DNA from: Bryum argenteum
Taxonomy: Eukaryota; Streptophyta; Bryopsida; Bryales; Bryaceae
Reading direction: 5' to 3'
Assembly: GCA_037043015.1 (NCBI GenBank)
Contig: CM073323.1
Coordinates: 5,890,001-5,954,000, forward strand
Length of the DNA stretch: 64,000 bases
A model generated the notes under the pieces. It saw only the letters and a program-made list of their open reading frames with translations, searched no databases and was not told where the DNA came from. Made by a program: the position numbers and the translations under genes. Positions 1 to 64,000 of this stretch are shown here, piece after piece. The stretch's first letter is position 1. Every line of letters starts with the position of its first letter.

Positions 1-164
1 AGACGAAGCCCGTGGTCACAAACACCGTTCGAAAGCTTAACAAAGACTCACAACATACGCAACTTCAAGTACAACCTAGTGAAGCCTAATGATTAATCTG
101 GGCATTCAAAAGTTGCATAAGGTTAGTCCTTGAGCATAATAGCAATACTCTAGAGGAAGCTTAC

Positions 165-2253
165 CTTCGCCCCAAAGCAAGCGATTGCGATGCATCCGAT
201 CAACTTCAGTGGGTACTACCAATGGATTAAAGTCGGACTTGTCAATTGGCCGAAAACATGTGTTGCGCATGCCGAGCTGTCCAGACACAATCAAATGTAA
301 GGAATAGTCCTTATGACCTACGAAAAGATCCCTTTCATCTCCGACGATTTCGAAGTGAGACGGAAATGATCGGTAATCGTAGATGCTAACCTGTTCACTA
401 TTGCGTGTCCAGCCGAAAATTTTGCCATAAAGAACACAGAAGATGGAGCCAATGACAATTCCCAGACTACAACAAAGAAGTGTAGGCATCACTTACTGGC
501 TCATAGATTTCCTTGGCAGTGAAGACCTCAAGGGACATGGCTGTTATGCGCTCCACCACCAAACCGAGCACGATCATGGAAAGATCACTATAACGCATCG
601 TGCCCGGTGTATACCACAACTTATCTGCCATTATATACTCCAAAACCTGTGTCATCATCAAATACAACGTTCCTGTTAGCCAGCTTGCCACAAGATAGGT
701 ATATTTCCAAGTTACATGCTTCTCCGAATAACTTGTCCACTTCTAAAGATAGGTCGTAAGCATATGCAACATACAATTATGAGCAAAGAAAATTTACTTG
801 ATCTCTCTGTTTCAACCCCATGTCGAAAAAAGGGTAAAATTCACGAAGCCCAGAAGTATGAGTCAACAAATGTCGTATGGTTATGAACTCTTTCCCATTG
901 TTTCCAAATTCAGGAAGATACTTGCAGACAAAGTCGTCCAATCCTGCACCACCAGATCACCACTGCTAATTATGACAAGGGAATCGTGTTGAGTACAAGG
1001 TCAAGTTGTCAACCCTCTATGAGTTCCTTGTGATTTCAGTAAGACCCAAAGCACTACTGCTCGCTCTAACCAACAAACATGAATCTCTCACGATTACGGG
1101 TACTGTTCATTGATGACAGACGTAACATTCGAGTTCACAAATAAGCCTCTCATGAAGAGCAACAATCTGTTATACGCTTCCGAATGCTTTCTACTGACCA
1201 CCGACTTTCCAGCTGAAGATGAAGAAGTGAATTAGAAAGGCGATGCATGTAAAATGAAGGAATATGAAATTCGACTTACCAATTTTTCCTCGATCATACA
1301 ATATCATGATAGATGGCACAGTTGCCATGATCTGCAAAGATTCCATTTTTCAGGTTAATCGCCCCAATATGGACAATCCACAGCGAATCCACATGCGTTT
1401 CTTTGAGAAATACCCACAGCTATCCCCAGAGACTCCTACGGGTTAAAAATACATCTCAGCGACAGTGCACAGAATATTGGACCTCATTCCATTCAGAGAC
1501 ATAGTAGAAACCAAAAAATCTACAGATTTCACATAGGTTTTACATAAGTATGTGTGAATACGGACATTCATGACAAAAGGTGCTACTCTTCTGCGAGCTT
1601 ACCTTAGTCAGGGACGCCATATCCCACTGCGATTCGGGAGTAATCGCGCTGCTTGACTCACTGCATATGACAATAAAACTCATGCTATTAGCATTCAAGA
1701 ATGCATCACAGCTTCTAGGATGAGTTGATGGAGGCAACAGGAGATGTGTCTAGAAAAACCAATGAGATTTCCAACTCCATGAGATTGCACTAGATATGGA
1801 CATATCAATATCCGTGAACCTCCAGCAGGCATCCGATGCTACAGTAAGACAATCTAAGAGCCACGCTGAGACAAAATTCCAGCATCTTCTAATTCTGAGC
1901 GTAGAGGCAACTCACTTACAATGTATATGTTCCATAAGCTGATTACCAACACCGATCATGCAAGCCACGATTGAAGTAATATGAGTCAACTATCATCATA
2001 ACATAAGAATATTCACAAACACAGAACGATACAAGTTACTATGACCACCTCTCAAGAGAGATAACTCAACACAGATGAGGAATGTGCAGAGCAGACCTTG
2101 GTAGTAGCAAGGAACTGTACACGAACCAAACGCCACAGCACCTCCAGGGAACGTGCGCTCCGCAATTGCCCTGTGCATGATTTCGCTGATGGTGGGTAGT
2201 TCATCCATTGATGATACTGACCCATTGCAGAATGTCTCCATCTCCAATATCAT
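165..2253 (-). CDS. Serine beta-lactamase-like hydrolase (3' end outside window)
   Basis: Exons on the minus strand are 2253-2097, 1938-1920, 1660-1603, 1331-1280, 943-798, 646-497 and 276-165. All junctions are GT-AG and keep frame, giving 231 residues with no stop before the window edge. Visible hallmarks of the class C beta-lactamase/esterase fold are FPGGAVAFG (35-43), the catalytic SLTK (Ser75, Lys78), LLTHTSGL (121-128), the second active-site motif Tyr163-Ser-Asp165 and LGMRNT (195-200). The KTG-type third motif should lie in the missing 3' part. The family covers serine hydrolases acting on esters, amides or peptidoglycan-like substrates, so the substrate here is unknown. The start Met at 2253 is the first in the exon after an acceptor-like tag near 2260, and an upstream coding exon is possible. 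No signal peptide is seen with this start. Confidence 0.85.
1920..1938 (-). other. 19-base microexon of the hydrolase gene
   Basis: This exon is flanked by an AG acceptor (1940-1939) and a GTAAGT donor (1919-1914). It is required to join the FPGGAVAFG exon (phase 1 end) to the SLTK exon (which needs two bases before it). With it the joined protein reads AYGTYTFESSSAITPE, which fills the spacing the family has at this point. Without it the frame is lost. Confidence 0.8.
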
Positions 2254-5200
2254 GAGCCCTAGAATCAGAGGATTTGTCGGAACCGAAAAGGGACCTTATT
2301 TCATAGATAGTTGAGGTGATCTACATTGACGAACACCGTCATTCGCCCACCAGGATCTGAACGGTTGAGGATGTCACAAAATGTGTGAGGTAATAAGAAA
2401 AGCCCATATTCGACTACTGAGAGATATTTCACAGGTAGGAGACCAGCTGGATGATCCAGCATGTGCATCCATGTAAAGTTCACCCGCACTTCAGAATTTG
2501 TGTAGATCAGGAGTCTTCAAAGTAGTTCTCAACCTGCAAAATGCACTGATAGTAATCAAACTAGAGGACAGGGCAGGAGCTCAATCGAGCACGACCTGAT
2601 GAGCTAGAAAAAGAAAATTTGAAAGAAAATGGTGAATTCAACACCGTGAGGCTGCACAATCAATTTGATGGTACATGATTTATAACTATGTTGTCACAGC
2701 TTGACTTTCGCAAAAAGAAGGAGAATAAAGAAACAATGAGAGACGTGCTACATAAAATGTAAAGAAAATACATAAGTAAACGAGTAGCTCTCAAAATGCG
2801 GCAAACGGCAAGTAGGCTATTTGAACGCCACTTCAAACATTTCGTGGCATCCATCTATTAGGAAAAATTTATCGACTCCAAGACTCAGTATACATAGCAG
2901 AAGTTACATAGACTGTCCTAATTGATCTCCAAACGCTAGAGAGCTATAGTAAAAAAAGCGACTTAAGTTGACTGCCGAGCGGTTCTCTTTCAGTATGAAG
3001 GAATGATTTTCTGATTGCGCCATCCTTGACTCAATTTGCAGAGAAGTACAGTAGAATCGCTGATACTGTAGCTTGAAACTAGAGCATCAATCATATGCGA
3101 TTCCGATGTACCTACGATAATAGTTGAATATTTTCGACGTCACAGTAATCGAACACAGGCTTCGTCGAGCAGAAGTCAATGCGATATCATCCTATCTCCT
3201 TCCTACTCGCAGAATTAAGAATCACCGGACCGCACAATACCGACTACTCACGAGAATTGCGCTTCCGACAATCCTCTCAAAGTTGAAAAAAAATCCTAAC
3301 CTCGAATACTGATACTGCATATATATGAAAATGGCGCGAGCGAAGATCACAATTGAACGCATTCAAAATCTCAACTCTTGAACAATAAAGAATTAGTGAA
3401 TTCTGAGAGGAAGTGGTCGATCCACGTACCACGGATCCCGAATCACGCCGCATTGTCCCTGCATCAGACTGGTCTCCGCCTGATCGCTAGAAAATGGAAT
3501 ACTCCACCAAATCAGGCGGTGTGAAAGCGAGAAGAGAGAGGTAAAGGGAAGTGGAAGTGTAGGAAGTAGAAGGGGACGGCGGCAGTGCAGGCAGCAGTTG
3601 GAGGCTGCGTGCACGCCATGGCCATGGCCATAGCCGGCGCGACAAGCAACAGGGAGTAACAAAGCGAGGCTATACAACTCCCCAGAACAGGAACTCGAAA
3701 TTATAAAACTAATTTACTAGTAAGCGGGGATTACTTACGAGTGAGATCTGATTTGACCTCTTTTCACACATGGGCCACGTTGTTGTTGTTTGGACCAATT
3801 CTTTAACGTGTTCGTCATGAGCTCTTATGTCGAAAAAGCTCTTGGAGTCCGGGCAGCCCCTTATTTACTCTTGAATTGGTTTTCTGGGCTCACCAAAATT
3901 CTGAACCCATTTTGCAACAAGGGAAAAGAATTTTTAAAAAAAAATAATAAGTTAGTAAAATAAATAATAAATAAAATAAAATCAACTTCGAATGTTACGA
4001 TGTCACAATTGGTAAGGACTTTGGAACTGAGTTTCGGTACGCACATACATGGACAAGTTAGGTATAAGATCTTACGGTGACATACTTGAAATTACGTCAG
4101 AAGTTGAAAATTTCATCTTGCATTGAAAGAGGGTGGTTTGAAGGAGTTTTGGCACTTTTGGGGGCTTTTGACTTTAAAGGTTAAGGGGGAACTTTGTGCT
4201 TTCTTAATGTTTTGTTCTTTATATTCTAGTTTATGACTACCAAATTCTAGAGGGGACAAAAATATTCTCAAAAGCTTTTTAATGCAAGGAAGTTTGCAAA
4301 AATATTCAACCTCCAAGAAACATTTGAAATTATCGCTCAAATTCTTTCATTCTTGAGGGTTGGGTTGCTTCGTTTGGGAATTTATGATGAATACTATATA
4401 CATACTTTGTGGTGAATGATTAAGTCAGCAATGACATTCCATTTTGATATATTTAAAACTAAAAAGGACCTACTTCTCAACAAGGGTGACAAAGCCCCTA
4501 TGTTCTTGTTCTTGCCTATGATAACCGATAAATGTGTGCAAAAGTAAGAAATGATGAGATTAGTGCTCCATTTAGGTTGGCCTCATTGAGCCTTTGTTCA
4601 TTTTTTCTTCTTTGTCGTTGAAATCTCTATATATTAAAGCAGATATTTATGTGTTCATTAAATTTAGTGATGTCAATCAAATCTTCGAGACCGTCAATCA
4701 CATAGGGGCGCCAAAGATGTCGTGATTTCTTTTGTTTTTGTAGCAACAATCGTGTTAGCACTTTTGAAGTATTTATGGTCTCATAAACTAAACAAATTTA
4801 CAAAACTTGACCTAATTTATTTGAATGACAAAAATTAATTAAGAAGACGGTTTGAAAAGCCTTCTTACTTTCTATTTAGGCAACCTTCCGTTGGACAAAG
4901 TGATGGACGGGGTAAAGAGGGCAATACGTACACGGATACAAGTAAAGACATGGGACGATAGCGAGCAAACAAATGGGCATAGTTGAAATAAATTTATGTG
5001 AACGTGGCAATGCCACGCGGGCATACAAGTTAGTTATTTTTCAAATGTGAGTAAATAGTTTTATTTCCAATAAAGAATCTCATCTGCACCAACTGGAGAC
5101 AATGATTATTTTTATTTCACTTGTTAACTTATCCATCTCTGGATATACCACTTTCAAGAATATCCATGCAAAATCAGATAAGTTTGACTTATACAAATTC

Positions 5201-5455
5201 ATACCACCTGCAAGAAAAGAGACTTTTCTTTTTCAATCGATGGCTGAGAGGCTCACCATACTCAGAAATGCTTGAAGAGGATCACATCATGATAAAGTTT
5301 GCATACTTGATAGAAAACGTACATGGGCGGAAATTCATAATGGTTGTGTAGAGAAGTTGGCGTGCATATTATCAAGGGTAGGTCAAACGGACATTTTATT
5401 CACGCTAATTCTATGAATATGTATTGATACATTTTGGATGAAGGGCAATTTTTTT

Positions 5456-5544
5456 GAAGAGCCATAACTTCTTCATCCTAAGTTACTTTTGACAAAATAA
5501 CTTGGGTTGGGTCCCAAAATCAAGTCTTGTTTGTGTGGTAAAAA
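5456..5544 (+). repeat. Dispersed repeat family A, copy 1
   Basis: This starts with GAAGAGCCATAACTTCTTCA and ends with TGTGTGGTAAAAA. Related copies lie at 13607, 54369 (inverted) and 61789. It is non-coding in all frames. Confidence 0.7.
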
Positions 5545-5680
5545 TTTCAGTCACATAGAATGGACTATGAATTATTGGCATGCATTTTAGTGACATCAGC
5601 TTTTGGTTTTGAGATTTCAAACAGAAGGCATGTTTTATCATTGCAAGCCAATTATGAGAAAAAAATTTAAAATTTTAAAA

Positions 5681-5683
<3 letters not shown>

Positions 5684-5749
<66 letters not shown>
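5684..5749. repeat. (TA)n microsatellite
   Basis: About 66 bases of uninterrupted alternating TA/AT, flanked on both sides by A-rich sequence. It is likely length-polymorphic. The apparent poly-Ile/Tyr frame across it is an artefact. Confidence 0.97.
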
Positions 5750-5755
<6 letters not shown>

Positions 5756-7078
5756 TATGACCTTAAGATGGTTCATAGCAACTCTCTAGTTGGAAGTTTT
5801 TTGATCCATATAAGTTCAGTATAAGATTTGCCATGACTTTTCTTCAATGAAAAAACTGAAAAAATGGATGAAGTTTGAGGATCTATAGTATCTCCTCCAT
5901 CTGCGGTTAGATTTCAACTTTATTTTTTGGGATAGATTCCAATTAGAGTCACTCTTGTTTTGGTGATAGAAATCTCGACAAAACTAAAATTGTTTTGTAA
6001 ATAGGGAGTTGGTTTGAATGCAAGAGGTGTAGTTTTGGATTACTTTTCATTTGTAGTTTTTTTGGCAGTTTTCACCATTGCAAGGCTACTATAAGAACCA
6101 ATGAACTTTTCTGATACAAGTGTGTTATTTACATGAAGGCAAACAACTTTCTAGTTGGTGACTTTTTGATTGCAATTTGTTGGTTAGTAGATTTTCCACC
6201 CTGAATTGGAAATGATAAAAGTGAAGATCGTACAATAATGTTGTAATGATGATGTTTGACAAAAAAAACATTGACTAATGTGGCCAATTTGCTAAATTCC
6301 AAATTTGATTTTATATACTTACAAATATAAACCGAAAAGAAGAAATTCATATAAGCCCTGTCCTGTGGAACACACTACGAGAACAAAACTGACAACCCTA
6401 ACCCTAAATTTGTCAGTTGTAGTTCTTTGAGCTTAGAGGGTACCAGTACAACAAGGTTTGCAATAAACATGAAATACGAGCTAAAGAAAGAGAACAGACA
6501 ACCTTAGGATTAGGGTTGGAGGAGAAGCCCACACCCCATTCCCCAACTCAATCAAGCTCAGTGATGTCCTCTGTCACATCTGCCCTACCAATTTGCACCA
6601 TGGCAGTCGGAGAAATGTGGACGTTGCCAAGAGAGAAGTAACTCTATGACCTTGGTGCTCAATGCTTCTCTCTAATGTGGAGATTGCAAATTTTTCCTCA
6701 AACATATCAGTATTCCAAAGGAGCTCTTCTCACACTCTGAGCATAGTCTTGTGAATCAGTAGCAATTTTGCAGGAAGATCGACAATCGAAACTACACGAG
6801 TTCCTCAACACTAGATTACAATTCTGAATCTTCAAAACGGATTCAAACTACCCTGAACAACGAGCTCATGACAAACATAAGGAATTTGGTTGCGACACAT
6901 TCGTGTTTCAGGAACCTGCGCAATCGAGAAAACAACAGGATGAGCATGACGAAAGCGCGAAAGCTGCTCACATCAGCTCAATTTGCAGCGAAACAAGGAA
7001 TTTGGTATCATGCAAACTAAAATCGACACCCTAAGTTGTGCGCGGGTTTTCACTTACATTCTACGAGGAGGCGGTGCA

Positions 7079-7300
7079 TCATTTAGAGGCTGAAGTGGGA
7101 GGAGGTGAAGCTAAGGATTCATATTGTTGGTGCGGGTTTCCGGCTCTCTCAATTCCCCGGCCGACATAATAAAGACCCAAAGCGATGCCCACTCCAATGC
7201 CCACCCCTGCGGCGCCGATGCCTAAGCCGATAGCCATCCGCCCTATGGCCGTACCCACCGTCTCAGCATTCGCTGTCACACTACTTTGAGGGCTTGGCAT
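7079..7300 (-). CDS. Small glycine-rich single-pass membrane protein, 73 aa
   Basis: This single-exon frame begins MPSPQSSVTANAETVG and ends TSASK. Residues about 22-45 form one hydrophobic segment with Gly spaced every few residues (AIGLGIGAAGVGIGVG), a glycine-zipper-like pattern. It is followed by YYVGRGIERAGNP and a Pro/Ser-rich tail. I do not recognise the family. The frame extends 34 codons further upstream, but that part looks like leader, so the internal Met at 7300 is preferred. A donor-like GTAAGT 20 bases past the stop and an acceptor at 6916 suggest a spliced 3' UTR. The gene is head-to-head with the hexosaminidase, 736 bases away. Confidence 0.6.
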   Translation of the reverse strand: MPSPQSSVTANAETVGTAIGRMAIGLGIGAAGVGIGVGIALGLYYVGRGIERAGNPHQQYESLASPPPTSASK

Positions 7301-8036
7301 GGTGACAAACCTTGACAGGATCCACACAGAAACAGAGTTGGAGAAATGGAAGCTTGGAGCATATGTTGGTGATGAAGTACTAGGGGCGAAGGTCTTCACC
7401 ACGTGTGCAGTTCCTTATTCTGCCACTTGCCACTTACGTGACTTTTTTACCGGAGTCGGAGGCTTCAGATTCCAACCTTCTTTCGGTTCTGTGTGAGCAT
7501 GCGAGTGGTCGCTTACTTGTGGAGCCAGGAGTCCTTCACGTGAGCATTGAGCAATCTGACGTTTTTGCCTCGGGCAAACTTACCGGAATGTGAGCAAGAC
7601 CAACTCTGAGTTCGACATACATTGCGTTTACTTTTGAGGTCGAGGAAGAACGGGTTTCCTTCCTGATGTTACTATTGAGTTTTGTTAAGAAAGTGTTGTG
7701 TGGACGTCGTGGGGGACGCTCAGCTGCTAGCAGCAAATCGCGAACAATCTTCAAACATATTTTTTTCCTCAAATTAGTGCAGTTGGCAAGGAGGCAGGAG
7801 CTCTGACTTGTGAAGCCCGTTTCATGTCCTTGTCTCCAGTCTACTTCTCTCAGTCGTTCCAATTTATGCTATGGTGGTGAGGTGATCGGGAGCTTTGTCC
7901 GGGAGTGGTCAATGAGTCGAGGAATCTCTGGCATGATGGTCAAGTTTAGGGCTCCCGTGCTCCTGCACAAGTGACGAGGACAGTCGCGCCTGTGAATGTT
8001 ATGTAGATTGCTCCTCATCGTCACCAAGCTCCGAGC
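7301..8036. promoter_or_regulatory. Divergent intergenic region
   Basis: This is the shared upstream region of the small membrane protein (-) and the GH20 gene (+). A minus-strand frame at 7536-7862 has no recognisable protein character and is treated as chance. No clear TATA box was identified for either gene. Confidence 0.45.
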
Positions 8037-10099
8037 ATGGAGAGGATTTGGTGCTCGAGGATGAGAGAATCTGAAAGGCTTGTGCTCTGTCTTGGTTTCT
8101 TGCTCGTGAGCTTAACGTCCGCCTTGGATGTTCAGCTATGGCCGCAGCCGCAGCAGGTGGAATGGGACGCAGGGCCGGCAATTCCAGTGTCGGATAAGTT
8201 CTTCATCAATGCCACCGCGGCGAGCGATGTATTGCAATCTGCCATAGCGCGATATCGAGCTTTGATGCATCGAGAGCGGTGGTTGCCTATCGTAGCCTCC
8301 ACTCCAGAACAGGAGTGGTCACAGTGCAGTTCCGAGCTCGGAAGCCTACAGATTGCAGTGTCGGATGCAGGGGTAAAGCTTCAGCATGGGGTGGACGAGT
8401 CTTACAGCATCCGCGTGACTGGGTGTGATTCAACACCGGTCACCGCCCTGCTTTCGGCTAACACGGTGTGGGGTGCGTTGCATGGGCTGGAGACATTCTC
8501 TCAACTCGTTCGGCGCCGTAATGCTGCAGATCGCAAGCTCTTCATTCCGCACAGTGTGGTTGTTATCGACTCACCCATTTTCCCGCATCGTGGCATCATT
8601 TTGGACACCTCTCGGAACTTCTATCCTGTCGATAGCATTCTGCGAACCTTGCAGGCTATGGCGTACAACAAACTCAATGTCTTTCATTGGCACATTACCG
8701 ACTCTCACTCCTTCCCTCTCGAGCTCTTGAAGGAGCCAAAGCTCGCCAACCGGGGTGCCTACGGCGAGAAGCAGCGGTACTCACGCTCTGACGTTCAAAA
8801 GATCCTCGAGTTTGGGCGCCTGCGAGGCATTCGCGTCATCCCCGAAATCGACATGCCCGGTAAAATTACATCTCCCTATAACGAGTCGGGTGAGGCAAAA
8901 GTTTAGAAAGAGACTTGCAGACATTGACCGAGCTTTGATTGTGCAGGCCATACAGGATCGTGGGCATTAGCATACCCGGAGATAGTGGCATGCCATGACG
9001 AGTTCTGGTTGGCGCCATCAGGATTGTGGAGTGAGAGATTTGCATCCGAGCCTGGAGGCGTTGGGCAACTGAACCCACTCCGTCCTCAGACCTACACGGT
9101 GGTCCGAAACGTTGTCGATGAGGTTGCAGAGCTTTTCTCTGACGACTTTTATCATGGCGGTGGAGATGAGGTCGCCCCTGGATGTTGGAATAACAGTACC
9201 GATATTAGGGTAAGACCGACCACCTATCCACTACCATTTCTCTGTTCCGTATGTTCTGTGCTCATATTCCGTTTGGTACTGCAGGAGTATGTAAAGGGCG
9301 GTGGGAGCATGAACGAGCTTCTTACGAAATTTGTGAACAAAGTCCACTCCTACATCACTGCTAAGAAGAAGACAGCGATCTACTGGGAGGATGTCCTGTT
9401 ATCTGAATCAGTGAACGTTTCCACTTCAGTGATACCTCGAGAGACCACAATCCTACAGACTTGGAGCAGAGGGCCGCTGAATACAAAGCTCTTGACATCT
9501 GCTGGGTATCGTACCATTGTATCATCTTCCGATTTCTTTTACCTCGATTGTGGGCGTGGTGGCTGGGTCGGAAATGACAGCACGTAAGTTCATTCAACCA
9601 GTTCATCATGCAATCAGTGCATATGGTTGAAGAGTCGCTTGCATAATCATAGACAAGTTTCATTACAGGTTGAATGGTTGGTGTGCATTACAGGTATGAC
9701 CAACAATTGGACGATGACCCCGAAAACAGGGTAAACTACGGTGGTAGTGGAGGCTCGTGGTGTGCACCGTTCAAGACGTGGGCAAGAGTGTACGACTACG
9801 ACATTACTCACAATTTAACGGTTGACGAAGCCAAGCTGGTGCTGGGTGGCGAGGTTGCCTTGTGGTCGGAGCAGGCGGACTCCACAGTGCTAGATTCCCT
9901 ACTTTGGCCACGGTCCTCCGCCTTGGCAGAGTCGCTGTGGTCCGGAAACAGGAGCCCAGACGGGACGAAGCGCTATGCCGAAGCTCTCCAGAGATTGAAC
10001 GACTGGCGCTACCGATTGGTTGACCGGGGCATCAACGCCGAGCCCCTGCAACCATTCTGGTGTCTTAAACATCCTGGTGGATGTAATGCGAATGCTTGA
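8037..10099 (+). CDS. HEXO: Beta-N-acetylhexosaminidase, GH20, secreted or vacuolar
   Basis: Exons are 8037-8859, 8947-9209, 9285-9583 and 9694-10099, giving 596 residues, the usual length for plant hexosaminidases. Order: a signal peptide (about 1-29, hydrophobic core [15 protein letters not shown]), the N-terminal domain starting [11 protein letters not shown], then the GH20 barrel from [16 protein letters not shown]. The barrel contains [30 protein letters not shown] and the catalytic Asp348-Glu349 pair in [23 protein letters not shown] and [12 protein letters not shown] follow near the C-terminus. The enzyme removes terminal GlcNAc/GalNAc from N-glycans and chito-oligomers in the secretory path, vacuole or wall. 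Several N-x-S/T sequons are present. An internal Met nine codons in (8061) would also keep the signal peptide. It converges with the next gene, with only 28 bases between stop codons. Confidence 0.96.
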
Positions 10100-10127
10100 G
10101 GGCTACGTTCCCGCTACAATAAAATAG

Positions 10128-10280
10128 CTACATAAGAATAGCACCCTCTTCGGAGGTAGTGATTAGCACGTCGAAATCACTAACAGTCCATTCAGCTACG
10201 TATGGCTTCGAGCTCACATACACCTCGGTCCCCACGTCCACTGATGGCCACACTCTCCTTGCTGGCGGTGTTCCCGGATC
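10128..10280 (-). other. Distal alternative last exon (50 aa)
   Basis: This follows acceptor ATGTATGCAG and encodes DPGTPPARRVWPSVDVG through AEWTVSDFDV to a stop at 10130-10128. It is homologous to the proximal last exon at 10555-10695. Use of this exon brings the transcript to within 28 bases of the hexosaminidase stop codon. Confidence 0.85.
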
Positions 10281-12404
10281 CTGCATACATGAAGTAGTGT
10301 GAATATATTTGAAGATTGATCCGTTCATACAAATTTTAAATTGCAGAGATGTAGTCTGATGCACATGTTGGAAATGCACAACTTTATTGGTGTGCAACCA
10401 AATCAATATAAGATGTCTCTAGTATACACGCCTCTGAATAGTGTCTAACTGCACAAGCTGCGACAGTATTCTAGAAAGAGACTTGCAAAGAGTGAGAAAT
10501 TATTCAGAGGTTCACCCCTAGGCGCAGAATCTAAATGCCTTTTATGCGGAAAATTCAGAAATCAAGTGGATCGCTAGAATGAACATCAAAATCGCTGACT
10601 GTCCACTCTGCAGTGACGGGCATTTGGCCATTGAATATCTCGGTGCCTACATTCACAGAAAACCAAGCCCGGCTTGCTGGAGGTGTCTCGGGGTCCTGTC
10701 AACTGCACTCATAAGTAGAAAATTGGAGCATGAATCTGATGATGCAGTTCAGAAAAGAAGGAAAGAGTTACCTGATAGAAGTAGAGCCGGTTTGACAAAG
10801 CGCCAACATCAAGCACCCAAGTACGAGGATCGCCTACCCAGCCATCGCCTTTCTTCTCGGGGTAGCCATGGACGGCCCACTCGGGATGCGGCAGCAGCTG
10901 CATGATTTCTTGCGCTTGCGGATTGCTGAAAGGATCACACACGCCGACGGGCTGCTCTGCGTGCAACGCACCGGGAGGCGAGCAGTAGAGATGGTACGCT
11001 TCGTAGGGGAAATGGCTGGTGTTCGTTCGATGGATTCGCGTCCCATCTACTTTAGTGTGGTAGGGTGGACAATTGGTCAAAGCGTCAGGTCTGCAACACA
11101 GGATCAAAATAGTCAGGATTGCAAAATGCTTATAACCAACTTCAGAGGGATGGAACGTGGTGAAGACAACGACCTGCACCAAACTGGCGTTTCGGGATTG
11201 ATAATCATCTCAGTGTAGCGTGTGACGTCGGTGTTCACATCGCCGTCACAAGGCTCCCCGGAGTTTTTCCAGCATCCTCCTATGTCGATCAAGTAGAACT
11301 GGCTCGCTGGCCCGCCTCCTTGCGTCACGTTCAGCGTGAGAACAACCTTAAAATCTGGCGACACCGGCACCTGCATGTGCCCAGGCCACATTCGTAGCAT
11401 CAGCAAGGTTTCCAAACAGTCTAAGTACGCTGCGATTGCTGTTAGGGTTTTGAGCCAGCACCTGGCGCATCATGCCGCGGGTTTCCCAGGGATACCCACC
11501 GGAGACGCCTCGAGTGGCGTCAGCTCGAAGGTACAGCATGAGCCACGGGTACTTCGACGAGACCGTGAGCTTGTGCGAGAAGATCCAGCTTCCCGAGGTT
11601 TCGTTCTTCGCCCATGTCACCTCGAAGTAGGAAATTTTATCATTCGGCAATGTTCCTGCTTGATCCACATCGTAGGTGCCATAAACCGACCCTGTGAGCG
11701 CAGAGCCTTGGACTGTCGACAGATTTTGAAACACGACGGGTTGATTCATGCAGCCTGGGCCGAAGCAGGGAAACGCGTTCAAATTCGACCCAGTGCGAGG
11801 GTTCAAGAAAAACTTCTTCGGGGACTTGGAGAAGTCACGGCACATTCCGGAGGACTGATCGTAGTTTCCGTTCTTGAGCATGAGCATCCAGAAGTGCCAT
11901 GGCTGCTTGGAATCCTTGACTTCGCACAGCGATGCCAAGTACTTCTCCTTCTCCACCACGTACAAATCTGCGTCGTTGGAAATTTCAAAACTGCCTCGTG
12001 GGAAAATCTCGCCTGTTTGTAGCCCGTTGTCGAGCTCCGTCACTTTGTGCTCCGCACTACATTGCTCGTCATTCGCTGCAGCTCATTCACGCAAAGAATC
12101 ACCACCAGCTACAAATGGCTACAATCGATCAACAACAATTAAAATTGAGCGTACCATCATCGGGTGACTTGCAATGGATGTCAGTGCAATCGGCCCAGCG
12201 AGGAGACGGCGCGTTGGGGTCCTCGTAACCCACTCGGTTGCAGAAATTCCACCCCTCCACGGCCACGCGCACTTTGTCACTCTTCATTCCTGGGTCGCCG
12301 AGGACACTCCGCCCTAGGTGCAGCTTCAAGGCTTCATCCGCGGCGCACACTTGCAATAAAATTCCAATGAAGCACCAACAAATTGTCCACTTGGAAATGT
12401 CCAT
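10128..12404 (-). CDS. Secreted plant protein of unknown function (DUF7705-like)
   Basis: Exons are 12404-12155, 12075-11462, 11370-11174, 11090-10772, then one of two last exons (10695-10555 or 10280-10128). Both join in phase, giving 506 or 510 residues. The N-terminus has a signal peptide (MDISKWTICWCFIGILLQVC). The body is rich in Cys and aromatic residues: SQFYLIDIGGCWKN, NCPPYHT, PYEAYHLYCSPPGA, CDPFSNPQ and GWVGDPRTWVLDVG. The C-terminal motif is DPxTPPA...AEWTVSDFDV. I recognise this as a conserved land-plant family without known function; the DUF7705 name is from memory and needs a profile search. The start at 12404 is chosen because a TATA box lies about 60 bases upstream, which would place an earlier Met (12455) before the transcript start. 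Confidence 0.85.
10555..10695 (-). other. Proximal alternative last exon (46 aa)
   Basis: This follows acceptor TTGACAG and encodes DPETPPASRAWFSVNVG through AEWTVSDFDV to TGA at 10557-10555. It shares DPxTPPA, the VxVGTE core and AEWTVSDFDV with the distal exon but differs in the middle and in its C-terminal tail. It carries its own stop, so the two exons are mutually exclusive ends of the protein. Confidence 0.85.
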
Positions 12405-12465
12405 TCTCCTAGCTTCGCAAGTTCGAAGCTGTCGAAGTTCGTAAGAGTGGTGCAAAGCAGTCGAG

Positions 12466-12472
12466 TTTTATA
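12466..12472 (-). promoter_or_regulatory. TATA box of the DUF7705-like gene
   Basis: On the minus strand this reads TATAAAA, about 62 bases upstream of the chosen ATG at 12404. It predicts transcription starting near 12437 and a short leader. Confidence 0.6.
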
Positions 12473-12878
12473 AGCTCACCGCCTTCAATTGCACGTGCGA
12501 GTGATAATTGCAACACCGACGTCGAGAACACATATTCTCAACACCCACTGCTTTGATTATTGTACTCTTTTGGAAACTTGTACTGCATGCTCTGCCTTTT
12601 TAACTGTAGCAATGAATGTGGATATCCACAAGTGCCACAGACTTTTCTTAGAAAGGAGTAGAAAGTGGCTGTGAAGCTGTTTCATGAAACTCTAACATTT
12701 GCAGAACAATTTCAGGGTTGTTTGAATTGGATGAGCGTTGGTTTTCAATGTTTGATTGATCATAAGATTGCATTGATTTGTTGGTGTTGACACTCTAGTC
12801 TAGTGGGACATGAGTCAAGACTCTCGAACACTGTGCTTTCATGATTACTGGTTTCGGATTTAAGGATCACTTGATTTA

Positions 12879-13202
12879 GAGCATCCCCACTAGTCCCTTA
12901 AACCTTTAAACCTCCATCCATCCTCATCCAAGTTAAGGGGTTAAGGGTCAAAATTGTCTCCCACTAGTGACCTCTAACCTTAAATTTTAAAGTTTTCATC
13001 CAGGCCGTCAGAACGAAAGCGAGCAAAAACCTGAAAGTTTCAGGTCGCCCGTAAACGCCCGTAAACTCCATTTCTTTCTGCTTGGACTCATTAAGGGTGG
13101 CACACTTTGCCTTCAACCTTTAACCTTAACCTCAATCATCCGTCCACATGACGGATTAAAGGTTTAAAGGCTTAAAGGTTTACGGGACTAGTGGGGATGC
13201 TC
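12879..13202. mobile_element. Tourist/Harbinger-like MITE, 324 bp
   Basis: The terminal inverted repeats read GAGCATCCCCACTAGTCCC at the left and its complement at the right, continuing with TAAACCTTTAA-type sequence. Both ends are flanked by a TTA trinucleotide (12876-12878 and 13203-13205). A 3-bp TWA target duplication is typical of PIF/Harbinger elements. It has no coding capacity. Confidence 0.85.
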
Positions 13203-13606
13203 TTATGCCGTGAGACATGCAAGTGGGACTTTTGATTGTGTACCATAGAGTGGTTGCAGAGCATATACCAAAGTGCTTTGGGTTTCTTCACCATAATAGC
13301 TTTGCAAATCTAATGATACCATGTATCCACACCAAACATCACAGGGTGTCAATTCAAGGTATCATTTTAGAAACACCTATGTGTTCAACTTCGAAAATTC
13401 ATTGTAAATCGTAAAAGCGTCCAAAATGATGATTCCACCTTCTCTATTCTTTCACCTATTTCCCCCATGCACAAAAATTGCTTGCAGTGTTAACTTTATT
13501 ACGAATTTTCCCATGCTAAATTTGAGCCATTATTGAAACCTTACCTTAACCCTTGAGCGCCCAAGATGTCCGAAAAACAACATTTTGGATAAAAGGCAGA
13601 AACTCT

Positions 13607-13695
13607 GAAGAGCCATAACTTCTTCATTTAGACTTCGTTTTGAACAATATCACTTAGGTTGGGTTCTAAATCAATTCTAGTTTGTGTGGTAAAAA
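13607..13695 (+). repeat. Dispersed repeat family A, copy 2
   Basis: Same start (GAAGAGCCATAACTTCTTCA) and end (TGTGTGGTAAAAA) as the copy at 5456. The central part (CACTTAGGTTGGGTTCTAAATC) has a few substitutions. Confidence 0.7.
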
Positions 13696-15000
13696 CTGAT
13701 GGCAATTTCACTTCAAAGTGAGAATGTTGTAATTCTTTTAGGATACTAATATGCTACGATCTCACAGTCTATGAGGCCTCATGACTCCAAATTTGAATAT
13801 GTGACCGACTCCAAATTTAAATTACGTGACCTACAACAAGTATACTACAAGATTGTACGGTTGAGAACTAGATAGCTTCCCTTCATTTTCATTCATGACA
13901 CTTTGCAAACAATTATGTTGGATGTTTAAGGGTGAACCAGGGGGCAAGTAATACTCTATTTGCATAGAGTATATATTAAAGTCTTAGATTTTATTTATAC
14001 CGTGACATTTACTAGATTTCACTTATACAAAAACGAACCAATTATTATTTTTCACATGTAGATTTCATGAGAGTTTTTCAGAGTTTATTATTTTTAGGTT
14101 TTTATACCTAAAAATTTCAAAAATATAGAGATAAGAAATTGACATAAAGCATTGAGAAATGATGAAATTTAATCACCTGTAATTTTGAAAATAATTCACT
14201 TTCTATCGGTTGAAAATTTGAAGATTTTTGTTCTATGAAATAATTAATTATTTACTGCCAAATTCTGGTAGAAGCAACCGTGATGTGTCAGATGTAACGA
14301 ATGGCTCCAAATGACTCCAATTAGACTGCCACTTGTACTATTACCAACATATCGAAACTGAGGTCAATTCTTTTGCTAATGAGACTTCGGAGATACCTCA
14401 ATTATTGGCACTTGGACATGAAATCTTTAGATGCAAAATACATTGTGTCATGATATCTTTAAAATGAATCTTCGGTGTGGTGGGATCATGCATGTTACAC
14501 TGACTTTGAACTCAAGGTAGGAGACATGTGAAGTGAATGTGCAGGAGTACGTTTCATTCTCCCTGCTTGCAAAACAAGACTCCATCCATGACATTACCTA
14601 CACAATAACATGTTCAAACCACACCCACGGCAGCCAAATGTTTGTTTTGTTCTCGTAAATTTTTAATATGTTGAGCAATGGATGCTCATGGCAGCTAAGT
14701 TTTTGCTGTTAAATCCCTTTCACAGGGTGGGCAGAGAAGCCTGCAAAAGACCGAAGGACATGCATCCTACATGTGTGCAGTCTCCATTGAGAAATCTCGT
14801 GTCCCGTGAGAAGCAAGTACATCAATGCACTTCAAGTCTTTTGACATGATGGTGCTGTCGTGCAACTGCAAGCAAGTCATAAATTACACCTTCATGGCCA
14901 CAATCCTACATTATGAAGCCATCAAAAAGTTTCTCTCCACTCATTTTTTCACTCAAAAGGAGTTCAACACAAGCGTAGTACACATACCAGGTGTACCGAA

Positions 15001-15120
15001 TCAACTCCAAAGAACGGTGGAGTAATTCACAAGACATGAATTACTCTTCTGCTGCTAGAATTAACTCCAAAGAACGGTGGAGTAATTCATAAGACATGAA
15101 TTACTCTTCTGCTGCTAGAA
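15001..15120 (+). repeat. 60-bp direct tandem duplication
   Basis: Units 15001-15060 and 15061-15120 differ at only two bases (C/T at unit position 2, C/T at position 30). Each contains AACTCCAAAGAACGGTGGAG and ends TTCTGCTGCTAGAA. It is recent and non-coding. Confidence 0.97.
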
Positions 15121-15848
15121 AAGCATTGATATGACAGGTTCACAGATGCATTCTGATCACTTTTTAAACTACCACAATCTGTACGTGCTATACCATTTCT
15201 TGATATACTCAAAGAGTACTACTTTTGAATATCATGTGAAACTGAATGATAATAATGATAATAGTTTTTACATGTTGTAATCAACACTAATTTATATTGT
15301 GCGATTCGGTCACAAAAACTCATCTATTCTTCCATTTTATTCTCCAATTGATACTGAAGTGCACCTATCATTCTATACCTCTGTGAAGGAATTTCTTTCA
15401 CATGCATTATTTTCAAAACTCTAATATATGATGCATTTCGAGTGAAAGGTATCATAAGTACATACCTTTTTTCCGTTGATCATAGAAGGTACCAGGTTAC
15501 ACATGCAGGTAATGTTGAAAAATACTAACTTCACGCAGATAAGGTTACATTGAGTCAAAGTGGAGAGAGAATGAACCTTGAAATTTGTTGTAGAGACATC
15601 ATCACGGGAAGTATTTAGATGTTCTTATGAAACTACTTCCTGATGTGCTGTGAAATGATATATTATAATTGAGCAACAAGGGTCGTCATTGTGACTTGTG
15701 ACAGCCCATTCAATACCAGATGAAGTACAAAGGTATGAAGAGAATGACCCTGCAGGTAAATGAAGTTAGAACTTCTTGTCTGGTCTTCGAGTTAGCTCGC
15801 ATGGTCAAGTCTTTGAATGGGAGTTACACATGATAAGGCTATTTAATG

Positions 15849-18800
15849 TTAATAAGCCGTAGAATCCACAAGTTGATACTGCCTTAAGTACTTAGTATCT
15901 ACTCCACCTTCACGTACAAGAGCCACTCGTCCTGTCCTTGCTACCTGCCATATCAGATCATTACAAACAAATCTTGTTAAGAAAAGCATGCTTTCTAAAA
16001 CACAGAACATGCTTTTACACATGTCGGGAAGAAAAGATTGCAACATATCGTAGATCCCTAAGCTCCAGCACTCCATTTGAAGCTGGCTCGTGACATAAGA
16101 ATGCTACCCTCACATATCAAAGCTATGCTCTCATTAGAATACACGGTATGTGTGCCATTCTTACCTCAAGAATACCAAAAGGCTCCAACAACCGCTGCAG
16201 AGCAGCCATCTTCTCAAGATCTCCTGTCAACTGTAATGCAAACAGGAGATTCCATTCAGATAATGCAGGCAAGATCTGGCATCTACGAAGTGAATATGTA
16301 AGCAACGTTATGTAGTAAAGAACATCTGGGGAAAGTAGAAAAGTTTAGGCAGAGAGAATAAATGTGTTGGCGAGAGAAAAACCTCAAGGGTTATAGAGCG
16401 GTTGGAGAGATCAACAGGCTTGGCACGGAAAATAGCAGCCACGTCCAAAACTTCACGACGAACAGTAGACGGCGCAGAAACCTTTATCAACATAAGTTCT
16501 CTTTCTGAAAAAGGTTGGTGTGTAATGTCGTGTACCTGCTCACACAAAGCACACTTTTATGATACATGTACTGGCTTCTGCGTAGAAGTCGATAAAGCTC
16601 AGGGTAAACTGACCGCAAGCACATCCATAAGCTTTGATAGCTGGCTCAGTAGTTTCTTGATAGAATCGTCGGTACCCGGGACCACCGTCAAAATTCGTGA
16701 GGTTCCTGGAGTCTCAGCTGGCCCAACTGCTAGACTCTGTAGAGCCAGATAAAATTTAGTGGTGCTCAGGAATCCTGCAGCTTAATTCACTATTTTAGTC
16801 GAAGCAGCTTACAAAGGAGCTGCACTAAGCTTCCAGCTTAACCCTTTCGAATCTATATCAGGCTGATAAGCACTCTACCTGAATGTTGTACCCTCTGCGT
16901 GCAAAAACTCCTGTTATTCTATTGAGCACCCCCGGTGTATCATTCACCAATATGTCAATAGTGTGGGAAATGAAGCCGGTCGGCTGCCCATATGCACAGA
17001 CAAATCGAAGATTCCATCAGCTCCTTTTCATTCTTCGCAAACTCCAGAATGTTTAGCAAATTAATGCTCAGCTTACAGGTCAAATGAACACGCACGGTCG
17101 ATGCAAGTAAGTGCTGATATTTTCTTTAATTTCCACCACACAGAAACGTGATACGAAGTCAACATTTTCGTGACCCAAGCAATACTCAACATCGTTCACA
17201 CAAAGTTGACTTACATCTTCGTCTTCTTCACCCAATCCCCAATGCGCATCCAGAACTTGATGATACCACACACCGTCATTGTCTGGTTCGACAGCGTAAA
17301 CGTCACCCTACAAAGCATTCAGTGCTTGTAGATTAATGACCAGAGTAAATCCGCATTAAAAAACATGAAGGGAATTCACTACAAAACGAAGATCCTTAAC
17401 ATCAACCCTTACACTTAGCTAAGGTAACTACAAGCTCAAAGGACTAAATGATCAGTAAGTGCTAAATATTACTGTGTAAGTCCTGCCATATAAGTAGCTT
17501 ATTGTTGAAGGAAGTTTCTCTTGTGTGGTTGACTGGCTAGTTAAACGCTCGCCTCAAAATATACCAATATGGCAGATTAATATACACCAAACAAGGGTTC
17601 AAACAATAACACTGGACATGATAACAACTGGAGTAATCAAAGAGAATGACAAGAGGGCAAGGTCAACAGTACCAGTACCATTCAAAGATGAGAACTCACA
17701 TCGGGAGCGGGGTCATAATTCTTAGGAGCAGGAAAGAAACTGTCGACTGAATCAAACGACGAGGTATCATCCTCGTCATCGGACAGTGAACCCATTTTCG
17801 AGACATCTTGTGTTGATATAGTTCTTCCACCAGGCTTCTCTCGTCGCAATGCGATCTGCATATAAGTAAGATCAAAGAGCAGATGTCATAACAAAGACCA
17901 TGAATAGAATAAGCTGGCATATTTCATCGAGGTGGACAGCTTCAAAGAATCAAGAGTCATTTGCCCCTAAAAACTTTTGTCCGCGATCGGACTACCTCTG
18001 GAGACCCTCGGTCTTTGCAAGATGACAACTCGAAAAGCTAAAACAGACTTCGGATTGGTATAATGACACAGATGGTAATCTAAACTCCTTGGGAGTCATA
18101 TGAAACTGTAAAAAACAGATACAGGATCATTTACACCATGGTCTTTCAGCGGTTGAATGCTAGAGCGATAGTCACCTTGCCTGTACGGGCTAGCTCCTTG
18201 ATGCCGAACTTCTTCATTGTTGCTTGGAATGCAACTATTTTCCCCGGGTCCCCTGTTACCTGCAATTATGAAACAAGAATGTGAGAAGGATAAACATCAC
18301 CATATGATCCTATTACGATATGCTAAGGTTCCATCAAGACTACAAACGTTGCAGAACTTCCTAATTTTGAACATACTAATTTTAAGACTGTACCACCTTG
18401 ATATTGATTATGCGTCACCTACCATTGAAAATGATTTCCATGAATCGATTGAGGCGTATACCACTTCCAATTGCTACAATACAAGTTTGATAGGTTTACT
18501 GTACTGAGAATTTATCTTATTTTCTCACAACTGAATAAAGTGGTTCAGGATGTTCATATCAGGTGATTTGGAACCAGCTACAGTATGTTCCCAGATTTAT
18601 AAAAGAGCTACCTCCATAGTGAGTGTCTCCTCCGCCACATCTACAACCCGAGCGCGAAAGATCTCAACCAGCCCCAGAACCTATGAATCAGCATCCCACA
18701 TCAAGCACCAAAATGGAACCTCAGTTGATTGGAGAATGCTCATGATGAATTTGACACTGCGCTTTAATATCTTTCGCTATGTCAATTTGCAATATTGATC

Positions 18801-19839
18801 GAAATTGTCAAAATTGAGAATCACATTCTCACTAATGAATAGAATATAAGGCATCAACACCAACATTCTTGACTATTAGTGGCATGGCACCGATTGATAA
18901 AAGGCAAAATCAAAGCTTTGACATAATCATGCAGCTAAAGAGACTAGCTTAAGTAGCTAAAATCGAACTAAGCAAGGAACCAGGAAGAGACTGACTGAGG
19001 TACTGGCACTTTGACGGCGAATAGAGGCAACAATACGAAGGTGTGTAAAGTCAAAGAGAGCGACAACATCACAATGAAAGCCACATTCTGTCAAGGACAT
19101 ACACTCATACCTCCGCTCGCTGTTCAGGGCGAACAGTAGCCTTCAAGAGCATGAGCTCTCGCTCTACTCGCGGCGCTGTTGACAAGTCAGCCACCTGCGA
19201 TGATCAAAGTATGAGTGACATGAAGGCAAGAAACTGCGACATCCTGAAGAGAAGACTCAAACTTGAGTTGAAGAATGTGGAAAGAGCACCTGTGTGACGT
19301 TGACGAGCTTGTAGAGCTGCTTCATGACTTGTTGCAGAACGCGATCAGTTCCAGAGACAACAATGGTGAACAAAGCCTTGTCTCGATTCAAACCCACAGC
19401 CAACGACTCGATGTTGTAGCCACGACGAGCAATCACCCCTGCAATCCTGTTGATCATTCCGCTCTCGTCCCCAACGAACACGGATATCGTGTATCTGCGA
19501 ACCCTGTTGCAGCCAATGCAAACTTGAAATTAATCGGCAGACCGAATAACTTGCTCCAGAACAGCCCTGCCCTCGATCGCACAATGCACAGAGCAAGGAC
19601 AAGAGTATGAAGCCAAAGTCCGTGCAAGAAACGCACCATGGCGCAGACATACTGGGAACAGTAACCGGGACTTTGGTCGCCACCACTGGAGCTTCCTCAA
19701 TCGCTGCACACCGAAATCCATGTCTCCTCTCCAACCTTAGACTTCGAAACCGTCCAGTATTCTTCACTGAGCTTCGAATCAACGTCGATTCTGAATTGAA
19801 GGAGGAGAGCACCACCGGTTGCAATAATGTGAGCGTCAT
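15849..19839 (-). CDS. Acetolactate synthase small (regulatory) subunit, chloroplast
   Basis: Twelve exons: 19839-19637, 19503-19290, 19194-19111, 18680-18612, 18259-18176, 17855-17700, 17307-17215, 16983-16879, 16736-16614, 16535-16383, 16230-16165 and 15944-15849. All phases agree, giving 481 residues, the plant size. The N-terminus ([15 protein letters not shown]..., Ser/Arg-rich, few acids) is a plastid transit peptide. ACT repeat 1 begins [18 protein letters not shown] (about 70-145) and repeat 2 begins [17 protein letters not shown] (about 307-380). Each is followed by the IlvH-type half that ends in VALRRE-like sequence. An acidic linker ([14 protein letters not shown]) separates the halves. 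The protein activates the catalytic subunit and confers feedback inhibition by branched-chain amino acids, at the first committed step of Val/Leu/Ile synthesis. It is divergent from the AAA ATPase gene. Confidence 0.97.
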
Positions 19840-20270
19840 TGATCAGAACTACTTTGAAGAGGCTCGACTCAAGACTCGTTCTTAAACCCATAACTCGTAG
19901 ATTTGCTCGAGAATCGTAGATTTTGGGATTAGATATTTTTAGACCTATTAAACCCTCTTTTCAAGAATAGGGGCTTCTGTCTGATTTGGACATCGACCTG
20001 CAAGTGCAGTGTCTGATTCTCGGTCCTTTGCGGAGAGGGTTTAGGGTTTAGTGGGTTTACGAGTACGATTGAATTGGATTTCCAATTCGCGTATTTGTGC
20101 CGAATAGAATCAGGAGCTGTTACGTCCAATGAAAGGACGTGAAATTTAAACCGTGGAGAGTGAAGGGGCAAGCAAGAGATTGTTACCAAAGGTCACGTCC
20201 TCCAAGCATCATATAACAAAATTGAAGGCGAAAAGAGTTCTGATGCTGCCGCAATAGGGGAAGCTCGAGG
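19840..20270. promoter_or_regulatory. Bidirectional promoter region with telobox
   Basis: About 430 bases separate the start codon of the acetolactate synthase regulatory gene (-) from the first leader ATG of the AAA ATPase gene (+). AGGGTTTAGGGTTTA at 20036-20050 is a double telobox (AAACCCTAA on the minus strand), an element common in promoters of plant genes active in growing cells. A second related stretch lies at about 20370-20382 in the leader intron. No strong TATA box is apparent. Confidence 0.55.
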
Positions 20271-20629
20271 ATGGCGATCGCAGACAAGTCCGTTGACGGC
20301 TTTACCGATTGGGGACTGATGGTTTCTGTAAGTCTCCATTGCTCTGATTCGCGTTTGAGATTGTTAAAATAGGGTTAGGGTTCACGAGCTCCACTGTGGA
20401 GAGTCATCCCCACCTCCCTTGGCCCGTAAGGAATGCTCTTAAACTAAAATTGCTCGCTCTTTGCAACAAGCGAGCCATCATGTTGAAATTTTCATGTCAT
20501 GAACTTTTTCATCAGATTGGGTCAAGACATTATAAGTAGTAGAAGTAGAGATTTCGTAGTATTTTTTGCAGCTCCCTGCTCTTACCCTGGTCATTTTGTT
20601 CTTTTCCCGTGCAGCTCGTAATGCAATAA
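20271..20629 (+). other. Candidate spliced upstream ORF (23 aa) in AAA ATPase leader
   Basis: ATG at 20271 opens MAIADKSVDGFTDWGLMVS. A consensus donor (TCT|GTAAGT, exon end 20327) and acceptor (CCCGTGCAG, exon start 20615) would splice it to LVMQ and a TAA stop at 20627-20629, 45 bases before the main ATG at 20675. It could instead be plain leader sequence. Confidence 0.45.
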
Positions 20630-20674
20630 TTGTGAGGTTCATACGCCCTGAATCAGGTGCGGAAATTTAGAACA

Positions 20675-28674
<8,000 letters not shown>

Positions 28675-29816
28675 CGGAACCCCATCCACAAGAGATGATT
28701 CAAACATACAATATGCAGTCCCTTAGTTTTGAGTCTGAGCTTACCTCTGATGCCGCAGCCTATTTTAGCTTCACCCCCATTCAAGCTTTAGACGTCGGGG
28801 TAATGAGAGTAGTCAACATTGAGGTGTAGGAAATAGCTTACATTACAGTTAGTGCATAATTTTGCAGGCACTTTTGTGGCTTTTAATGTCCTATTATTGC
28901 AAGTGAAGTGGTTTTGCATTTCATCCCATGGATAATTAGATACCGATGAAACAATCGGTTCAGCAGAGGAATAGATGCAGTTTACCCAGGAGTTTTACTG
29001 CATTTTTAGATATTTTTGTGCTCATTCATATTGAAATTCTAGATCCCCTCAGGAAGATGGTAATTGCGTACATTTCGCGAGATCTTTTCCTTGTTTCTGT
29101 ACTAAAAATGTGCAGGGAGATTCTAAAGTCAGCTCATGTTGTCCTAGATTAGTCATTGATGTAGCCTACTGATTAACAGAAACAACAAAAGCGTTGATAG
29201 ATTTGTACACTGCTGCGGTTAGATTTGTATACTTCTGTGATTAAGTTGGTACAAAGACATCACATGAATTCCAACAGTTGATAATTCAAAAGCATTAATA
29301 ACTCAAAGAAAGATGTGTTCATGTGGAATCATAACCATGATAACCATGATACAAACTAGAGTTTTGATTGAGAATTCTAGGGTTTTGATTGAGAATTCCT
29401 TGATTGATCTGGTTGATGTATTATCAATCTCCCCAAAATCCACCCTCAAAGTGAAGTCATGCCCACTTTTGGTGATAGTTTAGATCTCATGCCGAATTTT
29501 AAATAGAATGACTTCTTTTTGATTTCCATGCTCTCTTTCGGTAGAATATGAATCTACTTTGCATTGGGCCATAAACTGGGAGATAACATGCAGAAAGGAA
29601 AGTAAATGGAAGGATAGTCAAAGTGGATTCATAAATTTTGGACTCTTCTAGAATAATCTGTTGTGAATTTTTGGAGGCGAACTCAGACTTAAGGTGTTTC
29701 TAACCCCGACCGTTTACTTGCAATACAAATGTCATTTCCAATCAATCTCAAACCATAACTTGGTGACCATAAATAGATAGTAACACCATTTGTACTTGTT
29801 AACAAAAACAAAAACC

Positions 29817-30012
29817 ACGGGTACTAGTGCTACTAGTATTTATTTTCGGACACTAAAGTGGTGAGTAGTTCCGTACCAATGTACCGAAAGGGGTGAGTAG
29901 TTCTGTACCAATTGTACCTTTCTCCGCCAGGCACTTACTCATTGTCAAGACGAATAGACACTCTATATATGCCGGCCTCATAAAAAAGACCGAACTTCAT
30001 ATCTATTTATAT
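29817..30012 (+). repeat. Hairpin-ended dispersed repeat, copy 1
   Basis: It starts ACGGGTACTAGTGCTACTAG, contains TCATTGTCAAGACGAA and ACACTCTAT, and ends with a CCGGCCTC...GACCG inverted repeat followed by TTCATATCTAT. It is homologous over its length to 32303-32480. Confidence 0.7.
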
Positions 30013-30362
30013 AAAGGAGCCTAGTGCTAGTACTGCTCCAATTTTGAGCACTCTCCCTTATCACAACAAGAAAATCAACAATGTAGTACAATGGTGCTTG
30101 GATTAAATAAACGTTTTCGGATAGACAAAAACGTGATCTTATCCAAGCGTTGACCACAACGAATCAATGGCTCTTTGCATAATAAAGGGACAAGGACAAC
30201 GTTCTTCAGTAGACATTGATCTTAACGAGGTTGATCTTATTCAGGTACCATTGTATAACAAAACAATACAATTGAAACAAGGTAACAACAAAACTATCTG
30301 AAGGCCATTCAAAATACCTAATTCCTTGCTTTCGTTGCTCTCGATGGGTTACTTTCCGTATC

Positions 30363-30708
30363 GTATTCTGCCTATTCTACTGTACTGACATAATCCCAGT
30401 CTTCACAAAAAAGCTACAAAGTAAAATGACTGTACAGAAAATAATGCAAAAGTCTACGGACAGAATACGTACAATACATGGTCAGCCGGGAAAAAGATAC
30501 TACAGAATCTTGTACTCAAGCAAAAGTAGAAGTGCGACCAATTCTACTGTAGACTGACAGAATACGTACAATACAAAGCTGCAGGAAGCTTGCAATTGTG
30601 ATTGGGTGGCTGAAATGGTAAGTCAAAAGCGAGCAGGACTCCCATACTGGCAAGATTTTATACGTATGTATGTTTCGATTTTGTACGTATTCTGTCCGAG
30701 TAGCGGTG
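30363..30708. repeat. Cluster of inverted and direct GTACGTATTCTGT motifs
   Basis: ACAGAATACGTACAATAC occurs at about 30461 and 30550, and its complement GTACGTATTCTGTC at about 30685. Partial versions (CGTATTCTGCCTATTCTACT) lie near 30363. The arrangement suggests a degraded foldback element. No ends were resolved. Confidence 0.4.
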
Positions 30709-32302
30709 TTTTTGTATACCATGAATGAGTCGAGAAATACTTCAATCAATTGCTTCATTCAATTCAGGAGGTGTGCATGGAATCAGTCAACATTCTTTTG
30801 TGTGACTGATAACGGAATGATGATCATCATCAAAAAGCATGCAATTCGTTTGTGTGGTTTCATCCTTTTGCTATGAAGAATGTATGTTGTTGACCTTCCT
30901 GCATGGAAAAAACTACCCGGGAAGGAAAAAAAAACTCCAAGTCGTTTGAACTCCAAAAGAACTCTAGCATCGTATGAGACTGACATGATTGCAAATATTT
31001 CTACTACGTAAGGTAACTTGCTCAATAATGGGAGCCGTTGACGGGGTAGAATGTGCAAAGTATGTATGCTACATTTAACTAAATCCAGACTCATTCACAA
31101 ATTCTGAACTAGAGTAATTTTTAAGAATTTTCAATTTTGTGGAATGATCATTACAATTTACATGAGGGGATGTGAGTATTGTCATATTCTCCAAAGATCC
31201 CTAGATTTACATTTTTGTATTCACATTGTATCTTACTCACATGAGTATGGGGATCCCCCTGTTGCCTTACTTCTGGAATACTTTTTGTCCAAAAGTAGTT
31301 AAATGTGTCATATGTTGGAGATTCTGAATCTATTATGAATTTCTACAAGTGGGAGCGGTCGAACTACACGCTCTAAATCATGCACCATGGGTATATAAAA
31401 AAAATGAAGTTGGAAATTATACATGTGCTTCTTGCTTGAATGTCTCTAATGTGCAATTTTGATTTTTGTGTGGTTTTCGAACATCCTACCTTTGCCGGTA
31501 AGGTCATAACATCAATAGTTGGCAACTACTAACTTCTCTAGGGTGAACATTATACTACACCTCTAGACTAGTTTAACCCGTGTGAATTCTCAAAACCCGG
31601 TTTTCTTTAGGGTTCCTGTATGAGCCAACTTTGACCGTTATAATCTCACAAATGGAGAGGAATCGACGGTTCAAATTCGGCATGCAAGTAGTATGTCAAG
31701 TTAACTTTAAGATCCTACGGTTGGATCTTTAAAAGAACTCTTAGATTAAGCTTTTTAGGTCTCGAAGTGGAAGGAAGTTTTTTTTTTGTAAATTAGGTAG
31801 TTTCGCACCAAGGATCTTTTAGGAGTTAAAACCACAATGTTGTCAAATATTAGATTTTTTAGTTAGTTGGAAAACTTTTCTTAAAGTGATGAAGAGTTGG
31901 ATTTTATTTTAATTAAGATGTACCGAAAGTGAGTATTGTGGTGAGCATGAAGTTGTGGTAAAGTATGTATGTATGGGAGGGCAGATAAAGAGAGCCTCTT
32001 CATCCCCTTTTTGAAATTCCATGCTTTCCAAGTACAAAAAGCTTATGATTATATGAACCCCAGTCTGCTGGAGGGCGTTCTTGCCATGACAATGGTAAAG
32101 CATGATTGCAACTTGGCCCAAATTTTACCATTCACACCACCAAGCAAACTGGCCTTTCCCATGCAATTGAGGTTTTTTTTTTTTTAAAAAATTTTTAAAC
32201 TTGAAATTCCCTTATCTCACATGATCAAGCATTCATTCTTGTATGTAAAGTATGACCTAGGTGTGAACATTGGAGCAAGGACTAAAAAAAAAAAAAAAAA
32301 AA

Positions 32303-32480
32303 ACGGGTACTAGTGCTACTAGTATTTATTTGTGGTTACTAAAGTGTCTATTCCTCAAAGGGGTGAGTAGTCTTGTATCAATGAACCCTTGTCTGATCGG
32401 TAGTGGCTCATTGTCAAGACGAACAGACACTCTATTTACGCCGGCCTCAAAAGAGGACCGGAGTTCATATCTATCTATCT
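32303..32480 (+). repeat. Hairpin-ended dispersed repeat, copy 2
   Basis: It is preceded by a run of about 19 A and starts with the same ACGGGTACTAGTGCTACTAG. It ends CCGGCCTCAAAAGAGGACCGG, then AGTTCATATCTAT. Confidence 0.75.
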
Positions 32481-32594
32481 GCTATAGAAATTATTGAAGT
32501 TTAGAGTTTTTATTTGTTGCATTTTTTTTCTTGAAATGCTATCTAAATACAACGAATTCAACACATGTCGGAGTGTAAGATTCAAATCACATAT

Positions 32595-32869
32595 TAGAGA
32601 AATCCGCTAAGTACGACGGACTAGGGACCAAAACACCCAGTTTTGGTCGGACTTGGGACCAAACGTCGAACTGGGCACCAAATTTTTACTCTAAGACTAA
32701 ACTCAAAAATGCATGATTTTGATGGTTTTCTGAGTTTGGTCCCGAGTTCAACTTGGTGCCCAGTCCGCAACGTGATGCGTGGAAGATCGAGTGATTTGGT
32801 CCCTGGTTTACATCTGGTCCCCACTTTGGTGCATTTGGTCCCTAGGTCGTTCTATTTAGCGGGTAACTC
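32595..32869. mobile_element. Foldback element, 275 bp
   Basis: The left end reads GAGAAATCCGCTAAG then ACTAGGGACCAAA. The right end, complemented, reads GAGTTACCCGCTAAATA then CCTAGGGACCAAA. Smaller GGGACCAAA/TTTGGTCCC motifs recur inside in both orientations, so much of the element can fold on itself. No clear target duplication was seen and the class is unknown. Confidence 0.65.
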
Positions 32870-34964
32870 AAAACAAGGATGTTAAGATTTGGAGGTGGAC
32901 GGTTTAGAAAACCCCTACTATCACCGATTTAAAGATATGTTACTAGTTAGAGAAGAATTCAAAATATGATTCCACATGGACGAGTCTCCCATAAGTTTGG
33001 CACACATCCGTAGAAGTCATCATGTGGCCACTCCACCATGAAACTTTCTTAAAGTCGGTCAATTCCTACAACCCTTACCTTATCTATGATATACCGCATT
33101 TGATTACCCATTGAATCTACCCTCAAAAAGAAGTTGTAAAAATATCCAAAGTTGGAAAAAACTTACATAGCGTTGACTCCATCAACCTTTCTATCTCGTT
33201 GTTTCTCCATTGTAAAACTTTCACTCCCGAGTGATATTTACAAGAATGGGCGGTTTTCCGAAGCTCCACATGATAGGAGTCAAAATGACACCATCTCATA
33301 AGCGACGCACCTAATATCATCATCAAAGTAGCCGCGAAGTGCAAAGAGGTGGACCACAACACTAAAAACAAAAAACTACTTTTTGTTGCAACAGCCGCAT
33401 ATTCGACAGACAAGTGTAACCTTTTTGTTTTCATTATACACTCAAGGACACACTAGTCGTATAACATACAGTGTGCTGAAAATGACCCCCAAATAAAACC
33501 GTGATCAGACCCCAAACATTATTCATTCATTGACCAGCCACCCGGCCCAAATGTGGCGCATATTTTCAACTCTACACTTGGCCGAAAGTTGCGCAATGAC
33601 AACGCCTTCGTATCTGTCAAGTGGCCATTTTCGGATCCGCTTTTGGTTATCGGATTTTAGTCCGCCTTGCGACGCGTGTCGGGAAATGCGATGCATAGTT
33701 GGACCACCGTATGAGATTTCATATGTCTATATGATACGAGATTGTTGCTATCACCGTAAAGAGGATTGACTTATTTTTGTGGAGAAGGAACTTTGAGGAA
33801 ATTAAGGTAGGAAGTGCTCAAATTTAAGATGGGGAGCTTATTCGGACATAGCAAAGGGAATCAATCTTAGAGAATGTGCAAAGTCTGTAGGAGTTTGGAC
33901 CAATTGAATAAGGGCCATGCCACACCATCAGCAGGCTGCCTTTGCCTGCTGCCGCTGCTCCTGAATTTTCTCCACTTTTCTCCAATTGCCGGTCGACTTC
34001 CAGGCACTAGTTCCTGTTTTCAAGTGCCTCCCATGTGCCATGTCATTGCCATGTAGATCCCAAAGCAACATCCAAAGCAAACCCCACAGCAACAAAGTTG
34101 CTCCATGTCACTCTTGCCACTCTCCCTACTTCCTCTCATGTGGCAACCACTTGCTAATTAGAACCAATACGAATCTTCCATCTCACTGCCTTTCCTCCCA
34201 TGTGGTATGGCCCTAAGTAAAGAATTTTGGAAGTGGAAGCCATAGAGGTATCACAAACCGTTGAGACTGAAATGTGCAGTGAGAGTATGTTAGAAAGTGA
34301 AGGAGGAAGCCACAATGTATCTCCATCGTGGATGGAGCTAGTGACCTAGGATGGAGCTATAATTTAAAACTTATAAAGGCACATACTCACTGTTTTTTTG
34401 AGCTAGATATATCTAATGTAGTGCATGTTTCAAGATATTCATTTAGAGGATAATTTGCAAGAAGATCAAAAGTAGAATGAGTCTCTAAAATCACCCAACT
34501 TACTCATCTACATGGAAATAAAATATGATCATAATGTTCGGGGTAAAAATCTTCGAATCCCCTTTTGCAACCTGGTGACAATGCCTCTTGAGCATTGCCC
34601 AAATTGAAACTTTAAATGTCATGATGTGACAAAGGGTAAACATCTAACAATCAACTTTCTTAAGCAATAATAAAAAATAAGCATAGGTACAAGATCTTAC
34701 AGTTGAAAGTTTAAGAAAAGTTGAATTCACATTTTTGGGGAATACGTAGAGATAAAAAATCACAATCTTGAGGTTTCAAACTCCTAAAAAATGAAGATCT
34801 TCAAGGCTAAAATCACACGATGAATAAATTTCACTTCTAAATTTTTCTCACTCTTGAATAAGTGTTTCCTAGCATATCCACTTTTTTGACCACATTCTAA
34901 TATTTCATAACAAACATCCAATTTCCATTGTCCGGTGGCCATCACGATATTAGCATTACGAAGA

Positions 34965-35016
34965 GATACTTCATTCACGCCGGCCCGTTAGAAAGGGACC
35001 GGAGTTTCTATCTCAT
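34965..35016 (+). repeat. Terminal fragment of hairpin-ended repeat
   Basis: Only the 3' end is present: TCATTCACGCCGGCCCG...GGGACCGGAGTTTCTATCT. The stem bases differ from the copy at 32303 but remain paired. Confidence 0.55.
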
Positions 35017-35807
35017 AACAAACAAGTTAAGACTTTCTTTTTCTAGTGCAACAAAATTACCAATTGGTTGATACCATGTTGCCATGATACTTGTATAGAC
35101 TTGTTTTTGTATGTGGGAAAACTACGAGACAGACTTGGTCATTGTTTTGGGTACAGCAAAATTGTACTTGTATGCCCCCATCTTTTAGGCAAACTTGGCC
35201 AAAATTGCTGACTAATGTTGACATACACCATCTCTACAAAAAAGATCTATTTCGGCAAGTACGTGTTGTACTAACTCCTCATGAATAGGAGCACTCACCA
35301 AGAGCTTCTAACGTAACCCTAAAGTTTCAACGGCACTATTTGGCATTTGCATGCTTTACCCTCAAAACTACCCTTTTTTTTTAGTGCAAAGTGAGATTTT
35401 TCAAATTAATTACTGATTATGTGATTGTAGGATTTGGTACTCAAACTTGTACAACATCGTGTATACCAAATCTTAGACTCCAATTTCTCACTGTTTGTGA
35501 GATCATAATGTTCAAAGTTGGAAATATGGTTTTTTCACTATGAGTCAGGCATGTGTCAACACAATTTTTACCCCTATAGGACCTAGAAATGCATGATTTT
35601 TTCACATGGAAGCATGTTGAAATTTGAAATACTAAGGCCCCTTTTTTACCATGAAAAAGGCATGTGAAATATTATTGGATTGAAGATTTGAACAATGAGA
35701 GCATGCCTTGGTTCATCTTCTCCATGTACAAAAAACAAAACTTGAAAAAGAGTAAAATCTCAATATTTGGTGATTTTTTGAAGTTTATGCATTTAAACCA
35801 ATTTTAA

Positions 35808-35905
35808 GCAGATTTTGAGAAGAGATGAGCATATATCAGTTTGGGCAAATTTGGGTAGATTTTGAGAAGAGATGAGCATATATTAGTTTGGGCAACTTTG
35901 GGCAA
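35808..35905 (+). repeat. Tandem repeat, about 52-bp unit
   Basis: Two near-identical units contain AGATTTTGAGAAGAGATGAG and CATATAT(C/T)AGTTTGGGCAA. A diverged inverted relative is visible at about 56440-56520. Confidence 0.7.
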
Positions 35906-38432
35906 ATACTATTTTCAAACTTTGACCATGAATATGAGATAACTTTTTGGAAAGGTATGGGAAAATTACAACCTACCAAGAGTTCTTACTTCATGAGATC
36001 TCTATTCAGCTTGGATTCTTTGTGCCACTTCCGGTCAACCCGCTCCCTCTACTCAGATAGTCAGACTACTTTTGCACTACGGTCGAATTACCCATAACCA
36101 CCAACATAAGAAAATTCGCCCATTTGTAGCTGGTCTATTTATAGTGGGTAATTTTTTGGGGGTGGCAAGCTAGTTTTTGAGAAGGTTTGTAATTTTTTTA
36201 TATTTTTTTTGTAAAACACATGAATTAATACAAATTTTCAAACAATAAAGTACTGCTGGACACGTAATCAAACTATAGGGTATGCAAAAACCATCTTAGC
36301 TGGTACAAATTTCCATTCATGATTCGACCCAAAACCACAAGCTTTTTGATCGTTTTGATTGGTCAGTTTGAATTGAGTATTCTGACAATGCTAGTTTAGG
36401 CTAGGTGCAGTTATGGGGAGACCTACAGGTTGAAATTGGGGGTGCTGGTGGTTTTAGGTACTTCTACCTTAGTGCTTGCCGGGCATGCAATCGACCTTCG
36501 TCTGCTTAGATGTCTCTCTTTTTAAATGCGCGTCTGGGATGGATGACCTTCTGAAATTTTCAAGGAACAGATTTAAATCTTCAATTGTAATATGGTTAAA
36601 CCACCTATTGCGGTGCACTTAAGAAAATTTGAGGGGATCCATATACTTGGAGTGAGAAATGATTAGGTTACTATTTTTCACATGATACTTAAGGAATAGA
36701 TAAAGACAAAATTTCCTTATTTTGTGGTATTTAATTTGCACACATGATTAAAGAGAAATTTTTGAAATAGGGGGGCACCCAAAATATGTACGCATGAGGT
36801 ACATGCAAAAGATTTTAGATCTTTATAAACCCAAGAATCTTGGGTGCATGCCTATAGGTAGGTGCCCACCTTTGGGTCTTTCTATCGTATCCATTTTTGG
36901 GTCTGAGTAATCCATCGCATAGTGTTGCTGCTCTAATGCTTTAGTGCTCTTTATCTTCAATTGCAATTGCCAAATGATTTCCATATTCAAGTGTTTCCAT
37001 AACCCAAGCAATGATCAGGAAAAACCGAAAGCTAGTTCATTATCGGCAGATGAAAATAACCCATTAACCGATTGATTCTTACCACCTAAAAACCGATGAA
37101 AATTACAAGAAAATTTTCTATTTTCTATTCTAATATAAAATGAAACAATTGCGGGGATAGTTTCACCTAAAACCAGTTGGACAAGGGAACAGTTAATAAA
37201 AGACAAGAGATGGGAATCATCCTCACCTAAGCCCATAGAGGTCACCTCATAATTCACAATGCCAATCAATTATGCCTCGTGCTTTACCTTTTGTATGTTC
37301 TTGCAAATTCCTTTCCACTTTTGTATGTTCTAATGATGTCCTTATTCAAATTATGCCAATTACAAAGGTAGTGACCCCCCTTTTATTTAGTAAGAATTTG
37401 TGATAAATTTGGCAACTTTGCTATGAACCTGGACTTTTCTGTTAAGCACGTACATTTCTAAAACACAATACAAGTGCACTTTTAAGTATTGATCTAAGAT
37501 CATGGCCAGACCAATTTATTCCCTGCTCACCAATAAGTACAATGACACTTAATAACTCACTTAGAGGCTCATGGTTACTTTAGAGAACTTGAACTATTGA
37601 TGCTAGCCAAAGTTTGAGCATTTTTCTAATGAGCAAAAAACAAGAGTAATGAGGGCAAAGTTCATGGAATAAAGTTTCTCTACATGTTGATATAGATTTT
37701 GATCGATATGTGTTCATGAACAAGCTTTTATGTTGTGATTCCAACACTCTTTTGTATCCCTCACAATTAATGTATAAATTTTGAGAGAGTTACTTTGGCC
37801 AAAAAATTGTACTTTTCTTGCACATTGTAGTTCATACCTCAATGCATGGTTGTCACATTGGAAAATTTCTTATTCATCACACTGAACACTTTGGACGATT
37901 TTATATCTTGGCCTTATGATCGGGTCAGTCTAAGTGTGATAAATAGAATTTGTCCAATGTGATGAATAGTAAATTGTTTAATGTGACAACTTGAATGAAA
38001 AATGATTTTTTTTCAAAAAACCTAAAGAGACCTAAGAAGGTGAACATGAACATTTGGTCAATTTTGTCCCGTGTATTGTATACCATCACCACCAACTTCA
38101 GGTAGGAATTTCCTCCTTATATTGTAGAGTATGTCAATTTAGATTTCTAGCTAACTCTGATAGAAGCTTGTATGAGATGACAAAACTACACTTTGTCTAG
38201 AAGACTATGACAAGATGAAATTTAAATTGAAAAATGTATTAAAAATTAAAAAATTGTCCTCCACGTCTTGAATAGCGAAGTTGAGTATGCAGTGGAGGAT
38301 ACCGTGTGCTGTACAGTGGGCAGAAAATCTGAGTGTTGAGAATGGGCCAACAACAAGTGCAATTGCTTCTTATAGACTGCCTGGCCAGGTATAGTAAGTG
38401 GCATAGTGGTTCTAATAATCCTTTGAAATGTA

Positions 38433-38534
38433 CTCCCTCTGTCCCATTCTTATTGTCCAGTAGGTTCTTTCAAATGTACCTCTCAAGGTAGATTTGAGAG
38501 AACCTATTGGACAATAAGAATGGGACGGAGAGAG
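38433..38534. mobile_element. Stowaway-like MITE, 102 bp
   Basis: The ends CTCCCTCTGTCCCATTCTTA and its near complement TAAGAATGGGACGGAGAGAG are flanked by TA on both sides (38431-38432, 38535-38536). The arms extend through TTGTCCA(G)TAGGTTCT, making almost the whole element a hairpin. Confidence 0.88.
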
Positions 38535-38640
38535 TAACATGTATTGAAAAGTCTTTGGAGTCCTGTGCAGTCAGGTACCAAAAGTGTTGATTTGTCTCTC
38601 ATCTCTCAACACTATAATAATTTGTTTTTGAAATTTCCAT

Positions 38641-38908
38641 TTAACCCCTGACTCTCTTTGTTGCAAAACGGTCTTAGTCACAAAATTTGACCTTCTTTTA
38701 GATTAAGCTCAAAAAATCTCAATTTAAGCATTATCAAAAATATTCAACCGTAAGATCTTAAAGCTCACTTGACATTCTTCTCACATACCAAATTTGAACC
38801 ATTCATTTTTCCTCATTTGAGAGTTTATAATGGTCAAAGTTGGCTGAGTTTTTCTCCTATGGGAACCTCCAAAACCCATTTTGGGTTTTAAGGAGAGTTA
38901 GGGGTTAA
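38641..38908. mobile_element. TTAA-ended short inverted-repeat element, 268 bp
   Basis: It begins TTAACCCCTGACTC and ends with the near complement GAGTTAGGGGTTAA. The body is clearly homologous, in opposite orientation, to 40480-40738, including the core complementary to TTTGACCATTATAA and GTATGTGAGAAGAATGTCAA. Confidence 0.7.
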
Positions 38909-40479
38909 GGAGTGCATTGAACTGAAGGTAAATAATTTTCTAGTTGGCAATTTTTATTGCGATAGGTCTATTGCTAACACTTTCACTTTTAAGTGAATAT
39001 GATATTTATTTATTTTTAGATTTTTTTAGTGATAATACATCATCTTTTCTCAATCTATGAGGCACCAAGATTGTTCTGAATCACATGACTTACAGTAAGT
39101 CTACGACAAGATTGTACGATTGAGATCTAATAAACTTCCATTTAAGACATTTTTTCAAAACAATTCATTTACACACCTTCACATAACATGATGCGAATCA
39201 CAAAATTAGAAACTAAATATTTAGAAATGTGATGAGATATTGGAATATCTTTTGGTAACATCAAACTTATTGTTTTTAACTGAACAATATTGAAATGCAA
39301 AGTATTGAATAGTATAAACTATTTGTTGACCCCAGCCTGAATGGCCCTTGTGTTTTTGGGAGCTTGAAACCTCAAAACGTGCAATTTTTGACCTCTCTGC
39401 ACGTGAACAGAACTGGATTTACTTTTTCTAGACTTCCAACTCTAAGATCTTCTACTTGAGCCTCTTTCAGTTCCCTTTCCAAAAAGAGACTGTTAAATGT
39501 TTATCATTTGCAACATTGTAATATTTAAAATTTCTTCAAAAGGTTTTTTTGGGAATGACTCAAAACGCCTTGACTTCATGATGCAAAGGAAGGATTGAAG
39601 ATTATTACCCCAAACATTAAGGTGACATTTTTTTCCATCCAGGTACAATCATGCATAAGTTTAGAAACTCATTCCACTATTTTGACCTTCATTCAAATTT
39701 TTCTTCAAAGGAAGGCCAGAAACAACAATACATTAAAACATGCATCAGACACAAAAGACATTTTTGGGCTGGGGAAATGACATTTATAAACTCTATATTA
39801 TTTGTTAAACTCAACATGATTAAAACCTCTGGAATTTCCCATACCATCCTCAATCATTTCTAGTGGAATAGTCCAAATTCTTTCCATTTGCCTCTATAAC
39901 AAACCAGGCAGTTACTGATGAAAACACCTGAATATTAAAGCATTGACCATTAGGTCAGGTTCACAACCAAACACTCAGGTGGTTCAGCAAGGGAAGAATA
40001 ATACATTAGACTCAAGAGGAGAAAGTGAAGCTTCAAATGTCAACCCACTCAAAAGGCGTATAAGTGATAATGTTGTGAGCAGGCTCCCATTAATACTTGC
40101 CCATGGATACTCGCGAGTTTCCAATCTCTGCCTGGGCCCCGACTATGTTCATGAACAGCACGCAAGCAAGCGCATGTGCATAAGTGCATTTAATTCGTTG
40201 AGCAGTCCATCCTCATCAAAGGAAAATAGAAATCCAATATCAAGATTGATGCAATGTTTGTCACTAATTGCCGTAGACCCGCTTTCCATCTACAACCACG
40301 CGCCATAGAAGTCTCACAGACGTAACACATGATCATTCCTTTCGGTACCCCCACATACAACATCAAATCCTTTTTTCAAACTCGACGCGCATGCACACAA
40401 GCCAAACAACTCGAGTCTCAAGTTTGCAGCGAGAAAAATTACCTCATGGCAACTACAACCTTGTGCAAATTTAACCCCT

Positions 40480-40738
40480 AACTCCCCTTAAAACCCGAAA
40501 CAGGTTTTGGAGGTTCTCGCAGTAGAAAAAATATCATCCAACTTTGACCATTATAATCTCACAAATGAGGAAGAATGAACGGTTCAAATTTGGTATGTGA
40601 GAAGAATGTCAAGTGAAATTTGAGATCTTACGATTGATTCTTTTAAATAATGCTTAGATTGAAATTTTTGGAGCTTATTCTAAAGGAAGGTCAAATTTTG
40701 TGATTTAGACAAGAAAATTTAAGGGTTAACCACTTAAC
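40480..40738. mobile_element. TTAA-ended element, second full copy
   Basis: It begins TTAACCCCTAACTCCCCTTA and ends AATTTAAGGGTTAA, with a more eroded right end than the copy at 38641. The internal core CTTTGACCATTATAATCTCA and AACGGTTCAAATTTGGTA is shared with copies near 31630 and 38641. Confidence 0.65.
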
Positions 40739-40968
40739 CCCTAAAGGTCTGAGCGTGCCGTGGCGACTAGTAGAATACGGTGTATTTTGGTTGTATTTGG
40801 AGTGAATGCACACCTTTAATGGGTTCGAGTTCAAAGAAGAAGTTGACATTTGAATTAATGCGGTTCTAGTGAGCTATTACAATTCCAGATTAGAGTTCAT
40901 TGTTGGTAGCATATCCTAATTATACGACAGCGTACATAATATCCCCAAGGGACTTTTAAGGGGTTAAG
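40735..40968. mobile_element. TTAA-ended element of a different subfamily
   Basis: It starts TTAACCCCTAAAGGTC and ends GGGACTTTTAAGGGGTTAA, an imperfect inverted repeat. It abuts the preceding element, but its interior (GTGCCGTGGCGACTAGTAG) is unrelated. Confidence 0.5.
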
Positions 40969-41742
40969 TGATTCCACTTAGATGATTACTTATGTAACAA
41001 TGCATGGAGTAAAATGGGGCTTAGAAAAGGCATTCCACCTTCACAAATTAGCAGTCAAACTATTGAGTCCATTCAATGAGCTTTTATTACTAAAGTTTCG
41101 GTTTCAGGTGAAAGGAAAGGGTTGTAAAAGCTAGCACGTATGGAAGCGAGGTGTGAATGGGGCCATGTCACATACAACTGCGGATGTGACTGGCTGCAGG
41201 GCGACCGACCACCGCTACCAGCAATGAACAAAATCCCCAGGGTCACCGGCTAACCGGCCCCAGTAGGTCGTCGACTTGCTCCAGCCGCGTATTCTTCGGC
41301 ACCGCACGCGTCTTTTACGGCCTGGTTGAATTCGGACAATCGAAGGGCAAAACTCAATCGCCCGAGCGGGGTCCACCGACAGCAAAGACTGGTCCAAGCT
41401 CCAGATCCCTTATAGCTGCTCCCCACAGATAGTCGTCTCAATGCTTATATTGTGTTTGCAGCTCATTTCCTCCTGCAGTCGCGACTTTCTTGCTCTAGAA
41501 ATCCTTCTGGTGTCTGCGTGAAGTGTAAGATTGTTGGCTCCAGACACCCACAGAAGTTGTAGCAATTTTCGTTGTGTGTGCACACTGTTCGTCTTTGCGT
41601 TTCAAGCGTTCGAGGTGCAGGTCGAGGAGAATCAGAGTAACCTGCAGAATCGCAGGCTTGGAGATACGTATTATTGAGCTTGCTGTGGACTCCAAGGTCC
41701 AGTCGCTGTGTTTGTGCAGCATCGACGTGTGAGAAATCGTAA

Positions 41743-44126
41743 ATGCTCAACCCGGTTGTGGTTGGACTGAGAAACTGTGTTTCTTGGTGTGATCGAGGCG
41801 GAATGGAAGGGCCTGCTCGATCTCGAGGAGAGAATACCAAAGAGGTGCCGGAAGTGGACTATTTACAGAGGATAATGAGCTCGTTGACAGATTCATCAAC
41901 AGCGCCAGCGGAGTCGACTGATCGAGATTCAGGAGTGGGTTCCAGCTATGAGTCATATGGTCGCATTCCTGATATGAGCCCCGGGTTAAACCCTTGGGGA
42001 TTTTTAGCTCCACCGCCGGAGCTAGCGGAGACCTCCGAGCCCAGTTGGAGCCCGATCCAACGTGAGATTATGGCCGACTTTCCATGGCTGAATGAAGAGC
42101 TCGTGGTTTCCAAGGAGGAGTCTGATGCTTGCACACCCGTGCCCACCGATCAAGTCGCGTGGGCACAGTCCATGCTTGAGCTGCACGCATTCGAGCATTT
42201 CAGCAGACCCGAAGAACTGCAGTCGACTACACCAGTTGAATTGTTGAATCAGGAACGGTCAGCTTCCGTGACACCAGCTGAGACGCCGTTTAATTCGGAG
42301 TCTTTGTCATCGTCCCTCAGCAATGGCCAACCAGACCTCAAGGAGCCCCGAAGTGCCAAAGCCTGCAGTGAGTCATGCTCTGAAGCAGCCGGCACGTCTG
42401 TAGCTCAAAGAGGAAAGCGAAAGAGGTCAGCTGAGCCTGAGGATGGAGATGCACCCAGCGACGACCAGGAAACGTCTAAGAAGCCAATGTATGTTAAACT
42501 TCAGCACTAGTTTTACTGCACTTCGTGCGTGTGATCATCACTAGTTTTTCTACAAGTCACGTTGTGTATCATTCCTTGTGTGATTGTGTGTCCCCTTTTC
42601 TGATTAGATTTTGTAGGGCGCGTGTTGTGAGCAGAAATCGGCCACGGAAGAAAGGAGGAGTGAAGAGGGTGCGGGAGCCTCGCTATGCTATCAAGACCAG
42701 GACTGACACGGAAGTCATGGACGATGGCTACAAGTGGCGCAAATATGGACAGAAGGCCGTCAAAAACAGCCCCCACCCCAGGTACTGCTCAAAAACAGCT
42801 CCCACCCCCCAGGAACTGCTGCTGTATATGCAGCGAATATTCACGAGTCCACCATTCTTTCGCATTGCAGCTCGTAGTGTGAAGATCGTTATCGCTCCAC
42901 ACAGATTTGCTCTTGATAGTTTCAGTCAACATGCATATACACAAGCCAGACTTCTGCATGTAAGTTGCTTAAGTTGATGTAACAAAGACAGAAGAGTGAA
43001 CAAAGACAGAAAGAGTGAACCACGTTTCGATCTTTTGAGCGGTGCAGATTGCTTGATTGTCTGAAAAGGTAGTGTACCCCGTCTGTACGTTAAACGCCAG
43101 GTTCCAGATCTAAGCATGCAGTATTAACGGCAGAGGACCTTTCACGACAGGTCATGGTGCCAGCACACCTTCAAGTGTGCCGTGCATTAAGTATGTCAAG
43201 CTGGACATTTTTTCTCTTTGAACGGCAAGTATGAATCTGGACAGAATACCAGAATCTATTGTAAACATGCCAATTACTACCTTGGTTACACGAGCGAGTA
43301 CGGCACTAATCTTTTGCACCTCTTTGAAGAAAGAATGTAGGCTAGCGCCAAATGGCTCGACCGTGTATTCAATTACTCCCGAAAAGCGTCCTTACCAGAT
43401 CCAACCGTGTACAATCAAGTCGGTATCAGATGGTTCAAGCTAATTCGTGGACGGTCGAGTATATTCGAATCAAATCTAAGTCGTTGGTGTTCTGACAAAG
43501 ATGTACGGTTGTGCAGAAACTACTACCGGTGCACGTCGCCAAATTGCCCAGTTCGCAAACGTGTGGAGCGCTGCTTCGATGATCCGGGACTCGTGGTGAC
43601 CACCTACGAAGGCACCCACACGCATCAGTCTCCGAGTTTCCTGCTAGGACCTCCCCGATATCCCGGCGGATTGCACGCACTGCTGGCGACTCTCAGTCAC
43701 CAGTACAACCTCGCGGGGAACGCACCCTTGCCCCCGTTTTTAACGCCTTCGTCGCCGCTGTGGTTGTCCCAGCTGCAGCCGCCGCCGCCACCCTTGCAAG
43801 AGAATTTGAATCTGGTGCGGGCACACGAGCAGCTGCTCAGGTTGCAACAGCAGCAGGACGCTGCCTGGGCTTCATCGACTCAGTATCGACCGAGCTTCTC
43901 GAGCGCAAGTTCCTTGTCGGATTTAGGCCATGACACCAGAATGAGCCACTACGACTTGCTGGCTAACGTCTCGACTAGCCAAATGCATCCCGTGGAGTAC
44001 TCTTCCTTAGGACCATTCACCTCTTCAATACGGCCGACGGACCATTCCAATACTGCAGCTTCCAGTGACAGTGGCTTGCTGGAAGATATGTTTAGAAATA
44101 CGAATCCTTCTTGTACTAGACCTTGA
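41743..44126 (+). CDS. WRKY transcription factor, group IIc
   Basis: Exons are 41743-42488, 42617-42781 and 43517-44126, giving 506 residues (a start at 41803 would remove 20). The single WRKY domain has WRKYGQK at 289-295 and a zinc finger Cys309-x4-Cys314-x23-His338-x-His340, the C2H2 spacing of group II. The second intron interrupts the domain after HPR, at the Arg position conserved in group IIc and group I C-terminal domains. A basic stretch ([19 protein letters not shown]) before the domain and KRKR near 226-230 are likely nuclear signals. The N-terminal half is Ser/Glu/Pro-rich with [13 protein letters not shown]. The C-terminal tail is Gln/Pro/Ser-rich. WRKY proteins bind W-boxes (TTGAC) and act in stress and developmental regulation. 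Its 3' half is duplicated at 49.5 kb. Confidence 0.95.
42758..42820 (+). repeat. Tandem duplication across the WRKY exon 2 donor
   Basis: CAAAAACAGCCCCCACCCCA plus GGTACTGCT is repeated at once as CAAAAACAGCTCCCACCCCC plus CAGGAACTGCT. In the second unit the donor GT has become GA, so only the first can be used. The first donor gives the conserved HPR/NYYRC junction. Confidence 0.8.
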
Positions 44127-46937
44127 ACAAATTGTTTCATCATTGTAATATAATTCTTCTTCTCAATTCCCCGAGTTGTAAATCGGTTTTCAGTCTGGTT
44201 CGACATTCTAGTGACTATATTTCATGATTTGAATACCTGTAAGTTTATTGCATGCTTTGGAAACCTGTAAGTATATTGCATGGTATACCTGTATTCTAAA
44301 GGTGCAGACTTTCGAGTCCAGGCTACAGTGGACACGAGTGACAGCACTGCCCATATTCTTGGACGGCAACTACTGCGTTGCCTAGTTGACAAATATGCAC
44401 ACACTGCACATCAGGAATGAAACAATCCGTGAGTGAACTGATCTGCCACCACCTACTAAACCTGTGACCATGAAGATGAAACGGTTGCCTATCCGATCAG
44501 GTGCAGCACGCATGACAGTGGACTACATTGGTCAACTCCCACATTCCTGGTGGCTCTTTTCAGATGTGGCGGGGTCGACCAATTGCAGTAATCAATCGGT
44601 GCGATTGGCGTGATGCATAGCAATACCCATGGGATACGAGAAGGGGCAACTCGGTGGTCACCAGAGCCATTTTGATTCGATTCGGTTCGTAGAGAAAGTT
44701 GTAGTTTGTAGGGATCGGACCAGTTTGCGGACCCACTACCTTTGCACAATTACTACTTCCTTGAATGCACAGGCTGTGGAATTCCACATGCTTTACGTGC
44801 GGACTGGTTAGGTGCACTTGAATCCGACGTCGGTCGTTTTCACTTTTCACTACTGCTCACTTTTCAAACAAATCTCAAGCTGAATCTGAAGGCTGGAAGC
44901 CTGGAGCCTGATCTAGCTAGGAATGCGGTGCAGCAAGAGAGTGTCTTTTTACAAGAGTGTTCCATCGCTGGCTCTGGAAAGTGCAATCCAATTAGTGACA
45001 AAAATGAGTCTGGTTCGGACCAATTCCTGAGCCCTATTCCAGCCCCATGATCGATATGTATATTTATATAAAAGGAAAGGCGTCTTAGCTTTAGTCTAAC
45101 TGAGATTTTCCACTTTTGCAATTAATCCACGACCTGGCTTTGTACGTACGTGCAAAGCCCAACCCGGATTGAATCTCAGTCATCATCAGGCAGACGATTG
45201 CTGCGTGCCACTGGCTGATAGAACCCCAGCCCATACCGGTTTGCTTTTCGACTGAATGATGGATTACATTTAGCCAACGTGGACCGTCTTTAGTCTTTAC
45301 GGACTCCTGGACTATGATCGATTTCAGGACAGGAAAGGCGAAAGTGGCTATCGCCATGTTGCAACCTGCGGGGAGGATTAGTGAGAAAATCTCACTGAGT
45401 GTAGTGGCAGACAAGCTGGTACGATTGTCTTGAAAAAACTTTGTAAGGACTAAGGAGAGGCGCACAAAATTTAGTCAGCTACGGACACTTGGTGAATTTG
45501 ACTTTCGATGATACTCATCGATCCTCCATGCAGGACTGCCAACCGACCTTCTCCAAGGATCCTTTCGTCGATCGACACACGCTCTCCATTCCATTCCCAG
45601 TCCCAGACATTTTCCATACAGTCTCATTCTCAGTTGTTGCTCACCATCATCCCACATTGGAATCGGCTGCTGAAAAGAAGGAAAGATGCTGAATTTCAGA
45701 AAAAGGAAATCAATCAAATCATTGATGGCAAGATAGATCAGTTTAATAATCGAGAAAAATATATCCACTTGCACACCATGTCAAATTGATGCTGCAATTC
45801 GATGGAAGTGAGGATACTCAAATCTTACGAATACCTTCATTTGTGAATATGTCTAAATTTTCCCAACTCAATTTTGTTAAACTGGTGAATGATGACTATC
45901 GACAATCATATAATTCAAGAATAAAGGGAATCGATGATGATAATAATATAGCTTACAGCAAGACAAATATAGTTGTAGAAAAGTGGAGGCAATATCATCT
46001 CAAATTGACACAATTAATACGGAGATTCTTCCTATGCAAAAGCTTCATTCTCCTGTTTTCAGACACTCGAAAGTCAGTAGAATATCCATGTCCACTTTAA
46101 CGGGGTGAAAAGGAGGCAAAGTGAGTAAGTTAGAGCGGAAGTAAGAAAACGACTTGAGCTGTTGATCAGTGGCATGCACCACCGACGAGAAATGGAAAGA
46201 GATAAAGAGCAGGGGGGGCATGAAGGCATGGAGGAGCTTGACTGGAGGGTGAGGCAGTGGCCTTGTTGCCGGCATCTCGTACTGCTTCCGTTCGTGGGCG
46301 TCAACGAATGCCATTGTTGCTGCAAATCATGCACCTGCATGGATGCACGCTAACTTCGATTTTTCAAACTCCCTCGATCCGTCCAGATTAGCAGTCAAGT
46401 GCACAATAAGTTCGGACATGGCATGTCAATCAACTCTTTGACATTTCCTTTGTCTTAATTTGTCCACTTCGATTACCGTTGGCTTCTCACTCTACTGCAT
46501 CGTGCTCGTATGCTTGCAATGCAAATTATACTTGGTCATCGTCAAGTGGCTCCCGAAATCAAATCCCACAAAACGGTCACTTGTACTGTTGATTGTTCAG
46601 CCGGACTTCCTTGATTTGTGAAAATAGCAATTTGTCGAAGTCAGACTAATTGTGCAGCCTCCACTGAAGCTTAAACTTACTACTGCCTAACACTACATTT
46701 ACCTTGATTTTTGTTAGATTGCTACTTTTTTGCAGATAATGGTGGTATAAAAGGGTGGATCATGGATTCATGGGATCTAGCAAACCATGAAACGGAATGT
46801 TGTTATTTTATTAGCTTTATGACATTTATCGAGAGGGAGTTGATCCTAAATAGAAAGTGATCAGTTGTTGATCAGATTTTGGATATTAACAGTTTCCTTA
46901 AATGATGATAATATGTTCCTAAAATTGACACTCGTGG
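43101..46937 (+). repeat. Segmental duplication, source copy A (about 3.8 kb)
   Basis: Homology to 49459-53257 starts at GTTCCAGATCTAAGCATGCA within WRKY intron 2 and ends near AAATTGACACTCGTGG. It covers WRKY exon 3 and about 2.8 kb of downstream DNA. Long frames in the downstream part (for example 45091-45465 minus) are not conserved in frame between the copies, so I see no second gene in it. Confidence 0.93.
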
Positions 46938-48199
46938 TATCCCTTTGATACTACATGGATGTTTTTTAGATGTAAATACATCATGTATGTATTATCTCAA
47001 GTTTACTTAAGTAGATATACTTGTCAAGAAGTCAGGATGACAACTTGTACATCAAAAATGGCCTTTGGACAAATTCTGGAGCATACAACAAAAGGACACA
47101 TCCTAACAAGTTAAAAGGATTTTAAAAGAACTGTTGAATTTTTTTGAAATGATTCTTCGAGGTGTGTAGATCACAAGTTAATACACACTATACAAGTAAT
47201 ACAACCTAAGAGGTTGAACCAATTGAGTGCAAGGGGTGTAGATTTGGACCCATTTTCCTTTGTAAATATTTTGATAGTCTTCACCTTGCAAAGCTATTAT
47301 TTGAGCCAAATCTTTTTAAAAAAATATATCCCTTTTGTACAAGAGTGTTGTTGATATGAGGCTAAATAACTTTGTAGTTAGAAAATTGTTTCATTGCAAA
47401 TCTCAAGGTTGTCATATCGGGCGTGTTGAGGAGGCGGGCAAATCGGGCGGACAAGTTGTCTCGGGCGGGTGGGCGGCATGCCTATCCGATTTGGATGGGA
47501 TTTTAAAAGTGCCATTAAGTCACAATATCATCTATAATCGCATATTAAAACATATACGTCCCTTGGTGTTTTTAACAAGAAGACACAATTTTCTTGAAAG
47601 TGTCATAAATGAAAATGAAGGTAAATTACTCACATCTTAATTATACAAACTTTTAGTAGACTTACTGTACATCATGTGAATAAGAATTACAGTCATGAAG
47701 CCTCATAGATTGCGAGATCATTACCAATTACTCTTCATAAAAAACTACAAAATTTCATCATTTTCACTTTGAAGTGGAAATGCTACCAAGAAACCAATCG
47801 CATTGAAAATTTCACAAACAAAAAGGAAAGTTGTTCACCGTCATTTCAATAACATCGTTGTACAATAAATATACATCAAACAAAAAAATTTGCTCGAATG
47901 ATAGCCTTGCAACGGTGAAAACTACCAAAACTTTTAAAATGAAAAAATAGTCCAAAAACCACACCCCTGGAAAATTCTTGCCTCACCTTCAAAACACCTT
48001 TGATTTGGTCAAATATTTCAACCACTAAAAACAAACTCTAGTTGGATTTTATTCCAAAATATGAAGTTGAAATCTAACGGTGGAAAAAGGAGATATAGCT
48101 CTTCAAAAATCATCCACTTTTTTCTTCATAGAAACATGATTGCAAATATAATAGTAAAAGTACGATGATGAGAATAAGTCCAAGCGAAAGTTTGTTACA
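46938..48199. other. AT-rich spacer
   Basis: No gene was recognised. It contains one GC-rich repeat (47405-47494), and pieces resembling family A and other dispersed repeats (for example around 47690-47780 and 48080-48130). Confidence 0.55.
47405..47494 (+). repeat. Short GC-rich repeat, copy 1
   Basis: CAAGGTTGTCATATCGGGCG, then GTTGAGGAGGCGGGCAAATC and GCGGACAAGTTGTCTCGGGC. It stands out sharply from AT-rich surroundings and is homologous to the pair at 53871-54102. Confidence 0.75.
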
Positions 48200-49020
48200 T
48201 TAACCCCTCCATAATTGGAATTTTTCAGGGGAGAAGTAGGATTGGATATAAGTGAGTGGAGATAAATAGGTAAATCCTTCAAAAATTTCCTGTGTTAAAA
48301 GAGCATGCATGCGGGTGTGTTGTCCATAGCAGCTAATGGGTCTACCCATGCAGTTTTGTTTAAGACAAATCTGTGCTGCATGAGAAAGTGAGCATTCAGT
48401 GCTCAGAGAAGTGATGATGCATGTGTCTAACTAATGAGCTTTTGGAGCATCTTTTCCGGGGCACAGTAATGCATTTTCAGTAGCACGATTCATAACAGTT
48501 TGTGCTAATATGACAAGGTAATGAACGTCGAAAATTGCTCTCACCTGTAAATGGAGTGAGGATGCTGGAACACCACCCATACCATGTCTGGAGAAATTTG
48601 ACTTCAGATTAGAAGAAACAAGCAAAGGTCTGAAGGCATGAATTTCCACCTTGTGTTTGATTATCTCATTTGCCATACTTGCTATCTGTTTTTTCTAAGT
48701 GGATACCACTCTCTTGATAAATATGATAACATCACTTTCATTTGAACTTTATTATGATAAGGATTCCATTGTATAGTATTGATATCAGTTATGGTTACCT
48801 TATTCTGACCATGATCAACTAATATCAATCAATGTAAATGCATAACTCATTCTAGGATAAGCATTCATTTTTAGGGCTGAGGAATTTGGAGCATTCCTGA
48901 ATTCATCTTCATGGTATGCTCTACTTATATGTTCAATTAGTATGTGGGTTACTAATTGAAACATGATATCTTTATGTGAGTTGAAGAAACTAAGGAGTTG
49001 TTTGATAGAATGAAGATACA
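48200..49020 (+). repeat. Left arm of 7.7-kb inverted-repeat structure
   Basis: It begins TTAACCCCTCCATAATTGGA and is the reverse complement of 54588-55917 over about 0.8 kb, apart from an insertion in the other arm. It ends where ATGAAGATACATAATCC meets a TTAA-family head. Similarity stops exactly at the outer TTAA. Confidence 0.88.
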
Positions 49021-49082
49021 TAATCCTAACCCCTAACTTCCCCTAACTTTCCTTAAGACCCAAAACGGGTTTTGGAGGTTCT
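49021..49082 (+). mobile_element. Head fragment of a TTAA-family element
   Basis: CCTAACCCCTAACTTCCCCT, then CAAAACGGGTTTTGGAGGTT, matches the start of the elements at 40480 and 38641 (complement). It is cut off directly at the SAM synthetase fragment. Confidence 0.65.
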
Positions 49083-49446
49083 TGTACTCCACGGTCACCT
49101 CAGAGGTCTTTCCATCGGGACGCAACCACGCACACGTACCGTTCTTGCGAACCTCGGTAAGCTTGGCGCCCAACTTGGTCGCCAACACGTGACTCAGGAG
49201 CATGAGCTCCTAAATCTGTCCGTGGTATATCCGAACATGTGTCCCTGGTCACCAGCGCCAATGTCCTCGGGAGCCTCGGTGAAGTGCCCGTGCACTCCCT
49301 GGGCAATGTCCGGGCTCTGAGCCTCCAAGTTCATCAACACCTTGCACTTGTCCGCATCAAGACCAACATCATCGGAGACGAAGCCAATCTCCATGCAGGT
49401 GTCGCCGACGATCTTCGCGTAGTCGACAACAGCCTTGGTGGTCATC
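49083..49446 (-). pseudogene. S-adenosylmethionine synthetase fragment
   Basis: It is homologous to 58868-59229 of the intact gene, same strand, covering about codons 57-177. Identity is high (for example [20 protein letters not shown] is unchanged). A one-base deletion after MFGYTTD shifts the frame and brings a stop, and a three-base gain lies near TVEYK. Both gene ends are missing, so it is not functional. Because the parental CDS lacks introns, DNA-level copying and retroposition cannot be told apart. Confidence 0.92.
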
Positions 49447-49458
49447 TTGCTTGACTAT

Positions 49459-52400
49459 GTTCCAGATCTAAGCATGCAGCATCAACAGCAGAGGACCTTT
49501 CACGACAGGTCATGGTGCCAGCACTGTGACGTGCATTAAGTATGCCAACCTGGACAACTACTCTCTTTAAACGGTAAGTATAAATGTGGACAGAACACCA
49601 GAATCTATTGTAAACATGCCAATTAGTACCTTGATTACGCACACGAACGGCACTAATCATTTGCACAACTTCGAAGAAAGAATGTAAGGTAATACCAAAA
49701 GACTCGACCGTGTATTCAGTTACTCCCCAAAACGGTACTTCCCATATCCAGCCGTGTGCAATGAAGTCGGCATCAGATGGTTCAAGCTAATTCGTGGACA
49801 GCCGAGTATATTCGAATCAAATCTAAGTCGTTGGTGTTCTGACAAAGATGTACGGTTGTGCAGAAACTACTACCGGTGCACGTCGCCAAATTGCCCAGTT
49901 CGCAAACTTGTAGAGCGCTGCTTCGATGATCCGGGGCTCGTGGTGACCACCTACGAAGGCACCCACACGCATCAGTCTCCGAGTTTCCTGCTAGGACCTC
50001 CCGGATACCCGGCGGATTGCACGCACTGCTGGCGACGCTCAGTCACCAGCACAACCTCGCTGGAACGCACCCTTGCCCCGTTCTTAACGCATCCGTCGCC
50101 GCTGTGGTTGTCCCAGCTGCCGCCGCCACCCTTGCAAGAGAATTTGAATCTGGTGCGGGCACACGAGCAGCTGCTCAGGTTGCAACAGCAGCAGGACGCT
50201 GCCTGGGCTTCATCGACTCAGTATCGACCCAGCTTCATTGGTGCAAGTTCCTTGTCGGATTTAGGCTATGACACCAGAATGAGCCACTACGACTTGCTGG
50301 CTAACGTCTCGACTAGCCAAATGCATGCCGTGTAGTACTCTTCCTTAGGACCATATATTCACCTCTTCAATACGGCCGACGGACCATACCAATACTGCAG
50401 CTTCCAGTGACAGTGGCTTGCTGGAAGATATGTTTAGAAATACGAATCTTGTACTAGATCTTGAACAAATTGTTTCATCATTGTAATGTAATTCTTCTTC
50501 TCAAATATGCCGAGTTGTGTGTCTGGTTCTACATTCTTTGAATACCTGTAAGTATGTTGCATGATTTTCAATCCCTGAGTGTAAGCTTATGGCATGGTTT
50601 AAAGACCTGTAAGTATATTGCATGGTATACCTGTATTCTAAAGGTGCAGACTTTCGAGTCCAGGCTACAGTGGACACGAGTGACAGCACTGCCCATATTC
50701 TTGGACGGCAACTACTGCGTTGCCTAGTTGACAAATATGCACACACTGCACATCAGGAATGAAACAATCCGTGAGTGAACTGATCTGCCACCACCTACTA
50801 AACCTGTGACCATGAAGATGAAACGGTTGCGATCCGATCAGGTGCAGCGTGCATGACAGTGGACTACATTGGTCAACTCCCACATTCCTGGTGGCTCTTT
50901 TCAGATGTGGCGGGGTCGACCAATTGCAGTAATCAATCGGTGCGATTGGCGTGATGCATAGCAATACCCATGGGATACGAGAAGGGGCAACTCGGTGGTC
51001 ACCAGAGCCATTTTGATTCGATTCGGTTCGTAGAGAAAGTTGTAGTTTGTAGGGACCGGACCAGTTTGCGGACCCACTACATTTGCACAATTACTACTTC
51101 CTTGAATGCACAGGCTGTGGAATTCCACATGCTTTACGTGTGGACTGGTTAGGTGCACTTGAATCCGACGTCGGTCGTTTTCACTTTTCACTACTGCTCA
51201 CTTTTCAAATAAATCTCAAGTTGAATCTGGAGCCTGATCTAGGAACGCGGTGCAGCTAGAGAGTGTCTTTTTACAAGAGAGTGTTCCGATCCATCGCTGG
51301 CTCTGGAAAGTGCAATCCAATTAGTGACAAAAATGAGTCTGGTTCGGACCAATTCCTGAGCCCTATTCCAGCCCCATGATCGATATGTATATTTATATAA
51401 AAGGAAAGGCGTCTTGGCTTTAGTCTAACTGAGATTTTCCACTTTTGCAATTAATCCACGAGCTGGCTTTGTACGTACGTACAAAGCCCAACCCGGATTG
51501 AATCTCAGTCATCATCAGGCAGACGATTGAGGCGTGCCACTGGCTGATAAAAACCCATCCCATACCGGTTTGCTTTTCGACTGATCGATGGATAACAATT
51601 CGCCAGCATGGACCGTCTTTACAGACTCCTGAACTATGATCGATTTCAGGACAGGAAAGGCGAAAGTTGCTATCGCCATGTTGCAACCTGCGGGGAGGAT
51701 TAGTGAGAAAATCTCACTGACTGTAGTGGCAGACAAGCTGGTACGATTGTCTTGAAAAAACTTTGTAAGGACTAAGGAGAGGCGCACAAAATTTATTCAG
51801 CTACGGACACTTGGTGAATTTGACTTTCGATGATACTCATCGATCCTCTACGCACGACTGCCAACCGACCTTCTCTCCCACCTGGATCCATTCGTTTATC
51901 GACACACGCTCCCCATTTCATTCCCAGTCTCAGACATTTTCCATGTCTCATTCTCAGTTGTTGCTCACCACAATCCCTTGATATCGGCTGCTGAAAAGTA
52001 GGAAAGATGCTGAATTCCAGAAAAAAGGAAATCATTGATGGCAAGATAGATCAGTATAATTATCGAGATTTAGTAACAAGAAAAAAGTATCCACTTGCAC
52101 ACCATGTCAAATTGATGCTTCAATCTGATGGAAGTGAGGATACTCATAGCTTACGAACACCTTCATTTGTGAATATATCTAAATTCTTCCAACTCAATTT
52201 TGTTAAACTGGTGAATGATGACTATTGACTATCAAATAATTCTAGCTTACAGCAAGACAAATTTAGATGTAGAAAAGTGGAGGCAATATCATCTCAAACC
52301 ACTCAATGTGACACAATTAATACAGAGGTTCCTCCTATGCAAAAGCTTCATACTCCTGATTTCAGACAAGCAAACGTCAGTAGCATAGCCATTTTCACTT

Positions 52401-53257
52401 TAACGGTGGGGGTGAAAATGAAGCAAAGAGAGTAAGTTAGAGCGGAAGTAAGAAAACGACTTGAGCTGTTGATCAGTGGCATGCACCACCGACGAGATGA
52501 ATGGAATGAGAGAAAGCGCAGGGGGGCATGAAGCGCATGGAGGAGCTTGACTGGAGGGAGAGGCAGTGACCTTGTTGCCGGCATCTCGTACTGCTTCCGT
52601 TCGTGGGCGTCAACGAATGCCATTGTTGCTGCAAATCATGCACCTGCATGGATGCACGCTAACTTCGATTTTTCAAACTCCCTCGATCCGTCCAGATTAG
52701 CAGTCAAGTGCACAATAAGTTCGGACATGGCATGTCAATCAACTCTTTGACATTTCCTTTGTCTTAATTTGTCCACTTCGATTACCGTTGGCTTCTCACT
52801 CTACTGCATCGTGCTCGTATGCTTGCAATGCAAATCATACTTAGTCATTGTCAAGTGGCTACCGAAATCAAATCCCACAAAACGGTCACTTGTACTGTTG
52901 ATTGTTCAGCCAGACTACCTTGAGTTGTGAAAATTGAGATGAAACACAAGCAATTGGTCAAAGTCAGACTAATTGTGCAGCCTCCACCCTCGCTTAAACT
53001 CACTACTACCTTACTACCTAACACTACTTCTAACTTGATTTTTGTTAGATTGCTACTTTATTGCAGACAAGGATGGTGTAAGAGGGTGGACTGGGTGGAT
53101 GGGATCTAGCAAACCATCAAGCGGAATTATGTTATTTCGCTTTATCAGAAGGGAGTTGTTCCTAAAGAGAAAGTGATCAGTTGTTTTGAAACTGATTTTG
53201 GAGATTAACTGTTTCCTTAAATTATGAAAAATATGTTAAGAAATTGACGCTTGTGGA
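49459..53257 (+). repeat. Segmental duplication, copy B inside the inverted-repeat structure
   Basis: It is the same segment as 43101-46937, in the same orientation, with scattered substitutions and small indels. Its left end joins the SAM synthetase fragment through about 12 bases (TTGCTTGACTAT). It ends near AAATTGACGCTTGTGG. Confidence 0.93.
49864..50464 (+). pseudogene. 5'-truncated WRKY exon 3 copy
   Basis: It starts after the same TTGTGCAG acceptor as the intact gene and keeps [14 protein letters not shown] and the His-x-His half of the finger. The WRKYGQK exon and exon 1 are absent. After GPPGYP small indels shift the frame for about 40 codons before it returns at PLWLSQL. Codon GAG has become TAG at 50333-50335 (after MHAV), removing the last 30 or so residues. 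The open frame reaching upstream to 49754 is intron sequence. Confidence 0.92.
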
Positions 53258-53870
53258 GTAATAGATTAACATCACAAATTTTTGTCAATTAATTCACTGG
53301 TATATATATCTTAAATCAAGAGCAATGGCAAGCTTGGGGTATCTTAGAGAGGCCACTAAAAGTGTTTTTTTTTTCTTTCCCTTTTTTGTCTTTTCAAGAC
53401 TTTCGTGTAGGAAACACACTACTTTCAATTTATTTTCATGAAACCCAATTCTGGAGGAGCACGCGGATATAATTGGTGTAATTGAATCTTTGTAATTTAA
53501 TATTTATACTTTACACTAACTTTCTTGCATTTTTTATACTACATGATGTTTCTATGTCCGAATTTCTGTCTGCACAACAATCCTCTGTGATAGATCTCAC
53601 CTTAATGCATACATGGCATGAAGTGTTTTGAAGAGTTTGAAGAGTTTTGGTAAGTGGTATTTGATCATTACCAAGAGTTTATTATATTCATCTAACATAT
53701 CAAGAGGACAGGGAATGTACAGCATGAGAATGGGAGCGGAAAGCAAGGAAATGGGAGAATGGAGGACGTGGAACTAGTAGTCACAGATGGGAATTAGAAA
53801 CGGGAGTTGGAAAAGGGGGAATTGGTAATGGATAATAGAAGACCGGGAACTAGAAAATGGGGGACGGGAA

Positions 53871-54102
53871 CAAGGTTGTAATGTCCGGCGTGTTGAGGTG
53901 CTCGGGCGGGCAAACCGGACGGACGAGTTGTCTCATGGGGGCAAACCACGCGGACAAGTTGTCTCGGGCGAGCGGTCTGCCTGCCCCATTTGACTGTCTT
54001 TAAAGTTGTCATATTGGGCGTGTTGAGGTGATCGGGCGGGCAAACCGGGCCCGGACAAGTTGTCCCGGGCCGGCGGCCCGCCTGCCCAATTTGACAACCT
54101 TG
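53871..54102 (+). repeat. Two GC-rich repeat units in tandem
   Basis: Units 53871-54000 and 54003-54102 share GGCGTGTTGAGGTG, CGGGCGGGCAAACC and GACAAGTTGTC. The second ends TGACAACCTTG, the complement of the CAAGGTTGT start, so each unit has short inverted ends. Confidence 0.75.
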
Positions 54103-54368
54103 GACAGGGAACCAAGTATGGGGACAGGGGATCGAAGCGCGAGCACAGAGGACGAGGATCCCGTCATCAGGAAAAATGTACTATATTTTGGAATAAAAAC
54201 TCACTCTTCAAGAATACGTAATAGAGAGCACAAGTTCTTACTTGTTTCACAAAATTAGCTTGCGATGGTAAACAGACCCCATGTTTGAAAACTTTAAACA
54301 AAAGTTGCCTTCACTAAAAATCTAAAATGCATGTCATCAATAAATTGTTCACTATATGGATTTGCAAT

Positions 54369-54438
54369 TTTTACCGCACAAACTAGACTTGATTTGGGAC
54401 CCAACGCAAGCAATTTCAGTAATAACTTATGGCTCTTT
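54369..54438 (-). repeat. Dispersed repeat family A, inverted copy
   Basis: ACCGCACAAACTAGACTTGA, then TTTGGGACCCAACGCAAG and ATAACTTATGGCTCTT, is the complement of the copy at 5456. The right part is shortened. Confidence 0.65.
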
Positions 54439-54587
54439 AGTCTCTTCCTTTCATTCAAATGGTCGATTTTCAACCCTAGGACGGAACATTCAGGGGGTTA
54501 AAATCCTGATGCATTTATAAAATGGGTAATTGAGGATCTTTGAGATTACAGTGATCGAAGATCCTTATTCTACCTTATTTAATAGCG

Positions 54588-55917
54588 CGTATCTTCACTT
54601 TCTCAAACAACTGCTTTCTTCAACTCACATGTAGGGATATCATGCTTCAATCAATAACCCAAATACCAATTGTTGTTGAACATATAAGTGGAGCATACTC
54701 TAAACATAGATGCAGGAATGCTCTAAATTCCTCAGCCCTAATGAATGCTTATCCTAGAATGAGTTATGCATTTACATTCATTGATATTAATTGATAGTTA
54801 GAATAAGGTAACCATAACTGATGTCAATACTTTACGATGAAATCGTAATTAAAATAAAGTTCAAATGAAAGTGATGTTATCATATTTATCAAGAGAGTGT
54901 AATCCACTTAGAGAAAACAGATAGCAAGTATGACAAATGAGATAATTGAACACAAGATAGAAATTCATGCCTTCAGACCTTTGCTTAAGACAAATTTCTC
55001 CAGACATGGTATGGGAGGTGTTCCAGCATCCTCACTTCATTTACAGGTGAGGGCATCCTCCATGGACACGGAATACACTCCCTCTAAACCAAATTCTATC
55101 TTTTGACTGATTAAAAATTAGAAATTAAAATTATCATCATTAGAAGCGCATGTAAATAAACATGAGATATTTCTCAAGGAAAAAAAAAAAAAATTGTGAA
55201 ATTGGGACGTAGGTGAAATCCCTCATTGAAAACATCACATTTTCAAAATTTAGAGGGAGTGCACCAAATCTTGCTTAAAAATGGGAAGATCCTCACACGC
55301 TCCCTCTAAATTTTAGAAATATAGAGGGAATAAGGGGGGGTCACCTACTTTTTAAGCAAGATTTGGTGCACTCTCTCTAAATTTTGAAAATGTGGTATTT
55401 TCAATGAGGGATTTCACCTACGTCCCAATTTCACAAAAAAAAATCTTGAGAAATATCTCACATTTATTTACATGCGCTTCTAATGATGATAATTTTACTT
55501 TCTAATTTTTAATCAGTCAAAAGATAGAATTTGGTTCAGAGGGAGCTTATTCAGTGTCCATTGAGGATGCTCTAAGAGCAATTTTTGACGTTTCATTACC
55601 TCTGTCGTATTAGCACAAACTGCTATGAATTATGCTACTGAAAATGCATTACTGTGCCCCGGAAAAGATGCTCCAAAAGCTCATTAGTTTGACACATTCA
55701 TCATCACTTCTCTGAGCACTGAATGCTCACTTTTTCATGCAGCACAGATTTGTCTTAAACAAAACTGCATGGGTAGCCCCATTAGCTGCTATGGACAACA
55801 CACCAGCATGCATGCTCTTTTAACACAGGAAATTTTTGAAGGATTTACCTATTTATCTCCACTCACTTATATCCAATCCTACTTCTCCCCTGAAAATTCC
55901 AAACATGGAGGGGTTAA
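54588..55917 (-). repeat. Right arm of 7.7-kb inverted-repeat structure
   Basis: This is the reverse complement of 48200-49020 and ends AAACATGGAGGGGTTAA at 55917. It is about 805 bases after removing the MITE at 55051-55572 and its duplicated target. The next bases (TAAAAGGGTGCC) have no counterpart beside the left arm. Confidence 0.88.
55051..55572. mobile_element. Harbinger-like MITE with an empty site in the other arm
   Basis: The ends are GGGCATCCTCCATGGACAC and its complement ...GAGGATGCTC, followed inward by long arms that make most of the 522 bp a hairpin. The flanks are TGA (55048-55050) and TAA (55573-55575). The left arm of the large structure has the uninterrupted sequence GGTGAGAGCAA (complement near 48,537-48,547) at the same point, which defines the insertion. 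Confidence 0.88.
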
Positions 55918-58214
55918 TAAAAGGGTGCCCCTACATTCTACCCTCTATAAATGTTAACCCTCGGGAGTAAGCATTTCTTAATCCCTTGAGTATCCTGAGG
56001 ACCGTTTTGGGTCGCTTTTGCTCTCATCAGCTTCTCAGTTACTATATTTAGCTTGCATGAGTTTGAAACCTTCTGAAGGTTGTAGAGTTTTTCCCTACCT
56101 TTCCGAATAGCCATTTCGAGCCCTTAACCCCAAAACGACCACGGCCACCGATTCAGCTTGTACGGTCAAGGCCAAAAGATGTTTACAGTCAACTTCAAAT
56201 GTTATGATCTCACATCCAGTGATGATCCAACGGTTGAAAATTTTCACACTACTACCTATGGTAGTCTACTTCAAGATCCTACGGTTGAAGTTATCAAAAA
56301 TTTCCAAAAATATTGGACGTCCAATATGACATTAGTCAATATTCCATCAGTACATAGTGGTCAGTGTTGGGATTTCAAGCTCCCAAAACATCGTGGATCT
56401 TTAGGGGTTAAAGTCCTCATAGTTTAGGAGATATTCATGGTCAAAGCTTGAAAGTAGTATTTAAAATCTGCCCAAAACTGCCCAACTGTAGTATATGCTC
56501 ATTTATTCTCAAAATCTGCCAAAAAAACAATTAAATCGCATAAACTTTAAAAAATCACCAAAGATTGAGATATTACTTTTATTCAAATTTTGTTTTTTCT
56601 ACTTTTGGAGGAGGTTGTAAGGCATGATTATACTGTTTGGATTTTCATTCGAATAATTATTAGATGCCTTTATTATTGTCAAGGAATGGTCTTTGTATTT
56701 GAATTTTACCATACCTCTATGGGAATAATCAAGCATTTCTTTGGGTTTTATAAGTCGCATGAGGGTAATAATTACATAGATATATTCCTTACGAATCTAA
56801 GAACAAGAATTTGATGAGCCACTAATCTACTTTATTACCCAAAATGGTTTTTTTGGCCCTCAAAACTTTGCTCACCCTCTTTACGACAAGGAGAAATTTT
56901 TTTTTCTCAACTTTAAACATTATGATCTCACAAATGGTAAAGAATTTAAGTCTAAGATTTTATATACATATACACGTAGAAGTTAGGTACTAGATCCATG
57001 ATTACATATTTGAAAATACATTATATAATAAATCTTTCACCTTGCATTCAAACACGGCAATTTTGAAGGCAAAGCATGCAAATAGTGTCTTGAAACTTTA
57101 GCGATCAACACTTACAGGGTATTAACAATTTACAATAAAATAAAATAAAATAAAAATAAAAAATGAACAATTTTAAGAACATGATTTTAAAATATAATGT
57201 ATTTTAACGTGTATGTATTTAAAAGATTCAAACTCATGGAGTAAAATTCAACATTTTGTCATGGTACAAAGGTACAAATGTTAGCATACATTCATTCAGA
57301 TTGTGGACGTATAGTGATGCATATCATCCATTCAACATTTGTAAGGTCAAAAATACAAAGAGGGGGACAATCAGCACATTTACCATTTTTAGTGTGGGGA
57401 GTAGAAGACACCAAGCATTTGGAAAGAGCCAACACTGAAAAGTGTTCATTCAAGACTGTATTCTGTGTTGCAGAAGGTCTTTAAATTGCAAGGGTAAAAT
57501 CTAGATGAGGTTCCCGCTTTCCAAACAGAACCTCATTAAATGAAAAGACAAAACAACCTGGGCCTCCAGAGCATCCGAATAGAATATAGTGAGCAGTCAC
57601 CAAGTTTGACAAACTCGAGAAAACTAAGGATTCACTGTATCTGAAAAATCTCAGGCACCAGCTCTGTCTGGGTAGTTTCAGGAATTAGTGCTCGTGTCTC
57701 GAGGCACCAAAAGGACTTGTGATTATGGCTGACCAGAGCATAATTTACAGAACAGCATCCACAATAATTGATGCAAGGCTCCGCAGTATTCGAGGACATC
57801 TCCGCCTTTCTCCAAGAAAAGTCCGTGACATTCACAGAAGATATAAATTGAATTGCGGAATGCAAACGCCATCCTTCAGGACGACGCTTGCAAACGCCAC
57901 TGCCGACTTCCGCTTCGCAAAAAGCAGCAGTGGTCACTCGCAGAAATATGTAAAATTAAAAAAATAAGGCATCAAAATCCGGCCGGCTCAGTTCATAGGA
58001 AAGAAATTACAGCGACGTCCTACTGCCTGCAATCCTGCCTAAGATCACACAGCCAAAAAAATATTACTATGTAGTTGAAGGCCTCATTAACCAGGGGGGA
58101 GCTCATATCACCCCGTCCCCTTTCATTTTCGAGAGACCAGCATTAAATTGATGCAACTCTTCATCCGCAGGAAGAATGCGAGACGATTCGACCGCGAGTA
58201 TCTAAACAATGCGC
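55918..58214. other. AT-rich intergenic DNA
   Basis: No gene was recognised. It holds a TTAA-ended element (56124-56411) and an inverted relative of the 35.8-kb tandem repeat near 56440-56520. The last 100 bases or so are probably the 3' UTR of SAM synthetase. Confidence 0.55.
56124..56411. mobile_element. TTAA-ended element, 288 bp
   Basis: It starts TTAACCCCAAAACGACC and ends GATCTTTAGGGGTTAA. The interior contains TGTTATGATCTCACA and AAGATCCTACGGTTGAA, words also present in the elements at 31.6, 38.7 and 40.5 kb. Confidence 0.6.
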
Positions 58215-59396
58215 TTAGGCCTGGGCCTTCTCCCACTTCAGGGGCTTGACAATCTCCCAGGTGAAGTCGGGGTCGTTACGTCCGAAATGGCCGTATGCAG
58301 CAGTCTTCTGGAAACGCTTGTTACCTCCACGCTTCAGATCCAAGTTGATGCACATCATGCCGGGCCTGAAGTCGAAGTTCTCCTTCACGATCTTCAGAAT
58401 CTCCGAGTCGTGGATCTTTCCGGTCCCGTACGTGTCCACGAACACTGACAATGGCTCCGGCACTCCAATGGCGTATGATACCTGCACGATCGCCCGTCGA
58501 GCCATGCCGGCAGCCACAATGCTCTTCGCTGCCTGACGCACAATGTACGCCCCGCTCCTGTCCACCTTTGTGGGGTCCTTTCCGGAGAAAGCACCTCCTC
58601 CGTGAGCTCCCCATCCTCCGTAGGTATCGATGATGATCTTGCGACCCGTCAACCCAGCGTCACCGTGAGGTCCTCCGATCACAAACCGACCCGATGGGTT
58701 CAAGTGGAAGATCGTGTTCTCGTCCATGTACTTCGACGGGATCACGGGCTCAATCACGTGCTTCTTCAAATCAGCCGCGATCTGGTCGTTCGTCACGGTC
58801 TCATCGTGCTGGGTGGAGATCAGCACAGTGTGCACCCTCAGGGGCACCATGGCGCCACCGTCGTTTTTGTACTCCACGGTCACCTGGGTCTTTCCATCGG
58901 GGCGCAACCACGCACACGTACCGTTCTTGCGAACCTCGGTAAGCTTAGCGCCCAACTTGGTCGCCAACACGTGAGTCAAGGGCATGAGCTCCTCAGTCTC
59001 GTCCGTGGCGTATCCGAACATGTGTCCCTGGTCACCAGCGCCAATGTCCTCCGGGGCCTTGGTGAAGTTCCCGTGCACTCCCTGGGCAATGTCGGGGCTC
59101 TGAGCCTCCAAGTTCATCAACACCTTGCACTTGTCCGCATCGAGACCAACATCGTCGGAGATGAAGCCAATCTCCCTGCAGGTGTCGCGGACGATCTTCT
59201 CGTAGTCGACAACAGCCTTGGTGGTGATCTCACCGAACACCATCACCATGTTGGTCTTGGTGCACGTCTCGCACGCCACCTTGCTGTCGGGGTCCTGCTC
59301 GAGGCAGGCATCCAAAACGGCATCGGACACCTGATCGCACAGCTTGTCGGGGTGGCCCTCGTTCACAGACTCGGAGGTAAACAGAAATGTCTCCAT
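58215..59396 (-). CDS. SAMS: S-adenosylmethionine synthetase
   Basis: An uninterrupted 393-residue CDS starts [20 protein letters not shown]. It carries the family signatures [15 protein letters not shown] (about 118-132) and [17 protein letters not shown] (the P-loop-like signature 2), [18 protein letters not shown], and an intact C-terminus [16 protein letters not shown]. The enzyme makes S-adenosylmethionine from methionine and ATP in the cytosol as a homo-oligomer, supplying methylation, polyamines and lignin precursors. An in-frame extension 17 codons upstream is excluded because an acceptor (GTGTGCCAG) sits directly before the ATG. The high G+C at third positions contrasts with the AT-rich flanks and fits strong expression. 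It is the source of the broken fragment at 49,083-49,446. Confidence 0.98.
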
Positions 59397-59577
59397 CTGG
59401 CACACAATCGAAAAACCCGAATCAGCACACTCAGATACTCTGACCACAAACCGAAAAACCTAACCCCATCGTACTCGACCCTACTCACAGATCCACAAAT
59501 TCAGGACCAGCCGCACAGCTGCAAACCCAACTCAGAATCGCATGCTAAAGGAAAGGAAAGGTGGGTAAGAGCAGTAC
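59397..59577 (-). other. 5'-UTR intron of SAM synthetase
   Basis: Donor CTCAAG|GTACTG at 59577-59576 and acceptor GTGCCAG immediately upstream of the ATG. A leader intron just before the start codon is usual in plant SAM synthetase genes. Confidence 0.75.
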
Positions 59578-59685
59578 CTTGAGTGTGCGAGTAGAGGGGG
59601 CGGCACCGCGACAGCAGGGGCGGCGAGAGAAGAGCGATGGTGGAAGAGAGCGAGGGATGGGAGCACGAGAGAGCGGGACGGGAGG

Positions 59686-59691
59686 GTTATA
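59686..59691 (-). promoter_or_regulatory. Possible TATA box of SAM synthetase
   Basis: The minus strand reads CTCCTATAACCCTCC. It is about 110 bases upstream of the leader-intron donor, with a pyrimidine-rich leader (CTCTCTCGTGCTCCC type) between. Confidence 0.4.
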
Positions 59692-59699
59692 GGAGAGGG

Positions 59700-62600
59700 G
59701 AGAGCTTGGAGAGGGCGGAGGCGCACGCGGCTTGGGCGTCAGATCCAGGGCGCGCCGTGCGATGCGGCATCGACGGTGGAGCGCGCGGCCAGGCTCCAGT
59801 GGCATCCAGGGACTACTACATGACAAGAGCGCGGCCATAACTGCACTGCCACTGCTAGACTTGCCGCTTCACCCACGTGCTCCGCCTTCCCCTTTCCCCT
59901 TCAATTATTGAACCCTGACCCTGACTGACCACTCTCACCCCTTCCGCTCCCTTTCCTTCCCTTGGTTTAGTTTCCTCACCACTTGCCCCTTTGTTGCGTC
60001 ATTCCATTGCACCAAAGAATGTGTCGTTTGGATATTGTATGCAAATGTTATCAGGAAGGCAAGTTTGTTCCTTTTGAAAAGCAACTAACTGCCATGCCCA
60101 TAGTGACCCAATGCAAATAGTATTTGTCTGGACTATATTAGTACTCTTGATTCAAGCTGCTATTAAACAACAAAGAAAAACATATACGAAACAAAAACGG
60201 CTTGGAAACATGATAAATTTATTTTCAAAAGCAAACGCGATAGACGCACCGACACAAAGTACATGATTGCGTAAAAATGTAATAAATCCATCAACAAAAA
60301 TGCATAATTTAATAGCTTGGATATGTGATAGACGTACTGATAAACATAGGTGAACAATTTAGAAGCGTAGTACTCTTATTAACAAAAAGCTTAGGGGGGT
60401 AGCTTGAATGTGTGACGAAAAGCATATAAGTTAAAACATGAAAAACTTACCAACAAAAACCCTAACTGCTTGGAACATAATAGCCGACAAGAGATTCATC
60501 TCTTGTCTAATCCGATCTTTATAGTTCTGACATGTAAAAGCTAAAGGGCTTCCAAGTTTAAACTTACTATGCCGGTTTGCTATTTCTACAATAGTGCATT
60601 TTTCTTTACTTATTTTTGGCAACTTTAGAGCGTTTCTTCAATCGGTCGCCAAAGGTGGCAAATCGTATAGCTAGTCCGAAAGGAGAACACTTTTCCACTA
60701 AAAAGTCGTAAGTCACTATTTGTAATATTTGTAATATTTACAATATTTGTAATTTTCACTATTGCAAATGTGTTAAATCATTGGCTTTCTTTATTCTAAT
60801 ATCAAAATTTGAGTATTGTTATTTTTGTTGTAGCAATCTTGTTACATACATAGTGACTTTTGGTGATTTCTACCTTCAACATGTGGATATGTTAATAATT
60901 TTAAATTTATTTTAGATTATAAATAGGTTTTTCATATAATTATTTTTACAATAGAGAAGAAGTGCAAGGCTTATGACACTTTCTACATTAACTTGGTGAA
61001 GTGTATGTACATCACTTTGAGATCTTTAGGGAGATTTACCATGGCCTATCGAGACTTAATTCACACACCGAATTCTTCTCGGATCCTTTTTAGTGTGCAA
61101 ATGGTGTGCAAATATACATATTTTTAATTTGCCTTGTAGATTATTTCCATAAGTGAACAAAAAAATGGCAAGATTTTTCTCTTGGACAATTTGCATTAAT
61201 AATCAGATTAAACCTTTAACTTCTTATGGTCTAATACGAGTGGTTGTCATTGCCCAACTTTCTGAAATGATTTTCTTCTTTATTTGAAGGTAGAAAGTTT
61301 TTGAGTTTTCATCAATAAGTAAAAGCCACACTAATGTTTGTATAAGGCTTTGTAAAGTAGTAGGTAATCATTTATTATTTAAGGCACGTATATTGTTTAG
61401 TTTTCTTTTAGACGTGATGTTATAAATCTTGCACAATCGGTCCAATCGAACCACATGAGGTGTCATTTGAAGCAAGTTGTTTTGTAGAGTTGTGGAAAAT
61501 AATTGGATTGCAAAATCGGTCGACAATCCCGAGATATTGAACTTTCAACTAATTTTGGCCCCAAAATTACCAAAAATTACATTATCTCGTTGTGACCAAA
61601 TTCCAAAGTGGCTCACGTCAATTTGTTTACCAATTCTACAAAGGCAACCTCCAAAAGTTTCAAAATAAATCTTCACAATGCCCAAAAAACTTAGGAGACA
61701 AACTTTGAATGTTATGATTTCTCAAATGGTAAACATCCAATGGTCAGTTCAACCCTTAACTGAGCCGAATGTCAAAAAACGACACTTTGAAGAGTCATAA
61801 CTTCTTCATTCACAGTCCATTTTTAATGAAATCACTTGGGTTGGGTCCCAAATCAAGTCTACATTGTGTAGTAAAAGTTGCAAACCCATACAATGAAGTA
61901 ACAAAATCATCAAAAAAATTCATTAAATCAAATAACAAGAGCTACAACATACATTATAGTGCAAGCAATATAATATATGTTATAACTCTATGGTGAAAAG
62001 TGCCAAAAGCTTTACCAAGACAAAAAAGAAAAAAATTAGACAACAAGAGTCACAACATATATTATAGTGCAAGCAACTTTGATTTTAGATGTGCACAACA
62101 TAGGTTGTTTTACTCCTGAAATTACCATCATGTTTTCTTGGTTTTTCAAAAAAAAACAATTCAAAAATAGCAATTAGTGCTTGGCGACTCTTTTGTTTTT
62201 GAAAACAAAAGATAGAAAGTGGAGTTTGTGGGTTTCTTTACAAATACCTCTATTATGGTCTTGCAATTTCAATGTCCTCATGACTCCAAATCTGATCCAC
62301 ATAATTTACAATAAGTAAATTAAAAATTGTACAATCAAGATTCGAGCGAGTCACTATCAAATAGAAATGATAAGTAATGATGTTTCAAAGCTAAGCTTAG
62401 GCTGCCAAAAGCCATCAAGAAACGTGTGTACCTCACTACAGTGAACGAACGTCATACTGCGTTGGAATGCTCTACTTCGAAGCTCTCAAGCTACAGGATC
62501 TTCATTGCCCTAACTTTGTATTTCTTCTCAGTGCACGAAGTTCAAGCACCCCCAAAAAAAAAATGTAGAAGTCAGTAGCAACGCCATTGAAATTTCAAGC

Positions 62601-63394
62601 CTTCGAGATGAGATGCATCCGTGAGCGGCAATGAAGATGCTCCTTCTCTCTATACACAACATCCAAGTCCGTAAGTGTTCGCCAATCTCTCAAGAGCAGT
62701 GCCCATAACCTCTTGGTGTGAAATGGTCCGCTCCTTACATGTCCATGTCCAGGTTTACAAAGCGGTGGTTTATATCGCCTCTATTGCTATCGCCGTGAGA
62801 AGATACTACTACCACCTCTCCTGCACTGGAGTATGTAGAAGCTCCGATATAGTTGGCCCATCTTAAGGTTGCTTGGTTCTTCAGTTACCCTCAATGCCAT
62901 ACACCGCCTCCACCAACGACCTCGCTGCTTGCGCCCACATTCGACTTCAATGGATCGGGGACTGCTGTTGATGGCGATGTGAACTTGCCAATGACCGCCT
63001 AGAGTCCAGAGCTCATCAGTTTTACGTCCAAGAAACCAAATTGTAAACATAATGATACCTCCACTTCAAAGAAAATCCTCGCTAGTGAATGGAGCTTGGA
63101 AGTTTATCCACCACGTAGATTGGAAAGTTTAAGCCAAAGCTCGATTGTTCATAGCATGTTCATGACTTATGAATTACTCTGTTTAAGTGATTGATGGCTT
63201 TTGGATATATCATCATGAAGTTCAGTTCCGAACATCACGAATTTTACTACTTCGTCTTGAAGAAGACAAAAGAACATGTTCTTATAGTATTACGAACTGC
63301 AGATTTCATGTATTACTGAACATGAAGATTTCTAATCCTCTCTGATTAGTTTAGTGGATGAGGCCACATCCGAATATGTGTGCATAGAGCGTAC
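59700..63394. other. SAM synthetase upstream region and AT-rich intergenic DNA
   Basis: 59,700-60,000 is G+C-richer promoter DNA. 60,000-62,400 is AT-rich with no recognisable gene and contains a family A copy. 62,400-63,394 may hold downstream exons of the minus-strand gene at the window end, but none could be placed with confidence. Confidence 0.5.
61789..61876 (+). repeat. Dispersed repeat family A, copy 4
   Basis: GAAGAGTCATAACTTCTTCA, then TCACTTGGGTTGGGTCCCAA and ATCAAGTCTACATTGTGTAG, closest in the centre to the copy at 5456. It is preceded by GTCAAAAAACGACACTTT, similar to the lead-in of the copy at 13607. Confidence 0.65.
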
Positions 63395-63986
63395 CTGCGG
63401 AAGACTTTTCTTGACGACTGAGAGCATCCAGTCCTCATTTGTTGATAGAATGGCAGCTGTAGGTTTAGCGAGCTTGGCATTCAGAGCTTTAAGGCCAGGA
63501 TGCTGGCTCAAGAATGCTGGCTCCATGATGAGCCACACATCTCTCGCTCTTTTAGCCCTGACAAGCACAACAATGTCAACCTCTTAAGTCTTGTCAATAT
63601 CAAACAATGTCCTGTTCGAGACTAACGAGCTTCATTCATGACAATGATCCAAGTACAAGATTCATTGAAAAACCGTTCATCACACACTTCGTGCTCCCCA
63701 GATTACGCACAATCGAACGAGTGGGTGCTATACTGACCTTTCAGCTCTTTCGATACCGTCTTGTAAAACAACTTCAAGTCGGGCTCCCTCAAGCCTGCGA
63801 CGAAACACAATGTCAGTGTCCAGGATACAATTTGTCGATAGATATACAAGCAGGCAGCAACGCACGGACTACACCTCAAAACCCTAAAATCTGAAACCCT
63901 TGTAGATTGAAAATTCACAAATCAATACAAGGGCGCGGTGACACTCACATGAGAGACTGAGCATTAGCGATAGCGAAGTAGAACAC
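63395..63986 (-). CDS. Unidentified gene, partial, with apparent in-frame stop
   Basis: Three exon candidates on the minus strand join in phase: 63986-63949 (FYFAIANAQSLM), 63794-63738 (LEGARLEVVLQDGIERAE) and 63611-63395. The last encodes TLFDIDKT, then a TAA at 63586-63584, then EVDIVVLVRAKRARDVW...AFLSQHPGLKALNAKLAKPT and a donor after LPQ. The alternation of helix-like and strand-like pieces looks like a real soluble protein, but I do not recognise the family. Either the gene is broken by a single nonsense change or the third exon starts differently, although other acceptors lose frame. The 5' end lies beyond the window. Confidence 0.45.
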
Positions 63987-64000
63987 CTGCAAATGTTTCA

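What the first reader, a model, noticed from the sequence alone, without database searches (positions are those of the whole stretch)
48200..55917. 7.7-kb TTAA-bounded inverted-repeat structure carrying fragments of two nearby host genes
Seen: arms of about 0.8 kb in opposite orientation (48200-49020 and 54588-55917), whose similarity ends exactly at TTAACCCC and GGGGTTAA. Between them lie a broken SAM synthetase fragment and a 3.8-kb copy of the WRKY 3' region. Both parents are intact within 10 kb. A TTAA target and C-rich ends recall piggyBac-type elements, and gene fragments between inverted arms recall Pack-type transposons. Inference: a large non-autonomous element that took up neighbouring DNA, or a local rearrangement mediated by such repeats. 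No transposase was seen.
Basis: partly seen in the sequence, partly recalled or inferred. Interest (0 to 1): 0.78.

Follow-up and report, generated by a model that had tools for sequence, protein, structure and literature searches.

The report
Patched break inside a plant transposon
A small plant transposon was split in the middle and refilled with 5 to 6 kb of DNA, most of it traceable to neighbouring genes and flanks, which looks like messy copy-repair of a chromosome break rather than a mobile element bounded by the two inverted arms.

Summary
The repeats are real, but the TTAA-bounded element is not. The window lies in a 258.8-Mb genome taken to be a plant's (WRKY gene). The left arm (48199-about 49029) is an inverted, truncated copy of the native right arm (about 54577-55917). 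The apparent terminus TTAACCCC lies inside a dispersed Mutator-type MITE: all 40 scored matches (of 157 candidates, the query's own locus included) cross the equivalent position, and 18 of 25 copies with both ends have 9-bp target duplications. The left arm, a 50-bp repeat scrap, a SAM-synthetase fragment and a 3.8-kb WRKY copy are contiguous. The three large pieces have similar divergence (K2P 0.073, 0.066, 0.073), so one event is likely. This block, plus up to 1 kb of unassigned sequence, interrupts a different MITE of about 970 bp, whose halves (about 47548-48198 and 54235-54500) rejoin with about 58-107 bp unaccounted for. Traceable donors lie 0.3-5.1 kb from the break. Best explanation: a break in that MITE, filled by copying neighbouring templates in turn, as in the gap-filling model of single-copy Pack-TIRs in animals.

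The parts
47548..48198 (.). Left part of the interrupted host MITE (family F, about 970 bp when whole)
   Evidence: Aligned to F copies up to 48146 by BLAST and weakly on to about 48196; the joined-flank alignment begins at 47557. The 47548 start is set by eye from the TTA at 47545-47547.
48199..49029 (-). B': inverted, truncated copy of the right arm (left arm of the finding)
   Evidence: K2P 0.073 to B over 794 sites, measured on 48199-49019. End moved from 49019 to 49029 because the C5 relative shares TAATC.TAA.
49030..49081 (.). D: short scrap of a dispersed repeat between B' and C'
   Evidence: 39 scored matches elsewhere in the genome (40 scored of 822 candidates, one being itself), many of them 98% over 41-43 bp.
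49078..49447 (-). C': broken fragment of S-adenosylmethionine synthetase coding sequence, copied from 58863-59230
   Evidence: 92.7% to the window SAMS; 88.1%, 87.9% and 75.7% to the three other long SAMS matches; 30.6 bits, just under Pfam's cut-off of 33.1.
49448..49458 (.). Unassigned junction filler between C' and A'
49459..53256 (+). A': 3.8-kb copy of the WRKY exon with the 3' half of the domain, and downstream DNA
   Evidence: K2P 0.073 over 3723 sites; 44127-46937 matches only itself and A'.
53257..54234 (.). Residual insert of unassigned origin, partly dispersed repeats; part of the patch or a later insertion
   Evidence: 53871-54103 and about 53575-53775 are dispersed repeats; 53257-53573 had no match elsewhere among the 40 of 430 candidates scored.
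54235..54500 (.). Right part of the interrupted host MITE F, ending GGGGGTTA
   Evidence: Strong from 54245, weak from about 54235; end at 54500 set by eye.
54577..55917 (+). B: native donor of the left arm (right arm of the finding)
   Evidence: Inner part continues beyond the arm end in relatives on C5 and C2; outer end continues into a MITE.
55050..55573 (.). 524-bp palindromic (foldback) insert in B, absent from B'
55855..55960 (.). End of a decayed Mutator-type MITE that spans the supposed TTAA terminus
   Evidence: Its limits are approximate, and no second end was identified at this locus.
43101..46937 (+). A: donor of A' (WRKY exon and downstream DNA)
58863..59230 (-). C: donor of C', inside the intact SAMS ORF (58218-59459, minus strand)

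Best explanation
A double-strand break in the interior of a roughly 970-bp MITE was repaired by copying nearby templates one after another. The left broken end annealed at ATTAAC to the neighbouring right-arm sequence and copied about 0.83 kb of it, giving the inverted arm B'. It then switched to a dispersed repeat (D), to the SAMS gene 4.6-5.0 kb to the right (C'), and to the WRKY 3' region 1.3-5.1 kb to the left (A'), before being joined to the other end. The product is a MITE with local gene fragments in its middle, a gap-filled single-copy Pack-TIR. Shown: copies, sources of A', B' and C', contiguity, similar ages and the split host MITE. Inferred: the break, the order of switches, the polymerase pathway (SDSA versus MMBIR) and the priming microhomologies.
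For: (1) The flanks rejoin into one TE: 47557-48198 and 54235-54502 align in order over positions 15-986 of a full F copy. (2) B', D, C' and A' are contiguous, with 11 bp of filler only between C' and A'. (3) K2P A/A' 0.0734, B/B' 0.0731, C/C' 0.0657. (4) C' is closest to the window's SAMS gene among the four long SAMS matches in the genome, and 44127-46937 of A matches only itself and A', so the sources are local. (5) The supposed terminus is inside a dispersed MITE: 40 of 40 scored matches, of 157 candidates and counting the query's own locus, cross the equivalent position; the family has 9-bp target duplications in 18 of the 25 copies with both ends found, of 30 examined. (6) Short shared motifs can be read at J1 (ATTAAC), J2 (CTTAA-like) and J3 (GTT). 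(7) Cis bias, microhomology and internal breakpoints are three of the four observations given for gap-filled Pack-TIRs in PMC8277862 (passages read).
Against: 53257-54234 (978 bp) is unassigned, so the right edge of the patch is uncertain; resumption of the MITE directly after A' was not significant (621, 729 and 822 of 1000 shuffles reached the score for three copies). The left flank's last stretch (48131-48206, 8 bp of B' included) matches F only weakly (50, 1 and 0 of 1000 for the same copies). Differences between A and A' are strongly clustered (dispersion 5.65, 0 of 2000 permutations), which suggests later gene conversion or uneven constraint and weakens the equal-age argument. J4 has no microhomology. 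The microhomologies are short and were read by eye without a null. The fourth observation of the gap-filling model, an unfilled TE at the orthologous site, could not be examined.
Confidence: 0.78

Rival explanations
1. A large non-autonomous TTAA-specific (piggyBac-like) element with 0.8-kb terminal inverted repeats that captured host fragments.
For: TTAACCCC / GGGGTTAA at the outer edges of the similarity.
Against: The TTAACCCC position is internal to a dispersed Mutator-type MITE whose sequence continues outward past 55918. The search with the 821-bp left arm found no other paired-arm locus among its 8 matches. The inner part of the right arm continues beyond the arm limit in C5 and C2 relatives. 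The split MITE puts the right arm outside the insert.
Confidence: 0.03
2. Several independent local events: a tandem duplication of A, a separate inverted duplication of B and a separate SAMS insertion.
For: Clustered A/A' differences and a decline of identity from the outer to the inner part of the arms; unassigned 53257-54234.
Against: Pieces abut within 0-11 bp, have similar K2P and together split one MITE.
Confidence: 0.15
3. A rolling-circle (Helitron) or Pack-MULE capture that inserted into the MITE.
For: Gene fragments plus a Mutator-type terminus within B'.
Against: The Mutator terminus points inward, not outward; no second copy of the block was found (a 275-bp part of A also matches C4 and C' matches other SAMS genes); the traceable donors are within about 5.1 kb of the break; no terminal inverted repeat at 48199/53256. 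Helitron ends were looked for by eye only.
Confidence: 0.04

Closest known systems
Single-copy Pack-TIRs made by transposition-independent gap filling (PMC8277862, Nat Commun 2021; passages read)
   Same: TIR element with internal breakpoint, filler copied from the same chromosome nearby, short shared motifs at junctions, single copy.
   Different: Plant rather than animal; at least three templates plus a repeat scrap, one inverted. [quoted passage not shown]
SDSA filler insertions and gap patching in plant genomes (barley, PMC3706897, passages read; Wicker et al. 2010 and Vaughn and Bennetzen 2014, seen only as references)
   Same: Break repaired with copied foreign sequence, no transposase signature.
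   Different: Barley insertions/deletions averaged 492 bp, 54% were under 100 bp, and the range reached more than 7 kb; here the patch is 5-6 kb from several local templates.
piggyBac / Pack-MULE
   Same: TTAA motif; gene fragments between repeats.
   Different: TTAA is not a terminus; no outward TIRs at the block's edges; no other copy found.

Membership tests
piggyBac-type element | TTAA target duplication directly outside both TIR ends | tested here: not met
   Right edge is internal to a longer dispersed repeat.
piggyBac-type element | Other copies, or an empty TTAA site | tested here: inconclusive
   The search of the own genome with the 821-bp left arm gave no second paired locus among 8 matches. 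No related strain was available for an empty site.
piggyBac-type element | Related transposase | not tested
   Eight ORFs scanned with Pfam gave only WRKY and SAMS families; no genome-wide transposase search.
Pack-TIR formed by gap filling | Non-TE sequence between two halves of one TIR element | tested here: met
   Split F element. That F is a TIR element rests on short inverted ends seen in one full copy.
Pack-TIR formed by gap filling | Filler from nearby on the same chromosome | tested here: met
   A, B and C donors within the window. D and 53257-54234 have no assigned donor.
Pack-TIR formed by gap filling | Microhomology at a breakpoint | tested here: inconclusive
   ATTAAC at J1 read by eye, no null computed.
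Pack-TIR formed by gap filling | Unfilled TE at the orthologous site of an outgroup | not testable with these tools
   No relatives are held for this genome (output).
PIF/Harbinger-like MITE (host element F; class recalled) | Short TIRs and 3-bp TWA target duplication | tested here: inconclusive
   CCCCTAAACGTCC preceded by TAA in 6 of 7 distinct fetched F copies (L066/L073 and L067/L074 are each one locus; in L070 that end was not found). Only one copy was seen with both ends, flanked by ATAA on both sides; the far end of L073 lacks the motif. No transposase link tested.
Mutator-type MITE (at the right-arm edge; class recalled) | 9-bp target duplication and TIRs | tested here: met
   For the family: 18 of 25 copies in which both ends were found, of 30 examined. 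The window member is decayed, and of its close relatives L009 and L010 no pair of ends was found either.
Pack-MULE / Helitron | Defined outward-facing ends at the edges of the captured block | tested here: not met
   No TIR at 48199/53256; the Mutator end points inward. Helitron ends by eye only.

The most novel reading that the evidence does not exclude
A plant example of transposition-independent Pack-TIR birth: breaks inside abundant MITEs are filled by serial template switching among neighbouring genes. This leaves gene fragments between two MITE ends that a PIF/Harbinger-type transposase in trans could later move, so MITE-internal breaks would seed gene-fragment carriers.
Probability: 0.45. 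Interest if true: 0.5.

Novelty: new member of a known kind. Interest (0 to 1): 0.36.

Why it matters
It shows at one locus, with most donors, the host element and the joints readable, how a plant can build an apparent Pack-type transposon without transposition. The authors of the animal study say that whether their gap-filling or FoSTeST model applies to plant Pack-MULEs is worth exploring (passage read). It also shows how a TTAA-like boundary between inverted repeats can be an accident of a breakpoint inside another MITE.

Tried and rejected
piggyBac reading: rejected because the boundary motif is internal to a MITE. Pack-MULE with the arms as TIRs: rejected because the Mutator terminus in B' points inward. 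A conserved RNA gene in the arms: Rfam at E up to 1 gave 8 hits in 38000-62000, all below the gathering scores, the strongest at the stem-loop 38430-38537, and one weak MIR6024 hit inside the 524-bp palindrome; L004-L008 gave 2 hits, both below the gathering scores. Protein coding in the arms: no Pfam hit for two arm ORFs. Exact right junction directly after A' at an ATTAAC repeat, a possible short target duplication: tested and not significant. I first read 53257-53870 as unique, which scored only 40 of 3122 candidates; one search showed that about 53575-53775 is a dispersed repeat, so that reading was dropped. Two cited papers are not held.

Full report
Setting. The window is G000:C3:5890001-5954000 of an unnamed 258.8-Mb genome in 25 contigs. 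It holds WRKY-domain ORFs near 41.7-44.1 kb and an intact SAM-synthetase ORF at 58218-59459 on the minus strand. From these it is taken to be a plant genome; the species was not determined.

Observation. Self-BLAST of the window gives four relations that matter here. A 43101-46937 is copied directly at A' 49459-53256. B 54589-55917 is copied inverted at B' 48199-49019. C 58863-59230 is copied directly at C' 49078-49447. A 42-bp stretch at 49040-49081 (D) resembles 38863-38904 and 40475-40517. The right arm contains an extra 524-bp palindrome at 55050-55573, absent from B'.

The TTAA end is not a terminus. Aligning the right arm's edge with three relatives from chromosomes C10, C4 and C6 shows similarity continuing outward through TTAACCCC into GGGGCACCC and beyond; only the left arm stops there. 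Searching the genome with the C4 copy gave 157 candidates, of which 40 were scored, the query's own locus included. All 40 start at query position 19 or earlier and end at 108 or later, so all cross the equivalent of the TTAA (query positions 58-61). Most of these are a MITE of 248-270 bp with GCCGCTCACTAAATCCAATCC ends. Of 30 copies examined, both ends were found within range in 25, and 18 of those 25 have 9-bp flanks equal at 8 or 9 positions; in several of the other 7 the repeat is visible but shifted by one base. That is a Mutator-type target duplication (class recalled). The subfamily nearest the window is decayed: no pair of ends was found in L009 and L010. The MITE's outer end points into the arm, so about 60 bp of MITE plus about 770 bp of neighbouring DNA make up each arm.

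The right arm is the native copy. Besides the outer edge, its inner part continues past the arm's inner limit in relatives on C5 (54432-54936, 76.5%) and C2 (54463-54741, 75%). Using the C5 relative as a guide, B' runs to about 49029. Over 357 sites shared with that relative, 24 differences fall on B', 16 on B and 3 are ambiguous.

The host element. The left flank (47597-48146) and the right flank (54245-54480) match, in order and orientation, the two parts of one abundant repeat (5490 first-look candidates in the genome, 40 scored). The one copy seen with both ends is about 970 bp with CCCCTAAACGTCC-like inverted ends flanked by ATAA; the near end is preceded by TAA in 6 of 7 distinct copies. 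Joining the flanks gives an alignment over element positions 15-986. Element position 611 is where the strong left match ends, about 660 where the weak one does, and about 718 where the right part resumes, so about 58-107 bp of the element are missing or unrecognisable. The inserted block therefore begins at 48199 and ends no later than about 54234, and the right arm lies outside it.

Sources. C' is 92.7% identical to the window's SAMS gene, 88.1% and 87.9% to two other SAMS copies about 220-240 kb away, and 75.7% to a fourth. A downstream of the exon (44127-46937) matches only itself and A'; within 43101-44126 a 275-bp piece also matches C4 at 87%. D is a scrap of a dispersed repeat with 39 other scored matches, many 98% over 41-43 bp, so its donor cannot be named. 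In present coordinates B lies 0.3-1.7 kb, C 4.6-5.0 kb and A 1.3-5.1 kb from the edges of the block.

One event. K2P distances are 0.0734 for A/A' (3723 sites), 0.0731 for B/B' (794 sites, palindrome left out) and 0.0657 for C/C' (367 sites). Of the 23 C/C' differences, 17 fall on C', 5 on C and 1 is ambiguous, as expected for a dead copy of a living gene. Against simplicity, A/A' differences are strongly clustered (index of dispersion 5.65, 0 of 2000 permutations as high; for B 1.92, 88 of 2000), so later gene conversion or uneven constraint has probably acted.

Junctions. J1, flank/B': ATTAAC (48199-48204) is shared with the donor. J2, B'/D: CTTAA-like in the C5 relative and in D's family. 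J3, D/C': GTT. J4, C'/A': 11 bp of unassigned filler, no microhomology. J5, A'/right side: ATTAAC also occurs 9-14 bp after A' (53265-53270), which would make a short duplication, but the test that the MITE resumes there was not significant, whereas 54150-54270 did match it (9, 0 and 4 of 1000 shuffles). The 978 bp from 53257 to 54234 is partly dispersed repeat (about 53575-53775 and 53871-54103) and may be part of the patch or a later insertion.

Mechanism. The best account is a break inside the MITE followed by serial copying from neighbouring templates. SDSA with template switching and replication-based MMBIR cannot be told apart here. In animals most single-copy Pack-TIRs are attributed to gap filling, on cis bias, microhomology, internal breakpoints and the unfilled TE in outgroups, the last of which could not be tested here. 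[quoted passage not shown] In barley, 38 insertions/deletions (12.7%) contained non-homologous stretches attributed to SDSA (PMC3706897, passages read). Paper searches, listings only. I make no claim that plant cases are absent from print.

Verdict. The TTAA-element reading is rejected, the local-rearrangement alternative is supported, and Pack-type architecture is present but with another element as host. An instructive single locus; a new member of a known kind.

Noticed in passing
55050-55573: A 524-bp palindrome (85% identical to its own reverse complement) inside the right arm with a weak, sub-threshold MIR6024-like Rfam hit; B' serves as its empty site.
   Followed up: partly
38671-40710: Another long inverted repeat: 240-bp arms, 87% identical, about 1.6 kb apart; their inner ends resemble scrap D.
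   Followed up: no
38430-38537: A 106-bp palindrome matching MIR1120, MIR6288 and MIR1862 models below their gathering scores, perhaps a MITE-derived hairpin.
   Followed up: no
43101-46937 versus 49459-53256: Differences between A and A' are strongly clustered, with 200 aligned sites without any substitution next to stretches with 10-26 per 100; possible gene conversion.
   Followed up: partly
58218-59459; C3:5706713-5707933; C3:5725171-5726394: Three close SAM-synthetase copies lie on C3 within about 240 kb (97% protein identity); the two outside the window show stops within the matched stretch.
   Followed up: no
56410-57100: A very abundant dispersed repeat just right of the finding (4493 first-look candidates for the query 55918-57100, 40 scored).
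   Followed up: no
43112-43386: Part of the presumed WRKY intron also occurs at C4:6976307-6976579 at 87%, perhaps a repeat.
   Followed up: no
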